Below, in pieces: positions 1 through 64,000 of a DNA stretch of 64,000 nucleotides (positions within the stretch are counted from its first letter, which is position 1; every line of letters begins with the position of its first letter). Position numbers and translations under genes: made by a program. The DNA comes from a bacterium (GTDB lineage: Bacteria; Pseudomonadota; Alphaproteobacteria; Rickettsiales; RI-342): assembly GCA_016124905.1 (NCBI GenBank), contig WGMV01000011.1:1-64000 (forward strand), written 5' to 3'. The notes below the pieces were generated by a model. It was not told where the DNA came from and did no database searches. It worked only from the letters and a program-made list of their open reading frames with translations.

Positions 1-806
1 ATACCGGCTAGAAACGGCCGCCACTCGCGCTTGCCTTTGTGCAGGTCCCGCCAGATCATGCCGAACAGAAACGCGGTGACGAAAGGAATCGGCAGCAGCC
101 AGTAGACATTCGGCCGTGAGAACCAGAAGTCCCGCACGCCCGCATTCATGATCGGCATGGCCGCGCTCACGACAACAGCAAATACCCCAACCAGAATCAG
201 CACATACCCCGCCACCTGGCGCGCCCATTTCTGCGTCACATCCTCCGTTTTCATCACCAGCCAGGTGGAGCCCAGCAATGCATAGCCAAACACCACCGCC
301 ATGCCCGTCATCATGCTGAAGCCCGTGGCCCAGTCAAACGGCCCTCCGGCAAAATCACGCCCCTGCACCGTCACACCCTGCACGAAGGACCCAAGGATGA
401 CGCCCTGGCTGAAACAGGCCCCGAGCGAGCCAAAATGAAACACATAATCCCAGAGCCTTCTTCCCTTGTCCGCCTTGAAGCGGAACTCAAACGCCACCCC
501 GCGCATGATCAGCCCAAGCAGCATCACGATGATGGGGATATAAAACGCGGGCAGCAAAATCGAATAAGCCAGCGGAAAGGCCGCGAACAACCCGCCACCG
601 CCCAGCACCAGCCAGGTTTCGTTGCCATCCCAGAAAGGCGCGATGGAATTCATCATCCGGTCGCGGCACTTGTCCGACGGCGCGAAGGGAAACAGCACGC
701 CGATGCCCAGGTCGAACCCGTCCAGCAGCACATACAGGAAAATGGCCGTGCCGATCAGCACGCCCCAGATCAGCGGAAGATCCAGCCAGGATGAGAAATC
801 AAACAT
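1..806 (-). CDS. cydB: Cytochrome bd-type ubiquinol oxidase subunit II, C-terminus cut by window edge
   Basis: CydB is the second membrane subunit of the bd-type quinol:O2 oxidoreductase, in the inner membrane. Reading the minus strand from the ATG at 804-806 gives MFDFSSWLDLPLIWG, followed by GFDLGIGVLFPF and a conserved region containing WDGNETWLVLGGGGLFAAFP, which is diagnostic for CydB. Several hydrophobic segments follow. About 268 codons are present; the family is usually about 335-380 residues, so the C-terminal third lies beyond base 1. The start overlaps the last 8 bases of cydA, so the two are translationally coupled. No cydX or cydCD is visible. Confidence 0.95.
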   Translation of the reverse strand, partial: MFDFSSWLDLPLIWGVLIGTAIFLYVLLDGFDLGIGVLFPFAPSDKCRDRMMNSIAPFWDGNETWLVLGGGGLFAAFPLAYSILLPAFYIPIIVMLLGLIMRGVAFEFRFKADKGRRLWDYVFHFGSLGACFSQGVILGSFVQGVTVQGRDFAGGPFDWATGFSMMTGMAVVFGYALLGSTWLVMKTEDVTQKWARQVAGYVLILVGVFAVVVSAAMPIMNAGVRDFWFSRPNVYWLLPIPFVTAFLFGMIWRDLHKGKREWRPFLAG

Positions 807-2199
807 GCTTGCCTCCTTTGCCAGCCGCCTTCACCGCGGCGGCCTCCTTGCTATGCCCGTAATACTGGTCCTTATCCTGCCGCTGGTGGATGCCCTTGCC
901 GATGAGTTTCAGGATGTAATAGCTGCCCGCGCCGAACACGAGCGTATACACCACCACAAACGCCAGCAGCGACCATGCCACCTGCGGCCCTAGAACGGCA
1001 GGGGAAACGGAATGCTCTGTGCGGATGACGCCATAAACCGTAAAGGGCTGCCGGCCGATCTCGGTTACGAACCACCCCGCCAGCAGCGCGATGAAGCCAG
1101 AAGGCATCATCAGCATCCACCAGCCCTGAAGCCAGCGGCTGTTGAACAGCTTTCCGCGCAGATGCTGCACACCGCTCACCGCGCCGATCAGGATCATCAG
1201 CATCCCGAGCCCCACCATCACCCGGAAGGACCAGAACACCCACACCACCGGAGGCCGGTCCTGCGGCTGCCAGGCCTTGAGGCCGCGAATCTCGCCATCC
1301 TCGCTATGGGTCAGGATGATGCTTGCCAGCTTGGGGATGCTCACCTCGTAATGGTTCATCTCCTTATTCTGATCGGGCCAGGCGAACAGGCGAAGCGGCG
1401 CGCCTTTTTCCGTCTCCCACACGCCTTCCATCGCCGCCACCTTGGCGGGCTGGTGCTTCAATGTGTTCAACCCGTGCAAATCGCCGATGAACAATTGCAA
1501 TGGCGCAACGAACACAGCCATCAGCGTCGCCATGCCGAGCATGATGCGCGCATGTGGCACATGCCGTTTGTTCCACAGGTAAAAGGCCCCGACGCCCCCT
1601 ACCACGAACGCCGTGCTGAGATAGGCCGCCGTCACCATATGCATGAATCGGTATGGGAACGAGGGGTTGAAGATGATCGCCAGCCAGTTGAGCGGGTTCA
1701 GCCGCCCGTCCGGCCCCAGCTCAAACCCCTGCGGCGTCTGCATCCAGCTGTTCGCCGCCAGAATCCAGAAGGCCGAGATCAGCGTTCCCACAGCAACAAT
1801 ACAGGTGGAGACGAAATGCATGCGCGGGCTGACGCGGTTCATGCCGAACAGCATGATGCCGAGGAACGATGCCTCCAGAAAAAACGCCGTCAGCACCTCA
1901 AACCCGAGCAGCGGCCCCAGCACATTCGCCGTCTGGTCCGCGAAAACCGACCAGTTGGTGCCGAACTGGTACGACATCACCACGCCCGACACCACCCCCA
2001 TGCCAAAAGCCACCGCGAAGATCTTCACCCAGAATTTATAGATATCCCGGTAGCGGTCGTCCCCCGTGCTGAGCCACCGCCATTCCACCACGGCCAGAAA
2101 GCTGGCCAGCCCGATGCTGAACGCAGGGAATACGATATGGAAACTAATGGTGAACGCGAACTGGATGCGCGCCAGCAACACGGGATCTAACGCAAACAT
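799..2199 (-). CDS. cydA: Cytochrome bd-type (CIO-like) ubiquinol oxidase subunit I
   Basis: This is the haem- and quinol-binding subunit of a bd-type terminal oxidase. The chosen start (MFALDPVLLARIQFAF) has GAGGTG about five bases upstream; an upstream in-frame start would add 14 unlikely residues. The product is 466 residues. The first haem-ligand His lies in FTISFHIVFPAFSIG, a second conserved His in YRFMHMV, and the GRQPFTVYGVIRTEHSVSP region matches the CioA (cyanide-insensitive, short Q-loop) branch rather than E. coli CydA, which has GRQPW followed by a different tail. It heads a cydAB operon. Assignment to the CIO branch is by motif only; cyanide resistance is not shown. Confidence 0.95.
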   Translation of the reverse strand: MFALDPVLLARIQFAFTISFHIVFPAFSIGLASFLAVVEWRWLSTGDDRYRDIYKFWVKIFAVAFGMGVVSGVVMSYQFGTNWSVFADQTANVLGPLLGFEVLTAFFLEASFLGIMLFGMNRVSPRMHFVSTCIVAVGTLISAFWILAANSWMQTPQGFELGPDGRLNPLNWLAIIFNPSFPYRFMHMVTAAYLSTAFVVGGVGAFYLWNKRHVPHARIMLGMATLMAVFVAPLQLFIGDLHGLNTLKHQPAKVAAMEGVWETEKGAPLRLFAWPDQNKEMNHYEVSIPKLASIILTHSEDGEIRGLKAWQPQDRPPVVWVFWSFRVMVGLGMLMILIGAVSGVQHLRGKLFNSRWLQGWWMLMMPSGFIALLAGWFVTEIGRQPFTVYGVIRTEHSVSPAVLGPQVAWSLLAFVVVYTLVFGAGSYYILKLIGKGIHQRQDKDQYYGHSKEAAAVKAAGKGGKHV

Positions 2200-2390
2200 G
2201 GGCACCTCGATATGCTTATTGCCATGCCTCGGATCAGGCACCTAGTTTTGGCATGCCCGGCCATATTTTGCAATGGCGCCAAACGCATGGCTGCCTGTTG
2301 CCATGCTCAACTCAGCAAAACCTATAGGAAAGAACAACACAATGCGCTAGAGACAAAGGCACAAGCTCACCCAAAGCCTTTAACGGTTCC

Positions 2391-3416
2391 ATGCCCGTTC
2401 CCATCAAGAAATATTCGCTTATCCTCATCCCATGCGTGGTGCTCGTGCTGGCATGGATGCTCGTCGTCCGAGTGGTCGGCGGCAAACATATCGATGCAGT
2501 GCACCCGGTGCACGGCCCCGCCGTAGAGGCCGTCTACGCCACCGGCACGGTGGAGGCCACCGTGATGATGCCCATCGCCCCCCGCGTGGCTGCGCGCCTG
2601 GCGGAACTCAACGTGGATGAGGGCTTCAACGTCACCAAGGATCAGGTGATGGCCCGCCTGGAGGATGACGACCTGCAGCACGCGCTGGGGGCGCTTCGTG
2701 CCAAGCAGGAACTGGCCGAGAAGGAATATGCCCGCAGCGCCGTGCTGGTCAAAAAACATCTGGTGACCAAGGAGAATTACGACGTCGCCAAGGCCAACCT
2801 GGAATCCGCCAAGGCGGCCGTCTCTCAGGCAACGGCGCAGGCCAATTTCATGAAGCTCGTCGCCCCGGCGGATGGGCTGGTCATCAAGCGCGATGGCGAG
2901 ATCGGCCAGCTTATTTCAGCCAACCCGCCGGTTTTCTGGATTTCCTGCTGCGCGCCGCTGCGTATCTCCGCCGAGGTGGATGAGGAAGATATCTCCCGCG
3001 TCGTCCCCGGCCAGCCGGTGCTGATTCGCGCCGATGCCTTTCCGGGAAAAACCTTCAACGGCAAGGTGCAGGCCATCACCCCGATGGGCGACCCCGTGGC
3101 GCGCAGCTACCGTGTGCGCATCCAGTTCGACGGTGAAGTGCCGCTCCGCATCGGCATGACGGCGGAAACCAACATCATTCTGCGGGAAACGAAAAACGCC
3201 CTGCTCATCCCCTCGGGCGCCGTGATCGAGGACAGCATCTGGCTGATCGAGGATGGAAAACTGGTGAAACGCAAGCCCCAGATCGGCGCCAAAGGCCCTT
3301 CGCAAATCGAGATACGCGGCGGCCTGAAGGATGACAGCCTCGTGGTGCTCAAACCCTACGACACGCTTAAGGAAGGCGAGCACGTGCGCGCCAGGCTGGT
3401 GAAAGGCACTCCCTGA
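2391..3416 (+). CDS. HlyD/MacA-like periplasmic adaptor subunit of an ABC exporter
   Basis: 341 residues. It has an N-terminal membrane anchor (about residues 8-28, SLILIPCVVLVLAWMLVV), a lipoyl/barrel-sandwich half (VEATVMMPIAPRVAARL), an alpha-helical hairpin (about 80-140), the second lipoyl half (LVAPADGLVIKRDGEIGQ) and a beta-barrel region with RIGMTAETNIIL. This is the membrane fusion protein architecture of tripartite ABC exporters (MacA/DevB type). Its TGA overlaps the ATG of the following permease gene (TGATG), and the ATPase follows in the same way, so the three subunits are co-translated. Substrate unknown; no outer-membrane TolC gene is adjacent. Confidence 0.88.
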   Translation: MPVPIKKYSLILIPCVVLVLAWMLVVRVVGGKHIDAVHPVHGPAVEAVYATGTVEATVMMPIAPRVAARLAELNVDEGFNVTKDQVMARLEDDDLQHALGALRAKQELAEKEYARSAVLVKKHLVTKENYDVAKANLESAKAAVSQATAQANFMKLVAPADGLVIKRDGEIGQLISANPPVFWISCCAPLRISAEVDEEDISRVVPGQPVLIRADAFPGKTFNGKVQAITPMGDPVARSYRVRIQFDGEVPLRIGMTAETNIILRETKNALLIPSGAVIEDSIWLIEDGKLVKRKPQIGAKGPSQIEIRGGLKDDSLVVLKPYDTLKEGEHVRARLVKGTP

Positions 3417-4660
3417 TGCCGCTGCTGGCTTCCATTGCCGTCAAACATCTGCTGGCGCGCAAGCGGCAAAGCGTCGTCTCTCTGCTCGGCATTGTGCTGG
3501 GCGTGGCGTTTTTCCTGGCCATCTCATCGCTCATGCAAGGCTCGGAAAAGGATTTCATCCGCCGCCTGGTGGATAACTCCCCCCACATCACCATCGAGGA
3601 TGAATTCCGCAACCCGCGCATGCAGCCGCTGCAGCAGATCTATACCAGCGGCGCGGTGGAGCTCAGCAACGTCAAACCCGTCACCGAAACACGTGGCATA
3701 CGCGGTTACGAGCAGATTCTTGAAAGCCTGCGCGCCACCGTGCCCGGCCTGCGTGCTTCCCCCGTGCTGGCTGGGCAGGCGCTGGTCAGCTATGCGGGCA
3801 AGGATCTCGGCATCACCCTCAACGGCATGGTGCCGGAGGAAATCCGCGACGTCACCACCATCCAGCAATACATGATCGAAGGCACGATGGACGAGCTCAT
3901 CGCCAATCCAGACGGCATCGTCATCGGCACCGAGCTGGCGCGCAAACTTTCCGTCAAACGCAACGACAACATCCTCATCGCCTCCACCACCGGCCAGCGC
4001 CGCGTGTTCAAGATTCTCGGCCTCTTCCGCACCGGGCGCGCCAGTTACGACGAAAGCCAGGCCTTCGTCAGCCTCAAGCGCGTGCAGGCCCTGCTCAACC
4101 GCCCCAACCGCATCAACAGCATCATCGTCAAGCTTCCCACCCCCACTGAAGCCCGCGCCGTGGCTCAGCGGATAGAGAACCGCATCGGCTACAAATGCGT
4201 TTCCTGGCAGGAAGCCTCCGAGGACATCATGAGCACCCTCACCATCCGCAACATCATCATGTACACGGTCGTCAGCGCCGTGCTGGTGGTGGCGGGTTTC
4301 GGCATCTACAACGTCATTTCCACCGTGGTGATGGAAAAGCACCGCGACATCGCCATCATGAAATCCATGGGCTTCCATGCGCGGGATATTCAGCGCATTT
4401 TCGTCATTCAGGGCGCCATCCTCGGTGCGTGCGGCTGCGTCACCGGCCTGCCGCTTGGCATGGGCCTCATGCTGGCGCTCATGCAGATACGCTTCAAGCC
4501 CCCCGGCAGCACAGAAGTGGTGCAGATGCCGATCGACTGGGGCCTCACGCAATTTCTCATCGCCGCGGGTTTCGCCATGTTATCCGCTGTGATTGCAGCC
4601 CTGCTGCCCGCCCGCAAGGGAGCGCTGGTGCAACCGGTCGACATCCTGCGGGGCAGCTGA
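3416..4660 (+). CDS. FtsX-like ABC transporter permease (MacB/DevC/LolC type)
   Basis: 414 residues. It has one N-terminal transmembrane helix (about 18-40, SVVSLLGIVLGVAFFLAISS), a large periplasmic domain (about 45-275) and three C-terminal helices beginning around YTVVSAVLVVAGFGIYNVIS. The stretch EKHRDIAIMKSMGFHARDIQRIFVIQG is the hallmark of FtsX/MacB-fold permeases, in which the protein couples ATP hydrolysis to mechanical movement in the periplasm rather than transporting through a channel. The gene is coupled by TGATG overlaps to the adaptor upstream and the ATPase downstream. The presence of an adaptor argues for an efflux (MacAB/DevBCA) system over LolCDE lipoprotein release. Confidence 0.88.
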   Translation: MPLLASIAVKHLLARKRQSVVSLLGIVLGVAFFLAISSLMQGSEKDFIRRLVDNSPHITIEDEFRNPRMQPLQQIYTSGAVELSNVKPVTETRGIRGYEQILESLRATVPGLRASPVLAGQALVSYAGKDLGITLNGMVPEEIRDVTTIQQYMIEGTMDELIANPDGIVIGTELARKLSVKRNDNILIASTTGQRRVFKILGLFRTGRASYDESQAFVSLKRVQALLNRPNRINSIIVKLPTPTEARAVAQRIENRIGYKCVSWQEASEDIMSTLTIRNIIMYTVVSAVLVVAGFGIYNVISTVVMEKHRDIAIMKSMGFHARDIQRIFVIQGAILGACGCVTGLPLGMGLMLALMQIRFKPPGSTEVVQMPIDWGLTQFLIAAGFAMLSAVIAALLPARKGALVQPVDILRGS

Positions 4661-5343
4661 TGAACGAGGTCATTATCCGTGTCGAAAACCTCAAACGCAC
4701 ATTGGAAGGCGATGTACCCGTCACCCTGGTGAAGGATGCCACGCTGCAGATACGCAAGGGCGAATTCACCGCCATCACCGGCCCGTCCGGCTCCGGCAAA
4801 TCCTCCCTGCTCTACCTTCTCGGCCTGCTGGATAAACCCAGCGGCGGCAAGCTCTGGCTCAATGGGCAGGAAACCACCGCCCTCACCGATGACGCGCGCG
4901 CCGACCTGCGCTTGGCGGAACTCGGCTTTGTTTTCCAGTTCCATTTCCTTTTGCCCGAATTTACCGCGCTGGAAAATGTCATGCTTCCCATGCAGCGCCT
5001 GGGCAAGCGGTCCGAAGCCACCATGAGAAAGCGGGGAGAGGAACTTCTTGAAAGCCTCGGCCTTGCCGAACAGCGCCATAAACTACCCCGGCAGATGTCC
5101 GGCGGCCAGGCCCAGCGTGTGGCCATTGCCCGGGCGCTGGCCAACGAGCCGCTTCTGATTCTGGCCGATGAGCCCACCGGTAACCTCGACACCGCCTCCA
5201 GCGCCAATGTGCAAAAAATCCTGCGCGATGTCGCCCACCAGCATAACCGCGCCGTCATCGCCGTCACGCATGATCCGGAATTTGCCGCCACGGCCGACCA
5301 TTCCATTGTCATCGTGGATGGCGTCATTCAATCCACCCGCTAA
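4660..5343 (+). CDS. ABC transporter ATPase (LolD/MacB/DevA family)
   Basis: 227 residues starting at the ATG that overlaps the permease stop codon. It is a cytoplasmic nucleotide-binding subunit with Walker [10 protein letters not shown] (about residues 39-47), a Q-loop in [18 protein letters not shown], signature MSGGQAQR, Walker [14 protein letters not shown] and the switch His in AVTHDPEF. The [16 protein letters not shown] pattern is typical of the LolD/MacB/FtsE subfamily. It completes a three-gene exporter operon; a strong Rho-independent terminator follows within 5 bases of the stop. Confidence 0.93.
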
Positions 5344-5347
5344 ACGC

Positions 5348-5385
5348 AAAAAACCCCGGCGGAGGGAGAGCCGCCGGGGTTTTCT
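5348..5385. terminator. Bidirectional Rho-independent terminator
   Basis: The arms AAAACCCCGGCGG and CCGCCGGGGTTTT flank an 8-base loop, with A and T tracts on both sides. It sits between the ABC exporter operon (plus) and the small minus-strand gene that ends at 5399, so it can serve both. Confidence 0.9.
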
Positions 5386-5398
5386 CAAAAACGCCGGA

Positions 5399-5560
5399 TT
5401 AGACGTTTTTGTTGCTTTGCTCGCTGCCGCTCTGGCGCTCGCTGCTGCGCTCACCAATGTTTTTCTTGGGGGCAGAACCCGTCTGGTTACTGCGCTCGCT
5501 CTGGCGCTGGCCGCTCTGGGATTGGCTGCCTGCACGTTCGTTCTGACGTTCATTATTCAT
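5399..5560 (-). CDS. Small hydrophilic Ser/Gln/Arg/Asn-rich protein
   Basis: 53 residues beginning MNNERQNERAGSQSQSG. AGGAG lies seven bases upstream of the ATG, which strongly favours this start over a longer reading that would run under the next promoter region. The composition is almost entirely Ser, Gln, Arg, Glu, Asn and Gly, with repeated SER/ERQ/SGSEQ elements and no hydrophobic core, so it is probably disordered. It resembles small stress-induced hydrophilic proteins in character only; no family is recognised. It ends next to the bidirectional terminator. Confidence 0.6.
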   Translation of the reverse strand: MNNERQNERAGSQSQSGQRQSERSNQTGSAPKKNIGERSSERQSGSEQSNKNV

Positions 5561-5772
5561 AACAACTCCTGTAGATATCATGTTGATATTTATCATTAAC
5601 TCTGGCGTGTCGCCGAGCAACCCAACCATAGCCCTCCCCTCCTCAATTCGTGACAGGATGGACAGTTCCAAAATATAAGAAGTCGATAAGCAAGCGGCAC
5701 GGGGATGTGACGGAATGGACTTTTTATGCCGCCACCTGTAATGGACATCACACATCCATGAAGGAGCGAGCC

Positions 5773-6210
5773 ATGCCCACCACAAACCCCTATCTTTTCT
5801 TCAACGGCAATTGCCGCGAAGCGATGGAGTTTTACAAAAACTGCCTTGGCGGCGAACTGCAGATCATGACCTATGCCGATGCCCCACCCGCAGACAAGGG
5901 CGGCTGCCCAGACGGTGCATTGGATATGGAAACCATGAAAGACAAGGTCATGCATGCCTGCATCATGGGTGAAAAATTCGGCATCATGGGATCCGACAAC
6001 CCAAGCGGCAAAACCGTTACCGGGGATAACGTTACCATCAATATCAATGCCGATTCGGTGGAACAGCTCGAAAGCTTTTTTCAGAAACTCAGCGCAGGCG
6101 GTAAGCCCGTATTTCCCCCGCATGATGCCTTCTGGGGCAACCGCTTCGCCATGCTGACAGATAAATACGGCTTTCACTGGATGCTGAATTGCCCGCTAAA
6201 ACGGTCGTAA
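5773..6210 (+). CDS. VOC family (PhnB/glyoxalase-like) protein
   Basis: 145 residues starting MPTTNPYLFFNGNCREAMEFYKNCLGGEL, with AAGGAG six bases upstream of the ATG. The early YLFFNGNCREAMEFYKNCLGGE block and the C-terminal DAFWGNRFAMLTDKYGFHWML block are the conserved ends of the PhnB/DUF1428-like branch of the vicinal oxygen chelate fold (members such as 3-demethylubiquinone-9 3-methyltransferase-like proteins). Such proteins are small cytoplasmic dimers; the substrate cannot be predicted. It converges on the large exoprotein gene, leaving only 7 bases between stops. Confidence 0.85.
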   Translation: MPTTNPYLFFNGNCREAMEFYKNCLGGELQIMTYADAPPADKGGCPDGALDMETMKDKVMHACIMGEKFGIMGSDNPSGKTVTGDNVTININADSVEQLESFFQKLSAGGKPVFPPHDAFWGNRFAMLTDKYGFHWMLNCPLKRS

Positions 6211-6217
6211 TACGCGC

Positions 6218-9200
6218 TTAACGGCTGGCGCCCACGCAATCCTTGCTCTTCCGGTTGCTGCTGGCATTGCAGATGATGAACACTTTGCTGGTATTCGTTC
6301 CTCGTGCCTCCACGATCTGTGGCATGGGTTTCGCTTCATGCACGATAAGATCAAAGTCAGATTGGTATTCGGTCTTGATGTCACCATAGCCGTAACTGAC
6401 CATTATGGCGGATTCTTCCGTTGTATTGCCTTCCTGGCTAGGCTCGGTAACGCGCACCAATAGTGGGGCCGGACGCTCCAGATAATCCATGCCCGTTGTC
6501 AGGCCTGAAGTGACGGAGGGCGGCAATGTGTATTGCTGGGGAGGAGGTGCCACTGGCGGAGCGGGATCGCTTGCCAGAATGGTCATGGTGCCATGCACGA
6601 ACTGCACCAGGTAACCAAGCGCCGTCGGCACCATCGCTCCCGCGGAGATGACAAGGCCGTTCAAATAAACCCCTGCGGGTGAAGAGCTGCCAAGCGTGGT
6701 GTTGATAACCGGCGTGCCGGTAAATGCCTGCGCGAACATATCCCCGTCGATCAGCCCGCTCACCTGATAACTGAAGGCGGGGTTGGGCTCATTGTCATAG
6801 CGCGTCACGTCATGGGCGGTAAGGGTGACGGTCGGCGCGATGCTATAGAGGAAATAATTGCTCCCCGCCGGAATGGTGGCGGGCAGGTTGCTGGCGTAAT
6901 TCTTTCCGTATTGTTTGCTGTAGCCGCCAATGCCACCCATGGCGTTCAACGACGGGCTGGTGGAATACACAAGGTAGCGGCCTGCGCCGGGGGCAAGCGC
7001 ACCGGCCCCCGCCATATTGACGAAATTGCCCTGGGTGGCCAGCACCAGGCTGTTTCCCGCCGTGCCCACGCTGGTGAGCGTGCCGGACAGGGTGATGTCG
7101 CCGGTACCGGTCTTGAAGGTGACCGCATCGTTCCAGGTTGAAGCACCGATATTCATCGCCGCGTTGCTGTTGCTGTCGATCAGGATGCTGCTGAAGCCAT
7201 TCTGCAGCCTGCCAATCTCCGCCGCATCCAGGTTCCATCCACCCGCTCCGGTCGCGATATTCATGATCGCACCCGCCCCGCGCAAAATCAGAGCGCCGGT
7301 CCCGCTAATATTGGCGCCGATGGCAAGATCGCCCCCGCGCAGCAGCAGGTTTTGCACCCCCGCATTGATAATGCCGGTCACGCTGGTCGATACGGTGGCG
7401 GTGCCTGCGTTGATCAGGCGTGTCACCCCTGCGCCGCCCGATAGCGCAACCGTTCCGTTGATGTTGATAAGACTGTCATCGGTAATCAGATCGGCCCCAA
7501 GTGTGTAAGCATGATTGTTCAGCACAATGGCGCCGTTGGTGGCGGAAGAATTACTGGTATCGACATTGGCATTGAACGTGGTCGGCCCATCAAAGGTAAA
7601 GCGCCCATTCGTGCCTGCAGCCGTGGTTTGCGCGCCGCTAACCGTAATGCCGCCGCCTGCTGCGGCCTGCAGAATGACCCGGTCTTTCCAGTTATTATAA
7701 GCCCCCATATTGATGACGGTATTGAGGCTTCCGCTGCCAATATTGATGCTTGACCAGCCATCGCTGATATTATCCAGCTCCGCGTCCGAAAGCGCAACCA
7801 CACCCGCCGCGCCGCCCAGACCGATGGTGGTGGCATTATTGGTATTGGTAATACTCAGGTTAGCACCGTTGGAGGCAATGGTGCTGTTAAGCTGTAAATC
7901 CCCGCCCTGCATGTCAAAATAAAGCGAATTGCCGCTCAGGTTCACCGGGCCGGAAACGACAACCCCTCCAGAACCGCCGCGCACGGCCAGGGCATCGTTG
8001 AAAGTGAAGGCATCCAGCGTAACGACGCCCGCCTGATAATTGCCGATGGTCACGCGCGTCCAGCCACCATCGATAAACCCAAGTTCGGCATCGCTGAGAT
8101 CAAGCCCGCCGGTAGGGCCGCCCACGTTGACGGCCCGCCCCGCCGTACTGGCACGAAGATAGAGCCAACCACCCGACATGGCCGCCCCGATAGTCATATT
8201 ATCCGCCGTCATCACCAGATCATTACCGGGGCTGCTGATAGTTCCACCGGCGCCGGTGATGATGGTGCCGGTTCCAGCCGTGATAAGCCGGTTGCCCGCA
8301 CCGCCGGTAGTCACGGAACCGTTGATGGTGATATCGCTGTCATCGGTGATCAGGTTGGCATTCAATGCATGGGTGTAATTGCTGAGGGTAATGGTCCCTG
8401 CCCCCGCACTGGAATTGGTTGTATCCACATTTGCATCAAACTGGGTTGGCCCGCTAAACGTGAAGCTGCCGTTGCTGCCAGCCGCCGTGGCCTGAACGCC
8501 GCTTACCGTAATAAGCCCAAGACTGCTCGTCCCAAAAGAGATCGGATCTCTCCAGTTATTGTATCCGTCAATGTTAATGAGGATATTCTTGGTACCGTCA
8601 AAATTACCAAATTGAATGGAATTCCACCCGTCGAGAATATTATCCAGTTCCGCGTCGGATAAACTGGTGCCCGTTCCAACCGCACCACCAAGACCGATGG
8701 ACAGACCGTTTCCAGCGAGACCGACATGCAGATCACCCCCGGCGGACGCAAGAGTGCCGTTTAAGGTAATTTCCCCGGTATCGCCCCAGAATGACAGGTC
8801 ATTTCCGTTGAAATCCAGCGCATTGTCCACCACCACGCCGTTTGCGTTACGCAGCACGTTCATGTTTGAATGAAAGCTGAAGCCATCAAGCGTAATGGTG
8901 CCGCTGAGATAATCACCGATCCTTACCGACCCCGCCCCCGTCCATCCATTGTCCAGATGGTCAAGCTCGGTATCATCCAGGTCGAGTCCACCTACACCTC
9001 CGCCCAGGTTGATGGCACGCCCGGCCGTGCCGGTCCTCACGGACAGGTAACGCGCGGCGGCACCTGTAATATCCGCGCCGATGGACATGCTGTCAGCCGT
9101 CAATATCAGGTTACTGGCCGTGCTGCTGATCGTCGCCGTGGTATTGAACGCACCGGTTCCGGCATTGATGCTGCGGGTAGCGCCGCTCAGGGTAGTGGCG

Positions 9201-12200
9201 CCGTTGATGGTGATATCGCTGTTATTGGTTGTCAGGTCTCCATTAAGTGCATGGCTGAAATTGCCAAGGGTGATGGTGCCAGTGCCCGCGGTGGAATTGG
9301 ATGTATCGACATTTGCATTAAATGTCGTTGGACCATCAAACGTGAAGTTGCCATCGGTGCCAACCGCTGTGGACTGATTCCCGCTGATGGTGATGGTATG
9401 GCCTGTCCTTGCGGCAAAAATAACGTCGTCTTTCCAGTTCGAATATCCGTTCACCACGATGTTGGAAGTGGAAAAAGGTACAAGATTATCGCCGAATTGA
9501 ATGCTGCCCCAGCCGTCGGCGATGAAATCCAGTTCTGCCACGGAAAGCTGAACGGTACCGGCGGCCCCGGCCAGGCCGATGGCAGCCCCGCTGTAATTGT
9601 TGAACAGCAGACTGCCGCTTCCATTCAAACTGCCGCTGATATCCATGTTCCCCACGAACTGGACATCATTCTGAAACGTCCCACCTGCTATGCTGATTAA
9701 TCTGGTTGGCCTGAAATTGAATACGACACCATAATCGCCCCATGCATAATTACCGATGGCGGCATTCGCATTTAAGCCGGAAATGGTATTACCCCCAAAG
9801 TAAACGGTCCCCCAACCATCCTGGATATGATCAAGCTCCGCAGCGGTAAGATACAATTCCGTTCCAGAGCCGGTGGCAAGCTGCATATTGCGGGTGATCG
9901 TTGATGGCCCGATATTCAGCTGTGCGGTGGCATTACCGGTCAGGTCGCCTTGAATATCCATGTTATCGGCCGTCAAGGTCACGCCATGGCCGAGCGATGT
10001 GATGGAAGAGGTCGCCCCAAGGGTCAGGTTGCCCGTTCCCGCATTGATGGTGAAATCTGCAGAGGCATCGACCTGCCCGTGGATGGTGATGTTGCTATCG
10101 TCCGTGATCAGGTCGGCACCCAATACATGCAGGAAATTATTGAGGGTGATCGTCCCGGTCGCCGCGCTGGAATTACTGGTATTGATGCTGGCATTGAAAG
10201 TGGTGGGGCCGTTGAAGGTAAAACCGCCATTGCTGGCCGCCAGCGTGGTCTGTGCCCCACTGACCGTAATGGCTCCGGTTGAGGCCGCGTTAAACGTAAT
10301 CGGGTCTTTCCAGTTGCTGTAGGCATCCACATTGATGGCGATGGTAAAAGGCGTTCCGCCAATATCATCCACATCCCCTATTTCGATACTGCTCCAGCCG
10401 TCGGTGATATTATCCAGCTCTGCGTCGGAAAGGGTAATGGTGCCCGCCGCCCCGCCCACACCGATGGTCGTTGTGCCGACGCTGGTTCGGTTATAAACCC
10501 CTCCACCCCCCAGAGAGACAAACTCATTCCCCGTGGCGGATTCCATCGTACCGATGGTCAGGTGCCCTCCGGCGGATGTAACCGCGCCATTGATGGCAAT
10601 ATCGCCGCCATTGGCATAAAGGAACAGGTCATGCCCCTGCACATCCAGAGGCCCCGTGATGGTTATGCCGTCAGCCAGCCCTTGCAGGCGCAGGTTGCTG
10701 TGCAGGGTCGTGCTGTCAACATAGATACCGCCCGCGCCGCTAGCGCCCAGGTTATAGATATTGATCTGCGCCCAGCCCGTATCCAGACGCGAAAGTGTTG
10801 TATCATCCAAATCCAGCCCACCGCTGCCGCCACCTATATAAACAGCGCGCCCGGCGCTGCCTGCGGTGATAAGCAGCGCTCGCGTGCTGGCGCCGGTAAT
10901 ATTGGCGCCGAGCGTCAGCGTATTCGCCGTCAGGGAAAGGCTGCTGGCCGCGCTGTTGATCGCCGCCGTGGTGGTGATGGTGCCGGAACCGGCACTGATG
11001 GATTTCAAGGCTGCACCGCTGAGGGTGGTCGCGCCGTTAATGGTGATATTGCTGTTATTGGTAAGCAGGTTCGCCTTCAGCACATGCGAGAAGTTACCCA
11101 GCGTGATGGTGCCGGTGCCAGAGGTGGAATTATTCGTGCTCACCCCGGCATTGAATGTCGTCGGTCCCTGAAAGGAGAAACTGGCGTTGTTTCCCACAGA
11201 TGTGGCCTGTGCCCCGCTGACCGTGATGGTGCCGAGGGATGTGGTATAAAATTCAAGCGGGTCTTTCCAGTTGCTGTATGCACCAAGATCGATCGCCTGG
11301 GCCTGGCTACTGAGGCCGAATTTGATGGAAGAAAATCCGTTTTGTAGAAAATCCAGCTCCGCCGCGCTTATATTTACAATGCCGGTGCCGCCGGCAAGCC
11401 CTATTCCGGCAACTGTATTGTCAAACGCACGAATGGTCAGCGCACCGGTACCGCTGAGATTGGCGCCGATGATTACATCATTACCGGCATTGATCGTAAT
11501 GTTTTTATTGCTGAAATCCGCCGCGCCACTGAAGGTGATGGGCGTGGTGTACCCAGAGTTGAACTGCGTGTTCCACCGCCAGGTATACGCCCCCACATCA
11601 ATGGTCGTGGGGTGATAGCCGGTATTACCGTTTGAAGACGGTCCACCTATATTCAGCGTGCTCCAGTTGCTTGTAATATGGTCCAGCAATGGGTCATCTA
11701 GCTGGATGGTTCCCGCGCCGCCTGCAATCCCCATGGATTTGCCGGAGCACATACCGATATTGCAAAGGAAAGAAAGCGCCGACGTACCATTGATATCCGC
11801 ATTGAATACCGGCGTGGAACCGATTTGAAATTGGACGGAATTGTTCCCGAATTCCTGCGCGCCATCCACGGTAATGGTTGCGGTGGAGATAAACGTGGCC
11901 CGACGTGACCAGGTATAGGCGTTCACCGTGATGGGGGTGGAAAATATGCCCCCTACGTTCTGGCCGAACTGAACCAGCTGGAAACCGGAAATATGCGATA
12001 GATCCGTACTGTCCAGATTGGTCGTGCCGCCGGTTCCGTTCCATACGATACTGCCGCCCGCCGCGGCGCGGCTTGATACGGTCAATGTATCGGTAGCACC
12101 CCCAGCGACATTGTCATTGAAAACAATATCACCGGTTCCCGTTGCCAGGGTAAAGTTACCTGTTGTGAAGCTCTGCGCGCCGCTGACGATCAAATTGCCC

Positions 12201-14914
12201 GCATTGGTCGCATTGCCCGAATCAATGGTCAGCGAAGCGCTGCCCCAGCTATGCGCGCCTAAATCAATAGCGGCATTGGTGGCAGTGTTGCCATTTGTGA
12301 ATGTATAGCTGGATGCGCTTAAATTACTCAGTTCCGTGTTGTCGATCGTAATGGCGCCCGCCTGCCCTGCAATGCCGATGCTGGTGTTGCCTATGCCATT
12401 CACGCTGATCTGGGTGGCGGTTATAAGCTGGTTGAAATTGATGTCCACTCCGGTGGAAAAACTCATCGTGCTCGTGCTGGTCTGCGCCCCGTTAATATTA
12501 ATGCCGTTAGGGGCCTGCAGCCGGAAAGGAAGGTTCCAGGCCGTATATCCATTGAGCTCAATGGCATTGGTCATGGCGCTGGAGTTACCGATCTGCACAT
12601 AGATAAAGTTGCTGGGCAATATCATGGCCAATTCAGCGGCAGAAATATTGAACGTGCCCGCACCGCCTGCAATCCCTAGCGTAGTACCCGCAGATGCCGT
12701 TGACAGGAAAAGTGCGCTATTGTTGCCGGAGGTACTCAAATTCGCATTAATGATCGGATCCGCGTTGGAAATGATCGATAGGCTATGACCAGCGCCGGAT
12801 GTGGATGTATTGCCCGCAATTGTGATACTATCGGCATTGCTGTTGAAGGTCAGCGCGCTCTGCCAGGCATAGGCCCCCGCATTGATAGCGGAACTGTTAG
12901 CCCCCGTACTGCCGAATACAATGGCCCCCCAGTTGCTCTGTATCCGGTTTAGTTCAGCGGTGGTAAGATTGACTACCCCCGCCTGCCCGGCCAAACCGAT
13001 GGTATGCCCAGCCGTATCGGAAGCAATGAATAAGCTGCGGCTGGTTGTGCCCCCCAAATTTGCATTCAAGGCGATATCGTTATCCGTTAGCAATGAAAGA
13101 TTATTATTGCCATTACTGTCCGACACAGCCCCATTGATGGTCAGCACGCCTGTTTTGGCATTCAATATGCGAGTACCCAGAGCGCCATCCATGACGACGG
13201 GTGCATTGAGCGTCATTCCGTAGGATGTCATGTTGGCGCTCAACAACGTGTTGCCCGTTCCCGCATTGGTGGTCAGCAATCCGCCCACGCTGATATTGTT
13301 GTTGATATCGATATTCCCCGCCCCGCCCGCCGTCAGGGTCAAGGCACCGGCGCCTGTGCCGGTGATGGTATTATTGATGGTAATGTTGCGGCTGGCATTG
13401 AGCGTGAGGTTAAAACCGGTATTCCAATTGATGGCGCTGGTCACGGTAATGTCGCCGCTGCCGCCTGTGCCGGGCGCGGTGGTGACAATGACGTTGCTGG
13501 CGCCAAGCGCGGCCACGAGTGTGGCAACATTTAAGGTTGAGGCACCTGCGCCTGCCGCTGAACATGTACCCGCCGTACAATTGATATTGGAATCCGCCGC
13601 GGTGATGTTGATATCGTTCGGATCGAGCAACAGGATACCGGTATTGCCACGCGGCGCCAACGTGTCCACCGTGCCGCTGAAGTTGAGAAGATCATGGCCG
13701 GAAACCTCAACAAACCCGCCATCTCCGCCCCGCTCACCGCCCCGTGTGCTGATATTTCCGTAGAAATCCGTCTGCCCATCCGCCCAAAGCGTGACATTTC
13801 CGCCATGGCCGGAAACAAATGCATCCGCATAGATACCCACATCCGTCTCAACATAGGTTTGCAGCGCCGTCGGCGTTAGGCCCTCGCCATGATAATCCCC
13901 GCCGATACGGATAACGCCCCCCCCGGCATTGCCCGATGCATCAAGCCGCGCATGGGCCACGTGAACATAATCGCCCCATATGTCGATGCTGCCGCCCTGG
14001 CTGTTGAGGTTGGCGCTGTCACTCGCCTGTATCACACCGGAAACATTCACCCTGCTGGAACCGGTTTTGACACCCTTATCACCGGAGCGATTACCGGACA
14101 CGGCATTACTGCCTGCCGCATACAGCGTGATATGACCACCTTTGAGCCCAACCCGGTTGGCCGAAATCACCCCACTTTGTTCAATCAGCGCATCCACCAC
14201 ATGCCGCCCGGCGGCGGCCGTCAGCACAATGTCTCCACCATCGGCGCGAATGGTCCCGCTATTCTTTAACCGGGCCGCCACGCCATCGCTTATCGCAACC
14301 TCAAGCAGCCGGTCTCCCGCCATATCCAGCGTAAAGGTTTCACCCGCCGCCAGCTGAACCTTGCCAAGCCGTGCCGTTATCACACCGCTGTTTTCCACAT
14401 TCGGGGCGACCAACCCCACCAGCCCGGCATCTCTCGCGGTAATGGTCCCTTCATTGACGATGGATGCGTGCGGGTCGCCCGGGCGGTCGAACACAACCTT
14501 TCCACCGGCCATGAAGCGCGCATTGGTCGTATCCGCCGTGCTGGCAACAATCCCGGCGGCATCCACATGCGAGCCGGGGCCGAATACCACCCCGTTCGGG
14601 TTGATGATGGCAATGCGCCCATTGGCCTGGATCGTACCGAATATTCGGCTTGGGTCCGCCGCATTCACCCGGTTGAGTGTCCATGCACCGGCATTGGGCT
14701 GGTTAAACCGTGTGATGTCTCCGGGCGCCAGGTCGAAGCTGCGCCAGTCGATCACCGCCCGGTTGCTGGACTGGTTGATCTGTAAAAATCCCGGTCGCGC
14801 ACTGATGCCAGCCTGCCCCGCCACCACTTGCCCACCCATCGGGTTGGCAAGCACGGCATCGGGTATCAAAGCAAGCAGCAATGCGGCGGTGGATACGTGA
14901 TGGCGTAACGACAT
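6218..14914 (-). CDS. Giant filamentous-haemagglutinin-like exoprotein (TpsA) with MBG-type C-terminal domain
   Basis: 2898 residues. A signal peptide (residues 1-23, ending DAVLA/NP) leads into a TPS secretion domain (about 25-260) with the family hallmarks NRAVIDWRSFDLAPGD, FNQPN and IFGTIQANGRIAIINPNGVVFG. The body is a long Gly/Asn/Thr-rich beta-helix-type repeat region. An MBG-like domain (about 2695-2780, around YDNEPNPAFSYQVSGLIDGD) precedes a Pro-rich linker and a C-terminal tail with Cys2882 and Cys2893. Proteins of this class are exported to the periplasm by Sec and across the outer membrane by a TpsB partner; no TpsB is in the window. The likely role is adhesion, aggregation or surface structure, inferred from the family. 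The Shine-Dalgarno sequence is weak: GGGAGGG lies about 20 bases from the ATG. Confidence 0.9.
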   Translation of the reverse strand: MSLRHHVSTAALLLALIPDAVLANPMGGQVVAGQAGISARPGFLQINQSSNRAVIDWRSFDLAPGDITRFNQPNAGAWTLNRVNAADPSRIFGTIQANGRIAIINPNGVVFGPGSHVDAAGIVASTADTTNARFMAGGKVVFDRPGDPHASIVNEGTITARDAGLVGLVAPNVENSGVITARLGKVQLAAGETFTLDMAGDRLLEVAISDGVAARLKNSGTIRADGGDIVLTAAAGRHVVDALIEQSGVISANRVGLKGGHITLYAAGSNAVSGNRSGDKGVKTGSSRVNVSGVIQASDSANLNSQGGSIDIWGDYVHVAHARLDASGNAGGGVIRIGGDYHGEGLTPTALQTYVETDVGIYADAFVSGHGGNVTLWADGQTDFYGNISTRGGERGGDGGFVEVSGHDLLNFSGTVDTLAPRGNTGILLLDPNDINITAADSNINCTAGTCSAAGAGASTLNVATLVAALGASNVIVTTAPGTGGSGDITVTSAINWNTGFNLTLNASRNITINNTITGTGAGALTLTAGGAGNIDINNNISVGGLLTTNAGTGNTLLSANMTSYGMTLNAPVVMDGALGTRILNAKTGVLTINGAVSDSNGNNNLSLLTDNDIALNANLGGTTSRSLFIASDTAGHTIGLAGQAGVVNLTTAELNRIQSNWGAIVFGSTGANSSAINAGAYAWQSALTFNSNADSITIAGNTSTSGAGHSLSIISNADPIINANLSTSGNNSALFLSTASAGTTLGIAGGAGTFNISAAELAMILPSNFIYVQIGNSSAMTNAIELNGYTAWNLPFRLQAPNGININGAQTSTSTMSFSTGVDINFNQLITATQISVNGIGNTSIGIAGQAGAITIDNTELSNLSASSYTFTNGNTATNAAIDLGAHSWGSASLTIDSGNATNAGNLIVSGAQSFTTGNFTLATGTGDIVFNDNVAGGATDTLTVSSRAAAGGSIVWNGTGGTTNLDSTDLSHISGFQLVQFGQNVGGIFSTPITVNAYTWSRRATFISTATITVDGAQEFGNNSVQFQIGSTPVFNADINGTSALSFLCNIGMCSGKSMGIAGGAGTIQLDDPLLDHITSNWSTLNIGGPSSNGNTGYHPTTIDVGAYTWRWNTQFNSGYTTPITFSGAADFSNKNITINAGNDVIIGANLSGTGALTIRAFDNTVAGIGLAGGTGIVNISAAELDFLQNGFSSIKFGLSSQAQAIDLGAYSNWKDPLEFYTTSLGTITVSGAQATSVGNNASFSFQGPTTFNAGVSTNNSTSGTGTITLGNFSHVLKANLLTNNSNITINGATTLSGAALKSISAGSGTITTTAAINSAASSLSLTANTLTLGANITGASTRALLITAGSAGRAVYIGGGSGGLDLDDTTLSRLDTGWAQINIYNLGASGAGGIYVDSTTLHSNLRLQGLADGITITGPLDVQGHDLFLYANGGDIAINGAVTSAGGHLTIGTMESATGNEFVSLGGGGVYNRTSVGTTTIGVGGAAGTITLSDAELDNITDGWSSIEIGDVDDIGGTPFTIAINVDAYSNWKDPITFNAASTGAITVSGAQTTLAASNGGFTFNGPTTFNASINTSNSSAATGTITLNNFLHVLGADLITDDSNITIHGQVDASADFTINAGTGNLTLGATSSITSLGHGVTLTADNMDIQGDLTGNATAQLNIGPSTITRNMQLATGSGTELYLTAAELDHIQDGWGTVYFGGNTISGLNANAAIGNYAWGDYGVVFNFRPTRLISIAGGTFQNDVQFVGNMDISGSLNGSGSLLFNNYSGAAIGLAGAAGTVQLSVAELDFIADGWGSIQFGDNLVPFSTSNIVVNGYSNWKDDVIFAARTGHTITISGNQSTAVGTDGNFTFDGPTTFNANVDTSNSTAGTGTITLGNFSHALNGDLTTNNSDITINGATTLSGATRSINAGTGAFNTTATISSTASNLILTADSMSIGADITGAAARYLSVRTGTAGRAINLGGGVGGLDLDDTELDHLDNGWTGAGSVRIGDYLSGTITLDGFSFHSNMNVLRNANGVVVDNALDFNGNDLSFWGDTGEITLNGTLASAGGDLHVGLAGNGLSIGLGGAVGTGTSLSDAELDNILDGWNSIQFGNFDGTKNILINIDGYNNWRDPISFGTSSLGLITVSGVQATAAGSNGSFTFSGPTQFDANVDTTNSSAGAGTITLSNYTHALNANLITDDSDITINGSVTTGGAGNRLITAGTGTIITGAGGTISSPGNDLVMTADNMTIGAAMSGGWLYLRASTAGRAVNVGGPTGGLDLSDAELGFIDGGWTRVTIGNYQAGVVTLDAFTFNDALAVRGGSGGVVVSGPVNLSGNSLYFDMQGGDLQLNSTIASNGANLSITNTNNATTIGLGGAAGVVALSDAELDNISDGWSSINIGSGSLNTVINMGAYNNWKDRVILQAAAGGGITVSGAQTTAAGTNGRFTFDGPTTFNANVDTSNSSATNGAIVLNNHAYTLGADLITDDSLININGTVALSGGAGVTRLINAGTATVSTSVTGIINAGVQNLLLRGGDLAIGANISGTGALILRGAGAIMNIATGAGGWNLDAAEIGRLQNGFSSILIDSNSNAAMNIGASTWNDAVTFKTGTGDITLSGTLTSVGTAGNSLVLATQGNFVNMAGAGALAPGAGRYLVYSTSPSLNAMGGIGGYSKQYGKNYASNLPATIPAGSNYFLYSIAPTVTLTAHDVTRYDNEPNPAFSYQVSGLIDGDMFAQAFTGTPVINTTLGSSSPAGVYLNGLVISAGAMVPTALGYLVQFVHGTMTILASDPAPPVAPPPQQYTLPPSVTSGLTTGMDYLERPAPLLVRVTEPSQEGNTTEESAIMVSYGYGDIKTEYQSDFDLIVHEAKPMPQIVEARGTNTSKVFIICNASSNRKSKDCVGASR
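7175..12968 (-). repeat. Nested amino-acid repeats inside the TpsA gene
   Basis: Fifteen copies of a short motif of the form xAELDxIxxGWxSIxxG are spaced on average about 414 bases (138 residues) apart. Examples are DAELDNITDGWSSIEIGD, VAELDFIADGWGSIQFGD and DAELDNISDGWSSINIGS. A longer unit containing ITVSGAQT..., FDGPTTFNANVDTSNS... and LITDDSxITINGxV occurs five times, starting near 11216, 10259, 9380, 8500 and 7640 (steps of about 957, 879, 880 and 860 bases). The early copies (toward 12968) are degenerate and the middle copies most alike, as expected from recent duplication in the centre. Confidence 0.85.
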
Positions 14915-14988
14915 GGGACAAAAAACACTTATACCCTCCCATTAAACGCCATTTTCCTTAACATAGAATAAAGCCACGCAAAGATTTT

Positions 14989-15022
14989 CTATATATATAT
15001 AACAATATGTTAAATTTAACAT
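14989..15022. promoter_or_regulatory. AT-rich leader of the TpsA gene with perfect 16-bp palindrome
   Basis: The 210-base gap 14915-15124 has no gene. It contains an alternating TA run (14990-15001) that could supply the -10 region of the minus-strand TpsA gene, and the perfect palindrome ATGTTAAATTTAACAT at 15007-15022, about 95 bases upstream of the TpsA start codon. The palindrome is a candidate operator; no known regulator consensus is matched with confidence. Confidence 0.4.
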
Positions 15023-15124
15023 GCCCGTTAATCAAGCCGGTAATGGCCATGTGGCCCCTTCCACAAGGCCTCCAATTGCCCGAAATCCGGCCATATTGGC
15101 GCAAATTACGGGCAATGTGCATGC

Positions 15125-15592
15125 TTAGGCCGCTTTGGATTTCTGCCGGGAACAATTGGTATCGATAACCCCGCCCCCTTCCAAAAAGCTCTTGAGACTG
15201 GAAAGGATGAGCGGCCAGCCGCCGGAAACGCCCTGGATAAGCTTGGATTCGGCCTTGTTGATGCTGTGCGTCACCGTCAGTTTAACGGCTTCGATAACCT
15301 GCTCGATCTCGAAACGACATTCGGAAAAGCCTTCTTCCTGAAATTCCGGCTTAAACTGGTTTTGCCAGGAAAGCACCAGCCGTGAAAAGGGCTTTGCCTC
15401 CAGCACCTTGCCTGCATCCGCCACCATGCCGTCGGGGAAGGTCAATTGCCAGGCGGAGCCTTCTTTCCAATCGGTGTTGATGGAACAGCCCGACCAATAT
15501 TGCTTCATGAATTCCGGCGTGGTCAGTGCCTCCCACAGCTTTTCGGGCGTGGTTTTGATGTAGGTCGTGTAGATAAAGCTGGAATCAGCCAT
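15125..15592 (-). CDS. SRPBCC (AHSA1/START-like) family protein
   Basis: 155 residues, starting MADSSFIYTTYIKTTPEKLWEALTTPEFMKQYWSG. The N-terminal block with TPEKLWEALT and the WxxG/GSxWQLTFPDG region are characteristic of the AHSA1 branch of the Bet v 1-like ligand-binding fold. The internal RLVLSWQNQF and C-terminal GWPLILSSLKSFLE helix complete the domain. GAGGAG lies seven bases upstream. The start overlaps the stop of the ArsR gene by 8 bases; ArsR-SRPBCC pairs of this kind are widespread in proteobacteria. The ligand is unknown. Confidence 0.88.
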   Translation of the reverse strand: MADSSFIYTTYIKTTPEKLWEALTTPEFMKQYWSGCSINTDWKEGSAWQLTFPDGMVADAGKVLEAKPFSRLVLSWQNQFKPEFQEEGFSECRFEIEQVIEAVKLTVTHSINKAESKLIQGVSGGWPLILSSLKSFLEGGGVIDTNCSRQKSKAA

Positions 15593-15914
15593 CGCGTTTC
15601 TCCTCTAATGCATGTTTCAAATTATCAAGCGCGGCAAGCCGCTCCTTGTCGAATTTGCCGATCCACCGCACGTAAATCTCATGAATCGGCACGGGGTTGA
15701 GATAATGAAGCTTCTCGCGCCCCTTCTTCTCGGTCACCACAAGGTTCGCCTCCTCCAGCAGCGCCAGATGCTTGGCCACCGCCTGCCGGCTCATCTCATG
15801 CTTCCGACAAAGCTCATTCAAACTCAACCCGCCCTCTTCCCGCAGCCGGTCAAGCAACCCCCGCCGGCTGGAATCCGCAAGCGCCTTGAACACCTTATCG
15901 TCATTAGCAACCAT
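15585..15914 (-). CDS. ArsR-family winged-helix transcriptional regulator
   Basis: 109 residues from the ATG at 15912-15914 (MVANDDKVFKALADSSRRGLLDRL). It contains the ArsR winged-helix signature ALADSSRRGLLDRLREEGGLSLNELCRKHEMSRQAVAKHLALLEEANLV, with the wing at KKGREKLHYLNPVPI. No metal-binding Cys cluster of the ArsR/SmtB type is present, as is usual for regulators paired with SRPBCC proteins. An alternative ATG ten codons upstream lies inside the predicted promoter and operator, so the shorter start is preferred. It is translationally coupled to the SRPBCC gene and probably autoregulated. Confidence 0.88.
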   Translation of the reverse strand: MVANDDKVFKALADSSRRGLLDRLREEGGLSLNELCRKHEMSRQAVAKHLALLEEANLVVTEKKGREKLHYLNPVPIHEIYVRWIGKFDKERLAALDNLKHALEEKRDG

Positions 15915-15949
15915 GCCACATAATAAGCAACCATTTGGTTGCATGTCAA
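15907..15949 (-). promoter_or_regulatory. Promoter with embedded ArsR operator; probable leaderless start
   Basis: On the minus strand TTGACA (15944-15949) and TATTAT (15920-15925) are 18 bases apart. The spacer holds the perfect inverted repeat GCAACC-ATTT-GGTTGC (15927-15942, plus-strand reading). A further half-site with its flank, GCAACCAT, recurs exactly 20 bp away at 15907-15914, overlapping the ArsR start codon. Only about five bases separate the -10 hexamer from the ATG, so the transcript would begin at or next to the start codon. Confidence 0.65.
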
Positions 15950-15984
15950 GACCTAAACTGCCTCTTTTTATAATAGACTAAATT

Positions 15985-17385
15985 TTAAGCTGGGACTTTT
16001 GGAAAAATTACAATAGCTCCCAGGCCATTGTGGATTGCATCTCGGCATTCTGCCTTAAATGCATCGTCAGTATTTTCAGCAAGATATTTAGCAACTTTAA
16101 AAAGATCTGGCGTTTTTATAAGAGCAATTTTATCACGCTCAGCACTAATTTTACACTTATTAGTAAAATCCAAAGATCTTTTATTCGGATCAGTCAAACG
16201 CTGAGGATTTCCAAATAAAATGCCAAAAGCCTTATCTTCAATTTCATCTCTAGCGAAATCTGCGTTTATGGAATCCATTAATTGACGGAATTTTGTAATA
16301 TCAATGTCTTTCTCGTTCTTTCCTTCACATTCACCTATGTATCTATACCCCTCTGGTGAAACAATAACTTGGTCTAATTCTAAAACTCCATCATCATAGC
16401 CTTCAGCTTTATACCCTAAAATTTTTAATGCTCTAATAACAGCGTCCTCAAGTGACTTTCCTTGCTCAAAAAGCAAGTCCTTTAGTCGCACCTCTTCTGA
16501 AAGATTGGCTTTTAAAGCACCGATTGTTTTAGTGCTAATAACTATTAGCTCCTCTTCTTTCTTAATTAAATCAATGATTTCCACCTCTTTGTTACTAACA
16601 AAATCACCATCATTAATCCATTGGGGTGGCGGGGTTTTCTCAGTTAACTTATTTAAACCATCAGCTATTTGAACAATACAATCAACTAACTCATGACCAA
16701 ACTTTAAAGCATCACTCGTCCAGTAATACTCACCCTCTCCCTTCTTATTTTTTTTAACCTCGGTAAAATTTTTATCGTCATAATTTATAAATGGAAGCAT
16801 TACCAGATTTCCAGCCCCAACTTTAATAAGTGACCCTAGTATTTTATTTTTATCCTTTCCATTAAAAATAATTTGGGCGCTATTTATATTTTCTATATAG
16901 AGCTGATACTGCAAATATTCTTTAAATTTTTTATAAAAATCAGCAAATAATGGATTCCCAGAAGGTTGTACATGCTTACCAGTTCCAGAAACTAAAGTTC
17001 CAATGTGAATCGGCAAAAAATCATAATTGCTACATAATTCCGTATCGTATGTATTTTGCCCTTTTCTTGGAGAAGACACACGGCTAGCTAAACTATATTT
17101 TCTTTCTTTTGACAAAAGGATAAAAACGTTTTGCCCATTGTCTAAATGATCTTTTATTTCTTTCCTTAAATTAGATACTTTCTGCTTATATTTTCGAGAT
17201 GCATCTACATTATAACAACCTCCATCACTGCTAGTAAAACTAACCCAATCCCCGCTAGGACAAATCGAGTCTGGGTTAATTAACAAAATATCTGCATCCA
17301 TCAATGATTTCTCAGAGGAGAACTCTATACATTCAGCCTGATCACCGGGAATTTCATAACCAACTGAGAAAATCTTCTTAGCCAT
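15985..17385 (-). CDS. AT-rich PD-(D/E)XK restriction-endonuclease-like protein
   Basis: 466 residues from MAKKIFSVGYEIPG; an in-frame extension upstream runs through tRNA-Ser and is rejected. The C-terminal third (about 310-450) looks like a PD-(D/E)XK nuclease-fold domain: a helical lead (LLFEQGKSLEDAVIRALKILGYKAEG), Asp338 in LELDQV, then E354-G-K356 in GECEGK, followed by the helix TKFRQLMDSI. The N-terminal part (1-300) is unrecognised. The gene is strikingly AT-rich beside G+C-rich neighbours and starts 41 bases after the 3' end of tRNA-Ser(GGA), which suggests horizontal acquisition. A DNA-targeting defence role is an inference; no partner gene is present. Confidence 0.75.
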   Translation of the reverse strand: MAKKIFSVGYEIPGDQAECIEFSSEKSLMDADILLINPDSICPSGDWVSFTSSDGGCYNVDASRKYKQKVSNLRKEIKDHLDNGQNVFILLSKERKYSLASRVSSPRKGQNTYDTELCSNYDFLPIHIGTLVSGTGKHVQPSGNPLFADFYKKFKEYLQYQLYIENINSAQIIFNGKDKNKILGSLIKVGAGNLVMLPFINYDDKNFTEVKKNKKGEGEYYWTSDALKFGHELVDCIVQIADGLNKLTEKTPPPQWINDGDFVSNKEVEIIDLIKKEEELIVISTKTIGALKANLSEEVRLKDLLFEQGKSLEDAVIRALKILGYKAEGYDDGVLELDQVIVSPEGYRYIGECEGKNEKDIDITKFRQLMDSINADFARDEIEDKAFGILFGNPQRLTDPNKRSLDFTNKCKISAERDKIALIKTPDLFKVAKYLAENTDDAFKAECRDAIHNGLGAIVIFPKVPA

Positions 17386-17426
17386 AAAGGCAATCCGTTG
17401 ATTTATAAGCACAAACCCACTTAACA

Positions 17427-17516
17427 TGGCGGAGAGGATGAGATTCGAACTCACGATACGGTTCCCCGTATACACACTTTCCAGGCGTGCGCCTTCAACC
17501 ACTCGGCCACCTCTCC
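17427..17516 (-). tRNA. tRNA-Ser (anticodon GGA)
   Basis: 90 nt including an encoded CCA. The acceptor stem GGAGAGG pairs with CCTCTCC followed by discriminator G. The D-arm GGCCGAGTGG, anticodon loop CTGGAAA, long variable arm typical of tRNA-Ser, and T-arm with GTTCGAATC are all present. It reads UCC/UCU codons. Confidence 0.96.
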
Positions 17517-17586
17517 GCACCGGAAACGCATTTCATGCGAGGCAGACCGATTGCCACACCCCCCGTCAAAAGTCAAGGCGGCACAC

Positions 17587-17626
17587 AAAAAAAGCCCCCG
17601 CAGGGCAGAAAACCTGCGGGGGCTTT
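17587..17626. terminator. Rho-independent terminator hairpin
   Basis: Arms AAAGCCCCCGCAGG and CCTGCGGGGGCTTT with an 8-base loop; A-rich on one side and T-rich on the other, so usable in both directions. On the minus strand it would stop readthrough from dps before tRNA-Ser(GGA). Confidence 0.85.
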
Positions 17627-17631
17627 GGGGT

Positions 17632-17777
17632 TAGATGCGCTCATCCATCACGCTAGGCTGAGCCGAAAATGGTGGGTTTGCGAGCACCGAAGCGGAGCGT
17701 ACTTAAGTACGTGAGCATCGGAGCACAGAAAAACCGCCATTTGCAGGCCAGCCTAGTAGTGATGGGGAGTGCATCTA
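17632..17777. repeat. 146-bp imperfect palindromic intergenic element
   Basis: The two halves are imperfect inverted copies of about 70 bases. The outer ends read TAGATGC...CTAGGCTG and its complement CAGCCTAG...GCATCTA. The inner parts AAATGG(T/C)GG and GAGCACCG/ATCGGAGCAC mirror each other, and the centre is GCGTACTTAAGTACGTG. This is typical of non-coding REP/MITE-like palindromes that fold into one long hairpin. Its right end supplies the dps stop codon. Confidence 0.75.
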
Positions 17778-18278
17778 GGCGAGGCTGCTGTTTAGCATCC
17801 AGAGCGTCTTTTCATGCCAGTCCAGCCGCTCGGTGGCCAGGTCCGCCGTGGCTTCGTCGCCATGCTCGCTGGCCAGCTCGATGATGTCTTTCAACTGCTT
17901 GATCACCACGCCATGCGCCGTGGCCAGATTCTTCAGCATCACGTTGGAATCCTCCGGAACGCTGTTATCCTCGGCAATGGAGCTGAGCTGGCTGAGGGCG
18001 CTGAAGCTCGCCGGGGCAAAATAACCGATGCTGCGGATGCGCTCGGCCAGTGCGTCATTGGCTTCCGCCAGGCTGATATACTGTTCCTCGAACATCTTGT
18101 GCAGCCCGTAGAAATGCGGCCCGGTCACGTTCCAGTGATAGCCCTGGGTCTTCAGGTAAAGCGCGTAGTTATTGGCCAGCAGCGGGGTGAGCTTTTCGGC
18201 CAGGGCTTTGGCATCCTTGTCTTTCAGGGTGCTGCTTACATTGTTGTTGCTGGGCTTGCTGAGGGGAAGGACGGACAT
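17775..18278 (-). CDS. dps: Dps-family DNA-protection / ferritin-like protein
   Basis: 167 residues. The ferroxidase-site region is present: LYLKTQGYHWNVTGPHFYGLHKMFEEQY with the conserved His and the downstream Asp/Glu, followed by RIRSIGYFAPASF. The C-terminal half contains the helices of the four-helix bundle ending in LDWHEKTLWMLNS. Dps assembles into a 12-subunit shell that oxidises Fe2+ with H2O2 and protects DNA in stress. The N-terminal 25 residues (MSVLPLSKPSNNN...) are polar and disordered, but without a Lys cluster. Its stop codon falls inside the end of the palindromic element downstream. Confidence 0.93.
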   Translation of the reverse strand: MSVLPLSKPSNNNVSSTLKDKDAKALAEKLTPLLANNYALYLKTQGYHWNVTGPHFYGLHKMFEEQYISLAEANDALAERIRSIGYFAPASFSALSQLSSIAEDNSVPEDSNVMLKNLATAHGVVIKQLKDIIELASEHGDEATADLATERLDWHEKTLWMLNSSLA

Positions 18279-18383
18279 ATCTAACTCCTATGATTTTCTT
18301 TGATTATAGCACCGATTCTTATCCATACAAAGCATATGCAGCATGCAATATGGCCCAAACAGCCCTGCAAGCATGGTATGGCG

Positions 18384-19004
18384 CTAATATTGCACCGGAA
18401 CGGGGTCCAGGCTTCGCCATAAATACCATGTCGCAACGCTGCGGTAGGGCTGCCACCGCTTGCTGAGACGCTCCATGGAAGCTGTCCCCGGTTTAGCAGC
18501 CGGGCCATAAAGACGCTGTATGGCTTTGATTAAGCCCAAATCCCCGAGCGGAAACACATCCGGATGGTGCAGATGGAACATCAGAAACATCTCCGCCGTC
18601 CAGCGGCCGATGCCCGGCAGTTTGGAAAGCTCTTTGATCGCCGGTTCGGCCTCCATGCGCGCAATCTCTTCCGGCACAATGATTTTATCATGAAATGCCT
18701 GCGCAATGCCACGCACATACACCACCTTGCGCTCGGAAAGCCCCGCACCGCGCAATACCTCCGGCGCATGCGACAGAATGATGGAGGCCTCCATGCCTGG
18801 ACACAGCGCATCCAGCCTGCCCCAGATGGCATCGGCGGCCTTCACCGAAATCTGCTGCCCCACCACCGCGCGCACCAGCGTGTGCAGCGCGTTGCTCTTA
18901 TGCCCCATATGCTCGCCCGCAAACTGTACGATGACGGGTGCGAGTTTCTTGTCCTTGCTGGCGAGAAGCTCGCTGGCTTCGTCCCAATAATGTGGCTTGC
19001 TCAT
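18384..19004 (-). CDS. DNA-3-methyladenine glycosylase II (AlkA-like, HhH-GPD)
   Basis: 206 residues. The HhH-GPD architecture is clear: VRAVVGQQISVKAADAIWGRL, the helix-hairpin-helix LPGIGRWTAEMFLMF (129-143) and the catalytic Asp155 in FPLGDLGL. These enzymes remove alkylated bases from DNA in base-excision repair. There is no N-terminal AlkA-N or Ada domain, as in the short bacterial AlkA/Mag branch. It is divergent from fumC (start codons 60 bases apart). Confidence 0.92.
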   Translation of the reverse strand: MSKPHYWDEASELLASKDKKLAPVIVQFAGEHMGHKSNALHTLVRAVVGQQISVKAADAIWGRLDALCPGMEASIILSHAPEVLRGAGLSERKVVYVRGIAQAFHDKIIVPEEIARMEAEPAIKELSKLPGIGRWTAEMFLMFHLHHPDVFPLGDLGLIKAIQRLYGPAAKPGTASMERLSKRWQPYRSVATWYLWRSLDPVPVQY

Positions 19005-19064
19005 GGCGCTTTATTTCATGCTGAAGTTGGTCTACATCAATAGCACAATTTTCTGGAGAGCATC

Positions 19065-20537
19065 ATGGCCAAAGCCGCTGTCAAACCATCCGCGAAGAAA
19101 ACCACCAAAGCCGCCGCGAAGACCGCAGCCAAACTGGTAACAAAAGCCGAAAAAATCCGCGTGGAAACCGACAGCTTCGGCCCCATCAACGTCCCCGCCA
19201 ACCACTATTGGGGCGCGCAGACGCAACGCAGCATCCAGAATTTCGACATCGGCGGGCAGACCATGCCCGTGCCGCTCATCCGCGCGCTCGGCATCCTGAA
19301 GCTCTCCGCTGCCAAAGCCAACATGGCCATGGGCGTGCTTGAGAAAAAAATCGGCAACGCCATCGTCAATGCAGCGAAAGAAGTCGCCGAAGGCAAGATG
19401 GACGGCGAATTTCCGCTGGTGGTCTGGCAGACCGGCTCCGGCACGCAAACCAACATGAATGCCAACGAGGTCATCAGCAACCGCGCCATCGAGCTGCTCG
19501 GCGGCGAGATGGGCAGCAAAAAACCCGTCCACCCCAACGACCATGTGAACATGGGCCAGTCGTCGAATGACTCATTCCCCACCGCCATGCACATCGCCAC
19601 GGTGATGGAAATTCACCACCGCCTGCTGCCCGCGCTGAAACACCTGCACGATGCGCTGGCGAAAAAGGAAAAGCAGTTCGCCAAGATCATCAAGATCGGC
19701 CGCACCCATTTGCAGGATGCCACACCTCTGACGCTCGGGCAGGAATTCTCCGGCTACGTTACGCAAATGGCGCTGGGTATTGACCGCGTGAAGGCCGCCC
19801 TGCCGCGCCTCTATCCGCTGGCCCAGGGTGGCACGGCGGTCGGCACCGGCATCAACAGCAAAAAAGGATTTGATGTTGCCTTCGCCAAGGAAGTCGCCGC
19901 CAACACCAAGCTTCCCTTCGTCACCGCCAAAAACAAGTTCGAGGCCCTCGCCTCCCACGATGCGATGGTGGAAATCAGCGGCGTGCTCAACACCCTTGCC
20001 GCCAGCCTCATGAAAATCGCCAACGACATCCGCCTGCTCGGCAGCGGCCCGCGTTGCGGCTTCGGCGAAATCAAGCTGCCGGAGAATGAACCCGGCTCCT
20101 CCATCATGCCCGGCAAGGTAAACCCCACCCAGAGCGAAGCCATGACCATGCTTTGCGCCCAGGTGATAGGCAACCACGTGGCCGTCACCATCGGCGGCAG
20201 CAACGGCCATTTTGAGCTCAACGTCTTCAAGCCGGTTATCATCCACAACGTGCTGCAATCCATCCGCCTCATCGCCGATGGCTGCCGCAGCTTCACCGAC
20301 AATTGCGTGGTCGGCATTGAGGCCGATGTGGTGCGCATCACCAAGCTGATGAACGAATCCCTCATGCTGGTGACCGCCCTCAACCCGCATATCGGCTACG
20401 ACAATGCCGCCAAGATCGCCAAAAAGGCCCATAAGGAAAACAAAACGCTGAAACAGGCCGCGCTGGAATTAAAACTGCTCACCGAAAAGCAGTTCGACGA
20501 ATGGGTGAAGCCGGACGGAATGATCGCACCGAAGTGA
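19065..20537 (+). CDS. fumC: Class II fumarate hydratase with Lys/Ala-rich N-terminal tail
   Basis: 490 residues. It catalyses fumarate + H2O to L-malate in the TCA cycle (cytoplasmic homotetramer). Family motifs include [49 protein letters not shown]-type residues and the signature [11 protein letters not shown] (about residues 343-355). The class II fold normally begins at [12 protein letters not shown]. Here some 28 extra residues precede it ([19 protein letters not shown]...), made almost entirely of Lys, Ala and Thr and resembling a histone H1-like tail. GGAGAG lies just upstream of the ATG, which supports this long start. Confidence 0.96.
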
Positions 20538-20577
20538 CAGGTTGCTTAGTGAGGCGCAGCCGAACTTAGCCAACCTG
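20538..20577. terminator. Hairpin immediately after fumC
   Basis: CAGGTTG and CAACCTG are the outer arms, with GCTTAGT/ACTTAGC-type pairing inside. It starts at the base after the fumC stop. There is no clear T-tract, so it may be an attenuator or RNA-stabilising structure instead of a true terminator. Confidence 0.45.
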
Positions 20578-20707
20578 TCATCCTCGGGCGCGCGCAGCGC
20601 GAACCGGGGATCCATCTATCCTCCTCCCGCAAGTCCCTATAACTTCCCCACCCAGCACGCATCCACTATGGATCCCCGGTTCGCGCTGCGCGGCCCCGAG
20701 GGTGACA
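20576..20707. repeat. Long inverted repeat (about 38-bp arms)
   Basis: The left arm (20576-20614) reads TGTCATCCTCGGG...CCGGGGATCCA and the right arm (20669-20707) is its near-complement TGGATCCCCGG...CCGAGGGTGACA, around a 54-base centre. With the next element it fills the 292-base gap between fumC and the GIY-YIG gene. No ORF is supported here. Confidence 0.8.
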
Positions 20708-20730
20708 CATGTATACAATATAACAAATAT

Positions 20731-20826
20731 CCGTCATTCTCGGGCATGCATCGCATGAGCCGGGAATCCACAACACCCCTCACCTCCCTATGGATTCTCG
20801 GTTCGCTACGCGCCCGAGAATGACGG
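20731..20826. repeat. Second long inverted repeat, related ends
   Basis: The ends read CCGTCATTCTCGGGC and GCCCGAGAATGACGG (exact complements), and the inner parts GGGAATCCA/TGGATTCTC also pair. The ends resemble the neighbouring element at 20576-20707 (TGTCATCCTCGGGC), so both probably belong to one intergenic palindrome family. Confidence 0.8.
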
Positions 20827-20829
20827 AAA

Positions 20830-21124
20830 TCATGCGATGATATCGTCATATAAATCCCGCCATGCAGGATTATGCTTCTCGACCAGCTCAATCTTCCATG
20901 CACGAAGAAATTGTTTCAGCTTCTTCTCACGCACGATCGCATCATCAATGCCATCATATGCTTCATAATACACCAGCGTCTTCACACCATAACGCTTGGT
21001 AAATCCGTCAAACATGCCTTCCCTATGCTGCCATACCCGGGAAACGAGATCCGAAGTTACCCCGATATAAAAGGGTTCCATGCTTTCGGCTGGCCATAAT
21101 GTAAACATAACCGGCCTTTTGCAT
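20830..21124 (-). pseudogene. GIY-YIG endonuclease-family gene with a single-base frameshift
   Basis: Read from the ATG at 21122-21124, the N-terminus is MQKAGYVYIMASRKHGTL, the expected start of small GIY-YIG (UvrC-like, COG2827) proteins. The rest of the domain (LYIGVTSDLVSRVWQHR..., ending WKIELVEKHNPAWRDLYDD) is in another frame. One extra base in the A-run at 21069-21072 (minus-strand TTTT) explains the break; removing it gives a normal protein of about 97 residues. SD-like GAGG overlaps the stop of the PstS-like gene and sits correctly for the upstream ATG. A shorter reading from 21108 (92 residues) would lack the native first strand. This could be a real mutation or a sequencing error. 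Confidence 0.8.
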
Positions 21125-21129
21125 GACAG

Positions 21130-22134
21130 TTACCTCGGCAACCCCGCCCGCACCTCTTCCCGCTTCTCCGTCGGCAACGGAATCAACCCCTTCTCCACCA
21201 TATACCCATCCACCGGGTCCAGCGCGCGTTCGCTGGTCAGCTCCTGCATAAACTCTTTCATGCCGGGAATCAGCGTCAGGTGTTCACCTTTCGCATAGGT
21301 ATAGATGATGCGTGACATGGCATATTGGCCGGAAGCGATCGTCTCCGCGCTCGGCTCCACGCCATTGATACGGCTGCCCTGCACAAAACCCTGGTTCTCT
21401 TCCAGAAAGCTGTAGCCGAAAATCCCAAGCCCATCCGGGTTGGCATTCAGCTTCTGGATGATGAGGTTGTCATTCTCCCCCGTCACCAGATAGGCCTCAT
21501 CTTCACGAATCATCCCGCAGGCCGCCTTGCGGTTCTTCTTATCCGGATATTCCTTCTCGAATTCGGAAAATTCCTCGCACCCCTTATGCATCACCAGTTC
21601 CACAAACGCATCCCGCGTGCCGGAAGTAGTCGATGGTCCATAGACCTCAATCGGCGCATCCGGCAGGCTGGCATCCACCTCCTTCCAGCGACGGTAGGGG
21701 TTATTCACCAGCTTGCCATTCACCGGCACCTTGGCCGCCAGTGCCAGGAACATCTGCTTTTGCGAAAGGTTGTAATGCGCCGCGCCGCGTTTATTGGCCA
21801 GCACAATGCCGTCATAACCGAGCGGCAGCTCAATAATCCGGTTCACACCGTGTTTTTTACAATTTTCGCGTTCGCCCTCGGTAATAGGGCGCGATGCATT
21901 GGCAAAATCCGGGTAATCCTGCCCGATGCCTTCACAAAAAAACTTAAACCCGCCCCCCGTGCCGGTGGATTCCACAATCGGGTTTTTATACCGCGTAATG
22001 CGGCTGAATTCCTCGCTCGCCATGGCCGCGAAGGGAAACACGGTGGATGACCCCGCCATGCGGACATAATCACGTGCAAGGGCCGGGCTGGCCAAACAGG
22101 TAACAACAAGGGAAAGTGTCAGGGCTTTACGCAT
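21130..22134 (-). CDS. PstS-like phosphate ABC-transporter substrate-binding protein
   Basis: 334 residues from MRKALTLSLVVTCLASPALA, a clear Sec signal peptide with cleavage after about residue 21; GGAAGGA lies upstream. The mature part has RMAGSSTVFPFA, ESTGTGGGFKFFCEGIG, NASRPIT and VYGPSTTSGTRDAFVE, the phosphate-binding loops of the PstS superfamily. The protein would act in the periplasm, binding phosphate or serving as a phosphate sensor. No pstCAB or phoU genes are near; the only downstream gene is the frameshifted GIY-YIG gene five bases away. An upstream in-frame ATG extension is rejected because it would destroy the signal peptide. Confidence 0.87.
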   Translation of the reverse strand: MRKALTLSLVVTCLASPALARDYVRMAGSSTVFPFAAMASEEFSRITRYKNPIVESTGTGGGFKFFCEGIGQDYPDFANASRPITEGERENCKKHGVNRIIELPLGYDGIVLANKRGAAHYNLSQKQMFLALAAKVPVNGKLVNNPYRRWKEVDASLPDAPIEVYGPSTTSGTRDAFVELVMHKGCEEFSEFEKEYPDKKNRKAACGMIREDEAYLVTGENDNLIIQKLNANPDGLGIFGYSFLEENQGFVQGSRINGVEPSAETIASGQYAMSRIIYTYAKGEHLTLIPGMKEFMQELTSERALDPVDGYMVEKGLIPLPTEKREEVRAGLPR

Positions 22135-22321
22135 ACATATCCTTCCAGTCGGCCACCTTTTAGCTTGTTTTGGCCCTGCCGTCACCCCTTGCCATGCCAT
22201 AATGGGGCGCATGGCCTGCCTGCCCGGTTTGCAGGGCTTGCCGCATAATGGCCGATAATTTAGTTGATTTAGGCAGGCGGCTGCGTAACTTCACGCCACA
22301 CAGTCGAATACGGGTCCCACC

Positions 22322-22903
22322 ATGAAACAAGACGAATTCCTCGCCGAGCTGGAAGCCTCAAAGGCCATTCTGCATGGTCATTTCATTCTTTCCTCCGGCC
22401 GCCGCAGCGCCACCTATCTGCAATGCGCGCGCCTGCTGATGCACCCGGCGCGCGCCGAACGCTGCGCCAAGGGCATCGCCAAACTGGTGCAGGAACGCCT
22501 CGGCAAGGTGGATGCCGTCGTCGCCCCCGCCATGGGCGGCATCATCATCGGCTACGAGGTGGCCCGCGCCCTTGGCGTGCCCTCCCTCTTCTGCGAGCGT
22601 GTGGAAGGCACCTTCCAGATCCGCCGCGGGTTCGAGATTCCCCTCGGCGCGAAAGTGCTGATCGTGGAAGACGTGGTCACCACCGGCAAATCCTCCCGCG
22701 AGGCCATCGAATGCGTTGAGAAATTCGGCGGCGAGGTCATCGGCGAGGCCTGCCTCATCGACCGCAGCGGCGGCAACCCCGGCCTGCCCGTGCCGCTCAT
22801 TTCCATCATGGAAATCGACATCCCGACCTACAGCCCCGATGACCTTCCGCCCGAGCTGACCAACATCCCCGCCGTGAAACCCGGCAGCCGGGGCCTGGCG
22901 TAA
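22322..22903 (+). CDS. pyrE: Orotate phosphoribosyltransferase
   Basis: 193 residues. It converts orotate and PRPP to OMP in pyrimidine synthesis. The PRPP-binding motif VLIVEDVVTTGKSS lies at about 112-125. The N-terminal FILSSGRRSATYLQCARL block and the GGIIIGYEVARALGVPSLFCERV region are conserved in the family. The next step (pyrF) and earlier steps (pyrB, pyrC) lie in a separate cluster at 49-52.7 kb. The next gene, trpS, starts one base after the stop, so the two are probably co-transcribed. The 187-base gap upstream separates it from the divergent PstS-like gene; I see no clear promoter there, only short palindromic stretches. Confidence 0.95.
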   Translation: MKQDEFLAELEASKAILHGHFILSSGRRSATYLQCARLLMHPARAERCAKGIAKLVQERLGKVDAVVAPAMGGIIIGYEVARALGVPSLFCERVEGTFQIRRGFEIPLGAKVLIVEDVVTTGKSSREAIECVEKFGGEVIGEACLIDRSGGNPGLPVPLISIMEIDIPTYSPDDLPPELTNIPAVKPGSRGLA

Positions 22904-22904
22904 T

Positions 22905-23903
22905 ATGAAAAAAGGGCGCATCTTTTCCGGCATCCAGCCGACCGGCCACATGCATCTGGGCAACTACCTGGGCGCCATCCGCCATTGGGCGGACATGCAG
23001 CATGATTACGAGGCCATCCACGGCATCATGGACCTGCACGCCATCACCGTGCCGCAAAATCCGGACGACCTCCGTGCCGCCACCTACGAGACCTGCGCCG
23101 CCATCATGGCCGCAGGCGTGGACCCGGCAAAAGCCATCATCGTGGCGCAAAGCACGGTCACCGCGCATAGCGAGCTGGCCTGGATCCTCGGCTGCCACAC
23201 GCCGCTCGGCTGGCTCAACCGCATGACCCAGTTCAAGGACAAGGCGGGCAAGGACAAAGAGAAAGCTGGGCTCGGCCTCTATGGCTACCCCGTGCTGATG
23301 GCCGCCGACATCCTCACCTACCACGGCACCCATGTTCCCGTGGGTGAAGACCAGAAACAGCACCTGGAACTCGCGCGCGATATTGCCGGCGCCTTCAACC
23401 GTGCCTGCAATCAGGAATTCTTCCCCCTACCCGAGCCCGTCATCCAGGGCGAGGCCACCCGCGTCATGAGCCTGCGCGACGGAAAGAAGAAAATGAGCAA
23501 ATCCGACCCGTCCGACTATTCGCGCATCAACCTCACCGACACCGCGGACGAAATCGCGCAGAAATTCAAAAAAGCCACCAGCGATTCCCACCCCACCATC
23601 ACCTACGATGAGGAAAACCGCCCGGAAGTCGCCAACCTCATCACCATCTACGCCGCCCTTTCCGGCAAAACGAGTGAACAGGTCGTGGCGGAATTCGACG
23701 GCCAGGGCTTCGCCAATTTCAAAAAATCCCTCGCCGATCTGGCCGTGGAGAAACTCTCCCCCATCACGCAGAGAATGCGCGATTACATGGCGGACAAGAG
23801 CTACCTCGACAGTGTGCTGAAAAGTGGCGCCGAAAAGGCCGACGCCATCGCGCAGCCCATCCTGCGTAAAACCAAAGAACTTACCGGCTTCTGGGTAAAG
23901 TAA
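22905..23903 (+). CDS. trpS: Tryptophanyl-tRNA synthetase
   Basis: 332 residues, normal for the bacterial enzyme. It is a class I aminoacyl-tRNA synthetase that charges tRNA-Trp. The HIGH-type motif is TGHMHLGN (13-20) in GIQPTGHMHLGNYLGAI, and the KMSKS loop is KKMSKSDPS (about 194-202). The connecting regions GEDQKQHLELARDIA and NRMTQFKDKAGK are typical. It is packed between pyrE (1 base) and a glycosyltransferase gene (1 base), implying a housekeeping operon with no functional link. Confidence 0.97.
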   Translation: MKKGRIFSGIQPTGHMHLGNYLGAIRHWADMQHDYEAIHGIMDLHAITVPQNPDDLRAATYETCAAIMAAGVDPAKAIIVAQSTVTAHSELAWILGCHTPLGWLNRMTQFKDKAGKDKEKAGLGLYGYPVLMAADILTYHGTHVPVGEDQKQHLELARDIAGAFNRACNQEFFPLPEPVIQGEATRVMSLRDGKKKMSKSDPSDYSRINLTDTADEIAQKFKKATSDSHPTITYDEENRPEVANLITIYAALSGKTSEQVVAEFDGQGFANFKKSLADLAVEKLSPITQRMRDYMADKSYLDSVLKSGAEKADAIAQPILRKTKELTGFWVK

Positions 23904-23904
23904 A

Positions 23905-24867
23905 ATGAGCAAACGCCCCTCCATCTCCATCGTCGTTCCCCTCTATAACGAGGAAGAAAACGTCCCCCACCTCATCCGCGCCGTGAGCGATGCCCTGAAG
24001 GGTCACAGCTATGAACTGGTGCTGGTGGATGACGGCTCGTCGGACACCACCATCCATTCCGTGGAAAAATCCGCCGACAAACAGACCGTGCTGGTGAAGC
24101 TCGCCACCAATTTCGGCCAGACATCCGCCATCGCCGCCGGCATCGACAATGCCCATGGCGACTATATCGCCACGCTGGATGGCGACCTTCAGAACGACCC
24201 CGCCGACATTCCCGCCATGCTGGAAAAGCTGAAAAGCGAGAAGCTCGACGTGGTCATGGGCATCCGCCAGAAGCGGCAGGACGGCATGTTCCTCCGCAAA
24301 ATCCCGAGCAAGCTTGCCAACAAGCTCATCCGCCGCATGACGGGCGTTCAGGCCAGCGACTATGGCTGCACGCTGAAGATCTTCCGCCGTCAGATCGCCA
24401 AGCAGCTGGACCTTTATGGCGAACTCCACCGCTTCATCCCCATCCTCAGCGTCATCAAGGGCGCCAAGATCGCCGAAATGCCGGTGCGTCACCATGCACG
24501 CCGTTTCGGCACCTCCAAATACGGCCTCAATCGCACGCTGAAAGTGATGAGCGATTTGCTGCTCATGCTGTTTTTCATGCGTTACCGCCAGCGCCCCATG
24601 CACCTGTTCGGCTCCATCGGCATCGGCATGTTCGGCCTGGGCGGGCTGATCGCCTTCTACCTGTTTCTGGAAAAGCTCTTCGGCCATGACATCGGCCAGC
24701 GCCCCATTTTCTATGTCGGCATTCTGCTGCTGATCATGTCGGTGCAGTTCGTCACCGCCGGCTTCCTGGCGGAACTCATCATGCGCACCTATTTCGAATC
24801 CCAGCAGAAAAAGCCCTACATCATCGCCCATATCGAGCATTTCGGTGACGCTCCCGCCGCGGATTAA
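23905..24867 (+). CDS. GT2 glycosyltransferase, polyprenyl-phosphate sugar transferase type
   Basis: 320 residues. The N-terminal GT-A domain starts SISIVVPLYNEEENVPHLI, with the nucleotide-binding DDGSSD (about 41-46) and metal-binding DGDLQNDP. These are the marks of the dolichyl-phosphate mannosyltransferase/GtrB/ArnC group. Two transmembrane helices follow (about 232-255 and 267-290). The enzyme would move a sugar from a nucleotide donor onto a lipid phosphate at the inner membrane. The next gene encodes a flippase-like multi-pass protein and overlaps by 23 bases, consistent with a two-step lipid-linked sugar pathway; the actual sugar is unknown. Confidence 0.9.
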   Translation: MSKRPSISIVVPLYNEEENVPHLIRAVSDALKGHSYELVLVDDGSSDTTIHSVEKSADKQTVLVKLATNFGQTSAIAAGIDNAHGDYIATLDGDLQNDPADIPAMLEKLKSEKLDVVMGIRQKRQDGMFLRKIPSKLANKLIRRMTGVQASDYGCTLKIFRRQIAKQLDLYGELHRFIPILSVIKGAKIAEMPVRHHARRFGTSKYGLNRTLKVMSDLLLMLFFMRYRQRPMHLFGSIGIGMFGLGGLIAFYLFLEKLFGHDIGQRPIFYVGILLLIMSVQFVTAGFLAELIMRTYFESQQKKPYIIAHIEHFGDAPAAD

Positions 24868-25714
24868 GCTAGTGCTGAAACTCTGCGGGGCGGCTTTATT
24901 GCTCGCCCTGGTGCTGCATCAGGTCCCGCTGGATACGATTACAGACAAACTGAAACAGGCCAACTGGCCCTGGCTGATCGCCGTATGGCTCCTCATCCAC
25001 CTCGCCCAACTAACCAGTGCCCGCCGCATGCAGGTCTATGCCGCAAGCCAGCGGGTCTCCCTTGGCAGGCCTGCCGCCATCGGCCTTTATTATAAGGGCA
25101 TGCTCTATAACCTCGCCCTCCCCGGGGGCATCGGCGGTGATGCCTACAAGGCCTTCATGCTGAAGCAACGCTACGGCATCCCCCTCATCACTGCGGGCCG
25201 TCTGATGCTGGCCGAGCGCGCCAACGGCCTCTGGCTGTTGCTGCTTATCACCGCCATGCTGCTGCCCTCCCTGCATATCTCGGGTATTGGTTCCACCTGG
25301 TGCTGGATGGCGGCTTTCCTGCTCTGTTTCAGCGCCACCAGCGTTTATTGGAGTATCGGTCGTCGCCTCACGGGCGAACTTCCTGAAACCTGCATCGCCG
25401 CGGGCTGGTGGTCCTTCTGGTCGCAACTGTCCGTCTTGGCTTCCGTCGCCGCCATGCTGCTGGCCATGCAGGTACCCCTGCATGAATGGAGCGCCTATGG
25501 CGTGCTCTTCATGGCCGCCGCCGTAGCGGGCATCCTCCCCATCAGCGTCGCCGGCGTCGGCGTGCGGGAGGCCGTCTATGCCCTCGCCGCGCCTTATCTG
25601 CTGCTGGATGCCGCTACGGGCGTGGCCCTCTCCCTTGCCTGGTTCGGCATCTACGTCCTTGCCGCATTGGTTGCATTGCTAATGCCATCAAGCATGGACT
25701 CGGCTACGGAATAA
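24845..25714 (+). CDS. Lysylphosphatidylglycerol synthase TM-region / UPF0104 flippase-like membrane protein
   Basis: 289 residues, GTG start. It has seven or eight hydrophobic segments. The family (COG0392) is recognised by the internal GMLYNLALPGGIGGDAYKAFMLKQRYG block and the late GILPISVAGVGVREAVYA block. Related proteins are integral membrane proteins of lipid modification or flipping (MprF transmembrane part, AglD). No synthase domain is attached. The start lies inside the end of the glycosyltransferase gene, so the two are coupled, and joint action on a lipid-linked intermediate is likely but inferred. Confidence 0.82.
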   Translation: MTLPPRIKLVLKLCGAALLLALVLHQVPLDTITDKLKQANWPWLIAVWLLIHLAQLTSARRMQVYAASQRVSLGRPAAIGLYYKGMLYNLALPGGIGGDAYKAFMLKQRYGIPLITAGRLMLAERANGLWLLLLITAMLLPSLHISGIGSTWCWMAAFLLCFSATSVYWSIGRRLTGELPETCIAAGWWSFWSQLSVLASVAAMLLAMQVPLHEWSAYGVLFMAAAVAGILPISVAGVGVREAVYALAAPYLLLDAATGVALSLAWFGIYVLAALVALLMPSSMDSATE

Positions 25715-25819
25715 TTAATTCCGCAAGGATTTATTAAGTCTTTCCAGCGATAGTATCGCCGTTAGCGGTGACATGTGGCGCAAAAGGCTTCAGGTTGAGC
25801 GCTATCGCCGGAGAAAAAC

Positions 25820-26359
25820 ATGCCTCAATACGCAGGACACATTACCAGCAAGGGCCTCGGCGCGGTTCAATTGCTGATCGTCGAGGATCAGGAAGCGCTT
25901 TGCACCCTGCTGGAACGCGCCCTGCGCCGTCTCGGTTTCGAACAAATCACCATCGCCAACGACGCCTACCACGCGATGGAAGCCATCCGCAAAAAAATAC
26001 CCGACCTTATTCTGACCGACTGGATGCTCGGCCATGGCGACGGCATCTCGCTCACCAAGGCCATCCGCGCCAGCACGGACGCCATGCTCTCCACTGTTCC
26101 CATCATCATGATTTCCGGCCGCAACACGGTGGAGGATATTCAGCATGCCCGCGATGCCGGCATTACCGAATTCGTCGCCAAACCCTTCAGCCTCCAGGAT
26201 ATCTGCGATCGCATCGTGGCCGTGGTGGAAAAACCGCGCATGTTCGTGGTGGCCCCGCAATTTATCGGCCCCGACCGCCGCCGCACCAAGGGCAAACAGG
26301 TAAAAAGCGAACGCCGCACACGCCCCTCTCCCATCACTGACGCCAAGGCGGGCAGCTGA
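25820..26359 (+). CDS. Single-domain response regulator with GPDRRR tail (module A)
   Basis: 179 residues with GGAG upstream. The receiver domain spans about 15-140: acidic pocket VEDQE, phospho-acceptor Asp67 in LTDWML, Thr/Ser in IMISGRN and Lys in VAKPFSL. It carries no output domain. After the receiver comes a basic tail with FVVAPQFIGPDRRRTKGKQ and further Arg/Lys residues. Two bases downstream lies a small helical partner gene. The same receiver-tail-partner arrangement recurs at 39436-40463, with matching tail motif. The role is unknown; such CheY-like regulators usually act by protein contact. Confidence 0.9.
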   Translation: MPQYAGHITSKGLGAVQLLIVEDQEALCTLLERALRRLGFEQITIANDAYHAMEAIRKKIPDLILTDWMLGHGDGISLTKAIRASTDAMLSTVPIIMISGRNTVEDIQHARDAGITEFVAKPFSLQDICDRIVAVVEKPRMFVVAPQFIGPDRRRTKGKQVKSERRTRPSPITDAKAGS

Positions 26360-26361
26360 CC

Positions 26362-26865
26362 ATGACCCCGCCTGATGACGATGTAAGGTTCATTCCGCCA
26401 GACTATAAACTGAAGAAAAAAATCGGCATCGAGCTGAAATATATCTTCACCCCCGCCCGCATCCGCGCCGCGCAAATGGTGTTTGACGAAGGCCGCCACA
26501 GCCTTCACCTGGATTGCGTCGCCCATGTGCAGCGCATTCGCGATCTGGTGGAGAAACAACCGCACGACACCCAGCGCAACATCGACGAAATCATGGGCCT
26601 GGCGCTCAACACCCGCTGCACGTCCGATATGGCGGGCTTCCCCATTGCGCGCGATCTGGCGCAGATTCTGTTTCTCTTCAGCAAAAGCATCCGCAAGCTG
26701 GACCGCGAGGCCTGCGCCATCATCGATAACCTCTGCAGCTCCATCCACGCCGTTTACGCCGAGAACCGCACCAGCCCGAGCGACCATCTCAGCATCATGG
26801 TGACCCAGCAGTTCGAAAACGCCATCCGCCATTATTTTTCGCATCACGCAAAGGCCAGCAGTTAA
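26362..26865 (+). CDS. Alpha-helical partner protein of response regulator (module A)
   Basis: 167 residues, predicted mostly helical, no signal peptide and no membrane segment. The N-terminus has PPDYKLKKKIG followed by PARIRAAQMVFDEG; the same pattern (PPDTSLKQKIG, DADRVESAQQAVF) starts the partner in module B, so the two are homologues. The middle helices contain NTRCTSDMAGFPIARDLAQ. It is two bases from the response regulator and must be co-translated. A phosphatase, phosphotransfer or scaffold role is possible. I do not recognise a named family. Confidence 0.8.
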   Translation: MTPPDDDVRFIPPDYKLKKKIGIELKYIFTPARIRAAQMVFDEGRHSLHLDCVAHVQRIRDLVEKQPHDTQRNIDEIMGLALNTRCTSDMAGFPIARDLAQILFLFSKSIRKLDREACAIIDNLCSSIHAVYAENRTSPSDHLSIMVTQQFENAIRHYFSHHAKASS

Positions 26866-26884
26866 GCCATTTGAAAGGCATGCC

Positions 26885-28174
26885 ATGCCGAAAGAACCCA
26901 CCTACGAACTTGATACGATGTTTGAAACGATCCTTCAGGACGTGGCAGACACACATGCCATGCAAACCCTGGAAGAGCCTATTCGCCCCAGCGTACTTGA
27001 TAACCCCGATCTCCAGGGCACGCTGTACAGCCCCATCATCCGAAACTCATTCGACAGCCATCAATACCACATCACCAGCGTGGCCTGCCCCGCCCATTAT
27101 CATGGACGCAGCTTTTATAACGGCAGAAGCGAAACGTTCTTGCTGGAAGTGATCGGCATCCCCTTCACGCAGAAAGACGTGCAAAACAGCATGAGCGCAT
27201 TAAAACATGGAATGGCTAAATTAATGCCGCCCGAAGCCGTTCAGCTCTTTACAGATCACTCCATCCGCCAGGGCTTGAGCAAGAAAGACGCCGATTACGA
27301 AGCCTACACCGAATCCTACATGTTCGCCTGCCGCAGTGCCATTCGCGACATAGAACGCCCCATTCCCATCACCCGTGACACGATGTTTCAGCTTCGCAGC
27401 CTTGCTAAAGAAAAAAACGGCCGTGCGGTACGGGATGCTTTAAACGAGCTGGACACCCGCCCTTATGTGGCGAATTTCCCTGAACTCGCCATCACCATGA
27501 TTGCCTATGGAACCGCGCATCGACGTTTCATTGCCGAATTACTAAAACACACCGAACAATCCAACCTGCGCGAAGACCAGAAAGCAAACATCGCGGATTT
27601 CTTCAGCGGAGAGAATGGCAGTAACGAGCGTATCGACTTCAACCTGCGCCTGGATAATCTTTTTACCATCATTATCCCGCTTATCTGTGCCGAATACGCC
27701 TCCCCTACCATTCAGGAAATGGACCCGGCCAAACGGATGCGCTGCGCCATCCAGCTGGCAATGGTCGAAATTAATGAACTGGACCTGTTTGATACCATCA
27801 CGCACCAGGCTGCCCATCCCCAGCTTGCAGAAGCATTGGCCAGGAATCCGGTTCCGGAAGACGCCTATTTCCCTGTCAAAGATAACCCGCCCGATATCCA
27901 TTTTGTCTGCCCGGCGAAGGCACATATCCAAAAAACCATGGCAGGGGTTAGCGAAACCTGCACCCAACAAGGCCATGAAGGCGAGTGGCTTTCAAATGCG
28001 GTGGATTTTGTACGCGAAAACCCCGATCTATTTAGCGATATCACCAGGCACATTGAAACGCGGATTGTAAAAAAACAGGATTACCCTCCCATTCAAATTG
28101 ATGAACTGGGTCAGTGCCCCGATAACATCCTGACAACCCTCACCAACGTTATTGGCGGCATATTAAGAGGATAG
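26885..28174 (+). CDS. Unknown 429-residue cytoplasmic protein
   Basis: The ATG at 26885 has an AAAGG-type ribosome site and lies 19 bases after module A, so the three genes are probably one transcript. No signal peptide, transmembrane segment or recognised motif. The protein looks mixed alpha/beta and acidic, with YHITSVACPAHYHGRSFYNGRSETFLLEVIGIPF early and helical stretches later (ELAITMIAYGTAHRRFIAELLKH). The C-terminal third has scattered Cys and His (HFVCPAKAHIQ). I cannot assign a function; base composition is a little less G+C-rich than neighbours. Confidence 0.7.
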   Translation: MPKEPTYELDTMFETILQDVADTHAMQTLEEPIRPSVLDNPDLQGTLYSPIIRNSFDSHQYHITSVACPAHYHGRSFYNGRSETFLLEVIGIPFTQKDVQNSMSALKHGMAKLMPPEAVQLFTDHSIRQGLSKKDADYEAYTESYMFACRSAIRDIERPIPITRDTMFQLRSLAKEKNGRAVRDALNELDTRPYVANFPELAITMIAYGTAHRRFIAELLKHTEQSNLREDQKANIADFFSGENGSNERIDFNLRLDNLFTIIIPLICAEYASPTIQEMDPAKRMRCAIQLAMVEINELDLFDTITHQAAHPQLAEALARNPVPEDAYFPVKDNPPDIHFVCPAKAHIQKTMAGVSETCTQQGHEGEWLSNAVDFVRENPDLFSDITRHIETRIVKKQDYPPIQIDELGQCPDNILTTLTNVIGGILRG

Positions 28175-28253
28175 CCCTCTTAAACAGTCTGCCCCGCGCA
28201 AAATTATGGACGTCCGGCCACTCTGCCGCTAAATAGCTTCCTCCACGGGCTGC

Positions 28254-28345
<92 letters not shown>

Positions 28346-28380
28346 GGCATACCGGTAATCTTTAGAATCAGGCTAGATAC

Positions 28381-28980
28381 ATGAAGAAATTCTGGGATGA
28401 CCGGTATAGCCAGGACTCCTTCGCCTATGGCACGAGGCCGAATGATTTTCTTGCCGAGACGGCATCCCGCATCCCTCCAAACAGCGATATTCTCAGCATC
28501 GGCGAGGGGGAAGGACGAAATGCCGTATTCCTAGCCACCTTGGGTCACCATGTCGTCGCGACAGACCAATCCGACATCGGCATGGCGAAAGCTCACAAGC
28601 TGGCCGAGCAATCCGGCTGCGCAATAACCACCATTGCGTCGGATCTTGCAGAGTTTGACTTTGGTGAGCAACGTTACGACGCCATCATATCCATCTTTTG
28701 CCACCTGCCCCAGCAACTGAGAAACAAGGTTCATTCCAGCATCAGGAAATCGCTGAGAAAGGGCGGTTTATACATCATTGAATCCTACTCCCCGGATCAG
28801 CTGTTGCAAAATACCGGTGGCCCCAAAGACGTTACCTGGCTGGTAACACTGGACGAATTGCAGCAGGAATTTACCGGTTTTAACATAATCCATGCCCAAT
28901 CACTGGCGCGCGATGTGGTTGAAGGAACTCACCACACCGGGTCGGCCGCGGTCACTCAATTCATTTGCCAGAAGCCGTAG
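28381..28980 (+). CDS. Class I SAM-dependent methyltransferase (TehB-like)
   Basis: 199 residues. It starts MKKFWDDRYSQDSFAYGTRPNDFL, the N-terminal signature of the TehB/thiopurine-type methyltransferases. SAM-binding motif I is ILSIGEGEGRNAVFLA with motif II VVATDQSDIGM and the acidic motif IASDLAEFDF. The C-terminus (HHTGSAAVTQFICQKP) is also typical. It lies 37 bases after tRNA-Ser(CGA). Substrate unknown; a tellurite-detoxification role is not implied by the sequence alone. Confidence 0.88.
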   Translation: MKKFWDDRYSQDSFAYGTRPNDFLAETASRIPPNSDILSIGEGEGRNAVFLATLGHHVVATDQSDIGMAKAHKLAEQSGCAITTIASDLAEFDFGEQRYDAIISIFCHLPQQLRNKVHSSIRKSLRKGGLYIIESYSPDQLLQNTGGPKDVTWLVTLDELQQEFTGFNIIHAQSLARDVVEGTHHTGSAAVTQFICQKP

Positions 28981-29103
28981 ATTCCATCGCCGCAGGGTCT
29001 GCACAATTTTTGCACAAACAATCCGGAAACTTTGCACATTGCCGCCATCACGGCTGCACAGGCATATGGAATCATACCGCCATGTTCACCCATGGAGGCT
29101 CCT

Positions 29104-30591
29104 ATGCACGCCCAGCCCATCGCCCAGTCCCTGCAAAGCCGGGCGAGCTACAAACTTCTTAGCCTGACAGGCCTTGTCACCGTTGGCGACATGCTTCTCT
29201 ACAACCATGCCCTTGGCTGGACGCTTGGGCTTTTCGGCCTGCTCATGCTGCTGGCGGTGCACGCGCACAACTGCCACGAGCGCCGTACCCGCATGGGCGA
29301 TGCCGCCTTTTTCGCCACCGCCGGCCTTGCGCTGGCAATGGTGGAAAGTCCAGGCATCCTGTCGGCCCTGCTATATGGCATCAGCCTGACGGCTTATGCC
29401 CTGCTGCCGCAGCTGGGTAGCACGGAAAACACATGGATCACCCTCAAATCCTCCCTTTTCCATCTTCTGACCGGATGGTGGCGCTTTTTCCGCCAGACTC
29501 GTCTGTGGCTTTATCTCTACCGGCACATGAAGCGCCGCAACGGCAGGCAGCGTCATTTTGTGCTGCACTGGTTGATGCCTCTCACGCTTACCGCCCTTTT
29601 CATGCTGCTTTTTTTCCAGGCCAACCCACTGATTGCCCTAACCATTCGCCAGGTTAATTGGCAGAGTTTAGGGGAATATATTTCCTTCCAGCGCATGGCC
29701 TTCTGGTTGGCCATCGCGGCGGTCGGCTGGGCAGTCATCCGTCCCAAGCTGACGCGCATGCCGGTATTCAGGCTCAATTACCTGCTGCACGAAGAGGAAA
29801 TCGGCTTTCTGAAGACAATCTTCAATCCACGCTCCATCATCACCTCGCTCCTGCTGTTTAACGGTTTGTTCCTGCTGCAGAACATCATGGATATTCTCTT
29901 CATCTGGACCGGGTCGGAACTCCCGGAAGGCATCACCCATGCCCAATATGCGCAGCAGGGCGCCTACCCGCTTATCATCACCGCCCTGATGACGGGCGGC
30001 TTCACCCTGGCGACCCTGCGTCCCGGCAGCGCAATCGCAGCCATCCCAGCCATCCGCGCGCTGGTTTACGCCTGGGTGGCGCAGAACATCTTCCTCGTCA
30101 CTTCCGCCGCGCTTCGCCTTTTGAGTTACATCGAGGCCTATTCCCTCACCTATCTGCGCGTGGCCGCACTCCTCTGGATGGTGCTGGTCGGTGTCGGACT
30201 GGCGTTGATCGTCCTCGGCAACATGCTGCGCAAAAACAATATCTGGCTCATCAACAGCAACCTCGCCACCCTTTACGGCCTGTTATATATCTGTTGCTTC
30301 GTCAATATCGGCGGCATCATGGCAGACTATAACGTGAAACATTGCAGGGAGATTGACGGCAAAGGTGCCTCATTGGACGTAAGTTACCTCTATCATAAGG
30401 TAGGGGTGGATGCCCTGCCCGCGCTGCGCTGGTTTGAGCATAATGGCACCAACGCCTTTGTGTTGAACCGCGTAACCGAAACCGATTACCAGCTGGAGTG
30501 GGAACTGCGCAGCAGAATGGAAAACTGGAAAAGTTGGACCTACCGCAACCTGCGCCTGCTCCCCACCATCGACAACGACAATGCAGAGTAA
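29104..30591 (+). CDS. DUF4173-type polytopic membrane protein
   Basis: 495 residues from the ATG with GGAGG five bases upstream; longer in-frame starts are less likely. There are about ten to twelve hydrophobic helices, starting near residue 25. The segment RIRQ-type RAALLWMVLVGVGLALIVLGNMLR-like helix and the soluble C-terminal part NVKHCREIDGKGASLDVSYLYHKVGVDALPALRWF match the DUF4173/DUF4153 group of uncharacterised inner-membrane proteins, several of which sit next to two-component systems. It heads a tightly packed run of five genes ending in a histidine kinase. Confidence 0.78.
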   Translation: MHAQPIAQSLQSRASYKLLSLTGLVTVGDMLLYNHALGWTLGLFGLLMLLAVHAHNCHERRTRMGDAAFFATAGLALAMVESPGILSALLYGISLTAYALLPQLGSTENTWITLKSSLFHLLTGWWRFFRQTRLWLYLYRHMKRRNGRQRHFVLHWLMPLTLTALFMLLFFQANPLIALTIRQVNWQSLGEYISFQRMAFWLAIAAVGWAVIRPKLTRMPVFRLNYLLHEEEIGFLKTIFNPRSIITSLLLFNGLFLLQNIMDILFIWTGSELPEGITHAQYAQQGAYPLIITALMTGGFTLATLRPGSAIAAIPAIRALVYAWVAQNIFLVTSAALRLLSYIEAYSLTYLRVAALLWMVLVGVGLALIVLGNMLRKNNIWLINSNLATLYGLLYICCFVNIGGIMADYNVKHCREIDGKGASLDVSYLYHKVGVDALPALRWFEHNGTNAFVLNRVTETDYQLEWELRSRMENWKSWTYRNLRLLPTIDNDNAE

Positions 30592-30595
30592 AGCG

Positions 30596-31636
30596 ATGAA
30601 CCTTCCACCACTTAAGCTACCCATCTTCCAGCTTCCCTACATTATCAAACCAATGGATTTCTGCCTGACATTGCTAGGCTGCGTCTTCCTGATCTGCAGC
30701 CTAGCAAAATGGGATACACGCGCAGAGCTGTTCACGCACTTTATGCTACAATACGCAGTGGCATCCCTCACCCTTACGCTGCTTTACCCCCTATTACGTG
30801 CAGACAAAACCCGCTGCCTTATTGCCGCCTTTCTGTTTCTGGCTTTCAGCATCCCCGTACTGCAAGCCTTCTGGCCTGGCCAGGTCCATCGTGGCGACCG
30901 TTATGAGGACATCACGCTGCTGCAGTTCAACGTCAATTACAGCAACCCCAACATGGAAAAACTCGCCGGGTGGATCAATAATTACGCCACCATCGACCGC
31001 AACGTAAAATCCACCGTCGAAAAGACTCAGCCCGACATAGTCGTGCTGCAGGAAACAGGAGCGGACCTTATCGCCAAGCTAGAATCCTTGAAACAACAAT
31101 ACCCCTACCACCTGCTTTCGCCGAAAGACGGCGGCGCCTTCGGCTCAGCCATCTACAGCAAACTCCCGATCATCGCCTCCAAACGGCTGCATCTGCCCGA
31201 CAACGGCTGGAACGAATATTCCACTCTCACGCTTTCCACCCCCACCTACCACATGCATGTTCAACTGACGGAACTGCACGCGGTCAACCCTACCGGTACA
31301 CGCAAAGCCCGTCAGCGGAACCATGAGCTGGAACAGATCGCCACCATCCTTCTGCAGCAGAACAATATGCATAAGATCCTGGTGGGAGACCTGAACATCT
31401 CCCCCTATTCCCCCTGGTTCCGCCGCCTGGAGCGCCAGTCCGGCCTGAGTAACGCCATGCGCGGCGTCAGCCTCATGCCCACCTGGCCGAGCTTCATGCC
31501 TTTCTTCATGCGTATCCCGATCGATCAGTTGTTAGTGTCGGCCCCTATCGAAATCCTCTCCCGCACCGTGGAGCACGACATGGATTCTGACCATCTTCCC
31601 GTCATCACCCGCCTTCGCGTTTATAAGGCGAATTAA
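30596..31636 (+). CDS. Membrane-anchored endonuclease/exonuclease/phosphatase-family protein
   Basis: 346 residues; an alternative ATG 15 bases earlier overlaps the previous stop codon. Three transmembrane helices occupy about 15-95. The EEP domain follows with the conserved ILLQFNVNYSNP-type start (TLLQFNVNYSNP), catalytic Glu in VVLQETGADL, the Asn-containing VGDLNISPYSPWF and the terminal SDHLPVITRLRV. Such proteins hydrolyse phosphodiesters in nucleic acids or lipids; the membrane anchor puts the domain on the periplasmic side, as in the YafD-like family. Starts five bases after the DUF4173 gene. Confidence 0.85.
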   Translation: MNLPPLKLPIFQLPYIIKPMDFCLTLLGCVFLICSLAKWDTRAELFTHFMLQYAVASLTLTLLYPLLRADKTRCLIAAFLFLAFSIPVLQAFWPGQVHRGDRYEDITLLQFNVNYSNPNMEKLAGWINNYATIDRNVKSTVEKTQPDIVVLQETGADLIAKLESLKQQYPYHLLSPKDGGAFGSAIYSKLPIIASKRLHLPDNGWNEYSTLTLSTPTYHMHVQLTELHAVNPTGTRKARQRNHELEQIATILLQQNNMHKILVGDLNISPYSPWFRRLERQSGLSNAMRGVSLMPTWPSFMPFFMRIPIDQLLVSAPIEILSRTVEHDMDSDHLPVITRLRVYKAN

Positions 31637-31638
31637 CC

Positions 31639-32145
31639 ATGTTCATCGCCCACCTTCCCGCAGGCTACCTGCTCACCCGTCGTATCCAGCGCCAAAGCGG
31701 CAACCATTCGGGCGCCTTGCTGGCCACAGGCCTTGCCGCCAGCATTTTTCCCGATATCGATCTGCTCTATTTTTACCTCATTGATCGGGGCCAGACGCTG
31801 CACCATCATTACATCACGCATCTGCCCATGGCATGGCTGCTGGCGGGTGGCCTGAGCATACTCAGCAGCTGGATGCTCGGCATGCGGCAGACCACGCTCG
31901 TCTGCATCACCATCCTCGCCAATGCCATGCTGCACATGGTGTTGGATTCCGTCGCCGCAGGCATTCTGTGGCTCTATCCCTTTTCCGACATGGAACTTAA
32001 CTTGGTGCATGTCCCCGCTCGTCACGGCTGGTGGGTATGGAACTTCCTCCTGCACTGGACTTTCCTGCTGGAACTACTGATAATCCTCATCGCCTTTCTG
32101 GAATGGAACCGCCATTATGCCCAAACAGATCCTCATCGTGGATGA
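31639..32145 (+). CDS. DUF457/YdjM-like membrane protein (putative metal-dependent hydrolase)
   Basis: 168 residues, five hydrophobic segments. The family's His/Asp motifs are visible: MFIAHLPAGYL, FPDIDLLYFYL, HHHYITHLPMAW and MLHMVLDSV. These match the LexA-regulated YdjM/DUF457 group, thought to be membrane metal-dependent hydrolases. It starts two bases after the EEP gene and its last 29 bases overlap the response regulator, so the genes are coupled. Substrate unknown; a role in lipid or cell-envelope phosphate chemistry would fit the EEP neighbour but is inference. Confidence 0.75.
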   Translation: MFIAHLPAGYLLTRRIQRQSGNHSGALLATGLAASIFPDIDLLYFYLIDRGQTLHHHYITHLPMAWLLAGGLSILSSWMLGMRQTTLVCITILANAMLHMVLDSVAAGILWLYPFSDMELNLVHVPARHGWWVWNFLLHWTFLLELLIILIAFLEWNRHYAQTDPHRG

Positions 32146-32806
32146 CGACCCGCATATCCGCGAGGTGCTTCAATTCGCGCTCAATAAGGCCGGCTACACC
32201 ACCGCAACCGCCCTCCATGGCCGGGATGCGCTGGAGAAGCTAAGCAAGCAAGCCTTCGATGCCTTGGTGCTCGACATCACCATGCCGGAAATGGACGGGC
32301 TGGAACTCTGCAAGGAACTCCGCAAAACCTCCGAGCTTCCAATCCTGTTCCTCTCCTCCCGCGATGAGGAGATCGACCGTATCATCGGTTTCGAAGTTGG
32401 CGGAGATGATTACATTACCAAGCCCTTCAGCCCGCGGGAGCTGGTAGCACGCATCAAGGCCGTGCTTAAGCGCAGCCACGGCACCGCCACGCCCGTCAGC
32501 AACGCGCCGCTGCAGAAAGGCGCCCTGAAGCTGGACCATGACCGCTACACCGCCTACTGGCACGGTAAGGAAACCCTCCCCCTCACCGCCACGGAATTCG
32601 CCCTGCTGGCCGCGCTGCTGAAACATCCCTCCAAAGTCTTTCAGCGCGATGAACTGATGGACGGCGCCTATGGCGACATCACCGTCAGCGACCGAACCAT
32701 CGACAGCCACATTCGCCGCATCCGCCAGAAATTCGCCGCCAGCGGTGCGGAAGAAGTCATCGAGACCATGCACGGCATCGGCTATAGGCTCGGCCCGTGC
32801 GAGTGA
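32117..32806 (+). CDS. OmpR/PhoB-family response regulator
   Basis: 229 residues. The receiver domain has the acidic pair VDDDPHIREVL, phospho-acceptor Asp53 in VLDITMPEMDG, the switch Ser in LFLSSRDEEID and Lys in YITKPFSPREL. The C-terminal winged-helix DNA-binding domain (about 130-229) contains LPLTATEFALLAALLKHPSKVF and the recognition region SDRTIDSHIRRIRQKF, ending HGIGYRLG. It overlaps the histidine kinase by 10 bases and belongs to the same transcript, so the two form a cognate pair. Target genes are unknown, although the upstream membrane genes are obvious candidates. Confidence 0.93.
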   Translation: MPKQILIVDDDPHIREVLQFALNKAGYTTATALHGRDALEKLSKQAFDALVLDITMPEMDGLELCKELRKTSELPILFLSSRDEEIDRIIGFEVGGDDYITKPFSPRELVARIKAVLKRSHGTATPVSNAPLQKGALKLDHDRYTAYWHGKETLPLTATEFALLAALLKHPSKVFQRDELMDGAYGDITVSDRTIDSHIRRIRQKFAASGAEEVIETMHGIGYRLGPCE

Positions 32807-34380
32807 GGTTTCACTCGCTCCCGCGCTGGCAGCTGCGCACCATTTTGCTGCTCGTGCACCTACTGGTGCTGGTGATTCCCATCGGCAGCATCTACACCTT
32901 TCGTATTTACGAAAACGAGCTGCTCCGCCAGACGGAATCCGAACTCATTGCCCAGGGGGCCTACGTCGCCTCTATTTACAAACACACGCTGCTGAACAGC
33001 CTTCCACCCGACCAGTTATATGGCACGCGCCTGACCGACCTGCCTCCCAGGGCCGATGAGAGATACACCCCCATCCAGCCCGCACTGAGCTTTGCCACCA
33101 CACACATCCATCCCCCGCGGGCAGAAGCCAAAGCAGGCCATCCGCCTGCTTCCCCCTATGCATTGAAAGCCGCGGAGACCATCACCCCCATACTGGAAGA
33201 AGCCCTGCTCACCACCCTGGCCGGATTGCGCGTGACGGACGAACACGGCACCATCCTCATCGGCCATGATGAAACGGGCCTTTCCATCGCGGATGTCCCC
33301 GAAACCGCCGAGGCCATGAAAGGCCGCTATGCCGCCTCCATCCGCCAGCGTATCTCCGATCAGCCCGATCCTTCCGTCACCTCTATCAGCCGTGCGGCGG
33401 GCATCCGCGTGTTCGTCGCCATCCCGGTGATGGATGGCGATCATCTTCTGGGCACGGTGCTGCTTTCACGTTCACCCCGCAACCTCGTCAAGGCACTGTA
33501 TGACAATCGTCTGATGGTCGCCGTCGCGGGCGGCATGATCCTCGGTATCACCATCCTGCTGGCGTTGCTCACCTCCCATTTCATCAGCCGACCCATCCAT
33601 GCCCTGATGGAACAGACGCGCCGTGTGGCCGCGGGGGAAAAACATATCCCACCCATCGCCTCCCCGGCCACGCAGGAATTCGCCATGCTCTCCCAGCAGA
33701 TCTCCGTGATGGCCGATACCATCGCCAGCCGGTCGGACTATATCCGCAATTTCGCCATGCATGTCTCACACGAGTTTAAAACGCCGCTCACTGCCATCCA
33801 GGGTGCCATCGAGCTGATCCAGGAACATGGCAACACCATGCCAAAAGCGCAGTTCCGCAAATTCCTCGCCAACATTGTAAAAGATACGGATCGGCTGAAA
33901 ATACTGGTCACCCGCCTGCTGGAACTCGCCCGTGCCGATGTGATGGAAACCACCGAAGGAAATGCCTGTCTGCAAACCGTCATCACCGGTCTTCAAAGCG
34001 ATTCCCAGGACAAGGGTATCGCCCTCACTCTTTCGGGCGATACGGAACTGACCCTTCCCATGCCCGGCGACATCGCCCGCAGCATTTTCGGCAGCCTGAT
34101 CGACAACAGCATCCAGCATGGCGCCCGCACCATGACCGTCACCGCCAAGCGGGAGGTCAGCGGCTACAGCCTGCGTTTTCAGGATGACGGCAAGGGCATC
34201 TCCGCCACCAATGCTGGCAAATTATTCACCCCATTCTTCACCACGCGGCGCGAGCATGGCGGCACGGGGCTCGGGCTGGTCATCATCCGCGCCATGCTGA
34301 ACGCCCACCATGCCGACATCCGTTTGGACGCCGCCGATAAAGGCGCCTGTTTTACGATCTACAGCAGCGACGTGGCCTGA
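32797..34380 (+). CDS. Sensor histidine kinase (membrane-bound)
   Basis: 527 residues, GTG start. One transmembrane helix lies at about 12-35 and another at about 235-260, with a 200-residue periplasmic sensor between. HAMP follows (about 265-315), then the HisKA domain with His325 in the H-box MHVSHEFKTPL and the HATPase domain with N-box LIDNSIQHG, G1 DDGKGIS and G2 GGTGLGL. The kinase would phosphorylate the OmpR-type regulator encoded just upstream. The sensor domain has no obvious ligand family. Its last 22 bases overlap the 3' end of the convergent coiled-coil gene. Confidence 0.93.
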   Translation: MRVRFHSLPRWQLRTILLLVHLLVLVIPIGSIYTFRIYENELLRQTESELIAQGAYVASIYKHTLLNSLPPDQLYGTRLTDLPPRADERYTPIQPALSFATTHIHPPRAEAKAGHPPASPYALKAAETITPILEEALLTTLAGLRVTDEHGTILIGHDETGLSIADVPETAEAMKGRYAASIRQRISDQPDPSVTSISRAAGIRVFVAIPVMDGDHLLGTVLLSRSPRNLVKALYDNRLMVAVAGGMILGITILLALLTSHFISRPIHALMEQTRRVAAGEKHIPPIASPATQEFAMLSQQISVMADTIASRSDYIRNFAMHVSHEFKTPLTAIQGAIELIQEHGNTMPKAQFRKFLANIVKDTDRLKILVTRLLELARADVMETTEGNACLQTVITGLQSDSQDKGIALTLSGDTELTLPMPGDIARSIFGSLIDNSIQHGARTMTVTAKREVSGYSLRFQDDGKGISATNAGKLFTPFFTTRREHGGTGLGLVIIRAMLNAHHADIRLDAADKGACFTIYSSDVA

Positions 34381-34892
34381 ATCCTCGGCTTCTCTGCATC
34401 CTTCAGCCTTTCGGACAATTCCTTATCATCCATGCCCATCATATCCCGCATGGTCAGCAGCAGGGCTTCCATCCGTTCCTTGATGTGGTTGGTGTTGGAT
34501 GGAATCGCGGCCACATATTCGGCGATGTAGCTATAGATCTCGTCCACATTCTTGGCCGGCTCTTTCTCAAAATGGTCGATCACCTTGTCCAGAATCTCTT
34601 TTTCGTCTTTCGGAGCCGTATCTCGCACCAGCTTCATGACTTTCATGAGTTTTTTGACTTCGACCTGCTCCTGGATGAAGCGCTCGATGCCCACCTCGAG
34701 CATCCGCTGCTTCATGATTTCGCCCTGCTTTTCCTGCCAGGCTTTTTTCTGGAGGATCGGCGCGTTGGTCTTGGCGATCAGCTCTTCCATGCGGCTGGCG
34801 AAATCCATCGCCTGGTCCAGCGTTTCCTTGTTGCGCTTGGCGCTTTGGCCAAGCCCCATTGCATTATCGCCCTGAATGGACATACCCGCCAT
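34359..34892 (-). CDS. Unknown coiled-coil-rich cytoplasmic protein
   Basis: 177 residues, highly charged and helical, with long Lys/Glu stretches (KKAWQEKQGEIMKQRMLEVGIERF, KKLMKVMKLVRDTAPKDEKE). No signal, membrane segment or family motif is recognised. The AGGAGG in the 3' arm of the upstream terminator is nine bases from the ATG and is the best ribosome site. The gene is convergent with the histidine kinase, overlapping it by 22 bases. Alternative starts at residues 4 and 12 exist. Confidence 0.65.
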   Translation of the reverse strand: MAGMSIQGDNAMGLGQSAKRNKETLDQAMDFASRMEELIAKTNAPILQKKAWQEKQGEIMKQRMLEVGIERFIQEQVEVKKLMKVMKLVRDTAPKDEKEILDKVIDHFEKEPAKNVDEIYSYIAEYVAAIPSNTNHIKERMEALLLTMRDMMGMDDKELSERLKDAEKPRIQATSLL

Positions 34893-34925
34893 AAAAAAGC
34901 CCCTCCTGTCATGACAGAAGGGGCT
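34893..34925 (-). terminator. Terminator that also contains the next gene's Shine-Dalgarno
   Basis: On the minus strand a 28-base near-perfect palindrome (AGCCCCT...AGGGGCT, centre CTGTCATGACAG) is followed by a run of T. It ends the RcnB-like transcript. The 3' arm holds AGGAGG, and the T-run ends directly at the ATG of the coiled-coil protein gene. Confidence 0.85.
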
Positions 34926-34956
34926 ATGCAGGTTTTATGCCAAAAATTAGGCGTTA

Positions 34957-35469
34957 TTATTCCAGAGCCGAGAGGATAACGGCTGCATCGAGTACCTTTT
35001 TGGTAGCCTCTGAAATCAGCAGGATATCCTTATCGACCCAGATATACTGAGCACGCGGCGGTGGCGGCGGCAACATCACCACCACATCCCGCGGCACTTC
35101 CCAATAGGTGGTGGTGGCAGGCAGCACTTCGCCCACGACATAATGCTTCACATGGCCAGGGGGCATGCAGCCATATTTCTTGGCCAACCCGGGAGGGCAA
35201 TGCTCTCGGTAATACGGGCGGAGGCGGTTGCCGATGGCCTCCCGCTCATCCCCTTTCAGCACCACAAGGCGCCGGTCGCCATGATAGTCGCCATGTTGAT
35301 GATCGTCGGCATGGCGGCGATCATATTCCTCCAGCCGTTTTTCCAGGCTCTTATGCCCCTTGCCATGCCCTTTGCCATTTCCATGGCCATCTTTTGCCAA
35401 AACAGGCGAAGCCGCCAGGCAAACAGCCAGTCCCAAGGCGGAAACAAGCCCCAAACCGTTAATGCGCAT
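34957..35469 (-). CDS. Secreted His-rich RcnB-like protein
   Basis: 170 residues. Signal peptide at 1-25 (MRINGLGLVSALGLAVCLAA...VLA). The mature N-terminus is rich in His, Gly and Lys (KDGHGNGKGHGKGHK), then RRHADDHQHGDYHGDRR. The C-terminal half, with RPYYREHCPPGLAKKYGCMPPGH, WVDKDILLISEATKKVLDA, resembles the RcnB (Ni/Co homeostasis) periplasmic fold. Two Cys flank the CPPGLAKKYGC loop and may form a disulfide. Metal binding is plausible but not shown. Confidence 0.72.
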   Translation of the reverse strand: MRINGLGLVSALGLAVCLAASPVLAKDGHGNGKGHGKGHKSLEKRLEEYDRRHADDHQHGDYHGDRRLVVLKGDEREAIGNRLRPYYREHCPPGLAKKYGCMPPGHVKHYVVGEVLPATTTYWEVPRDVVVMLPPPPPRAQYIWVDKDILLISEATKKVLDAAVILSALE

Positions 35470-35642
35470 CCGTTTTCTCCATCATGCGTTGAACATCTTT
35501 CTCTGCGACCTATGATCTAAAAAACCCATATGAACCAGTTAAGTTTTGTTCATGTAGGGTGCTTCACAAGGCTGTCACAATTCTTTCACATAATTATTGT
35601 GCAATGCAAAACAACAATCCACGACAGATCGGATAAACAGGG

Positions 35643-36797
35643 ATGGCCGATAACCTGCTGGATAACCAGGCTTCACAGATGATACGCGGCGCCAAGGCGC
35701 AACAGGCGGACATGTTTAATCTCGCCCTCGCCCGCGGAGCGCAGGAAGCCGACCGCACCCCGGCCAAAGCTACCCCGAACACCCGTTTTCTCTCTTCGCT
35801 GCTGTACAACTTGGGCAATATCTCCTGCATCGTCTCCGGCATTCAGCGTGGCCGCCATAATCCGGACGGCAAATTCACCATGAACGATATTTCCGAGCTC
35901 ATGGTCGGCGTCAGCTTTAGCGTGGGCGATGTTCTGATGGCCGCCGTAAGCAAGGACGCCCCATCCGAAATTGAACGGCTGGAGCACGGCCTGAAGGACC
36001 ACCTTCAGCGCCACCGCATCAAACTTCCCGCCCAGCCCAACGCCGAGAACATCCACAAAAGCGGCGCCCTGCCCGCTGTGTATGATTTTATCAAAAACAA
36101 CATCGTCTCCATCAAATGCATCACGGAAGGCACGGCCGGGCTGTTCATGATCAACGCGGCCACCAAAAAGGGCAACCTCAACAAGGGTAAGCTGGCGGCC
36201 GGTCTGCTGGTTTCCACCGGCTGGTTTTCCACCTTGCTGATGAACCACCTGCCTCCGCCGGATGCCGCCAGCAGCCTGCCGGATAAAATCCGCGACAACC
36301 CCAAGGGTTGGATCGCCCGCCCGGCGGCCATCGGCAATAACATCTCAAACTTTATCGGCGCGGTGAACGAGCGCAAACGCTTCATGGGCGAGGTACACGC
36401 AGCCGAGGCTGCCCTGCAAACCGCCACCGCCGAGGAAGCCGGCACCGCGACGGAAAAGCTCCGCATCGCCAGGCTGAAACAGCATGATTACATCTGGAAC
36501 ATGGTCTCCGCCTGCAGCTTTCTGATGGCCAATTACCTGTTCGGCATTTCCAGCGGCGGCAACAAGCCCGCAACCTCGGCCGAGGAACAGGCCATCGCCA
36601 GCGAGGTTGTCAACATCTCCGCCAAAACGCTGGCGAGTATCCCGGCGGAGATGCGCGATGCCGCGGTCAATCAGGCCGCCATTTATACCGCCAAGCAATC
36701 CCATGTCGGCGAAAGCCGGGAGCGCATTGCCGAGATGATCCAGGAGCAGATTCGCGCGTTCGAAAAAACCGCGCCTCAACCCGCACTCGCCCGTTGA
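35643..36797 (+). CDS. Unknown 384-residue protein with hydrophobic segments
   Basis: The start MADNLLDNQASQMIRGAKAQQ follows a weak GGG ribosome site. No signal peptide is seen. Moderately hydrophobic helices lie at about 50-65, 85-105, 165-200 and 285-305, e.g. LAAGLLVSTGWFSTLLMNHL, suggesting membrane association. A Gln/Glu-rich helical C-terminus ends in a Pro-rich tail. No family recognised. The preceding 173-base gap (35470-35642) holds no gene. The next gene is convergent and starts 33 bases after the stop. Confidence 0.65.
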   Translation: MADNLLDNQASQMIRGAKAQQADMFNLALARGAQEADRTPAKATPNTRFLSSLLYNLGNISCIVSGIQRGRHNPDGKFTMNDISELMVGVSFSVGDVLMAAVSKDAPSEIERLEHGLKDHLQRHRIKLPAQPNAENIHKSGALPAVYDFIKNNIVSIKCITEGTAGLFMINAATKKGNLNKGKLAAGLLVSTGWFSTLLMNHLPPPDAASSLPDKIRDNPKGWIARPAAIGNNISNFIGAVNERKRFMGEVHAAEAALQTATAEEAGTATEKLRIARLKQHDYIWNMVSACSFLMANYLFGISSGGNKPATSAEEQAIASEVVNISAKTLASIPAEMRDAAVNQAAIYTAKQSHVGESRERIAEMIQEQIRAFEKTAPQPALAR

Positions 36798-36829
36798 TCC
36801 GTCGGCTCTCCTCAACCCATTACCTTTGC

Positions 36830-37819
36830 CTAATGGGCCGCCAGGCCGAACAGCCCTATCAGATACACCACCACCAGCAGCAGGCTTTCCAGCCCGATGC
36901 CGACGACCGTTCGCGAGGGCTTGAGATAAAGCGCGCCGGTATAAAGCACCGTCAGCAGCGCCCCGAGCGCCACCACATACAGGTCGCTCGGCTTGGCGGA
37001 TGATAAAGCCGGCACACCCGCGCAAAAGGATGTCAGCAGCAGCAGGCACGGCAGAAACGCGTTGCCGCCCAGGATATCGCTGATGGCGAGCTGGTACTTC
37101 CGCATCCGCACGGCCTCAATGCCGGTGGAAATTTCCGGCATGGACGTCGCCAGCGCCAGAAAGGTGGCGCCAAAAATCGCCCCGTCCATGCCCAGTTCCT
37201 TGGCCATGCCGCTGCTCACGCCTTCAATCGCATATCCCGCGAACAAGGTGGCGGACGATGCCGCCAGAAACACCGCCACCACCTTCCAGGTATCCGCCTC
37301 GTGCACGGCGGCATGCTCATCGGTGTAACGTGCCGTTTTAGGGCCACGTGCATTGCGCACCACCACCAGCCCCACCAGCCAGCATAGCACGATGGCCAGC
37401 TCCGCCGGGGCAATGCCGTGCCACACCAGCGCGGCCGGCATGGTATTGCCCATCACCACCAGTGCCAGAATACCCAGCAGAAAAAGCCCCTCCAGTATCA
37501 ACTGCCCGCTGGAGGCATAATGGCTGAGCGGCTTGTGCTTTTCAGGGCGGAACCGGTCCATCAGGGCAATGACGACCGTCTGGATGGCGATGCCGCCAAG
37601 GATATTGCCCACTGCCAGCTCGGGGGCATGGTGCAGCCCTGCGGTCACGGCAATCGCCACTTCCGGCAGGTTGGTGACAATCGCCAGCAGCACCATGCCG
37701 CCCAGCGCCTGTTCCATGCCCATGCGTCGCGAAAGCACGTCCACGCTGCGCGTCAGGTGAATCCCGGCCAGCCAGATGATGGCGGCCAAAAGAATAAACT
37801 GAAGCGCCAGCATGCCCAT
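36830..37819 (-). CDS. CaCA-family cation/proton or cation/Na+ exchanger (YrbG-like)
   Basis: 329 residues, about ten transmembrane helices in two inverted halves. The alpha repeats contain TNLPEVAIAVTAGLHHAPELAVGNILGG and ATSMPEISTGIEAVRMRKYQLAISDILGGNAF, in which the conserved (G/T)xxLPE and GN motifs bind Ca2+ or Na+. It starts at the ATG overlapping the TGA of the GDT1-family gene (TGATG), so the two are translationally coupled. Such exchangers usually export Ca2+, and pairing with a Mn/Ca exporter suggests joint divalent-cation detoxification. Confidence 0.85.
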   Translation of the reverse strand: MGMLALQFILLAAIIWLAGIHLTRSVDVLSRRMGMEQALGGMVLLAIVTNLPEVAIAVTAGLHHAPELAVGNILGGIAIQTVVIALMDRFRPEKHKPLSHYASSGQLILEGLFLLGILALVVMGNTMPAALVWHGIAPAELAIVLCWLVGLVVVRNARGPKTARYTDEHAAVHEADTWKVVAVFLAASSATLFAGYAIEGVSSGMAKELGMDGAIFGATFLALATSMPEISTGIEAVRMRKYQLAISDILGGNAFLPCLLLLTSFCAGVPALSSAKPSDLYVVALGALLTVLYTGALYLKPSRTVVGIGLESLLLVVVYLIGLFGLAAH

Positions 37820-38391
37820 CACTGCACCGCCACCACCCAGGAATAAATCTGCCACAGCCCGGTCGCCGCAAACAACGCGCAGGTGGCATACCGCAAAGCC
37901 TTTAGCGGCAGTTTGGCCAGCAGCGTGTCGCCAAGCAGAATGGCGGGAATATTCGCCGCCAGCATCCCAAGCGTGGTACCCACCGTCACCAGCCATATAT
38001 TCTGATAATCCGCCGCCAGCGTCAGCGTTGCCAGCTGGGTTTTATCGCCGATCTCGGCAAAAAAGAAAGCCACCAGGCTGGCGAAGAAGGCGCCATAGGA
38101 CGTGTGATGCTTGCTTTCATCCGGCGCGTCATCCGGCAAAAGCGTCCATAACCCGACCGCAATGAACAACACGCCCGTGATCAACCCGAGCCAGCCGCCC
38201 GCCACCAGCTCGGAAAGCCAGATGCCCAGCCATGACGTAACGCCGTGGTTCACCAACGTGGCGATCAGCACCCCGATCAAAATGGGCCAGAATGTGCGGT
38301 AGCGTGCCGCCAGCATGATGGAGAGCAACTGGGTTTTATCGCCCATTTCCGCAAGCGCGATCCAGGCAAAACAATGCAGCACGACATCCAT
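37819..38391 (-). CDS. GDT1/TMEM165 (UPF0016, MneA-like) Mn2+/Ca2+ exporter
   Basis: 190 residues, six transmembrane helices. Both copies of the family signature E-x-G-D-K-(T/S) are present: ALAEMGDKTQLLSIML in helix 1 and FFAEIGDKTQLATLTLA in helix 4. These residues form the cation site. In bacteria such proteins export Mn2+ (MneA) or Ca2+. It is the first gene of a two-gene operon with the CaCA exchanger; AGGATTG-type ribosome site upstream. A palindromic box lies about 70 bases upstream of the start. Confidence 0.9.
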   Translation of the reverse strand: MDVVLHCFAWIALAEMGDKTQLLSIMLAARYRTFWPILIGVLIATLVNHGVTSWLGIWLSELVAGGWLGLITGVLFIAVGLWTLLPDDAPDESKHHTSYGAFFASLVAFFFAEIGDKTQLATLTLAADYQNIWLVTVGTTLGMLAANIPAILLGDTLLAKLPLKALRYATCALFAATGLWQIYSWVVAVQ

Positions 38392-38460
38392 ATCAATCCT
38401 CCAGCTGCCTTTTGTATGGTGTCTAATCGCCCGGGCGTCAACCTTGCCAAGATTTAATCA

Positions 38461-38476
38461 GAATCATTCATTATTC
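38461..38476. promoter_or_regulatory. Candidate Fur/Mur-like box upstream of GDT1 gene
   Basis: GAATCAT-TC-ATTATTC is an inverted repeat with 6 of 7 arm matches, within an A/T-rich stretch of the 148-base divergent gap 38392-38539. It resembles the Fur-family 7-2-7 architecture. No Mn riboswitch (yybP-ykoY) consensus is visible. Confidence 0.35.
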
Positions 38477-38539
38477 ACGCGCATTTTTAGATCCACCCGC
38501 TTATGGTGCCTTCATCACAGATAGATAATGGAGATCCCC

Positions 38540-38878
38540 ATGAAATCCGCCCAAAAACTTATCGGCACGGCGTTGTTTGCCGCCCTGCTTGCCTCTCCCG
38601 TCCTTGCGCAGAGCAATGTGGTGGTCAGCGGCGCTGGCTCCGCAGGCAGCAATGTGGATATGGACCTCAACACCCGCAGCGGCACGCTGAACCCGGCCAT
38701 CGGCAACCCGCCCATCAATGACAGTTCGCGTATCCAGGCCGATGTGGAAGCCGAAAAACCCGCCAACCCCACGCAAAAGCGCATCGATGCCAACCGCGCC
38801 AAGATAAAGGCCCGTCAGGAAACGCTGATCAACAAACAGGCCCCGGCTGAAAACACCGGTGCCCCCACCGCCAATTAA
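38540..38878 (+). CDS. Small secreted protein, unknown
   Basis: 112 residues from the ATG with GGAG six bases upstream. Signal peptide 1-23 (MKSAQKLIGTALFAALLASP..AQ). The mature part is small and polar: a Gly/Ser/Asn start (SNVVVSGAGSAGSNVDMDLNTRSG), then a Lys/Arg-rich helical segment (TQKRIDANRAKIKARQETL). The next gene starts 15 bases later and encodes a protein of similar design, so the two are probably co-expressed envelope proteins. Confidence 0.72.
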   Translation: MKSAQKLIGTALFAALLASPVLAQSNVVVSGAGSAGSNVDMDLNTRSGTLNPAIGNPPINDSSRIQADVEAEKPANPTQKRIDANRAKIKARQETLINKQAPAENTGAPTAN

Positions 38879-38893
38879 TCAAAGGAAACAGAC

Positions 38894-39307
38894 ATGAAGA
38901 AACTTCTCATCACCGCGGTGGCGCTCGCCACCATTTCCACCAGCGCCTATGCTCAGGTTGGTGCCAGCAACAGCGAATCCTCCGCCGGTGTGGCGCCCCC
39001 CGCCATTCCCCCGGTTGGCGAAGGCCTGGACATCAACGCCAATGCTAAGGCGGGCGTTTCGGCTGAGACTCCGGGCATCGACAACCGCGAGGCCCGGCAG
39101 AACCAGCGCATTGAAAATGGCGTGGAATCCGGCCAGCTGAACGAACATGAGGCCAACCGCCTTGAGCGCCAGCAGGACCGTATTGAAAATGCCGAAACCA
39201 AAGCAAAAGCCGATGGTGAGGTGACCAAAAAGGAACGCGCCCGCATTCAGCACAAGCAAAACAAGGCAAACCATAACATTGCACGTAAAAAACATAACAA
39301 ACACTAA
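38894..39307 (+). CDS. Small secreted Arg/Glu-rich helical protein
   Basis: 137 residues. Signal peptide 1-20 (MKKLLITAVALATISTSAYA). After a disordered linker, the C-terminal half is a charged helix: REARQNQRIENGVESGQLNEHEANRLERQQDRIENAETKAKADG then KKERARIQHKQNKANHNIARKKHN. This pattern (QxxRIxxGxxSGxLxxxEAxRLExxQxxI) occurs in many small proteobacterial periplasmic proteins of unknown role. A strong terminator follows. Confidence 0.78.
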   Translation: MKKLLITAVALATISTSAYAQVGASNSESSAGVAPPAIPPVGEGLDINANAKAGVSAETPGIDNREARQNQRIENGVESGQLNEHEANRLERQQDRIENAETKAKADGEVTKKERARIQHKQNKANHNIARKKHNKH

Positions 39308-39323
39308 GCTTGCCCGAGCAAAC

Positions 39324-39357
39324 CAAAGGGGCGGGCCTCGGCCCGCCCCTTTTCTTT
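39324..39357 (+). terminator. Rho-independent terminator
   Basis: AAAGGGGCGGGC-CTCG-GCCCGCCCC followed by TTTTCTTTT. It ends the two-gene secreted-protein transcript. Confidence 0.92.
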
Positions 39358-39435
39358 TGGATACAGGCAATTATGCCTCGCCTGCCACCGGCTGTGTTTA
39401 CACTTTGGTAAACCCTGACCGGTAAAAGTGAAAAA

Positions 39436-39963
39436 ATGAACCTGCCACCCAACATGCTTCCACCACGGCTCACCGCCGAAGATGTGTTGAGCAACATCCA
39501 CCTCCTGATTGTGGATGACGACCGTATTACGCGTCGCCTGGTGCATGATCTGTTGAAAATTCTTGGTTTTTCCAATGTGCAGATTGAGCCGAACGGCCGC
39601 GCTGCGCTTGATTACATCGCCTTCAATCCGGTGGATATCATTATTTGCGACTGGAAAATGGCGCCGATGGACGGCATTGAAATGACACGCGCCGTGCGCA
39701 CCCAGTTGAGTGGCGGCAAGCGCTTTACCCCCATCATCATGCTGACGGGCAAAGGGGAGGAAAACGACGTCAAGCTCGCGCGGGATTCCGGCATCACCGA
39801 ATACCTGCTCAAGCCCTTTACGGCCGACACCCTCTTTTCCCGCATCAAGGCCGTGGTGGATAACCCGCGCGGCTTCGTCATGTCCACCGCCTATACCGGG
39901 CCGGACCGCCGCCGCCGCAGCGGCATGCCGCCCGACGGCATGAAAAAACGCGAGACGGATTAA
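39436..39963 (+). CDS. Single-domain response regulator with GPDRRR tail (module B)
   Basis: 175 residues. The receiver domain (about 20-145) has VDDDRITRRLV, phospho-acceptor Asp72 in IICDWKMAPMDG, Thr in IMLTGKG and Lys in LLKPFTADTLF. As in module A, a tail follows with FVMSTAYTGPDRRRRSGMPP and basic residues. No output domain. The partner gene starts five bases after the stop. A strong terminator precedes it, so it forms its own transcription unit. Confidence 0.9.
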   Translation: MNLPPNMLPPRLTAEDVLSNIHLLIVDDDRITRRLVHDLLKILGFSNVQIEPNGRAALDYIAFNPVDIIICDWKMAPMDGIEMTRAVRTQLSGGKRFTPIIMLTGKGEENDVKLARDSGITEYLLKPFTADTLFSRIKAVVDNPRGFVMSTAYTGPDRRRRSGMPPDGMKKRETD

Positions 39964-39968
39964 CGGCC

Positions 39969-40463
39969 ATGAAGAAACCATCCAAGGCCACCATCCTGCC
40001 GCCTGACACGTCGCTAAAACAGAAAATCGGCAACCGTCCGCTTGAAACCCTCGTCGATGCCGACCGCGTGGAATCCGCGCAGCAGGCGGTATTCAATAAT
40101 CTTGACCAGTTTCTGAACCAGACCCAGACGGACATAAAATCCATCGAGCTGCTGCTGGAAGAGATCGAACAGGGCTACAGCGGCGACCTGAACCTGATCA
40201 CCAGCATGGAAAACGCCTTTTTCCGCATCATGAGCACGGCCGGCACCTTTGGTTACATGCTCGCAAGCCGCGTGGCCAACCAGGGGCATGATTACGTGGT
40301 GAAACACCACCAGATGCACGCCGCCGAGCTCAAGGTCATCCGCGCCTATGCCCTGGCGCTCAAAAGCATTTTCACCCACAATATACGTGGCGACGGGGGT
40401 AAAATGGGCAAGGAACTGCTCACCAACCTGACCATGCTCACCGATAAATTCAGCCGTTCATAA
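39969..40463 (+). CDS. Alpha-helical partner protein of response regulator (module B)
   Basis: 164 residues, predicted all-helical, cytoplasmic. It shares with the module A partner the N-terminal PPDxxLKxKIG and the following DADRVESAQQAVF helix. The centre has LITSMENAFFRIMSTAGTFGYMLASRVA and the C-terminal helix ELKVIRAYALALKSIFTHNIRG. No catalytic His-x-x-x-pattern of a canonical Hpt domain is obvious, though several conserved polar positions could fit. Function unknown; a dedicated receiver-binding protein is the simplest idea. Confidence 0.8.
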   Translation: MKKPSKATILPPDTSLKQKIGNRPLETLVDADRVESAQQAVFNNLDQFLNQTQTDIKSIELLLEEIEQGYSGDLNLITSMENAFFRIMSTAGTFGYMLASRVANQGHDYVVKHHQMHAAELKVIRAYALALKSIFTHNIRGDGGKMGKELLTNLTMLTDKFSRS

Positions 40464-40486
40464 AAACCCCCGGCATCCGCGTGGGG

Positions 40487-40504
40487 CCCGCCAGGCCTGG
40501 CGGG
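40487..40504. terminator. Perfect 18-bp G+C palindrome after module B
   Basis: CCCGCCAGGCCTGGCGGG is a perfect palindrome in the 148-base gap before putA. A second imperfect stem follows (CTCCC...GGGAG near 40520-40550). It could terminate module B, but there is no clear T-run. Confidence 0.5.
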
Positions 40505-40611
40505 TGGATAAAATACCTCCCTTGCAGCCCTACCCTGCATGGGAGGCTGCTTGTTTATCCATTCATAGCTTGCTAGATTGCTTGCCGGTCTTTCACAATA
40601 CGGGTTGAAGC

Positions 40612-43600
40612 ATGGCAAAGACGGCACGCACTCCTGCGCAAACCGGCGAGGATGAACTCTCCCGCCTTCGGCGTAAAATTGTTGAGCATGCCCTGATAGA
40701 CGAGGAACTCGCCCTCGAACCCCTGATTGCCATTCTGGACGCCAGAAGCGATGAACTGAAACGCCGCGTGCATGACCGTGCCGAGGATCTCGTCGCCGGC
40801 ATCCGCGCCAGCGGCCACACGGGTGTGGAAGCCCTGCTGCAGGAATACCGGCTGGACCAGCGCGAAGGCGTGCTCATCATGTGCCTGGCCGAAGCCCTCC
40901 TCCGCGTGCCGGACAGCAACACCGCCAACCGGCTGATCGAGGATAAATTCACCAACACCGACTGGGAACGCTACCTTGGCGGCAGCGAGTCCATCCTCGT
41001 CAATGCCTCCAGCTGGGGCTTGATGCTCACCGGCAAGATCATGGATTTCGACCGCGAATCCGAAGCCCCGCTGGTGACGCTCCGCAAACTGGTGCAGAAA
41101 ATGGGCGCCCCCATCATCCGCCAGGTTCTGAGCAAGGCGATGGAATGGATGGGCACGCAGTTCATTCTGGGCACCTCCATCGAAAGCGGCGTGAAGGCCG
41201 CGCGTGAAAACGAGACCAACGGCTACATGCACAGCTACGACATGCTGGGTGAAGGCGCGCGCACCCGTGCCTATGCCGCAGAATATGCCGCGCGCTACCT
41301 GCATGCCATCGAGGTGATCGGCAAAAACGCCCCCTCCAACCTGGAACTGCACGACCGCCCGAGCATTTCCATCAAGCTTTCCGCCCTTCACCCCGCCTAT
41401 CACAGCAAGCACAAACAGGCCGTGATGGACGAACTGGTGCCCGAGCTGAAAAAACTGATGCTCGCCGCAAAAAAATACAACCTCATGGCCGCCATCGACG
41501 CCGAGGAAGCCGCCCGGCTCGATCTTTCGCTCGACATTTTCGAGGCCCTGATCCGCGATCCTGATATCGGCGCATGGGACGGCGTGTCGCTGGTGGTGCA
41601 GGCCTACCAGAAACGCGCGCTCCACGTCATCCACTGGACGGCCGCGCTGGCCAGATCGACCGGCAAGCAGATTCCCATCCGCCTCGTGAAAGGCGCCTAT
41701 TGGGATTCCGAGGTCAAGCACGCCCAGGTGCACGGGCTGGAAGGCTATCCCGTCTACACCCGCAAATACGCCACCGATCTCTCCTACCTCGCCTGCGCCC
41801 GCACGCTGCTGGATTACGGCAAGCTACTGTATCCGCAATTCGCCACGCACAACGCGCACACCGTCGCCAGCATCCTGGAAATGGCCCCCAAGGACGCCCA
41901 TTACGAATTCCAGCGCCTTCAGGGCATGGGCGGCACGCTCTATGACCAGCTGATGTCCAAAAAAGCCCAGATCCGCTGCCGTATCTACGCCCCTATCGGC
42001 GTGCACAAGGACCTGCTGGCCTACCTCGTGCGCCGCCTGCTGGAAAACGGCGCCAACAGCTCTTTCATCAATCAGCTGGGCGATAAAAACACCTCGCTGG
42101 AACGCCTGATCGCCGACCCCGTTTCGCTTCATCGGGAAAAGGCATCCCAGCCACCCTACATCCCCCTGCCTGTTGAGATGTACGGCCCTAAACGCCCCAA
42201 TTCAAAAGGCGTTGATCTGGGCTATTACCTGCATATCGAGCGCCTTTACGAAGGCCTCGGCCAGCAGGGAGACCGCTACTGGCAGGCCACCGGCCTCATT
42301 GACGGCAAGCCGGTCGGCAAACATGCGCGCGACATCGTCAACCCCGGCAACCTGAACGACCGTGTCGGCCAGATAATGGAATGCGACGCCGCCGACGCCA
42401 AAAAGGCGATGGATATCGCGGGCCATTATTTTCCCCGCTGGGCGCAGACCGAGGTGGCCCTGCGCGCACGCCTGCTCCGCAACGCCGCGGATAAAATGGA
42501 GGAAGAGCGCGACGTGCTGATGGCGCTCATCCTGCGCGAAGGTGGTCGCACGCTTCAGGACGCCATGGACGAAATCCGTGAAGCGGTGGATTTCTGCCGC
42601 TATTACGCCGCCGAGGCCGAGCGCCTGTGCGGCGCTCCCGTTCAGCTTCCCGGGCCAACCGGCGAATCCAACCATTTGCTGCTTCAAGGCCGCGGCGTAT
42701 TTTGCTGCATCAGCCCGTGGAACTTCCCGCTTGCCATTTTCATTGGCCAGATAGCCGCCGCGCTGGCCACCGGCAATACCGTGGTCGCCAAACCGGCGGA
42801 ACAGACGCCCATCATCGCCTGGCATGCCGTCAAACTGCTGCACGAGGCGGGCATTCCGCCGCAGGCGCTGGCGCTCATCCCCGGCGACGGCCCGACCATC
42901 GGCCAGGCCGTGCTGGAACATCCCGCCCTGGCGGGCATCTGCTTCACCGGTTCCACCGAGGTGGGCAAACTGCTCCAACGCAAACTCGCCGAACGTCCCG
43001 GCGCCATTCTGCCCCTCATCGCCGAGACGGGCGGCATGAACGCCATGATTGTCGATTCCACCGCCCTGCCCGAGCAGGTGGCCGATGACGTGGTGCTTTC
43101 CGCCTTCGGCAGCGCGGGACAGCGTTGCTCCGCCCTACGGCTGTTATTCGTTCAAAGCGACACGGCCAGCGAGATGATCCACATGATCGCAGGCAGCCTG
43201 CAGACACGCATGGTCGGCCTGCCGTGGGAACTGAAAACCGACATCGGCCCCGTCATCGATGCCGATGCCAAAAACATGCTGGAAAAACACAAAACCGCGT
43301 TCAAAAAATCCGCAAAACTGGTGTTTGAATACAGCCTTGGCACGCGGGTGGGCCAGATGGGCCATTACGTCGCCCCCACCATCTTTGAACTGCCCAACGC
43401 CGAGATGTTGAAAAGCGAAGTCTTCGGCCCCATCCTGCACGTGGTGCGTTACGAAGCGGGCGAGCTGGACAAGGTGATCGACAGCATCAACCGCACGGGC
43501 TACGGCCTGACGCTTGGCGTGCATAGCCGCATCGACGGCACGGCGCAATACATCGCCGGGCGTGTGAACGCAGGCAATGTCTATGTCAACCGCAGCATGA

Positions 43601-43764
43601 TCGGCGCGGTGGTGGGCGTGCAGCCGTTCGGCGGCATGGGCCTTTCCGGCACCGGCTTCAAGGCGGGCGGCCCGCATTACCTGCTGCGTTTCCTGACGGA
43701 AAAAACCCTCACCGTAAACACGGCCGCCGTGGGCGGAAACATCGCGCTGTTCACCGGCAATTGA
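40612..43764 (+). CDS. putA: Bifunctional proline dehydrogenase / L-glutamate gamma-semialdehyde dehydrogenase
   Basis: 1050 residues, no N-terminal ribbon-helix-helix DNA-binding domain, so this is a short catalytic PutA rather than the E. coli autorepressor type. The PRODH barrel (about 150-460) has SIKLSALHPAY, AIDAEEAARLDLS, RLVKGAYWDSEVK and FATHNAHTVASI. The aldehyde dehydrogenase domain (about 540-1030) has SPWNFPLAIF, Glu in AETGGMNAM, and catalytic Cys near 838 in GSAGQRCSALRLL. It oxidises proline to glutamate at the membrane, feeding electrons to quinone via FAD and reducing NAD+. Substrate channelling between the two sites is a family property. Confidence 0.97.
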   Translation: MAKTARTPAQTGEDELSRLRRKIVEHALIDEELALEPLIAILDARSDELKRRVHDRAEDLVAGIRASGHTGVEALLQEYRLDQREGVLIMCLAEALLRVPDSNTANRLIEDKFTNTDWERYLGGSESILVNASSWGLMLTGKIMDFDRESEAPLVTLRKLVQKMGAPIIRQVLSKAMEWMGTQFILGTSIESGVKAARENETNGYMHSYDMLGEGARTRAYAAEYAARYLHAIEVIGKNAPSNLELHDRPSISIKLSALHPAYHSKHKQAVMDELVPELKKLMLAAKKYNLMAAIDAEEAARLDLSLDIFEALIRDPDIGAWDGVSLVVQAYQKRALHVIHWTAALARSTGKQIPIRLVKGAYWDSEVKHAQVHGLEGYPVYTRKYATDLSYLACARTLLDYGKLLYPQFATHNAHTVASILEMAPKDAHYEFQRLQGMGGTLYDQLMSKKAQIRCRIYAPIGVHKDLLAYLVRRLLENGANSSFINQLGDKNTSLERLIADPVSLHREKASQPPYIPLPVEMYGPKRPNSKGVDLGYYLHIERLYEGLGQQGDRYWQATGLIDGKPVGKHARDIVNPGNLNDRVGQIMECDAADAKKAMDIAGHYFPRWAQTEVALRARLLRNAADKMEEERDVLMALILREGGRTLQDAMDEIREAVDFCRYYAAEAERLCGAPVQLPGPTGESNHLLLQGRGVFCCISPWNFPLAIFIGQIAAALATGNTVVAKPAEQTPIIAWHAVKLLHEAGIPPQALALIPGDGPTIGQAVLEHPALAGICFTGSTEVGKLLQRKLAERPGAILPLIAETGGMNAMIVDSTALPEQVADDVVLSAFGSAGQRCSALRLLFVQSDTASEMIHMIAGSLQTRMVGLPWELKTDIGPVIDADAKNMLEKHKTAFKKSAKLVFEYSLGTRVGQMGHYVAPTIFELPNAEMLKSEVFGPILHVVRYEAGELDKVIDSINRTGYGLTLGVHSRIDGTAQYIAGRVNAGNVYVNRSMIGAVVGVQPFGGMGLSGTGFKAGGPHYLLRFLTEKTLTVNTAAVGGNIALFTGN

Positions 43765-43795
43765 ACGCAACGGATTGTGGTTATTCCCTTTCCAA

Positions 43796-43814
43796 ATACC
43801 ATGCTTAGTGGTAT
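43796..43814. promoter_or_regulatory. Short inverted repeat upstream of the ChpT-like gene
   Basis: ATACCA-TGCTTAG-TGGTAT lies about 40 bases before the GTG start. It may be an operator or a small hairpin; there is nothing to link it to a known regulator. Confidence 0.3.
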
Positions 43815-43853
43815 GAGGGCAAAAGCGCAGGCATCCTTAAGGCAAACCCGACA

Positions 43854-44858
43854 GTGAACTGGTTCAGAAAAAAAACCGCCGAATCATCTGCCGACCCTGC
43901 CATTCCCGCCGACACCTTGCTCCAGCTCTGCCAGCAGATGGGCGGTATATGCGTGCCATTACACAACCCGGCTTCTCCGCAGCGCATGCAGTATAACGGC
44001 CCGCATGGGTTGGATGTCGCCAGCGTGGAAAACTGGCTTTCCAGGCGCCTGGAAAGCCACGGAAATCCCGAGCATTACCTCACATATCCTCAGCTTCTGC
44101 ACGGCAATAACGGCCTCTATCACACGTCCTTGCTGCACATGCAGGACGGATGGAAAATGCTTTGCTTCCCCACCGCCCGCACTGGCACGGAAAAATCACT
44201 GGTTGCACGCCTGCGCCAAGGCGCCTGGGGGCAGCTGCATCACGACATGCTGGATTCCCTCAACGCCATTTCCCTCTGCGCGGAATGGGTCGCCAGCGGC
44301 AAATGGGTTTACAATACCGGCGAGGCCATCGCCAGCATCCGCCGCGCCGCGCGGCAGATGGAACACCACCTGAGGCAAATGGCAGATTTGCCGTTTTCCA
44401 CCGCCGAATCGCCCGAAGCCAACGAGCCCTTTCTGCTGGAAGCGGGGCTGAACCAGCTGGGTGCCGAGGCGCGTCACGGCCTTGCCGCTTTACCCGAAAG
44501 CCTGTGGCTTTTCCTGCCCGCCTCTCCGTTTCAAAAGCTGCTGGAAATGCTGCTGCACCATTCCGGCGCGCAATCGGTGGACTGGCAATGGCAGCTGGAA
44601 AACGGCCTGACCGCAACATTTTCTGCCGCCGATACGGCCTGGCTGCACGACATGGCCTCCCTGCTCGACCATGGCCGCCTGAATGCACGCCGCAGTGACA
44701 ATGACCACACCGAGCTGCTTAACACGCTCTGCCCACTGGCTGAATACGGCGTACGCCTAGCCATGGTGGATGCAGGCTGCAGCCTCACCATTCCGAGCCG
44801 CTACGTCATGGCCGTGCCGCACATCGCCGCCCAGCCGGAAGCCGCCTTGGCCGGTTAG
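43854..44858 (+). CDS. ChpT-like histidine phosphotransferase-type protein (tentative)
   Basis: 334 residues, GTG start. The centre contains LHHDMLDSLNAISLCAEWV (His129-His130-Asp131), which resembles the HD(L/M) four-helix dimerisation motif of ChpT, the alphaproteobacterial phosphotransferase linking hybrid kinases to CtrA. A second amphipathic helix (ASIRRAARQMEHHLRQMADL) follows, then a degenerate ATPase-like C-terminal region without visible N or G boxes. The 125-residue N-terminal extension is longer than in known ChpT. It could also be a divergent histidine kinase; there is no transmembrane segment. Its cell-cycle role is inference. Confidence 0.5.
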   Translation: MNWFRKKTAESSADPAIPADTLLQLCQQMGGICVPLHNPASPQRMQYNGPHGLDVASVENWLSRRLESHGNPEHYLTYPQLLHGNNGLYHTSLLHMQDGWKMLCFPTARTGTEKSLVARLRQGAWGQLHHDMLDSLNAISLCAEWVASGKWVYNTGEAIASIRRAARQMEHHLRQMADLPFSTAESPEANEPFLLEAGLNQLGAEARHGLAALPESLWLFLPASPFQKLLEMLLHHSGAQSVDWQWQLENGLTATFSAADTAWLHDMASLLDHGRLNARRSDNDHTELLNTLCPLAEYGVRLAMVDAGCSLTIPSRYVMAVPHIAAQPEAALAG

Positions 44859-44954
44859 CGCCGAATCTCAGAAACTTATCAACAACACTTGCGTATCCCC
44901 GCGCAACAGGGCAGACTACCACTCCCCAACGATGGCCCTATAGAGGAGATACAC

Positions 44955-45236
44955 ATGACATTTCACGGTGGCGTTCAGGCTGAACAGCTGAAGCAATTCA
45001 TTGAGCGCATTGAGAAACTGGAAGAAGAAAAAGCCGCGCTCGGTGGCGATATCCGCGATGTTTATTCGGAAGCGAAAGCCAACGGCTACGATCCCAAGAT
45101 CATGCGCCAGGTCGTCCGCATCCGCAAAATGGACAAGAACGAGCGCGACGAGCAGGAACATCTGCTGGATACCTATAAGGCCGCCCTTGGCCTGGTTCCG
45201 GCATTTGAACGCGAAAGCGAGCTGGAAGCCGCTTAG
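44955..45236 (+). CDS. gapR: GapR-type nucleoid-associated protein (DUF2312)
   Basis: 93 residues from the ATG with GAGGAG six bases upstream; a longer in-frame start has no ribosome site. The sequence LKQFIERIEKLEEEKAALGGDIRDVYSEAKANGYDPKIMRQVVRIRKM, with a coiled-coil start and the conserved basic VRIRKMD, is GapR. In Caulobacter GapR clamps overtwisted DNA ahead of replication and transcription and is required for normal growth. Its presence supports an alphaproteobacterial origin. Two hairpin terminators follow. Confidence 0.94.
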   Translation: MTFHGGVQAEQLKQFIERIEKLEEEKAALGGDIRDVYSEAKANGYDPKIMRQVVRIRKMDKNERDEQEHLLDTYKAALGLVPAFERESELEAA

Positions 45237-45244
45237 TAAAAGCT

Positions 45245-45271
45245 GGGCCGGTTCATTCCGGCCCGTTTTTT
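45245..45271 (+). terminator. Rho-independent terminator of gapR
   Basis: GGGCCGG-TTCATT-CCGGCCC followed by GTTTTTT, eight bases after the gapR stop codon. Confidence 0.92.
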
Positions 45272-45277
45272 GCCAAT

Positions 45278-45316
45278 AAAAAACGGCCCGTTCAAACATG
45301 ACGGGCCGTCTTTTTA
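45278..45316. terminator. Second, bidirectional terminator
   Basis: AAAAAACGGCCCGT, a 9-base loop and ACGGGCCGTCTTTTT. It separates gapR from the convergent DUF465 gene and can serve that gene on the minus strand. Confidence 0.85.
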
Positions 45317-45333
45317 TTTCTGGGTTGGTTAGG

Positions 45334-45525
45334 CTAGGCGCAATCCAGTTCCACCGGTTTCTGCGTCACGAGGGAATAGATCTTTTCCTTGGTACGCAGC
45401 TTTTTCTTCTTCAAATCCTGAATCAGCATGAGGTTTGGCAGCGGTCGGGTAGCTTCTTCCTGAATCTGGCGCTCCAGTTCGACTTTACGCTGTTCCAGTG
45501 TCTTGATATGAGCAGTCAGCGTCAT
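45334..45525 (-). CDS. DUF465 (YdcH-family) small protein
   Basis: 63 residues, all helical. MTLTAHIKTLEQRKVELERQIQEE... and PNLMLIQDLKKKKLRTKEKIYSL match the DUF465/YdcH family, whose conserved IxxLKKxKLxxKDxI helix is clear. The AGGAGGAA ribosome site is directly upstream. The function is unknown across the family. Convergent with gapR through a terminator pair. Confidence 0.88.
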   Translation of the reverse strand: MTLTAHIKTLEQRKVELERQIQEEATRPLPNLMLIQDLKKKKLRTKEKIYSLVTQKPVELDCA

Positions 45526-45693
45526 GCCATTCCTCCTGTATGTTGCAGTGCAGTGTTAGGTTTTTGAACATAGCGCAAAAGGGCCTTCCCTTCAACCAAA
45601 ATATGTGGACAATTTTAGATAATTTGTTGGCAATAAAGCATTTTTTACGCAATCCTTACACGCCTTGGCATGCTTCTTGCCGCATAATATGGA

Positions 45694-46269
45694 ATGAGAA
45701 TAATGACAGCTAAACGCATCATTCTGGGCATCAGCGGCGCATCGGGCGCTACCTATGGCACCAAAGCGCTGGAACTGTTGCGCCAATCAAAGGTCGAAAC
45801 GCATCTGGTTGTCAGCAAATCGGGTTATATCACCCTTCAGCAGGAACTCGGCATGACCGCTGAAGATGTAAAAAAACTGGCGGACCATCATTACGCCCCC
45901 GGTGACATCGCCGCAAAAATTTCCAGCGGCTCCTTCCATACGGATGGCATGCTGGTCGCCCCGTGCTCCATGAAAGCCCTGGCGGAAATCGCCACCGGCC
46001 TCACCGCAGGGCTCCTGCCCCGCGCCGCCGACGTCATTCTTAAAGAACGCCGCAAGCTGGTGCTGATGGTGCGCGAAACCCCACTGACGCAGGTGCATAT
46101 CCAGAACATGCTCACCGTCACCCAGATGGGCGGCATCATCGCCCCCCCCGTCCCGGCCTTCTACAACAACCCGCAATCGCTGGACGACATCGTCACCCAC
46201 AGCGTAGGCCGCGCGCTGGAACTCTTTGGGCTGGAGGTAAAGGGCATCAAACGCTGGCAGGGGCTTTAA
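45694..46269 (+). CDS. ubiX: Flavin prenyltransferase UbiX
   Basis: 191 residues; a start three codons later (MTAKRII) is equally possible. It makes the prenylated FMN cofactor used by UbiD in ubiquinone synthesis. Motifs: IILGISGASGATYGTKALELL (FMN/phosphate-binding), VVSKSGY, LVAPCSMKALAEIATGL, and ERRKLVLMVRETPLTQVHIQNMLTVTQMGGII at the prenyl site. It is convergent with ccmC, the stop codons overlapping by four bases. ubiD is not in the window. Confidence 0.95.
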   Translation: MRIMTAKRIILGISGASGATYGTKALELLRQSKVETHLVVSKSGYITLQQELGMTAEDVKKLADHHYAPGDIAAKISSGSFHTDGMLVAPCSMKALAEIATGLTAGLLPRAADVILKERRKLVLMVRETPLTQVHIQNMLTVTQMGGIIAPPVPAFYNNPQSLDDIVTHSVGRALELFGLEVKGIKRWQGL

Positions 46270-46991
46270 ACGCTGCGCTGGAGCTTGCGCATCGCCCGTT
46301 TGTATTTTCTCTCCCACAGCTCCGTCTGCACCGCCGCCAGCAGCAGCGCGATATAGATGAGCAGGAATGCCAGCCCCATTACCATCAGCGGCGCCAGCAT
46401 ATCAGGATGGAGTGAACTCCCCCCGCTGCGAAACACACTCGCAGGCTGGTGCAAACTATTCCACCACTCTACGGAAAATTTGATAATGGGCAGGTTCACG
46501 CCCCCCACCAGCGCCAAGCATGCCAGCGGCATGGCGGATTTTTCCGCATCGTCCGCCGCCTTGGCCAGCAGCAGATAGCCCACATATATAAAGAACAGCA
46601 CCAGCATGGAGGTCAGCCGCGCATCCCACACCCACCAGGCGCCCCACATGGGCCGCGCCCAGATCATGCCTGTCAACAGGCAGATGCCGCAAAACACGGT
46701 GCCGATGGGCGCGCTGTTGCGCGCAATCATATCCGCAATCGGGTGCCGCCAGATGAGCCAGGCGATGCTGGAAGCCACCATGGCGGAATAAATCCCCATC
46801 GCCAGCCAGGCAGCTGGCACATGCACATACATGATGCGCACAAAATCCCCCTGCTGATAATCTGCTGGCGAATGCCCAAGCGCCAGCCACAACCCAAGCC
46901 CCAGCAGCAGCGCCGCGGCGATAGCCGCCACCGGCAATGCCGCACGGGCAATGGCGGCGAAACGGTGCGGGCTGGCGAATTCATGGGTCAC
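46266..46991 (-). CDS. ccmC: Haem exporter protein C
   Basis: 241 residues, six transmembrane helices. The tryptophan-rich haem-handling WWD motif is visible in MWGAWWVWDARLTSML, with conserved His in VHVPAAWLAMG and SLHQPASVF. CcmC places haem on CcmE in the system I c-type cytochrome maturation pathway, in the inner membrane. No other ccm genes are present here, so the system must be dispersed. Confidence 0.93.
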   Translation of the reverse strand: MTHEFASPHRFAAIARAALPVAAIAAALLLGLGLWLALGHSPADYQQGDFVRIMYVHVPAAWLAMGIYSAMVASSIAWLIWRHPIADMIARNSAPIGTVFCGICLLTGMIWARPMWGAWWVWDARLTSMLVLFFIYVGYLLLAKAADDAEKSAMPLACLALVGGVNLPIIKFSVEWWNSLHQPASVFRSGGSSLHPDMLAPLMVMGLAFLLIYIALLLAAVQTELWERKYKRAMRKLQRSV

Positions 46992-47058
46992 GGCATTGGC
47001 CTTTATGGATGAATCAATTATACCTGCTTACCGCAGCATATTACGGGATACAAGCCAC

Positions 47059-47907
47059 ATGACCAAACCTGCCGCCGCCCCCCTGCCCGCCAGTCCCGCT
47101 ATCGACAGATTGCTGGAAATCATGGTCCGCCTGCGCACGCCCGTCACCGGCTGCCCGTGGGACCTGGAACAGGATTTCGCCTCCATCGCCCCTTACACCA
47201 TCGAGGAAGCCTACGAAGTGGCCGACGCCATTGAGCGGGGCGATATGGAGCACCTGAAGGAAGAACTCGGCGACCTGCTGTTGCAGGTGGTCTTCCACGC
47301 GCAAATGGCGAAAGAAGAAAAACTGTTTGATTTTGACGATGTCGCGGGCAGCATCAGCGACAAGATGGTGGAACGCCACCCCCATGTCTTCGGCGGAGCC
47401 GAAATGAACCAAAAGCTCGGAGAGGCCGACATCAAAACCGCCGATGCCCAGCTCACCGCCTGGGAGGACATGAAAAAAGCCAAACGCGAACAACAAAACC
47501 CCGATGCCAGTGCGCTGGACGGTGTCACCCTCGGCCTGCCCGCCCTCATGCGTGCAGAAAAACTGCAAAAACGCGCCGCCAAAACCGGCTTCGACTGGCC
47601 GAGCATCGCCCCTGTCTGGGACAAGCTCCACGAAGAGCTAGACGAACTGAAAGAAGCCGCCTCACGCCCCAATAACCAGGCCCATATCGAGGAAGAATTC
47701 GGCGACCTGATGTTCGTCATGGCCAACCTCGCCCGCCACCTGAAACTGGACCCCGAAACCGCCCTGAAAAACGCCAATTCCAAATTCGAGCGCCGCTTCC
47801 GCCAGATGGAACAATTCGCCAAAACAAACGGCAAAACCTTCAGCAAGCTCTCGCTTGTTGAGCAGGAAGCACTCTGGCAACAGGCAAAACAATTAGAGAA
47901 AAAGTAA
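47059..47907 (+). CDS. mazG: Nucleoside triphosphate pyrophosphohydrolase MazG
   Basis: 282 residues from MTKPAAAPLPASPAIDRLLEIM; longer in-frame readings run into the ccmC region and are not favoured. Two MazG domains: the first with LRTPVTGCPWDLEQDFASIAPYTIEEAYEVADAI and EELGDLLLQVVFHAQMA, the second with FGDLMFVMANLARHLKLDPETALKNANSKFERRF. The Glu/Asp-rich EExxE helices bind Mg2+. It hydrolyses NTPs to NMPs and PPi, cleaning the nucleotide pool. Confidence 0.94.
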   Translation: MTKPAAAPLPASPAIDRLLEIMVRLRTPVTGCPWDLEQDFASIAPYTIEEAYEVADAIERGDMEHLKEELGDLLLQVVFHAQMAKEEKLFDFDDVAGSISDKMVERHPHVFGGAEMNQKLGEADIKTADAQLTAWEDMKKAKREQQNPDASALDGVTLGLPALMRAEKLQKRAAKTGFDWPSIAPVWDKLHEELDELKEAASRPNNQAHIEEEFGDLMFVMANLARHLKLDPETALKNANSKFERRFRQMEQFAKTNGKTFSKLSLVEQEALWQQAKQLEKK

Positions 47908-47946
47908 CCTGGAGCACAGCGACTGGGCCCGACCGCGGCCCGCGCC

Positions 47947-48020
47947 TTATTGGCGCGCAATTAGCGAGCGGAGCGAGCCAATAAAAGCCAGAAGAAGTAA
48001 CGCTGTAAGCGTTACTTCTT
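47947..48020. repeat. Two nested palindromes after mazG
   Basis: First stem: TTATTGGC (47947-47954) and GCCAATAA (47977-47984). Second: perfect 12-bp arms AAGAAGTAACGC (47992-48003) and GCGTTACTTCTT (48009-48020), the latter including the stop codon of the TPR gene. The second may terminate or stabilise that minus-strand mRNA; neither has a T-run. Confidence 0.55.
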
Positions 48021-48932
48021 CATCACCTGCTGCAGATTATCCCACGCCTTTTTATAATATTCCGGGCTCTGGGTCAGCGCCATGTTCAGGTAGGTCTTGG
48101 CCAGCTCCCGGTCATTGGCAAGATAGGCGTAATAACCGAGGTTGTTGTAAAGCTCGGGTTTCTTCAGATACTGTCCGGCCACCTTCTCCGCCCCGTCCAG
48201 ATCGCCGGAAATCCCCATCACCATCGCCCGGTTCAGGTCGATGCGCTCCAGGTCCTTCGTCGGGCCTTTGTGCATGCGCACGGCAAGGTCCAGCGCCTTC
48301 AGGGCACGTGGGTAATCATCCATGATGGCCAGCGTCAGGCCGATATTGTTCAGCACGGATGAATTATTCTCGTTATATTTCAGGGCTTCGCGGAAATATT
48401 GCAGCGCGTCTTCATTCTTCTTCTGGATCGCCAGCCCCACGCCGATGCCGTTCAGCGTGCGCCAGCGGGTGCCGTCGCGCTGGCGCACCGTGTCCAGCAC
48501 CTCCAGCGCGCGCGTCACGTCATCCTGCGCCAGCAAGGTCAACCCCCGCCCTTCATGCGCCACCAGGCTGTCAGGATGTTTGCGGATGAAAGCCTCATAG
48601 GTGTTCAGCGCCATGCCGTAATCCCCGCTGCGGCGAAGCGCCTCGGCATAGGCCAGCTGGTAGAGGTCGCCCTTGGGGTCCTCGTTCATCAATTGCTTGT
48701 AGAATTGCGCCGCCTTGGCGTAATTGCCGTCTTCCATCGCCTTTTGCGCGGTCTTGAGCAGGGACGCGTTCACGCCCTCGAACTTCACATCCTTGCCGCT
48801 TTTCTCGACCAGCACCTCGGGCGTCACATCATTGTCGAGCGAGGGAAAGGTCTGCGTCATCTGCTGGCAGGATGACAAAAACGTCACACCTGCGATAGCA
48901 ATCGCAGGAAGGATAAGGGATTTTCGCATCAT
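48012..48932 (-). CDS. TPR-repeat lipoprotein (TadD-like)
   Basis: 306 residues. The N-terminus is a lipoprotein signal (LPAIAIAGVTFLSSCQQ, lipobox LSSC; cleavage before Cys about 21). After a linker, at least five tetratricopeptide repeats follow, with the spaced A/G/Y/A/L positions, e.g. AYAEALRRSGDYGMALNTYEAFIRKHPDS, NNIGLTLAIMDDYPRALKALDLAVRM and NNLGYYAYLANDRELAKTYLNMAL. The arrangement recalls TadD, the pilus-assembly lipoprotein of tad loci, but no other tad gene is near. It is more simply an outer-membrane-anchored TPR scaffold. Confidence 0.8.
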   Translation of the reverse strand: MMRKSLILPAIAIAGVTFLSSCQQMTQTFPSLDNDVTPEVLVEKSGKDVKFEGVNASLLKTAQKAMEDGNYAKAAQFYKQLMNEDPKGDLYQLAYAEALRRSGDYGMALNTYEAFIRKHPDSLVAHEGRGLTLLAQDDVTRALEVLDTVRQRDGTRWRTLNGIGVGLAIQKKNEDALQYFREALKYNENNSSVLNNIGLTLAIMDDYPRALKALDLAVRMHKGPTKDLERIDLNRAMVMGISGDLDGAEKVAGQYLKKPELYNNLGYYAYLANDRELAKTYLNMALTQSPEYYKKAWDNLQQVMKK

Positions 48933-48980
48933 TGGGTTGCATTCCCCTTCAAAAGCTCTACACACCTGCACATCCTTATC

Positions 48981-49952
48981 ATGAATGCGAAGCAGCTGGC
49001 AATGCAACAACCACAAGCGATCCCCCATCTGTTGGGGATACAGGGCTTGAAAATCGCGGATACCCACAAACTGTTGGAATCCGCCGCATCGCTTATTTCC
49101 TTCAACCGCCAGCCCCGCGCCCGCCGTGACGACTTGAAGGGCATCACGCTGCTGAACGTCTTTTTCGAAAACTCCACCCGCACGCGCACCTCATTTGAGC
49201 TGGCGGGCAAACGCCTCGGGGCGGATGTGGTCAACATCGCCATTGCCCAATCCTCTGTCGCCAAGGGCGAAACCATCATCGATACCGCCCGCACGCTGAT
49301 GGCCATGAACCCCGGCTTCATCGTGGTGCGCCATGGCGAATCCGGCGGGGTGAAGCTGGTGGCGGATAACGTGAAAGCCAGCGTCATCAACGCTGGCGAC
49401 GGCTGCCACGAACACCCGACCCAGGCATTGCTCGATGCCCTCACCATCCAGCGGCATTTCGGTGAGTTCAAAGGCCTGAACATCGCCATCTGCGGCGACA
49501 TCCTTCACAGCCGCGTGGCGCGCTCCAACCTGCTGCTGCTGAACCAGCTTGGCGCAAAGGTGCGCTTGGTCGGCCCAAGCAGCCTCATGCCCCGCGGCAT
49601 CGAAACCCTTGCCCCCTGCACCATCCATACCGACATGGAAAGCGGCATCAAAGGTACCGACGCCATCATCATGCTGCGCCTGCAGAAAGAGCGCATGCAT
49701 GGCGGTTACGTCCCCTCCCTCACCAGCTATTTCGACCGTTTCGGCCTCACGCATGCGCGCATGAAGCTTGCCGGCAAAAAAGCCCGCGTGCTCCACCCCG
49801 GCCCGATGAACCGCGGCATCGAGATCACCAGCGAACTGGCCGACGACCTGGACCTCAGCCTCATTCTTGACCAGGTGGAACACGGCGTCGCCATGCGTCA
49901 GGCCATCCTGCTCTGGCTGGCGGAAGCACGGCAGAAAGCGGGGCTCCTATGA
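48981..49952 (+). CDS. pyrB: Aspartate carbamoyltransferase
   Basis: 323 residues, full length for the catalytic chain. It joins carbamoyl phosphate and aspartate in pyrimidine synthesis. Carbamoyl-phosphate-binding ENSTRTRTSFE, the HPTQALLDALT loop and the C-terminal HPGPMNRG are all present. No regulatory PyrI chain is near. The stop overlaps the GNAT gene start (ATGA), continuing into pyrC, so the three are co-translated. Confidence 0.97.
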   Translation: MNAKQLAMQQPQAIPHLLGIQGLKIADTHKLLESAASLISFNRQPRARRDDLKGITLLNVFFENSTRTRTSFELAGKRLGADVVNIAIAQSSVAKGETIIDTARTLMAMNPGFIVVRHGESGGVKLVADNVKASVINAGDGCHEHPTQALLDALTIQRHFGEFKGLNIAICGDILHSRVARSNLLLLNQLGAKVRLVGPSSLMPRGIETLAPCTIHTDMESGIKGTDAIIMLRLQKERMHGGYVPSLTSYFDRFGLTHARMKLAGKKARVLHPGPMNRGIEITSELADDLDLSLILDQVEHGVAMRQAILLWLAEARQKAGLL

Positions 49953-50440
49953 TCGCCGCCCCGCTGTATGACACCGAACCGGACGACGAACGCCTGCAAG
50001 GCTACGTCATCACCAACGAGAAGAAACTGCTCGATGTGGATTTCATCCATGGCTACCTGAGCAAGAATTCCAAATGGGCGCATGACATCCCGCGTGAGAT
50101 CGTTGAACGCGCCATCGAAAACTCCCTTTGCTTCGGCGCATTCCAGACCAGCGGTGAAAAACTAAAGCAGGTCGGCTTCGCCCGCATCGTGACGGATTAT
50201 TCCACCTTCGCCTATTGGTGCGATGTGTTTGTGATGGACGAGCATCGCGGCTTCGGCCTCGCCCGCTGGCTGATGCGCGAGATGATCGAGCATCCGGCGC
50301 TTCAGGGGTTACGCAAGCTTGCGCTTTACACCTCCAAGGCGCATAATTTCTACCGCGAGCTGGGCTTCACCCCGCTGCAAAACCCCGAAAACTGGCTGGA
50401 GCTCCACCGGCCCGATATCTACTCGGAAAAAAAACAATGA
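49949..50440 (+). CDS. GNAT-family N-acetyltransferase
   Basis: 163 residues. The acetyl-CoA-binding region is DVFVMDEHRGFGLARWLMREMIEHP, with the pyrophosphate loop (R/Q)GxG(x)A seen as RGFGLA, and the C-terminal YTSKAHNFYRELGFTPL. It overlaps pyrB by four bases and pyrC by four bases, sitting inside the pyrimidine operon. Substrate unknown; a direct role in pyrimidine synthesis is not supported, but co-regulation with it is certain from the layout. Confidence 0.88.
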   Translation: MIAAPLYDTEPDDERLQGYVITNEKKLLDVDFIHGYLSKNSKWAHDIPREIVERAIENSLCFGAFQTSGEKLKQVGFARIVTDYSTFAYWCDVFVMDEHRGFGLARWLMREMIEHPALQGLRKLALYTSKAHNFYRELGFTPLQNPENWLELHRPDIYSEKKQ

Positions 50441-51762
50441 AACAGACCTTCACCAAGCCTACCGGCAAACAGGCCAAAACACTGGCCTTCATTAATGCCC
50501 GCCTTGTGGACCCCGAATCCGGCCGCGACGAAACCGGCGGCCTCATCGCGCAGGACGGCCTGATTACCGACCTCGGCCCACACATCAAAAAAGGCGCCAC
50601 GCCCGAAGGTGCGGAAGTGATCGATTGCGGCGGTCACGTCCTCGCCCCCGGCCTGGTGGACATCCAGGTGCATTTTCGCGAACCCGGCCAGGAGCACAAG
50701 GAAACCATCGAGAGCGGTAGCCGCTCGGCAGTGGCGGGCGGCATCACTATGGTCGTGTGCCAGCCCAACACAAAGCCGACCATCCAGGATGCCACGGTGG
50801 TGGAATTCATCAAAAGCCGCGCGCGTGAAACCAGCTACAACCACATCCGCATGTACGGCTCCATGACCGAAGGCCTCAAGGGCGAACAGCTGGCCGATCT
50901 TTCCGGCATGGCCAAGGCGGGCGTGGTGGGCTTCACCGACGACGGCCTGCCGCTCGGCAACAGCCTGCTGATGCGCCGCGTGATGGAATATGCCAAGGAC
51001 CTTGGCCTCGTCGTCGCCCAGCATGCCGAGGATCTCTCCCTCACCAACAAAGGCTGCATCAACGAAGGGTATGTCTCCGCCCAGCTTGGCGTCGGCGGCA
51101 TCCCCAATGCGTCCGAAGCCGTGTGCGTGGAGCGCGACATTCTGCTCAACGCCCTCGTCGGCGGCCATTACCACGTGCTGCACGTCTCCACGCGTGAGGC
51201 GCTGGACGCGGTGCGCCGCGCCAAGGCCAAGGGCCAGCACGTCACCTGCGAGGTCTCCCCCCACCATTTCACGCTGGATGAATCCGCCGTGCTGGAACAT
51301 GGCACACTCGCCAAAATGAACCCGCCGCTCCGCAGCAAGGAAGACGTCGCCGCCCTGCTGGAAGGCCTGAAGGACGGCACGGTGGACGCCATCGCCACCG
51401 ACCATGCCCCGCACGACCCCGACAGCAAGGCCCTGCCCCTTCCCTCCGCCACCTTCGGCATCGTGGGTGTGGAAACCATGCTGCCCATCTCGCTCGAGCT
51501 TTACCACAATAAGCTCCTCAGCCTGCGCGACCTGCTCGCCAAAATGACCAACCAGGCCGCCGACATCATTAAACAGAAGACCGGCCGCCTCGCCAAAGGT
51601 TACCCTGCGGACCTCGTCGTGATCGACCTCGACACGCCCTGGACCATCGACCACACGAAATTCAGCAGCACCTCCACCAACACCCCTTTCCATGGCCGCA
51701 AGGTCAAAGGGCGCGCCATTCATACCGTGGTGGCGGGGGAAGTGGTGTACAGCCTCTCATAA
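50437..51762 (+). CDS. pyrC: Dihydroorotase (type I) with one altered metal-site residue
   Basis: 441 residues, amidohydrolase superfamily. It cyclises carbamoyl-aspartate to dihydroorotate. Metal-ligand motifs: the usual DxHxHxREPG is here DIQVHFREPG, with Gln77 (codon CAG at 50665) in place of the first His and His79 retained. The bridging Asp (FTDDGLPL), the AQHAED and HVLHVST histidines and the catalytic Asp in ATDHAPHD are intact. It overlaps the GNAT gene by four bases. Apart from Gln77 it looks a normal active enzyme; a non-catalytic PyrC-like subunit is the alternative. Confidence 0.93.
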   Translation: MKQTFTKPTGKQAKTLAFINARLVDPESGRDETGGLIAQDGLITDLGPHIKKGATPEGAEVIDCGGHVLAPGLVDIQVHFREPGQEHKETIESGSRSAVAGGITMVVCQPNTKPTIQDATVVEFIKSRARETSYNHIRMYGSMTEGLKGEQLADLSGMAKAGVVGFTDDGLPLGNSLLMRRVMEYAKDLGLVVAQHAEDLSLTNKGCINEGYVSAQLGVGGIPNASEAVCVERDILLNALVGGHYHVLHVSTREALDAVRRAKAKGQHVTCEVSPHHFTLDESAVLEHGTLAKMNPPLRSKEDVAALLEGLKDGTVDAIATDHAPHDPDSKALPLPSATFGIVGVETMLPISLELYHNKLLSLRDLLAKMTNQAADIIKQKTGRLAKGYPADLVVIDLDTPWTIDHTKFSSTSTNTPFHGRKVKGRAIHTVVAGEVVYSLS

Positions 51763-51788
51763 AACCTCTCACCTCAACTTTTAAGATA

Positions 51789-51940
51789 CCCCCTCACCCC
51801 AACCCTCTCCCTCAAGGGGAGAGGGGGTAACCCCTCACACAAAAAACTCCACCAGCCTACAAAAACAAGCTATAGGGCTTTAGTCTCAATCACTCTCTTA
51901 TCCCCCTCTCCCCTTGAGGGAGAGGGTTGGGGTGAGGGAG
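51789..51940. repeat. Inverted repeat pair between pyrC and pyrF
   Basis: The left copy (51789-51829) CCCCTCACCCCAACCCTC... and the right copy (51900-51940) ...GAGGGTTGGGGTGAGGG are near-perfect complements, about 41 bp each, separated by 70 bases. Each copy is itself a small hairpin (CTCTCC..GGAGAG). This is a common proteobacterial intergenic repeat type. The open reading frame of pyrF extends into the right arm, but only the later start codon is real. Confidence 0.85.
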
Positions 51941-51958
51941 TATCTTCACACAATACCC

Positions 51959-52657
51959 ATGCCACATAACCCTTTTATCATCGCCCTCGACAGCAACGAC
52001 CCGGCTACCGTAAAGAGCTGGGTGAACAGCTTCGCGCATGAAGCAGGCCTTGTGAAACTCGGCCTTGAATTCTTTACCATGCACGGCATCGCCGGTGTGC
52101 AGAAGCTGGAACTCCCCTGCGGCCTCTTCCTCGATCTGAAATTCCACGACATCCCCAACACCGTCAAAGGTGCCATCCGCAGCGCTATGGCAACGGGCTG
52201 CGAGATGCTCACCATCCATGCATCCGGCGGCCACAGCATGTGCAAAGCTGCTGCCGAAACCGCGATGGAAGAGGCTGACAAACGCAACACCAAAGCCCCG
52301 CTCGTGCTCGCCGTCACCCTGCTCACCAGCCTCAGCCAGCAGGAAGCCACCCAGATTGGCTACGGCAACATTGAAACCCAGGTGCTCAAACTCGCCGAAC
52401 TCGCCATCGGCGCAGGCATCAAGGGCCTCGTCTGCTCCCCGCTGGAGATCGCCCCCATCCGCGCCCGCTTCGGCCACGACGTCAAACTCGTCGTCCCCGG
52501 CATCCGCGCCCAGTCCGGCGGCGACGACCAGACCCGCACCCTCAGCGCCGCTGAAGCCGTCAAGGCCGGTGCCGACTACCTCGTCGTCGGCCGTCCTGTC
52601 ACGCAGGCGCAAAACCCGCTGGAAGCCTTAAAAACCCTAAGGCATGCATTGTCATAA
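51959..52657 (+). CDS. pyrF: Orotidine 5'-phosphate decarboxylase
   Basis: 232 residues from MPHNPFIIALDSNDP; the longer reading upstream is encoded by the palindromic repeat and is not supported. It converts OMP to UMP. The active-site motif DLKFHDIPNTV (Asp-Lys-Asp charged network) is intact, and the C-terminal PGIRAQSGGDDQTRT and LVVGRPVTQAQNP phosphate-binding loops are standard. It follows the pyrB-GNAT-pyrC block with a 196-base gap holding the inverted repeat, so it may or may not share that transcript. Confidence 0.95.
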   Translation: MPHNPFIIALDSNDPATVKSWVNSFAHEAGLVKLGLEFFTMHGIAGVQKLELPCGLFLDLKFHDIPNTVKGAIRSAMATGCEMLTIHASGGHSMCKAAAETAMEEADKRNTKAPLVLAVTLLTSLSQQEATQIGYGNIETQVLKLAELAIGAGIKGLVCSPLEIAPIRARFGHDVKLVVPGIRAQSGGDDQTRTLSAAEAVKAGADYLVVGRPVTQAQNPLEALKTLRHALS

Positions 52658-52715
52658 CCACGTCACATATTTCCATTATTTATCAATGCTGTAATTGAAA
52701 ATACAGGGAATGGTC

Positions 52716-53255
52716 ATGTCTGATTATGTATTGGTGGTCGGTAGCTACAACATGGTGCCATGGATAAGCACTGACGATCCACATATCCTGAATGCCTGTG
52801 CTCAGGCTTCCAGCCATCTGGCGGAACAAAGCTATGAAATGAGCCTGCAAATGGCCGATCAGATTAGTTCAGAACTCGCTGAAAACGGCAGCCTTATCCA
52901 TTTTGACAACCACAACACCACGCGTGACCAGCAAATAGAACTCAATACGTTGAAACCAGTATTGGCGCAAATAAGTGCTCGCCACCAACAGGGAGACCAT
53001 CCGAAGGAGATCTTTGCTTGCCCTTATCATGCCGTGCCATTGCTGAACTGGATGGAAGAGCACCAGATCCCCTTACCCGATAAGATCTATCTGGTTTATT
53101 CTATCTTCAATTATGACCATGTTCCCGGCATTAAAAGATGGCTGGAAGACTCACGGGTAGACCATATAAGCCAAGGCAACGGGCAGCATAAAGAGCTCCT
53201 CAGTGCAGCTATGGAAGAAGTGATGATTGCATCCGGCATTGCCTGCCGGACTTAA
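52716..53255 (+). CDS. Unknown 179-residue protein
   Basis: The start MSDYVLVVGSYN is preceded by AGGGA at good distance; upstream in-frame ATGs lack one. It is cytoplasmic, mixed alpha/beta, with VLVVGSYNMVPWISTDDPH early and later ACPYHAVPLLNWMEEHQIPLPDKIYLVYSI. No family is recognised. Composition is noticeably less G+C-rich than the neighbouring pyr genes. The stop overlaps that of the convergent downstream gene by four bases, so the pair may be a recent acquisition. Confidence 0.68.
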   Translation: MSDYVLVVGSYNMVPWISTDDPHILNACAQASSHLAEQSYEMSLQMADQISSELAENGSLIHFDNHNTTRDQQIELNTLKPVLAQISARHQQGDHPKEIFACPYHAVPLLNWMEEHQIPLPDKIYLVYSIFNYDHVPGIKRWLEDSRVDHISQGNGQHKELLSAAMEEVMIASGIACRT

Positions 53256-53977
53256 TGCACCACCACCGGTTTTCCTTTCAGCATATCCGGGCAGAATGCG
53301 CTGGCCAGCACCGGCAACGCATGCTCAACCGTGTGCGATGGGACATGAATAGCCGCTTCCTCTGCAAGTAAGGCCACATATTCATCTGGTTTATATTGGC
53401 CCTGCATGCGGCCATCGCTTAAATCCAGGTCAGCCTCGCGCCGGCAATAGTGAAAAATCAACCACTCCGCCTCCCGCTGCATCCCAGCCGTATCCTTATG
53501 CTCATGGCCAAGCTCAAGCCCCAGCTCGGCATAAATTGCCGCCGCCTGTTGCCACAGTAATTCTTCGGCTGCATCCAGTTCATAAAGCGTCTCGGCGGTC
53601 GGCACCAGCTTGGTAGCCACCAGCTTTTCCGTCCAGTTCTCGGCAACCTTTGGGCAAACCTCCAGCAGCCATGTCAGCATGCCCTTCAACGGCCCCAGCA
53701 GATAGGTCGTCGGCGCGGCAAAACCCAAGCTATCATTTTGAAATTGGGAGGCCGTGACATCCACCAGCACCGGCCCCTCTTCACTCTCGGCAATCAAAAA
53801 CACATGGCCATCGCCATTATGGGAAATGGCGATGGAAAGAATACCGGCCGCTCTCAACTCGTTCTGGATTTGCAGGGAGGATGGCAAACACTCCCCACCC
53901 AACGCATCCTCATCCACAATATCGGCATAAAGCTCGGATGCTTCAATAACGGCGCTTATATCGGCAATGGTTGGCAT
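53252..53977 (-). CDS. Unknown protein with possible Cys-His-Asp (papain/transglutaminase-like) triad
   Basis: 241 residues from MPTIADISAVIEASELYADIV, with GGGAG upstream; a longer start would extend under the terminator of pnp. The arrangement ALGGECLPSSLQIQNELRAAGI, then HNGDGHVFLIAESEEGPVLVDVTASQF, places Cys, a glycine-flanked His and an Asp in the order used by papain-like and transglutaminase-like folds. The C-terminal half is helical and acidic. This is a pattern match, not a family assignment. No toxin or immunity partner is evident. Confidence 0.65.
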   Translation of the reverse strand: MPTIADISAVIEASELYADIVDEDALGGECLPSSLQIQNELRAAGILSIAISHNGDGHVFLIAESEEGPVLVDVTASQFQNDSLGFAAPTTYLLGPLKGMLTWLLEVCPKVAENWTEKLVATKLVPTAETLYELDAAEELLWQQAAAIYAELGLELGHEHKDTAGMQREAEWLIFHYCRREADLDLSDGRMQGQYKPDEYVALLAEEAAIHVPSHTVEHALPVLASAFCPDMLKGKPVVVH

Positions 53978-53995
53978 AAACTCCCATTCAAAACA

Positions 53996-54024
53996 AAAAG
54001 CCCGTGGCAGTACCACGGGCTTTT
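53996..54024. terminator. Terminator of pnp
   Basis: AAAAAGCCCGTGG-CAGTA-CCACGGGCTTTT. On the minus strand it lies about 29 bases after the pnp stop and ends in a T-run. A second hairpin, CTAAAACAGC-AAC-GCTGTTTTAG (54034-54056), overlaps the pnp stop codon. Confidence 0.88.
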
Positions 54025-54052
54025 CCTTTTATTCTAAAACAGCAACGCTGTT

Positions 54053-56326
54053 TTAGAACGGACGGCGACGACGAGGACGGTCTTCACCGCGATCCTCACC
54101 ATCATCGTTGCTGCGCTCGCGGCGTTCACCGCGATCACCGCCACGGTCACCACGATCGCCACGGTCACGACCACCACGGCGTTCGCCACGGTCGTTGTCG
54201 CTGCGCGGGGCACGCACTTCAAAACCTTCCGGCAGCTCGGCATCTTCGCCGGTCTCCTGGTTCACCATGCGGTAGCTCAGGCGTACTTTGCCGCGGTCCA
54301 TGCCGATGCATTTCACCTTCACCTCATCGCCCACTTTCAGCACATCGCCGACTTTTTCGACGCGGCTGAAGGCCAGCTCGCTGATATGCACCAGCCCCTG
54401 GCGCGCGCCAAGGAACTGCACAAACGCACCGAAATCAACAATGTCCACAACCTTGCCGTCATAGATCATGCCCATTTCCGGCTCGGCCACGATGCCCATG
54501 ATGCGATCCACGGCAATCTGTGCCTTCTCGGCATCGGTGGAGGCGATACGAACCGTACCGTCCTGCTCGATGTCGATCTTGGTGCCGGTCTCTTCGCAAA
54601 GCTCGCGAATCACCTTGCCGCCTGTGCCGATCACTTCACGGATCTTATCTTTCGGGATCTGGATGGTGGTCACCTTCGGTGCATGCTGGCTCACACCGCC
54701 GCGCGCACCGGTGATGGCTTTCGACATCTCACCCAGAATATGCTTGCGGCCTTCATGCGCCTGCTCAAGAGCCACTTTCATGATCTCTTCTGTAATACCG
54801 CGCACCTTGATGTCCATCTGCAGCGCGGTGATGCCCTCATCGGTACCGGCTACTTTGAAGTCCATGTCGCCAAGGTGATCCTCATCGCCCATGATGTCGG
54901 AAAGCACGACGTATTTTTTGCCTTCCAGAATCAGGCCCATGGCAATGCCCGCAACCGGGCGCGCCAGCGGAACGCCCGCCGCCATCAGCGCCATCGAACC
55001 ACCGCACACGGAGGCCATGTAGGAGGAACCGTTGGACTCGGTGATTTCCGAAACCAGACGGATGGCATAAGGGAATTCTTCTTTCGAAGGCAGCAACGGC
55101 AGAATGGCGCGCTTGGCAAGACGGCCATGGCCAATCTCGCGGCGCCCTGGCGGACGCAGCGGGGTGGCTTCACCCACGGAGTATGGCGGGAAGTTGTAAT
55201 GCAACATGAAACGGTCGCGCTTGTCGCCATCCAGCTCATCGAGCATTTGCTCGTCCTGGCTGGTGCCGAGCGTGGCCACCACAAGTGCCTGCGTCTCACC
55301 ACGCGTGAAGAGCGCGCTGCCATGCGTGCGTGGCAGAATGTCCACTTCCGCTTCAATGGGGCGGACTTTCTTCACATCACGGCCGTCGATACGCTTGCCG
55401 GTCTCGATCAGACCGCCGCGCACCACGTCCATTTCCAGCTTCTTAAGCAGGCCGCCAACCAGCACGGCGCTGGTCGTCTCGTTCACCAGCTTCTCCAGCA
55501 CCTCTTTTTTGGCAGCGGAAAGAGCGGCAACGCGTTCCTGCTTGTTCACAATGCCATAGGCTTCGCGAATGGGCTTCTCGGCAATCTTCTTAACGGCTTT
55601 GTACAGCTCGCTATTATCGATTTCCGGCAGAGCCCAGGGTTCTTTGGCCGCTTCATCCGCCAGCGCGATGATGAGGTCAATCGCCGTTTTGCTGTTCTTT
55701 AGGCCGAAATTCACCGCGCCGAGCATTACTTCCTCGCTCAGTTCCTGCGCTTCGGATTCAACCATCAGTACGGATTCTTCCGTACCGGCCACCACGAGGT
55801 CCAGCTTGCTTTCCGGCATTTCCATAATGCTTGGGTTCAGCACATACTCACCATTGATGTAACCGACCTTGGCCGCGCCGATTGGGCCAAGGAACGGAAT
55901 GCCGGAAATCGTCAGCGCGGCGGAAGCGGCAATCAGCGCCACCACATCCGGGTCGTTCACGCCGTCATGCTGCAGCACGGTGCACACAACCTGCGTTTCG
56001 TTTTTGAATTCGTCGGCAAACAGCGGACGGATCGGACGGTCGATCAGACGGGCGATCAGCGTCTCACGCTCGGTCGGCTTGGCTTCGCGACGGAAATAAC
56101 CGCCCGGAATCTTGCCGGCGGCATAGAATTTTTCGATGTAATGAACCGTCAGCGGGAAGAAGTCCTGATCCGGCTTGGCGGCTTTGGCGGCCACAACGGC
56201 GGCCATAACGATGGTGTCGCCATAGGTGGCGATCACGGTGCCGTCGGCCTGACGGGCGACTTTACCGGTTTCCAGGATAAGCGGACGGCCGCCCCACATG
56301 GTTTGCTTTTTCGTGATATTGAACAT
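54053..56326 (-). CDS. pnp: Polynucleotide phosphorylase
   Basis: 757 residues from [16 protein letters not shown], the expected family start; AGGA is nine bases upstream, and a start three codons earlier is too close to it. Two RNase PH domains (about 1-220 and 310-540), a KH domain near 551-595 ([20 protein letters not shown]) and an S1 domain near 615-685 ([21 protein letters not shown]). The C-terminus is an RGG-like basic/acidic tail ([20 protein letters not shown]...RRRRPF). It degrades RNA 3' to 5' with phosphate, and is last in the cluster beginning at rimP. Confidence 0.97.
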
Positions 56327-56509
56327 ATTTTCCATTTCCTACTGGCGCCTCTCGCGCCCTTCTACATGGCATTAAAACAGCAAAGAAAACAAACGGACCC
56401 GCCATGCAAGACAGCCCGCAGACCTTGTAGCAAAAAACCAGCTTTAAACCAGTTTTATTTCTTAAGCGCCCGCCCCTTCACTGCAACGAGGAAACGGCCC
56501 TTAAACGAC

Positions 56510-56535
56510 AAAACCCCGCCAAAGGCGGGGTTTTT
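56510..56535. terminator. Terminator after rpsO
   Basis: AAAACCCCGCC-AAA-GGCGGGGTTTTT. On the minus strand it lies about 25 bases after the rpsO stop and separates rpsO from pnp. The 234-base gap 56327-56560 otherwise holds no gene. Confidence 0.9.
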
Positions 56536-56560
56536 CGGTTATTCCGGCCTGCGGGCGGAA

Positions 56561-56830
56561 TTACTTGCGGATACCCAGGGAAGCGATCAGCTTCTCATAG
56601 CGGGAAGCATCGTTGTTCTTCAGATAATCCAGCAGGCTGCGGCGGTTGGAAACCAGCTTCAGCAGACCACGGCGGGAATGCACGTCTTTGCTGTGCGTTT
56701 TGAAATGCTCGGTCAGGTTGTTGATGCGCTCGGTCAGCAGGGCAACCTGAACTTCGGGGGAACCGGTGTCATTCGCGTTGGTAGCGTATTTTTTGACCAG
56801 TTCTTGCTTTTTAGCGGCGGTAATGGACAT
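56561..56830 (-). CDS. rpsO: 30S ribosomal protein S15
   Basis: 89 residues, exactly the bacterial length, starting [39 protein letters not shown]. The [33 protein letters not shown] region binds 16S rRNA. The longer in-frame reading overlaps truB and is rejected. rpsO-pnp order is ancient; in E. coli S15 represses its own translation, but no such leader is claimed here. Confidence 0.98.
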
Positions 56831-56840
56831 GATAAACTCC

Positions 56841-57749
56841 TCAAACGTCATGAATAATGCGCAGCGGCTTGAACCCTTCCTCCCCTGCATTGCACGATAT
56901 GCATTGCACGATGGCCACCACTTTGCCGGATGAAAATGCAACCATTTCCTCCGCATTCGTGGCAGCAAGGCCTTGCCGCCTCACCGATTGCCCATGCCGC
57001 AATGCTGCAGCCTCGCTTTCGGTGATTTCCAGAGCCGGGACGCCGTCCAGCGCCTGGAGCAACCCGAGCATAAGCATTGGCAAACGCTCGGAAAGGGCGT
57101 GTGTATAGGCTTTTTCGCGGGTATTTTCCAGTAAAAACGCATCATCCACCGAAAATTTCCCCACTTTCACACGCCGCAACATGCTGACATAGCCCACCGC
57201 GCCCAGTTCCCGGGCAATATCCTCAGCCAGGCTGCGCACATAGGTCCCCTTGCCGCACCCTACCCTGAGCGTGGCGGATGCCGCATCCGCAGCTAAAACG
57301 GACAGTTCGCGGATATGAAAGGGCCGTGCGGCCAGTTCCACCGCCTCCCCCGCCCGTGCAAGGTCATAGGCCCGTTCCCCACCAACCTTGATGGCTGAGT
57401 AGGCAGGCGGCCGCTGCATAATTTCTCCCAGAAATCTTGGCAAAACCGTCTTTAATTGTGCTTCCGTGGGCCTCGCATCGCTGGTTTCCAGCACCTCGCC
57501 CTCGGCATCCGCCGTGCTGCGCCGCTCCCCCCAGGTGATCGTGAAATCATAGGTCTTGCTGGCATCCACGATAAAACGCAGCAGTTTGGTGGCCTCACCT
57601 ACCGCAATGGGCAACAACCCGGTGGCCAGCGGGTCCAGCGTGCCCGCATGCCCCACCTTGATACCACGTGGCAAGACGCGCTTAACCTGTGTCACCGCAT
57701 CGGTGGAACCCATGCCGTAAGGCTTATCGATCAGCAGAAGGCCGTTCAT
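56841..57749 (-). CDS. truB: tRNA pseudouridine-55 synthase
   Basis: 302 residues. It makes the universal pseudouridine 55 in t[21 protein letters not shown] and the catalytic-Asp motif [23 protein letters not shown] are intact, and YDFTITWG.. and [20 protein letters not shown] follow. The C-terminal extension ([18 protein letters not shown]) is the TruB C-terminal domain. Lies ten bases before rpsO start and nine bases after rbfA in the same orientation. Confidence 0.97.
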
Positions 57750-57758
57750 GAAATGGGC

Positions 57759-58175
57759 CTATTCATCCTCGTCCGCGGCATGATGCCCTTGAAGCTGGAT
57801 GTCGCGCTGAACGCGCTCGCTCAACAGGATTTCATGCACCCGGCTGGCCTTGTCAAAGGAATCGTCGATCTTGAAATGCAGCCTCGGCACAAAGCGCAGA
57901 TACACTTTCTTGCCGATCACCCGGCGGATATGGTCCCCCTGGGCACGGATTTCATTGAGAACCTGCTGCGAATCCCGCCCCGCCAGCGGCGCGAGAAACA
58001 CCGTGGCGTTCTTTAAATCCGGGCTGATGGAAACCTGGCTCACCGTAACCGATGCCATATCGATGGAAGCGGAGATGATATCCCCCCGCACCAGCATCTC
58101 ATACACGGCCTGACGGACGACCTCCCCCACGCGCAACTGGCGCTGGCTCGGCGGTTTAGCGGCTTGCATCACCAT
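57759..58175 (-). CDS. rbfA: 30S ribosome-binding factor A
   Basis: 138 residues. RQLRVGEVVRQAVYEMLVRGDI, then SQVSISPDLKNATVFLAPL and YLRFVPRLHFKIDDSFDKASRVHEIL is RbfA, a KH-like assembly factor for the 16S 5' end. It ends in a short acidic tail (HHAADEDE). It lies between infB and truB, as in most bacteria. Confidence 0.96.
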   Translation of the reverse strand: MVMQAAKPPSQRQLRVGEVVRQAVYEMLVRGDIISASIDMASVTVSQVSISPDLKNATVFLAPLAGRDSQQVLNEIRAQGDHIRRVIGKKVYLRFVPRLHFKIDDSFDKASRVHEILLSERVQRDIQLQGHHAADEDE

Positions 58176-58201
58176 AGGTTCTCACTCTCCGGCAGCGGCA
58201 G

Positions 58202-60991
58202 CTAGGTAATGCTGCGCGTCACCTGCTCCAGCTCGAAGGCTTCCACCTGGTCATTCTCGCGGATATCGTCGTAATTCTCAAAGGCGATACCGCACTCAAA
58301 GCCCTCGCGCACTTCCTTCACGTCATCCTTGAAACGCTTGAGCGTCTTCAGGCTGCCTTCGTGAATCACCACATTATCGCGCAGCAGACGGCACTTGGCG
58401 TTGCGCTTAATGAGCCCTTGCGTGACCATCGCACCCGCCACCTTGCCCACCTTGGTGATGTTGAACACCTGGCGGATTTCGGCGTAGCCGAGCATGATCT
58501 CCTTGAACTCGGGCGACAGCATACCGCTGAGGGCCTTCTTCACATTATCGATCAGTTCATAGATGATGGAGAAATACTGAACATCGATTTTTTCGCGCTC
58601 GGCCAGCACCTTGGCCTGGCTGTTGGCGCGCACGTTAAAGCCGATGATCACCGCGTTGGAAGCCTTGGCCAGCACGATGTCGGATTCCGTGATGGCCCCC
58701 ACGCCGGAATGCACCACGCGCACCTTCACCTCGTCGCTCTCGATTTTCTCGAGGCTACCGACGATGGCTTCCAGCGAACCATGCACATCCGCCTTCACAA
58801 TCAGCGGCAGTTCCTTCACCTTGGCGCGGCCGTCGGTAAAGAGCTGGTCCAGCGTGATGCGCGGCGCGTCCACCGTTTTTTGCAGTTTCATCTTCTGCTT
58901 GCGGTATTCGGTGATGTCGCGGGCCTGTTTTTCATCCTCGGCCACGGCGAACAATTCACCCGCCACCGGGGTTTCATCCAGCCCAAGCACTTCCACCGGA
59001 AGCGCGGGCCCGGCCTCTTGCAGCTGCTCGCCGCGATCGTTCAGTATGGCGCGCACATAGCCCGCAGCCGCACCCGCCACCACCAGGTCGCCCTGCTTCA
59101 GCGTGCCGTTCTGCATCAGCAGTGTCGCCACCGTGCCGCGCCCCTTATCCATGCGGGATTCGATCACCACACCGCGCGCGGGCGCGTCGTAATCCGCCTT
59201 AAGATCAAGCACTTCCGCTTGCAGCAGCACCGCATCCAGCAGCGCATCGATATTCGTGCCTGCTTTGGCGGACACGTCGATGATCATGATGTCGCCGCCG
59301 AATTCCTCGCCGATCAGCTCATACTGCATCAGTTCCTGACGCACGCGCTGCGGGTTGGCATCCGGCTTGTCCATTTTATTACAGGCCACCACGATAGGCA
59401 CACCGGCGGCCTTGGCATGGTTGATGGCTTCCACCGTCTGCGGCATGATGCCGTCATCGGCCGCCACCACGAGGATAACCACATCGGTAACCTTCGCGCC
59501 GCGTGCACGCATGGCCGTGAAAGCCGCGTGGCCCGGCGTATCGAGGAAGGTGATTTTCTGTCCCGAAGGCACCGTCACCTGATAAGCGCCGATATGCTGC
59601 GTAATACCGCCCGCCTCACCGGAAACCACGTTGGTCTGGCGGATACGGTCGAGCAGCGAGGTTTTACCATGGTCCACATGGCCCATCACCGTCACCACCG
59701 GGGCGCGGGGCTTCAGCGTGCCGGAGCCTTCCGTTTCGCCGAATAGCTCCTGCTCCACATCCGCATCCGTCACGCGTTGCGGATGATGGCCGAATTCGCT
59801 GACGATCAGCTCCGCCGTGTCGGCATCGATCATCTGAGCCGGGGTTGCCATCACGCCCATTTTCATGAGCGATTTGATCACATCCACCCCACGCACCGCC
59901 ATGCGGTTGGCCAGGTCGGCCACGCTGATCTGCTCGGGAATGGTCACATCCAGCACGATATTCTGCTCCTGCACGGTCGGCTTATGGCCGCGGCGGCGCT
60001 TGTTGGTGCCGATTTTCTTGTCGCCGGAAGCCACCGCGCTCGGCTGCGCTTCCATGGAATCAATGCGGCGCGCGCGCTTGGGCGAAACCGGGGCCTCGCT
60101 CAACAGGTATTTGCGGATTTTATTGGGATCCGGCGCGGCCATGATTACCCGGCTGGAGGACTGCACGCGGCGCACCACGTCATCGCGCTTGTCATTCGCT
60201 TTCGGAATGGCCACCGCCACGATGTCGTCTTCACCGTCATCGGGAATCACATCGTCGGAATAATCTTCGAATTCATCGCCTTCCAGCAAGGCCTGACGCG
60301 GGATGTAATACTCCTCTTCCTCCTCCTTTTGAAGGTTGTAGGAAGGCAGGTCGTCGTCCTCGTCAATGCCCCGCACCTTGCTGCGTTTTTTCTTGAGGGC
60401 GGCGCTTTTCTTCAGCGCGTCATCTTCACCTTCTTCCAGTTCGTCTTCAATGCGGCGCTTATGCTTATTCTTGATAGCGGCATCGGTCACATCCACCTGG
60501 CGGGCTGGTTTTTCCACCAGGGCGGTGGATGCGGCAGCAGCGGCTTCCAGGGCTATGCGCTGCTCTTCATCTCGCTTGCGGTCCACCTCTTCCACGCGGC
60601 GGCGCTGGCGCTCATCCATCTGGCGGCGCTCTTCCTCGCGTTTCTGGGCATCGGCGCCCTTATTTTCATTGGCACGCTCAAGCACGCGTTTGCGGCGTTC
60701 CATCTCACTCTTGGTAAGGCTGGGCGCATCGTCATGGACCGGGGTCGGCGCGGGTGCAGCCTCGGGCGCAGCGGCCGGCGCGGGCGCCTGGCGGGAAACC
60801 TGAACCAGTTTGCCGGATTCATCGCGCGAGAAGCTGCGCGTCTTACGCACTTCCACCGTCACCGTTTTGCTGCGGCCTTGCTGGATATTCTGCGTCACGC
60901 GGCCTGCGTCGGCACCGCGATTGAGCGAGAGCTTCAGCGGCTTGGGCGCGGTCAGCGTGGCATTGCCGGAATTATCATTGTTGTCGGACAT
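58202..60991 (-). CDS. infB: Translation initiation factor IF-2
   Basis: 929 residues from [23 protein letters not shown]; a GTG start six codons earlier is possible. The first 350 residues are a charged, low-complexity extension with KR/E-rich stretches ([27 protein letters not shown]..., FEEEEEY-type acidic runs), usual in alphaproteobacterial IF-2. The G domain starts near 434 with [20 protein letters not shown] near 481 and NKMD. Domains II-IV follow. It brings fMet-tRNA to the 30S subunit. Confidence 0.97.
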
Positions 60992-61046
60992 GGTCTTGTT
61001 ACTCGTCACTTCTATCTGTCAAAAGGTTTCCGGTACAGCGCGGCGC

Positions 61047-61658
61047 TCATGCGTTTTCATAGGCGATAAGCCGTTTGGCGGCTTTCGCCAAGGCGGGCAC
61101 TATAGACGATTTTACCGCAAGATAAACGGTATTTTCACCCCCAACCGCCCGACTCAGCGCATTCCGGTCGATAAGTTCCACCAAGGGCGCGTTTAATTCG
61201 CTGGCTTCGGGCCATTTGGAACGTTGCGCGGGCGCTACGTCGGAAGCAATGACCAGAAGCCCAACCTGGTGCTTTGCCACCAGTGGCTGCACCTGGTCCG
61301 CTCCCAGATATAGGTTTCCTGTGCGCCTTGCCAAGCCCAGCTGGGCAAGAAATTGTGCCTCCAGCAATGCGCGCACCTTGTCCGGCAACGCGTCATCCAC
61401 CTTCAGTTTGCGTTTAAACCCTTTGGAAAAAACCTGCTTCCTGCAGGCTTCCACCACGCATCCACGGCTGGAAACTACCCAGGCGCCGCGCCCGGGCAGG
61501 CTTTCCCGCACATCAAACGCCACACCGCCGTCGGGCGACATCACAAAGCGCAGCATCGCCTCTTTCGGCAGCACGCTGCCTGTTACCAGGCAGCGTCTGT
61601 CAGGGCCTTTCTCGTTCAGGAACGATTCATCGGCCAGTTCATGGTCACTATCGGGCAT
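61047..61658 (-). CDS. YlxR-family RNA-binding protein fused to L7Ae-like domain
   Basis: 203 residues. The N-terminal YlxR (DUF448) domain, about 15-95, has RRCLVTGSVLPKEAMLRFVMSPDGGVAFDV and the GRGAWV-type GRGAWVVSSRGCVVEACRK signature. The C-terminal part (about 105-195) is L7Ae/YlxQ-like: LAQLGLARRTGNLYLGADQV, LLVIASDVAPAQRSKW. Firmicutes encode these as two genes (ylxR, ylxQ); fusion is usual in alphaproteobacteria. Lies between nusA and infB; YlxR is now linked to RNase P and RNA handling. Confidence 0.9.
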   Translation of the reverse strand: MPDSDHELADESFLNEKGPDRRCLVTGSVLPKEAMLRFVMSPDGGVAFDVRESLPGRGAWVVSSRGCVVEACRKQVFSKGFKRKLKVDDALPDKVRALLEAQFLAQLGLARRTGNLYLGADQVQPLVAKHQVGLLVIASDVAPAQRSKWPEASELNAPLVELIDRNALSRAVGGENTVYLAVKSSIVPALAKAAKRLIAYENA

Positions 61659-61690
61659 GACTGGCCCTCCAGCTACAGCGGCTAACCCGG

Positions 61691-63199
61691 TTATTCCTTA
61701 AACCAGTGTTCGCGTGCTTTCATGATCATCTCATCCACCTGCGCGGCGTTGAGCGTGCTGCCCGGCACGAGTTCATTGAACTCATCCCGCGCCAGATCGG
61801 CCAGATCATCCAGCGTTTTCACGCCGCCCTGCTGAAGCGGGGCAAGCATTTCTGGCATCAGGTGCGGCACGGTGGCGATGCTGGCTTCCATGCCCAGTTC
61901 CTTCAGCTTGTTCTTCAGGTTCTGTTCACGGTTGTCGAGATAGGCTTTGGCACGGCGCTGCAGTTCCTCAGCCACGTCGGCGTCAAATCCTTCAATGCTT
62001 GCCAGATCCTCGGTGGAAACGAACGCCACTTCCTCAACGGACTGGAAGCCTTCCGTCACCAGCAGCTCGCCGATAACATCCTCCACATCCAGCGCCTCAA
62101 TGAACAGGCGGGACAGGCGGGCGAATTCTTCCTGACGTTTCTTGGTCGAGGTTTCCTCGGTCAGGATGTCGATTTCCCAGCCCGTCACATCGGCGGCCAG
62201 GCGCACGTTCTGGCCACGACGGCCGATGGCGATGGAAAGCTGCTCGTCCGGCACCACCACTTCGATGCGGCCGCGGTTCTCGTCGATCACCACCTTGGCG
62301 ACCTCGGCCGGGGCCAGGGCGTTCACCACCAGCGTGGCAGGGTCCGGCGACCAGGGGATGATGTCGATTTTCTCGCCCTGAATCTCCTGGATCACGGCCT
62401 GCACGCGGGAACCGCGAACACCCACGCAGGAGCCGACCGGATCGATGCTCGGGTCGTTGGAAGACACGCACATTTTCGCGCGGGAGCCGGGATCACGCGC
62501 CACGGCCTTGATCTCGATGATACCGTCATACACTTCCGGCACTTCCTGCTCAAACAGCTTGGCAATGAATTGCGGATGCACGCGGGACAGGAAAATCTGC
62601 GGGCCGCTGCGCTCGCGGCGGACATCCTCCACATAGGCGCGCACGCGGTCGCCCTGCTTGAACATTTCGCGAGGGATGCAACGCTCGCGGTAGATCACCG
62701 CTTCGCTGCGGCCAAGGTCGATCACCACGTTGCCATATTCTACACGCTTGACCACGCCGTTGATGATGGTGCCCACACGGTCGCGGAATTCGTTGAACTG
62801 CACATCGCGCTCGGCGTCGCGCACTTTCTGGATGATTACCTGTTTGGCCGTCTGTGCCACCACGCGGCCGAAATCGATCGGCGGCAGGGCTTCGCTCACA
62901 ACCCCGCCAAGCTCGGCCTTGGGGTCGCGCTTCTTGGCATCTTCCAGGTCCATTTCCGTGGCGTAGTTTTCCACCACTTCCACGATATTGCGCTGGCGGT
63001 ACAGCGAGATCATGCCCGTCTTGCGGCTGATCTGGGAGATGATCTGCATCTCATGGCCGTATTTGCGGCGCGCGGCCACCTGGATAGCCTGTTCCAGCGC
63101 CTCGATCACCGCTTCGCGGTCAATGCCCTTCTCGCGGGAGACGGCCTCGGCCACCTGCAGGATTTCCGAATTGCCGACAATTGCTGGTTCAGCGACCAT
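61691..63199 (-). CDS. nusA: Transcription termination/antitermination factor NusA
   Basis: 502 residues from MVAEPAIVGNSEILQVAEAVS; the in-frame extension upstream belongs to rimP and the gap. The N-terminal RNAP-binding domain is followed by S1 (about 130-200, QVNEF... region with VVKRVEYGNVVIDLGRSEAVI), KH1/KH2 (about 225-345, GSCVGVRGSRVQAVIQEIQGEKIDII and IGRRGQNVRLAADVTGWEIDI) and two acidic repeats at the end, the last finishing AREHWFKE. Both acidic repeats are kept, as in proteobacteria. Confidence 0.97.
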   Translation of the reverse strand: MVAEPAIVGNSEILQVAEAVSREKGIDREAVIEALEQAIQVAARRKYGHEMQIISQISRKTGMISLYRQRNIVEVVENYATEMDLEDAKKRDPKAELGGVVSEALPPIDFGRVVAQTAKQVIIQKVRDAERDVQFNEFRDRVGTIINGVVKRVEYGNVVIDLGRSEAVIYRERCIPREMFKQGDRVRAYVEDVRRERSGPQIFLSRVHPQFIAKLFEQEVPEVYDGIIEIKAVARDPGSRAKMCVSSNDPSIDPVGSCVGVRGSRVQAVIQEIQGEKIDIIPWSPDPATLVVNALAPAEVAKVVIDENRGRIEVVVPDEQLSIAIGRRGQNVRLAADVTGWEIDILTEETSTKKRQEEFARLSRLFIEALDVEDVIGELLVTEGFQSVEEVAFVSTEDLASIEGFDADVAEELQRRAKAYLDNREQNLKNKLKELGMEASIATVPHLMPEMLAPLQQGGVKTLDDLADLARDEFNELVPGSTLNAAQVDEMIMKAREHWFKE

Positions 63200-63216
63200 G
63201 TTTATTACTCCTTGGG

Positions 63217-63771
63217 TTAAATAGGATCTCTTTTGCCACGCTGGCTTTGCTTCTTGCCTTCCCAGGGGTTGGCTTTCGGCTCGGCTTTGGGGCGGAATTT
63301 CTTGAGCAGCGCATCGGTCAGCACCAGGCGTGACTCGGTGATCTGCGCAAAGGGGATCATCCAGCACACATTGCCGTCCTCCACCGCCACCATGCGGTCG
63401 GTCGTCTGGCAGATGATGCCACGGTAGCGGCTGCGGCCATCAAGCGGCTGGGTCTGCATCTTCACTTCATGCCCGATATAGGTCGGGTAATGGCTCGGCT
63501 TGGTCAGCGGCCGGTCCACCCCGGCGGAACTGATTTCCAGCACATAGGCGCTGCTGATCGGATCATGCACTTCCATCAGCATGGCGATGGAGCGGCTGGC
63601 CTGGGTGCAATCCTCCAGCGTCACGGGCGTTCCGTCCGTATGGTCCAGCAATATCTGCAGCTGGCTTTGGCCCACACCGGCACCGTGAATCCGCAGCGAC
63701 ACGATCTCCAGCCCCATCGCATCCAGCGTCGGGGTAATAAGGTCGGTCACTTTGGTCTCAATATCTGCCAT
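63217..63771 (-). CDS. rimP: Ribosome maturation factor RimP
   Basis: 184 residues. MADIETKVTDLITPTLDAMGLEIVSLRIHGAG, LQILLDHTDGTPVTLEDCTQASR and VLEISSAGVDRPLTKPSHY are RimP, needed for 30S assembly. The C-terminus (RPKAEPKANPWEGKKQSQRGKRD) is a basic tail. It heads the minus-strand cluster that runs to pnp; 17 bases to nusA. Confidence 0.96.
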   Translation of the reverse strand: MADIETKVTDLITPTLDAMGLEIVSLRIHGAGVGQSQLQILLDHTDGTPVTLEDCTQASRSIAMLMEVHDPISSAYVLEISSAGVDRPLTKPSHYPTYIGHEVKMQTQPLDGRSRYRGIICQTTDRMVAVEDGNVCWMIPFAQITESRLVLTDALLKKFRPKAEPKANPWEGKKQSQRGKRDPI

Positions 63772-63851
63772 CAGGTTCCATATCGCTGCCCCGAAACGCG
63801 CCCTATCCCTGTTAACGCGACAGTACGTCGCGCTGGTCAGCCCTGAGCGCG

Positions 63852-63886
63852 CCTCACGGCGAAATCAAGAAGGATTTCGCCGGAGG
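63852..63886 (-). promoter_or_regulatory. Structured leader hairpin upstream of rimP
   Basis: CCTC-x-CGGCGAAATC-AAGAAG-GATTTCGCCG-GAGG is a perfect 10-bp stem with outer pairing, about 80 bases upstream of the rimP start. It may be an attenuator or an mRNA leader structure. No known Rfam leader is claimed. Confidence 0.45.
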
Positions 63887-63904
63887 CAAACAGAATTTTG
63901 GTAC

Positions 63905-63928
63905 AAAAAAAAGCGGGCCGCGGCCCAC
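63905..63928 (-). terminator. Terminator entering from beyond the right edge
   Basis: Read on the minus strand: GTGGGCCGCGGCCCGC followed by TTTTTTTT. It would end a minus-strand gene located past base 64000, before the rimP leader. The gap 63772-64000 otherwise holds no gene. Confidence 0.75.
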
Positions 63929-64000
63929 TTTCTGAAGGCCTTATACCCCCTGATTTTGAGAAAAACAAGCGGATTATTGCCGAACCAGCCGAAAAAACCA

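What the first reader, a model, noticed from the sequence alone, without database searches (positions are those of the whole stretch)
25820..40463. Duplicated two-gene module: CheY-like regulator with GPDRRR tail plus a homologous helical partner
Two separate loci (25820-26865 and 39436-40463) encode a receiver-only regulator with a post-receiver F-V...GPDRRR tail, followed within 2-5 bases by a 164-167-residue helical protein. The two partners share PPDxxLKxKIG and an A-(D/R)-x-x-AQ helix, so the whole module was duplicated. Receiver and Asp/Lys sites are visible; no kinase or output domain is attached. Inference: the partner is a dedicated receiver-binding, phosphatase or phosphotransfer protein. 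I know of no description of this pair.
Basis: partly seen in the sequence, partly recalled or inferred. Interest (0 to 1): 0.65.

Follow-up and report, generated by a model that had tools for sequence, protein, structure and literature searches.

The report
CheY-like receivers paired with histidine-less Hpt
Two gene pairs here encode a CheY-like signalling receiver and a helical partner shaped like a phosphate-passing (Hpt) domain that has lost its phosphate-carrying histidine, a conserved module of one alphaproteobacterial order that suggests a signalling relay reused as a non-catalytic switch.

Summary
Each receiver has a GPDRRR tail and is followed after 2 or 5 bases by a 167- or 164-aa helical protein. 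A third copy lies elsewhere in the genome, after luxR and luxI. Of the 30 best of this genome's 43 receiver matches, only these three carry the tail.

The partner is not a fold of its own. Profiles, AlphaFold and Foldseek place it with CheA-P1-type Hpt domains. The phosphoacceptor histidine is missing in all three copies (L82, F85, Q99) and in every true family member examined in the window's order. The neighbouring acidic and glycine positions are eroded too. The bundle core and AGTFGY motif are largely kept, and dN/dS is about 0.1-0.2 in close pairs from related genomes.

Across 289 alphaproteobacterial genomes, 145 carry the family. In the class sample 71 of 94 partners keep the histidine, and 67 of 94 sit beside or fused to a tailed receiver. 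So a receiver-Hpt pair became, in this order, a receiver plus pseudo-Hpt, often fused into one protein, where the receiver's aspartate is often Glu.

Most likely a docking switch: the receiver binds a partner that cannot take its phosphate. New variant of a known kind; binding and output are untested.

The parts
25820..26359 (+). module 1 receiver (P0001, 179 aa): receiver domain only; phospho-Asp D67, Lys K121, Ser S99
   Evidence: ORF and translation; Pfam Response_reg 85.7 bits; site columns in the receiver alignment
26234..26284 (+). post-receiver tail PRMFVVAPQFIGPDRRR of P0001
   Evidence: direct reading; PR, GP and RR are invariant or nearly so in fused homologues; predicted as two short strands in a fused homologue
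26362..26865 (+). module 1 partner (P0002, 167 aa): pseudo-Hpt, Leu82 at the phospho-His position
   Evidence: ORF; leave-out profile 63 bits against 9.4 for the best shuffle; site column
26605..26607 (+). codon at the lost phospho-His position in P0002 (Leu82)
   Evidence: profile alignment column
39436..39963 (+). module 2 receiver (P0003, 175 aa): receiver domain only; phospho-Asp D72, Lys K126, Thr T104
   Evidence: ORF; Pfam Response_reg 86.4 bits; site columns
39865..39915 (+). post-receiver tail PRGFVMSTAYTGPDRRR of P0003
   Evidence: direct reading; conserved in the family
39969..40463 (+). module 2 partner (P0004, 164 aa): pseudo-Hpt, Phe85 at the phospho-His position
   Evidence: ORF; AlphaFold pLDDT 94.8; Foldseek best matches CheA P1; leave-out profile 131 bits
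40221..40223 (+). codon at the lost phospho-His position in P0004 (Phe85)
   Evidence: profile alignment column

Best explanation
Each pair is a two-part signalling module derived from an alphaproteobacterial receiver + Hpt pair. The receiver (P0001, P0003) still has the residues needed to be phosphorylated by kinases of the cell. Its tail and surface bind the partner, a CheA-P1-like four-helix bundle that keeps the Hpt docking shape. The partner has lost the phosphoacceptor histidine and its pocket, so phosphate cannot pass through that site. The most likely mechanism is a docking switch: the phosphorylation state of the receiver sets how it binds the pseudo-Hpt, and the complex (or the released partner) acts on a third protein, such as a kinase, a true Hpt or a motility component. 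In many relatives the two parts are one chain, and there the receiver Asp is often Glu, which suggests a permanently set complex. Shown: anatomy, homology, one-to-one coupling, loss of the His, purifying selection in relatives. Inferred: binding, its dependence on phosphorylation, and the output.
For: Hpt homology: the A3 profile hits CheA P1 domains of the PDB (2ld6 1e-8, 1tqg 2e-8, 1i5n 1e-7); Pfam Hpt matches 29 of 60 members, best 9e-6; AlphaFold of P0004 has pLDDT 94.8 and its best Foldseek matches are CheA P1, including the CheA3-P1:CheY6 complexes 3kyj and 3kyi. Coupling: in the order 64 of 69 family hits are fused to or next to a GPxRR-tailed receiver; 3 tailed receivers for 3 partners in this genome; a fused homologue is predicted with pTM 0.88 over both domains. 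Loss of catalysis: His 0 of 69 in the order against 71 of 94 in the class sample; H+1 acid or amide 80/80 and H+4 Gly 79/80 in His+ forms, while in the order the commonest residue at both is Ser (19 and 35 of 69). Not decay: dN/dS about 0.10-0.16 in the least saturated order pairs. The genome still has five genuine Hpt domains, none of them a partner.
Against: No binding data; no model of the window pair itself. The window partners do not reach the Pfam Hpt model on their own. P0002 is among the most divergent copies. Selection could not be measured for the window's own copies because no close relative carries them. Other histidines in these proteins could in principle carry phosphate.
Confidence: 0.6

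Rival explanations
1. The partner is a phosphatase (CheZ- or CheX-like in effect) that strips phosphate from its receiver.
For: Separate-gene pairs in the order keep the receiver Asp in 30 of 30, so phosphorylation still seems to matter there; a helical bundle docked on a receiver is how CheZ works (established knowledge).
Against: No CheZ, CheC or CheX match among the families reported. The fused forms mostly have Asp changed to Glu (23 of 36), leaving nothing to dephosphorylate. No polar catalytic residue was shown to be invariant in the bundle.
Confidence: 0.15
2. The pair is a sequestering inhibitor, like Osp or FixT: receiver and pseudo-Hpt together block a kinase or a true Hpt by occupying its docking face.
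For: Osp is a single-domain receiver that inhibits CckA and was not seen to be phosphorylated (PMC9430884). In relatives the module sits next to ctrA and cheR-cheB (L022, L050). The genome has several large receiver-bearing proteins and five true Hpts to compete with.
Against: Window receivers keep the full phosphorylation site, whereas the paper reports that Osp and FixT lack the acidic residues. No target has been identified.
Confidence: 0.15
3. The partner is still a phosphotransfer protein, using a different histidine, for instance the one in helix D (K-x-H-[IV]-D).
For: That helix-D histidine is present in 91 of 94 class members and 53 of 71 order hits, more widely than the canonical one. 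Why it is conserved is unexplained.
Against: The window genome's three copies lack it (Leu, Tyr, Leu). It is equally present in His+ forms, so it looks structural or interface-related rather than a substitute.
Confidence: 0.07
4. Ordinary receiver plus an unrelated small helical protein, adjacent by chance.
For: Pairwise similarity of the two partners is low.
Against: Fusions and tight adjacency across dozens of genomes; leave-out profile scores far above shuffles.
Confidence: 0.01

Closest known systems
CheA P1 (Hpt) domain, Pfam PF01627
   Same: Four-helix bundle; the profile reaches P1 domains at about 1e-8; AGTFGY-like segment after the His position; partner of CheY-like receivers.
   Different: No phosphoacceptor His, no conserved H+1 acid, H+4 Gly mostly replaced; an extra N-terminal PPDxxLKxKIG arm; not attached to a kinase; tied to a tailed receiver.
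Caulobacter HmrX (CC_1220), putative single-domain HPt of the HmrABCX pathway (PMC11481889)
   Same: Four-helix bundle most like CheA P1. A His+ family member, L170, has His at 81 and Ala at 152, as reported for HmrX, and lies next to a GPCRRR receiver.
   Different: HmrX has the histidine (H81).
MrrA (single-domain response regulator hub, PMC5964349), with PhyK and LovK acting as phosphotransferases
   Same: Receiver-only protein passing signals between kinases and Hpt-like domains in Alphaproteobacteria.
   Different: Its phosphotransfer partners carry a histidine and are kinase-like proteins; in the passages read no helical partner gene and no GPDRRR tail are described.
Plant pseudo-HPts (AHP6)
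   Same: Hpt fold that lost its histidine (named in PMC4709007).
   Different: Eukaryotic; an inhibitor of a plant phosphorelay (own knowledge); not paired or fused with a receiver.
Osp and FixT, single-domain receivers that inhibit kinases
   Same: Alphaproteobacterial receivers that work by binding, without detected phosphorylation (PMC9430884).
   Different: No Hpt-like partner described; the window receivers keep the phosphorylation residues.

Membership tests
Hpt domain (PF01627) | four-helix bundle of the Hpt type | tested here: met
   AlphaFold pLDDT 94.8; Foldseek best matches CheA P1, TM by target 0.77 for 1i5n_C and 0.82 for 1tqg, but E-values only about 0.04
Hpt domain (PF01627) | sequence relation to Hpt | tested here: met
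   Family profile to CheA P1 1e-8; 29 of 60 members hit PF01627, best 9e-6; P0002 and P0004 alone do not
Hpt domain (PF01627) | phosphoacceptor histidine | tested here: not met
   Leu82, Phe85 and Gln99 in the three copies; 0 of 69 in the order
Hpt domain (PF01627) | pocket around the His (acid or amide at H+1, Gly at H+4) | tested here: not met
   H+1 is D/N/E in 80/80 and H+4 is Gly in 79/80 His+ members; neither is conserved in the order
Hpt domain (PF01627) | phosphoryl transfer to or from a receiver | not testable with these tools
   needs biochemistry
single-domain response regulator | receiver domain without output or kinase domain | tested here: met
   Response_reg is the only Pfam family over its cut-off
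single-domain response regulator | phospho-Asp, Lys, Thr/Ser and acid pair | tested here: met
   P0001 and P0003 complete; the third copy P0006 has Met for Thr/Ser and DS for the acid pair
CheZ phosphatase | sequence match to CheZ | tested here: not met
   No CheZ family among Pfam matches of the two partners or among the 25 families listed for 60 members
CheZ phosphatase | phosphatase activity on the cognate receiver | not testable with these tools
   needs biochemistry
HmrX-type alphaproteobacterial HPt | orthology to CC_1220 and its His81 | tested here: inconclusive
   His+ relatives with H81 and A152 exist, but the HmrX sequence was not on hand; the window copies lack the His

The most novel reading that the evidence does not exclude
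A whole phosphorelay step has been turned into a non-catalytic protein switch in one bacterial order: the Hpt lost its histidine in every true member seen, and in most fused versions the receiver also replaced its aspartate by glutamate, so the module signals by conformation and docking alone.
Probability: 0.35. Interest if true: 0.75.

Novelty: new variant of a known kind. Interest (0 to 1): 0.55.

Why it matters
Pseudokinases and pseudoreceivers are known, and histidine-less Hpts are known from plants; I found no report of a bacterial family of histidine-less Hpts tied to one receiver type. Here loss of the His, gene fusion and Asp-to-Glu change are all visible among relatives, beside apparently intact His+ versions in other families of the class. 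That makes a direct test possible of how a phosphotransfer pair becomes a docking switch. The module also defines a broad alphaproteobacterial family (145 of 289 genomes sampled) for which the literature searched has no description under its GPDRRR signature.

Tried and rejected
Pfam and NCBIfam with single partners: nothing useful, only chance hits such as MGS at 0.006. Genome-contig scan with P0004 alone: no relatives. The alignment of 60 was too diverse for that scan; a subset of 8 worked. My first choice of 'histidine column' was wrong: it picked the helix-D His and was corrected. Tree-based tests of whether fusion goes with Asp loss, or His loss with Asp loss: too few independent pairs to decide. 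The plasmid collection gave one member without annotation, Niveispirillum, whose partner has Asp in place of the His. Foldseek of the fused model listed only receiver-type structures among the 50 rows shown, so it says nothing on the domain arrangement. Recent duplication: rejected by the tree. CheZ: no sequence support.
Full report
Observation. The receivers are ordinary by Pfam (85.7 and 86.4 bits), have no other domain over cut-off and share 38% identity including the tail. The partners are barely alike by BLASTP (29 residues, E=5e-4). A leave-out profile shows the relation is real: 63 and 131 bits against at most 12 for shuffles.

More copies. Searching the window's own genome found a third pair on contig 24: receiver P0006 with the tail KGPCRRR and partner P0005. 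It directly follows a luxI gene (Pfam Autoind_synth 38.9 bits, cut-off 24), with overlapping start and stop codons, and a gene that reads as LuxR-like lies upstream. The genome has 43 receiver matches. Of the 30 best, only the three with partners have a PRxF...GPxRR tail; the other 13 are weaker matches and were not checked for the tail.

Distribution and fusion. With a profile of the three partners, 39 of 131 genomes of the same order have matches. Many lie in frames of 340-380 residues. Reading them shows the receiver, the tail and the partner in one chain. In the final count the order gives 69 family hits without His: 36 fused, 29 adjacent and 4 apart. Of these, 64 have a tailed receiver fused or adjacent. 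The exceptions are a contig end or a run of N (L045, L040), a pair in reversed gene order (L061) and one partner beside ctrA instead of a tailed receiver (L050). Some loci overlap, so these counts are slightly inflated.

Identity of the fold. The iterated profile also picked up a genuine CheA P1 and another His-bearing Hpt (L065, L064). A 60-member alignment finds CheA P1 domains in the PDB at 1e-8, and 29 of the members hit Pfam Hpt at E up to 1, best 9e-6. The model of P0004 is confident (pLDDT 94.8, pTM 0.80). Its top Foldseek matches are CheA P1 structures, two of them from CheA3-P1:CheY6 complexes. Their Foldseek E-values are only about 0.04, so the fold match leans on the sequence evidence.

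The missing histidine. Across the class, 145 of 289 genomes have the family. In sampled class members 71 of 94 have the phosphoacceptor His; among named records 9 of 21 do, and most of those without it are same-order sequences already counted. In the window's order none of 69 has it (L 33, F 14, Y 9, E 6, others). The window genome has Leu82, Phe85 and Gln99 there. The H+1 acid or amide (80 of 80 His+ forms) and H+4 Gly (79 of 80) are eroded too, while A-G-T-F-G-Y is largely kept. The His state needs at least 13 changes on the tree, so it was probably also lost elsewhere in the class. Purifying selection in order pairs: dN/dS 0.126 for L007/L009 and about 0.10 for L014/L018; for several other pairs dS is saturated.

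The receivers. In the order, receivers encoded as separate genes keep Asp in 30 of 30 (one of these is the CheA-linked L065, one is ctrA at L050). Fused ones have Glu in 23 of 36, Asp in 10, Asn in 1 and are truncated in 2. In the class sample Asp is kept in 58 of 70, with Asn in 9. Whether fusion goes with loss of Asp could not be tested with independent pairs.

Domain arrangement. A fused relative, L007, is predicted with pLDDT 90 and pTM 0.88, so the relative placement of the two domains is predicted with some confidence. The tail forms two short strands, and the following linker has low confidence.

Interpretation. Shown here: a conserved receiver-partner module; Hpt-type homology and fold of the partner; absence of the canonical His in the order; selection in relatives; retained receiver chemistry in the window copies. 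Inferred: the partner binds the receiver; phosphorylation controls the binding; the pair acts on a third protein. Surroundings give hints of a motility or cell-density setting in relatives and in copy 3 (ctrA, cheR, cheB, luxR, luxI, mostly named by reading), but copies 1 and 2 have no telling neighbours: LPG synthase TM and glycosyltransferase genes upstream of copy 1, and a 1050-aa ORF downstream of copy 2 that I read as PutA-like by eye.

Comparison with the literature. No paper in the library holds 'GPDRRR'. The nearest characterised protein is Caulobacter HmrX (PMC11481889), a putative HPt with H81 that resembles CheA P1. A His+ family member, L170, has H81 and A152 at the positions printed for HmrX and sits beside a GPCRRR receiver. 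This is a lead only. MrrA (PMC5964349) and Osp (PMC9430884) show that single-domain receivers can act as hubs or as binding inhibitors in this class.

Verdict. The partner is a pseudo-Hpt and not a new fold, and the phosphotransfer option is unlikely for these two copies.

Noticed in passing
L066:3368-6186 (own genome, contig 24): luxR-like, luxI, receiver and pseudo-Hpt genes lie in one tight row; luxI, receiver and partner overlap at their ends, linking the third copy to acyl-homoserine-lactone signalling.
   Followed up: partly
L022, L050: In relatives of the third copy the module lies between genes that read as ctrA and cheR-cheB; at L050 only the pseudo-Hpt remains.
   Followed up: partly
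alignment column of helix D (K-x-H-[IV]-D) in the partner family: A second histidine is kept in 91 of 94 class members, more often than the phosphoacceptor itself, yet is lost in all three copies of this genome. Its role is unexplained.
   Followed up: partly
L010, L012, L017, L028 and other fused relatives: The receiver phospho-Asp is replaced by Glu in 23 of 36 fused proteins of the order.
   Followed up: partly
class loci L089, L094, L098, L102, L104, L110, L114, L141, L146: His+ Hpt partners next to receivers with Asn in place of the phospho-Asp: the opposite kind of loss.
   Followed up: no
window 6218-14914 (-): A 2898-aa protein with an N-terminal TPS secretion domain (two-partner secretion), otherwise without Pfam match at 1e-5.
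   Followed up: no
window 26885-28174 (+): A 429-aa protein directly downstream of module 1 with no Pfam match; possibly in the same operon.
   Followed up: no
window 32117-34380 (+): An ordinary response regulator and histidine kinase pair lies between the two modules.
   Followed up: no
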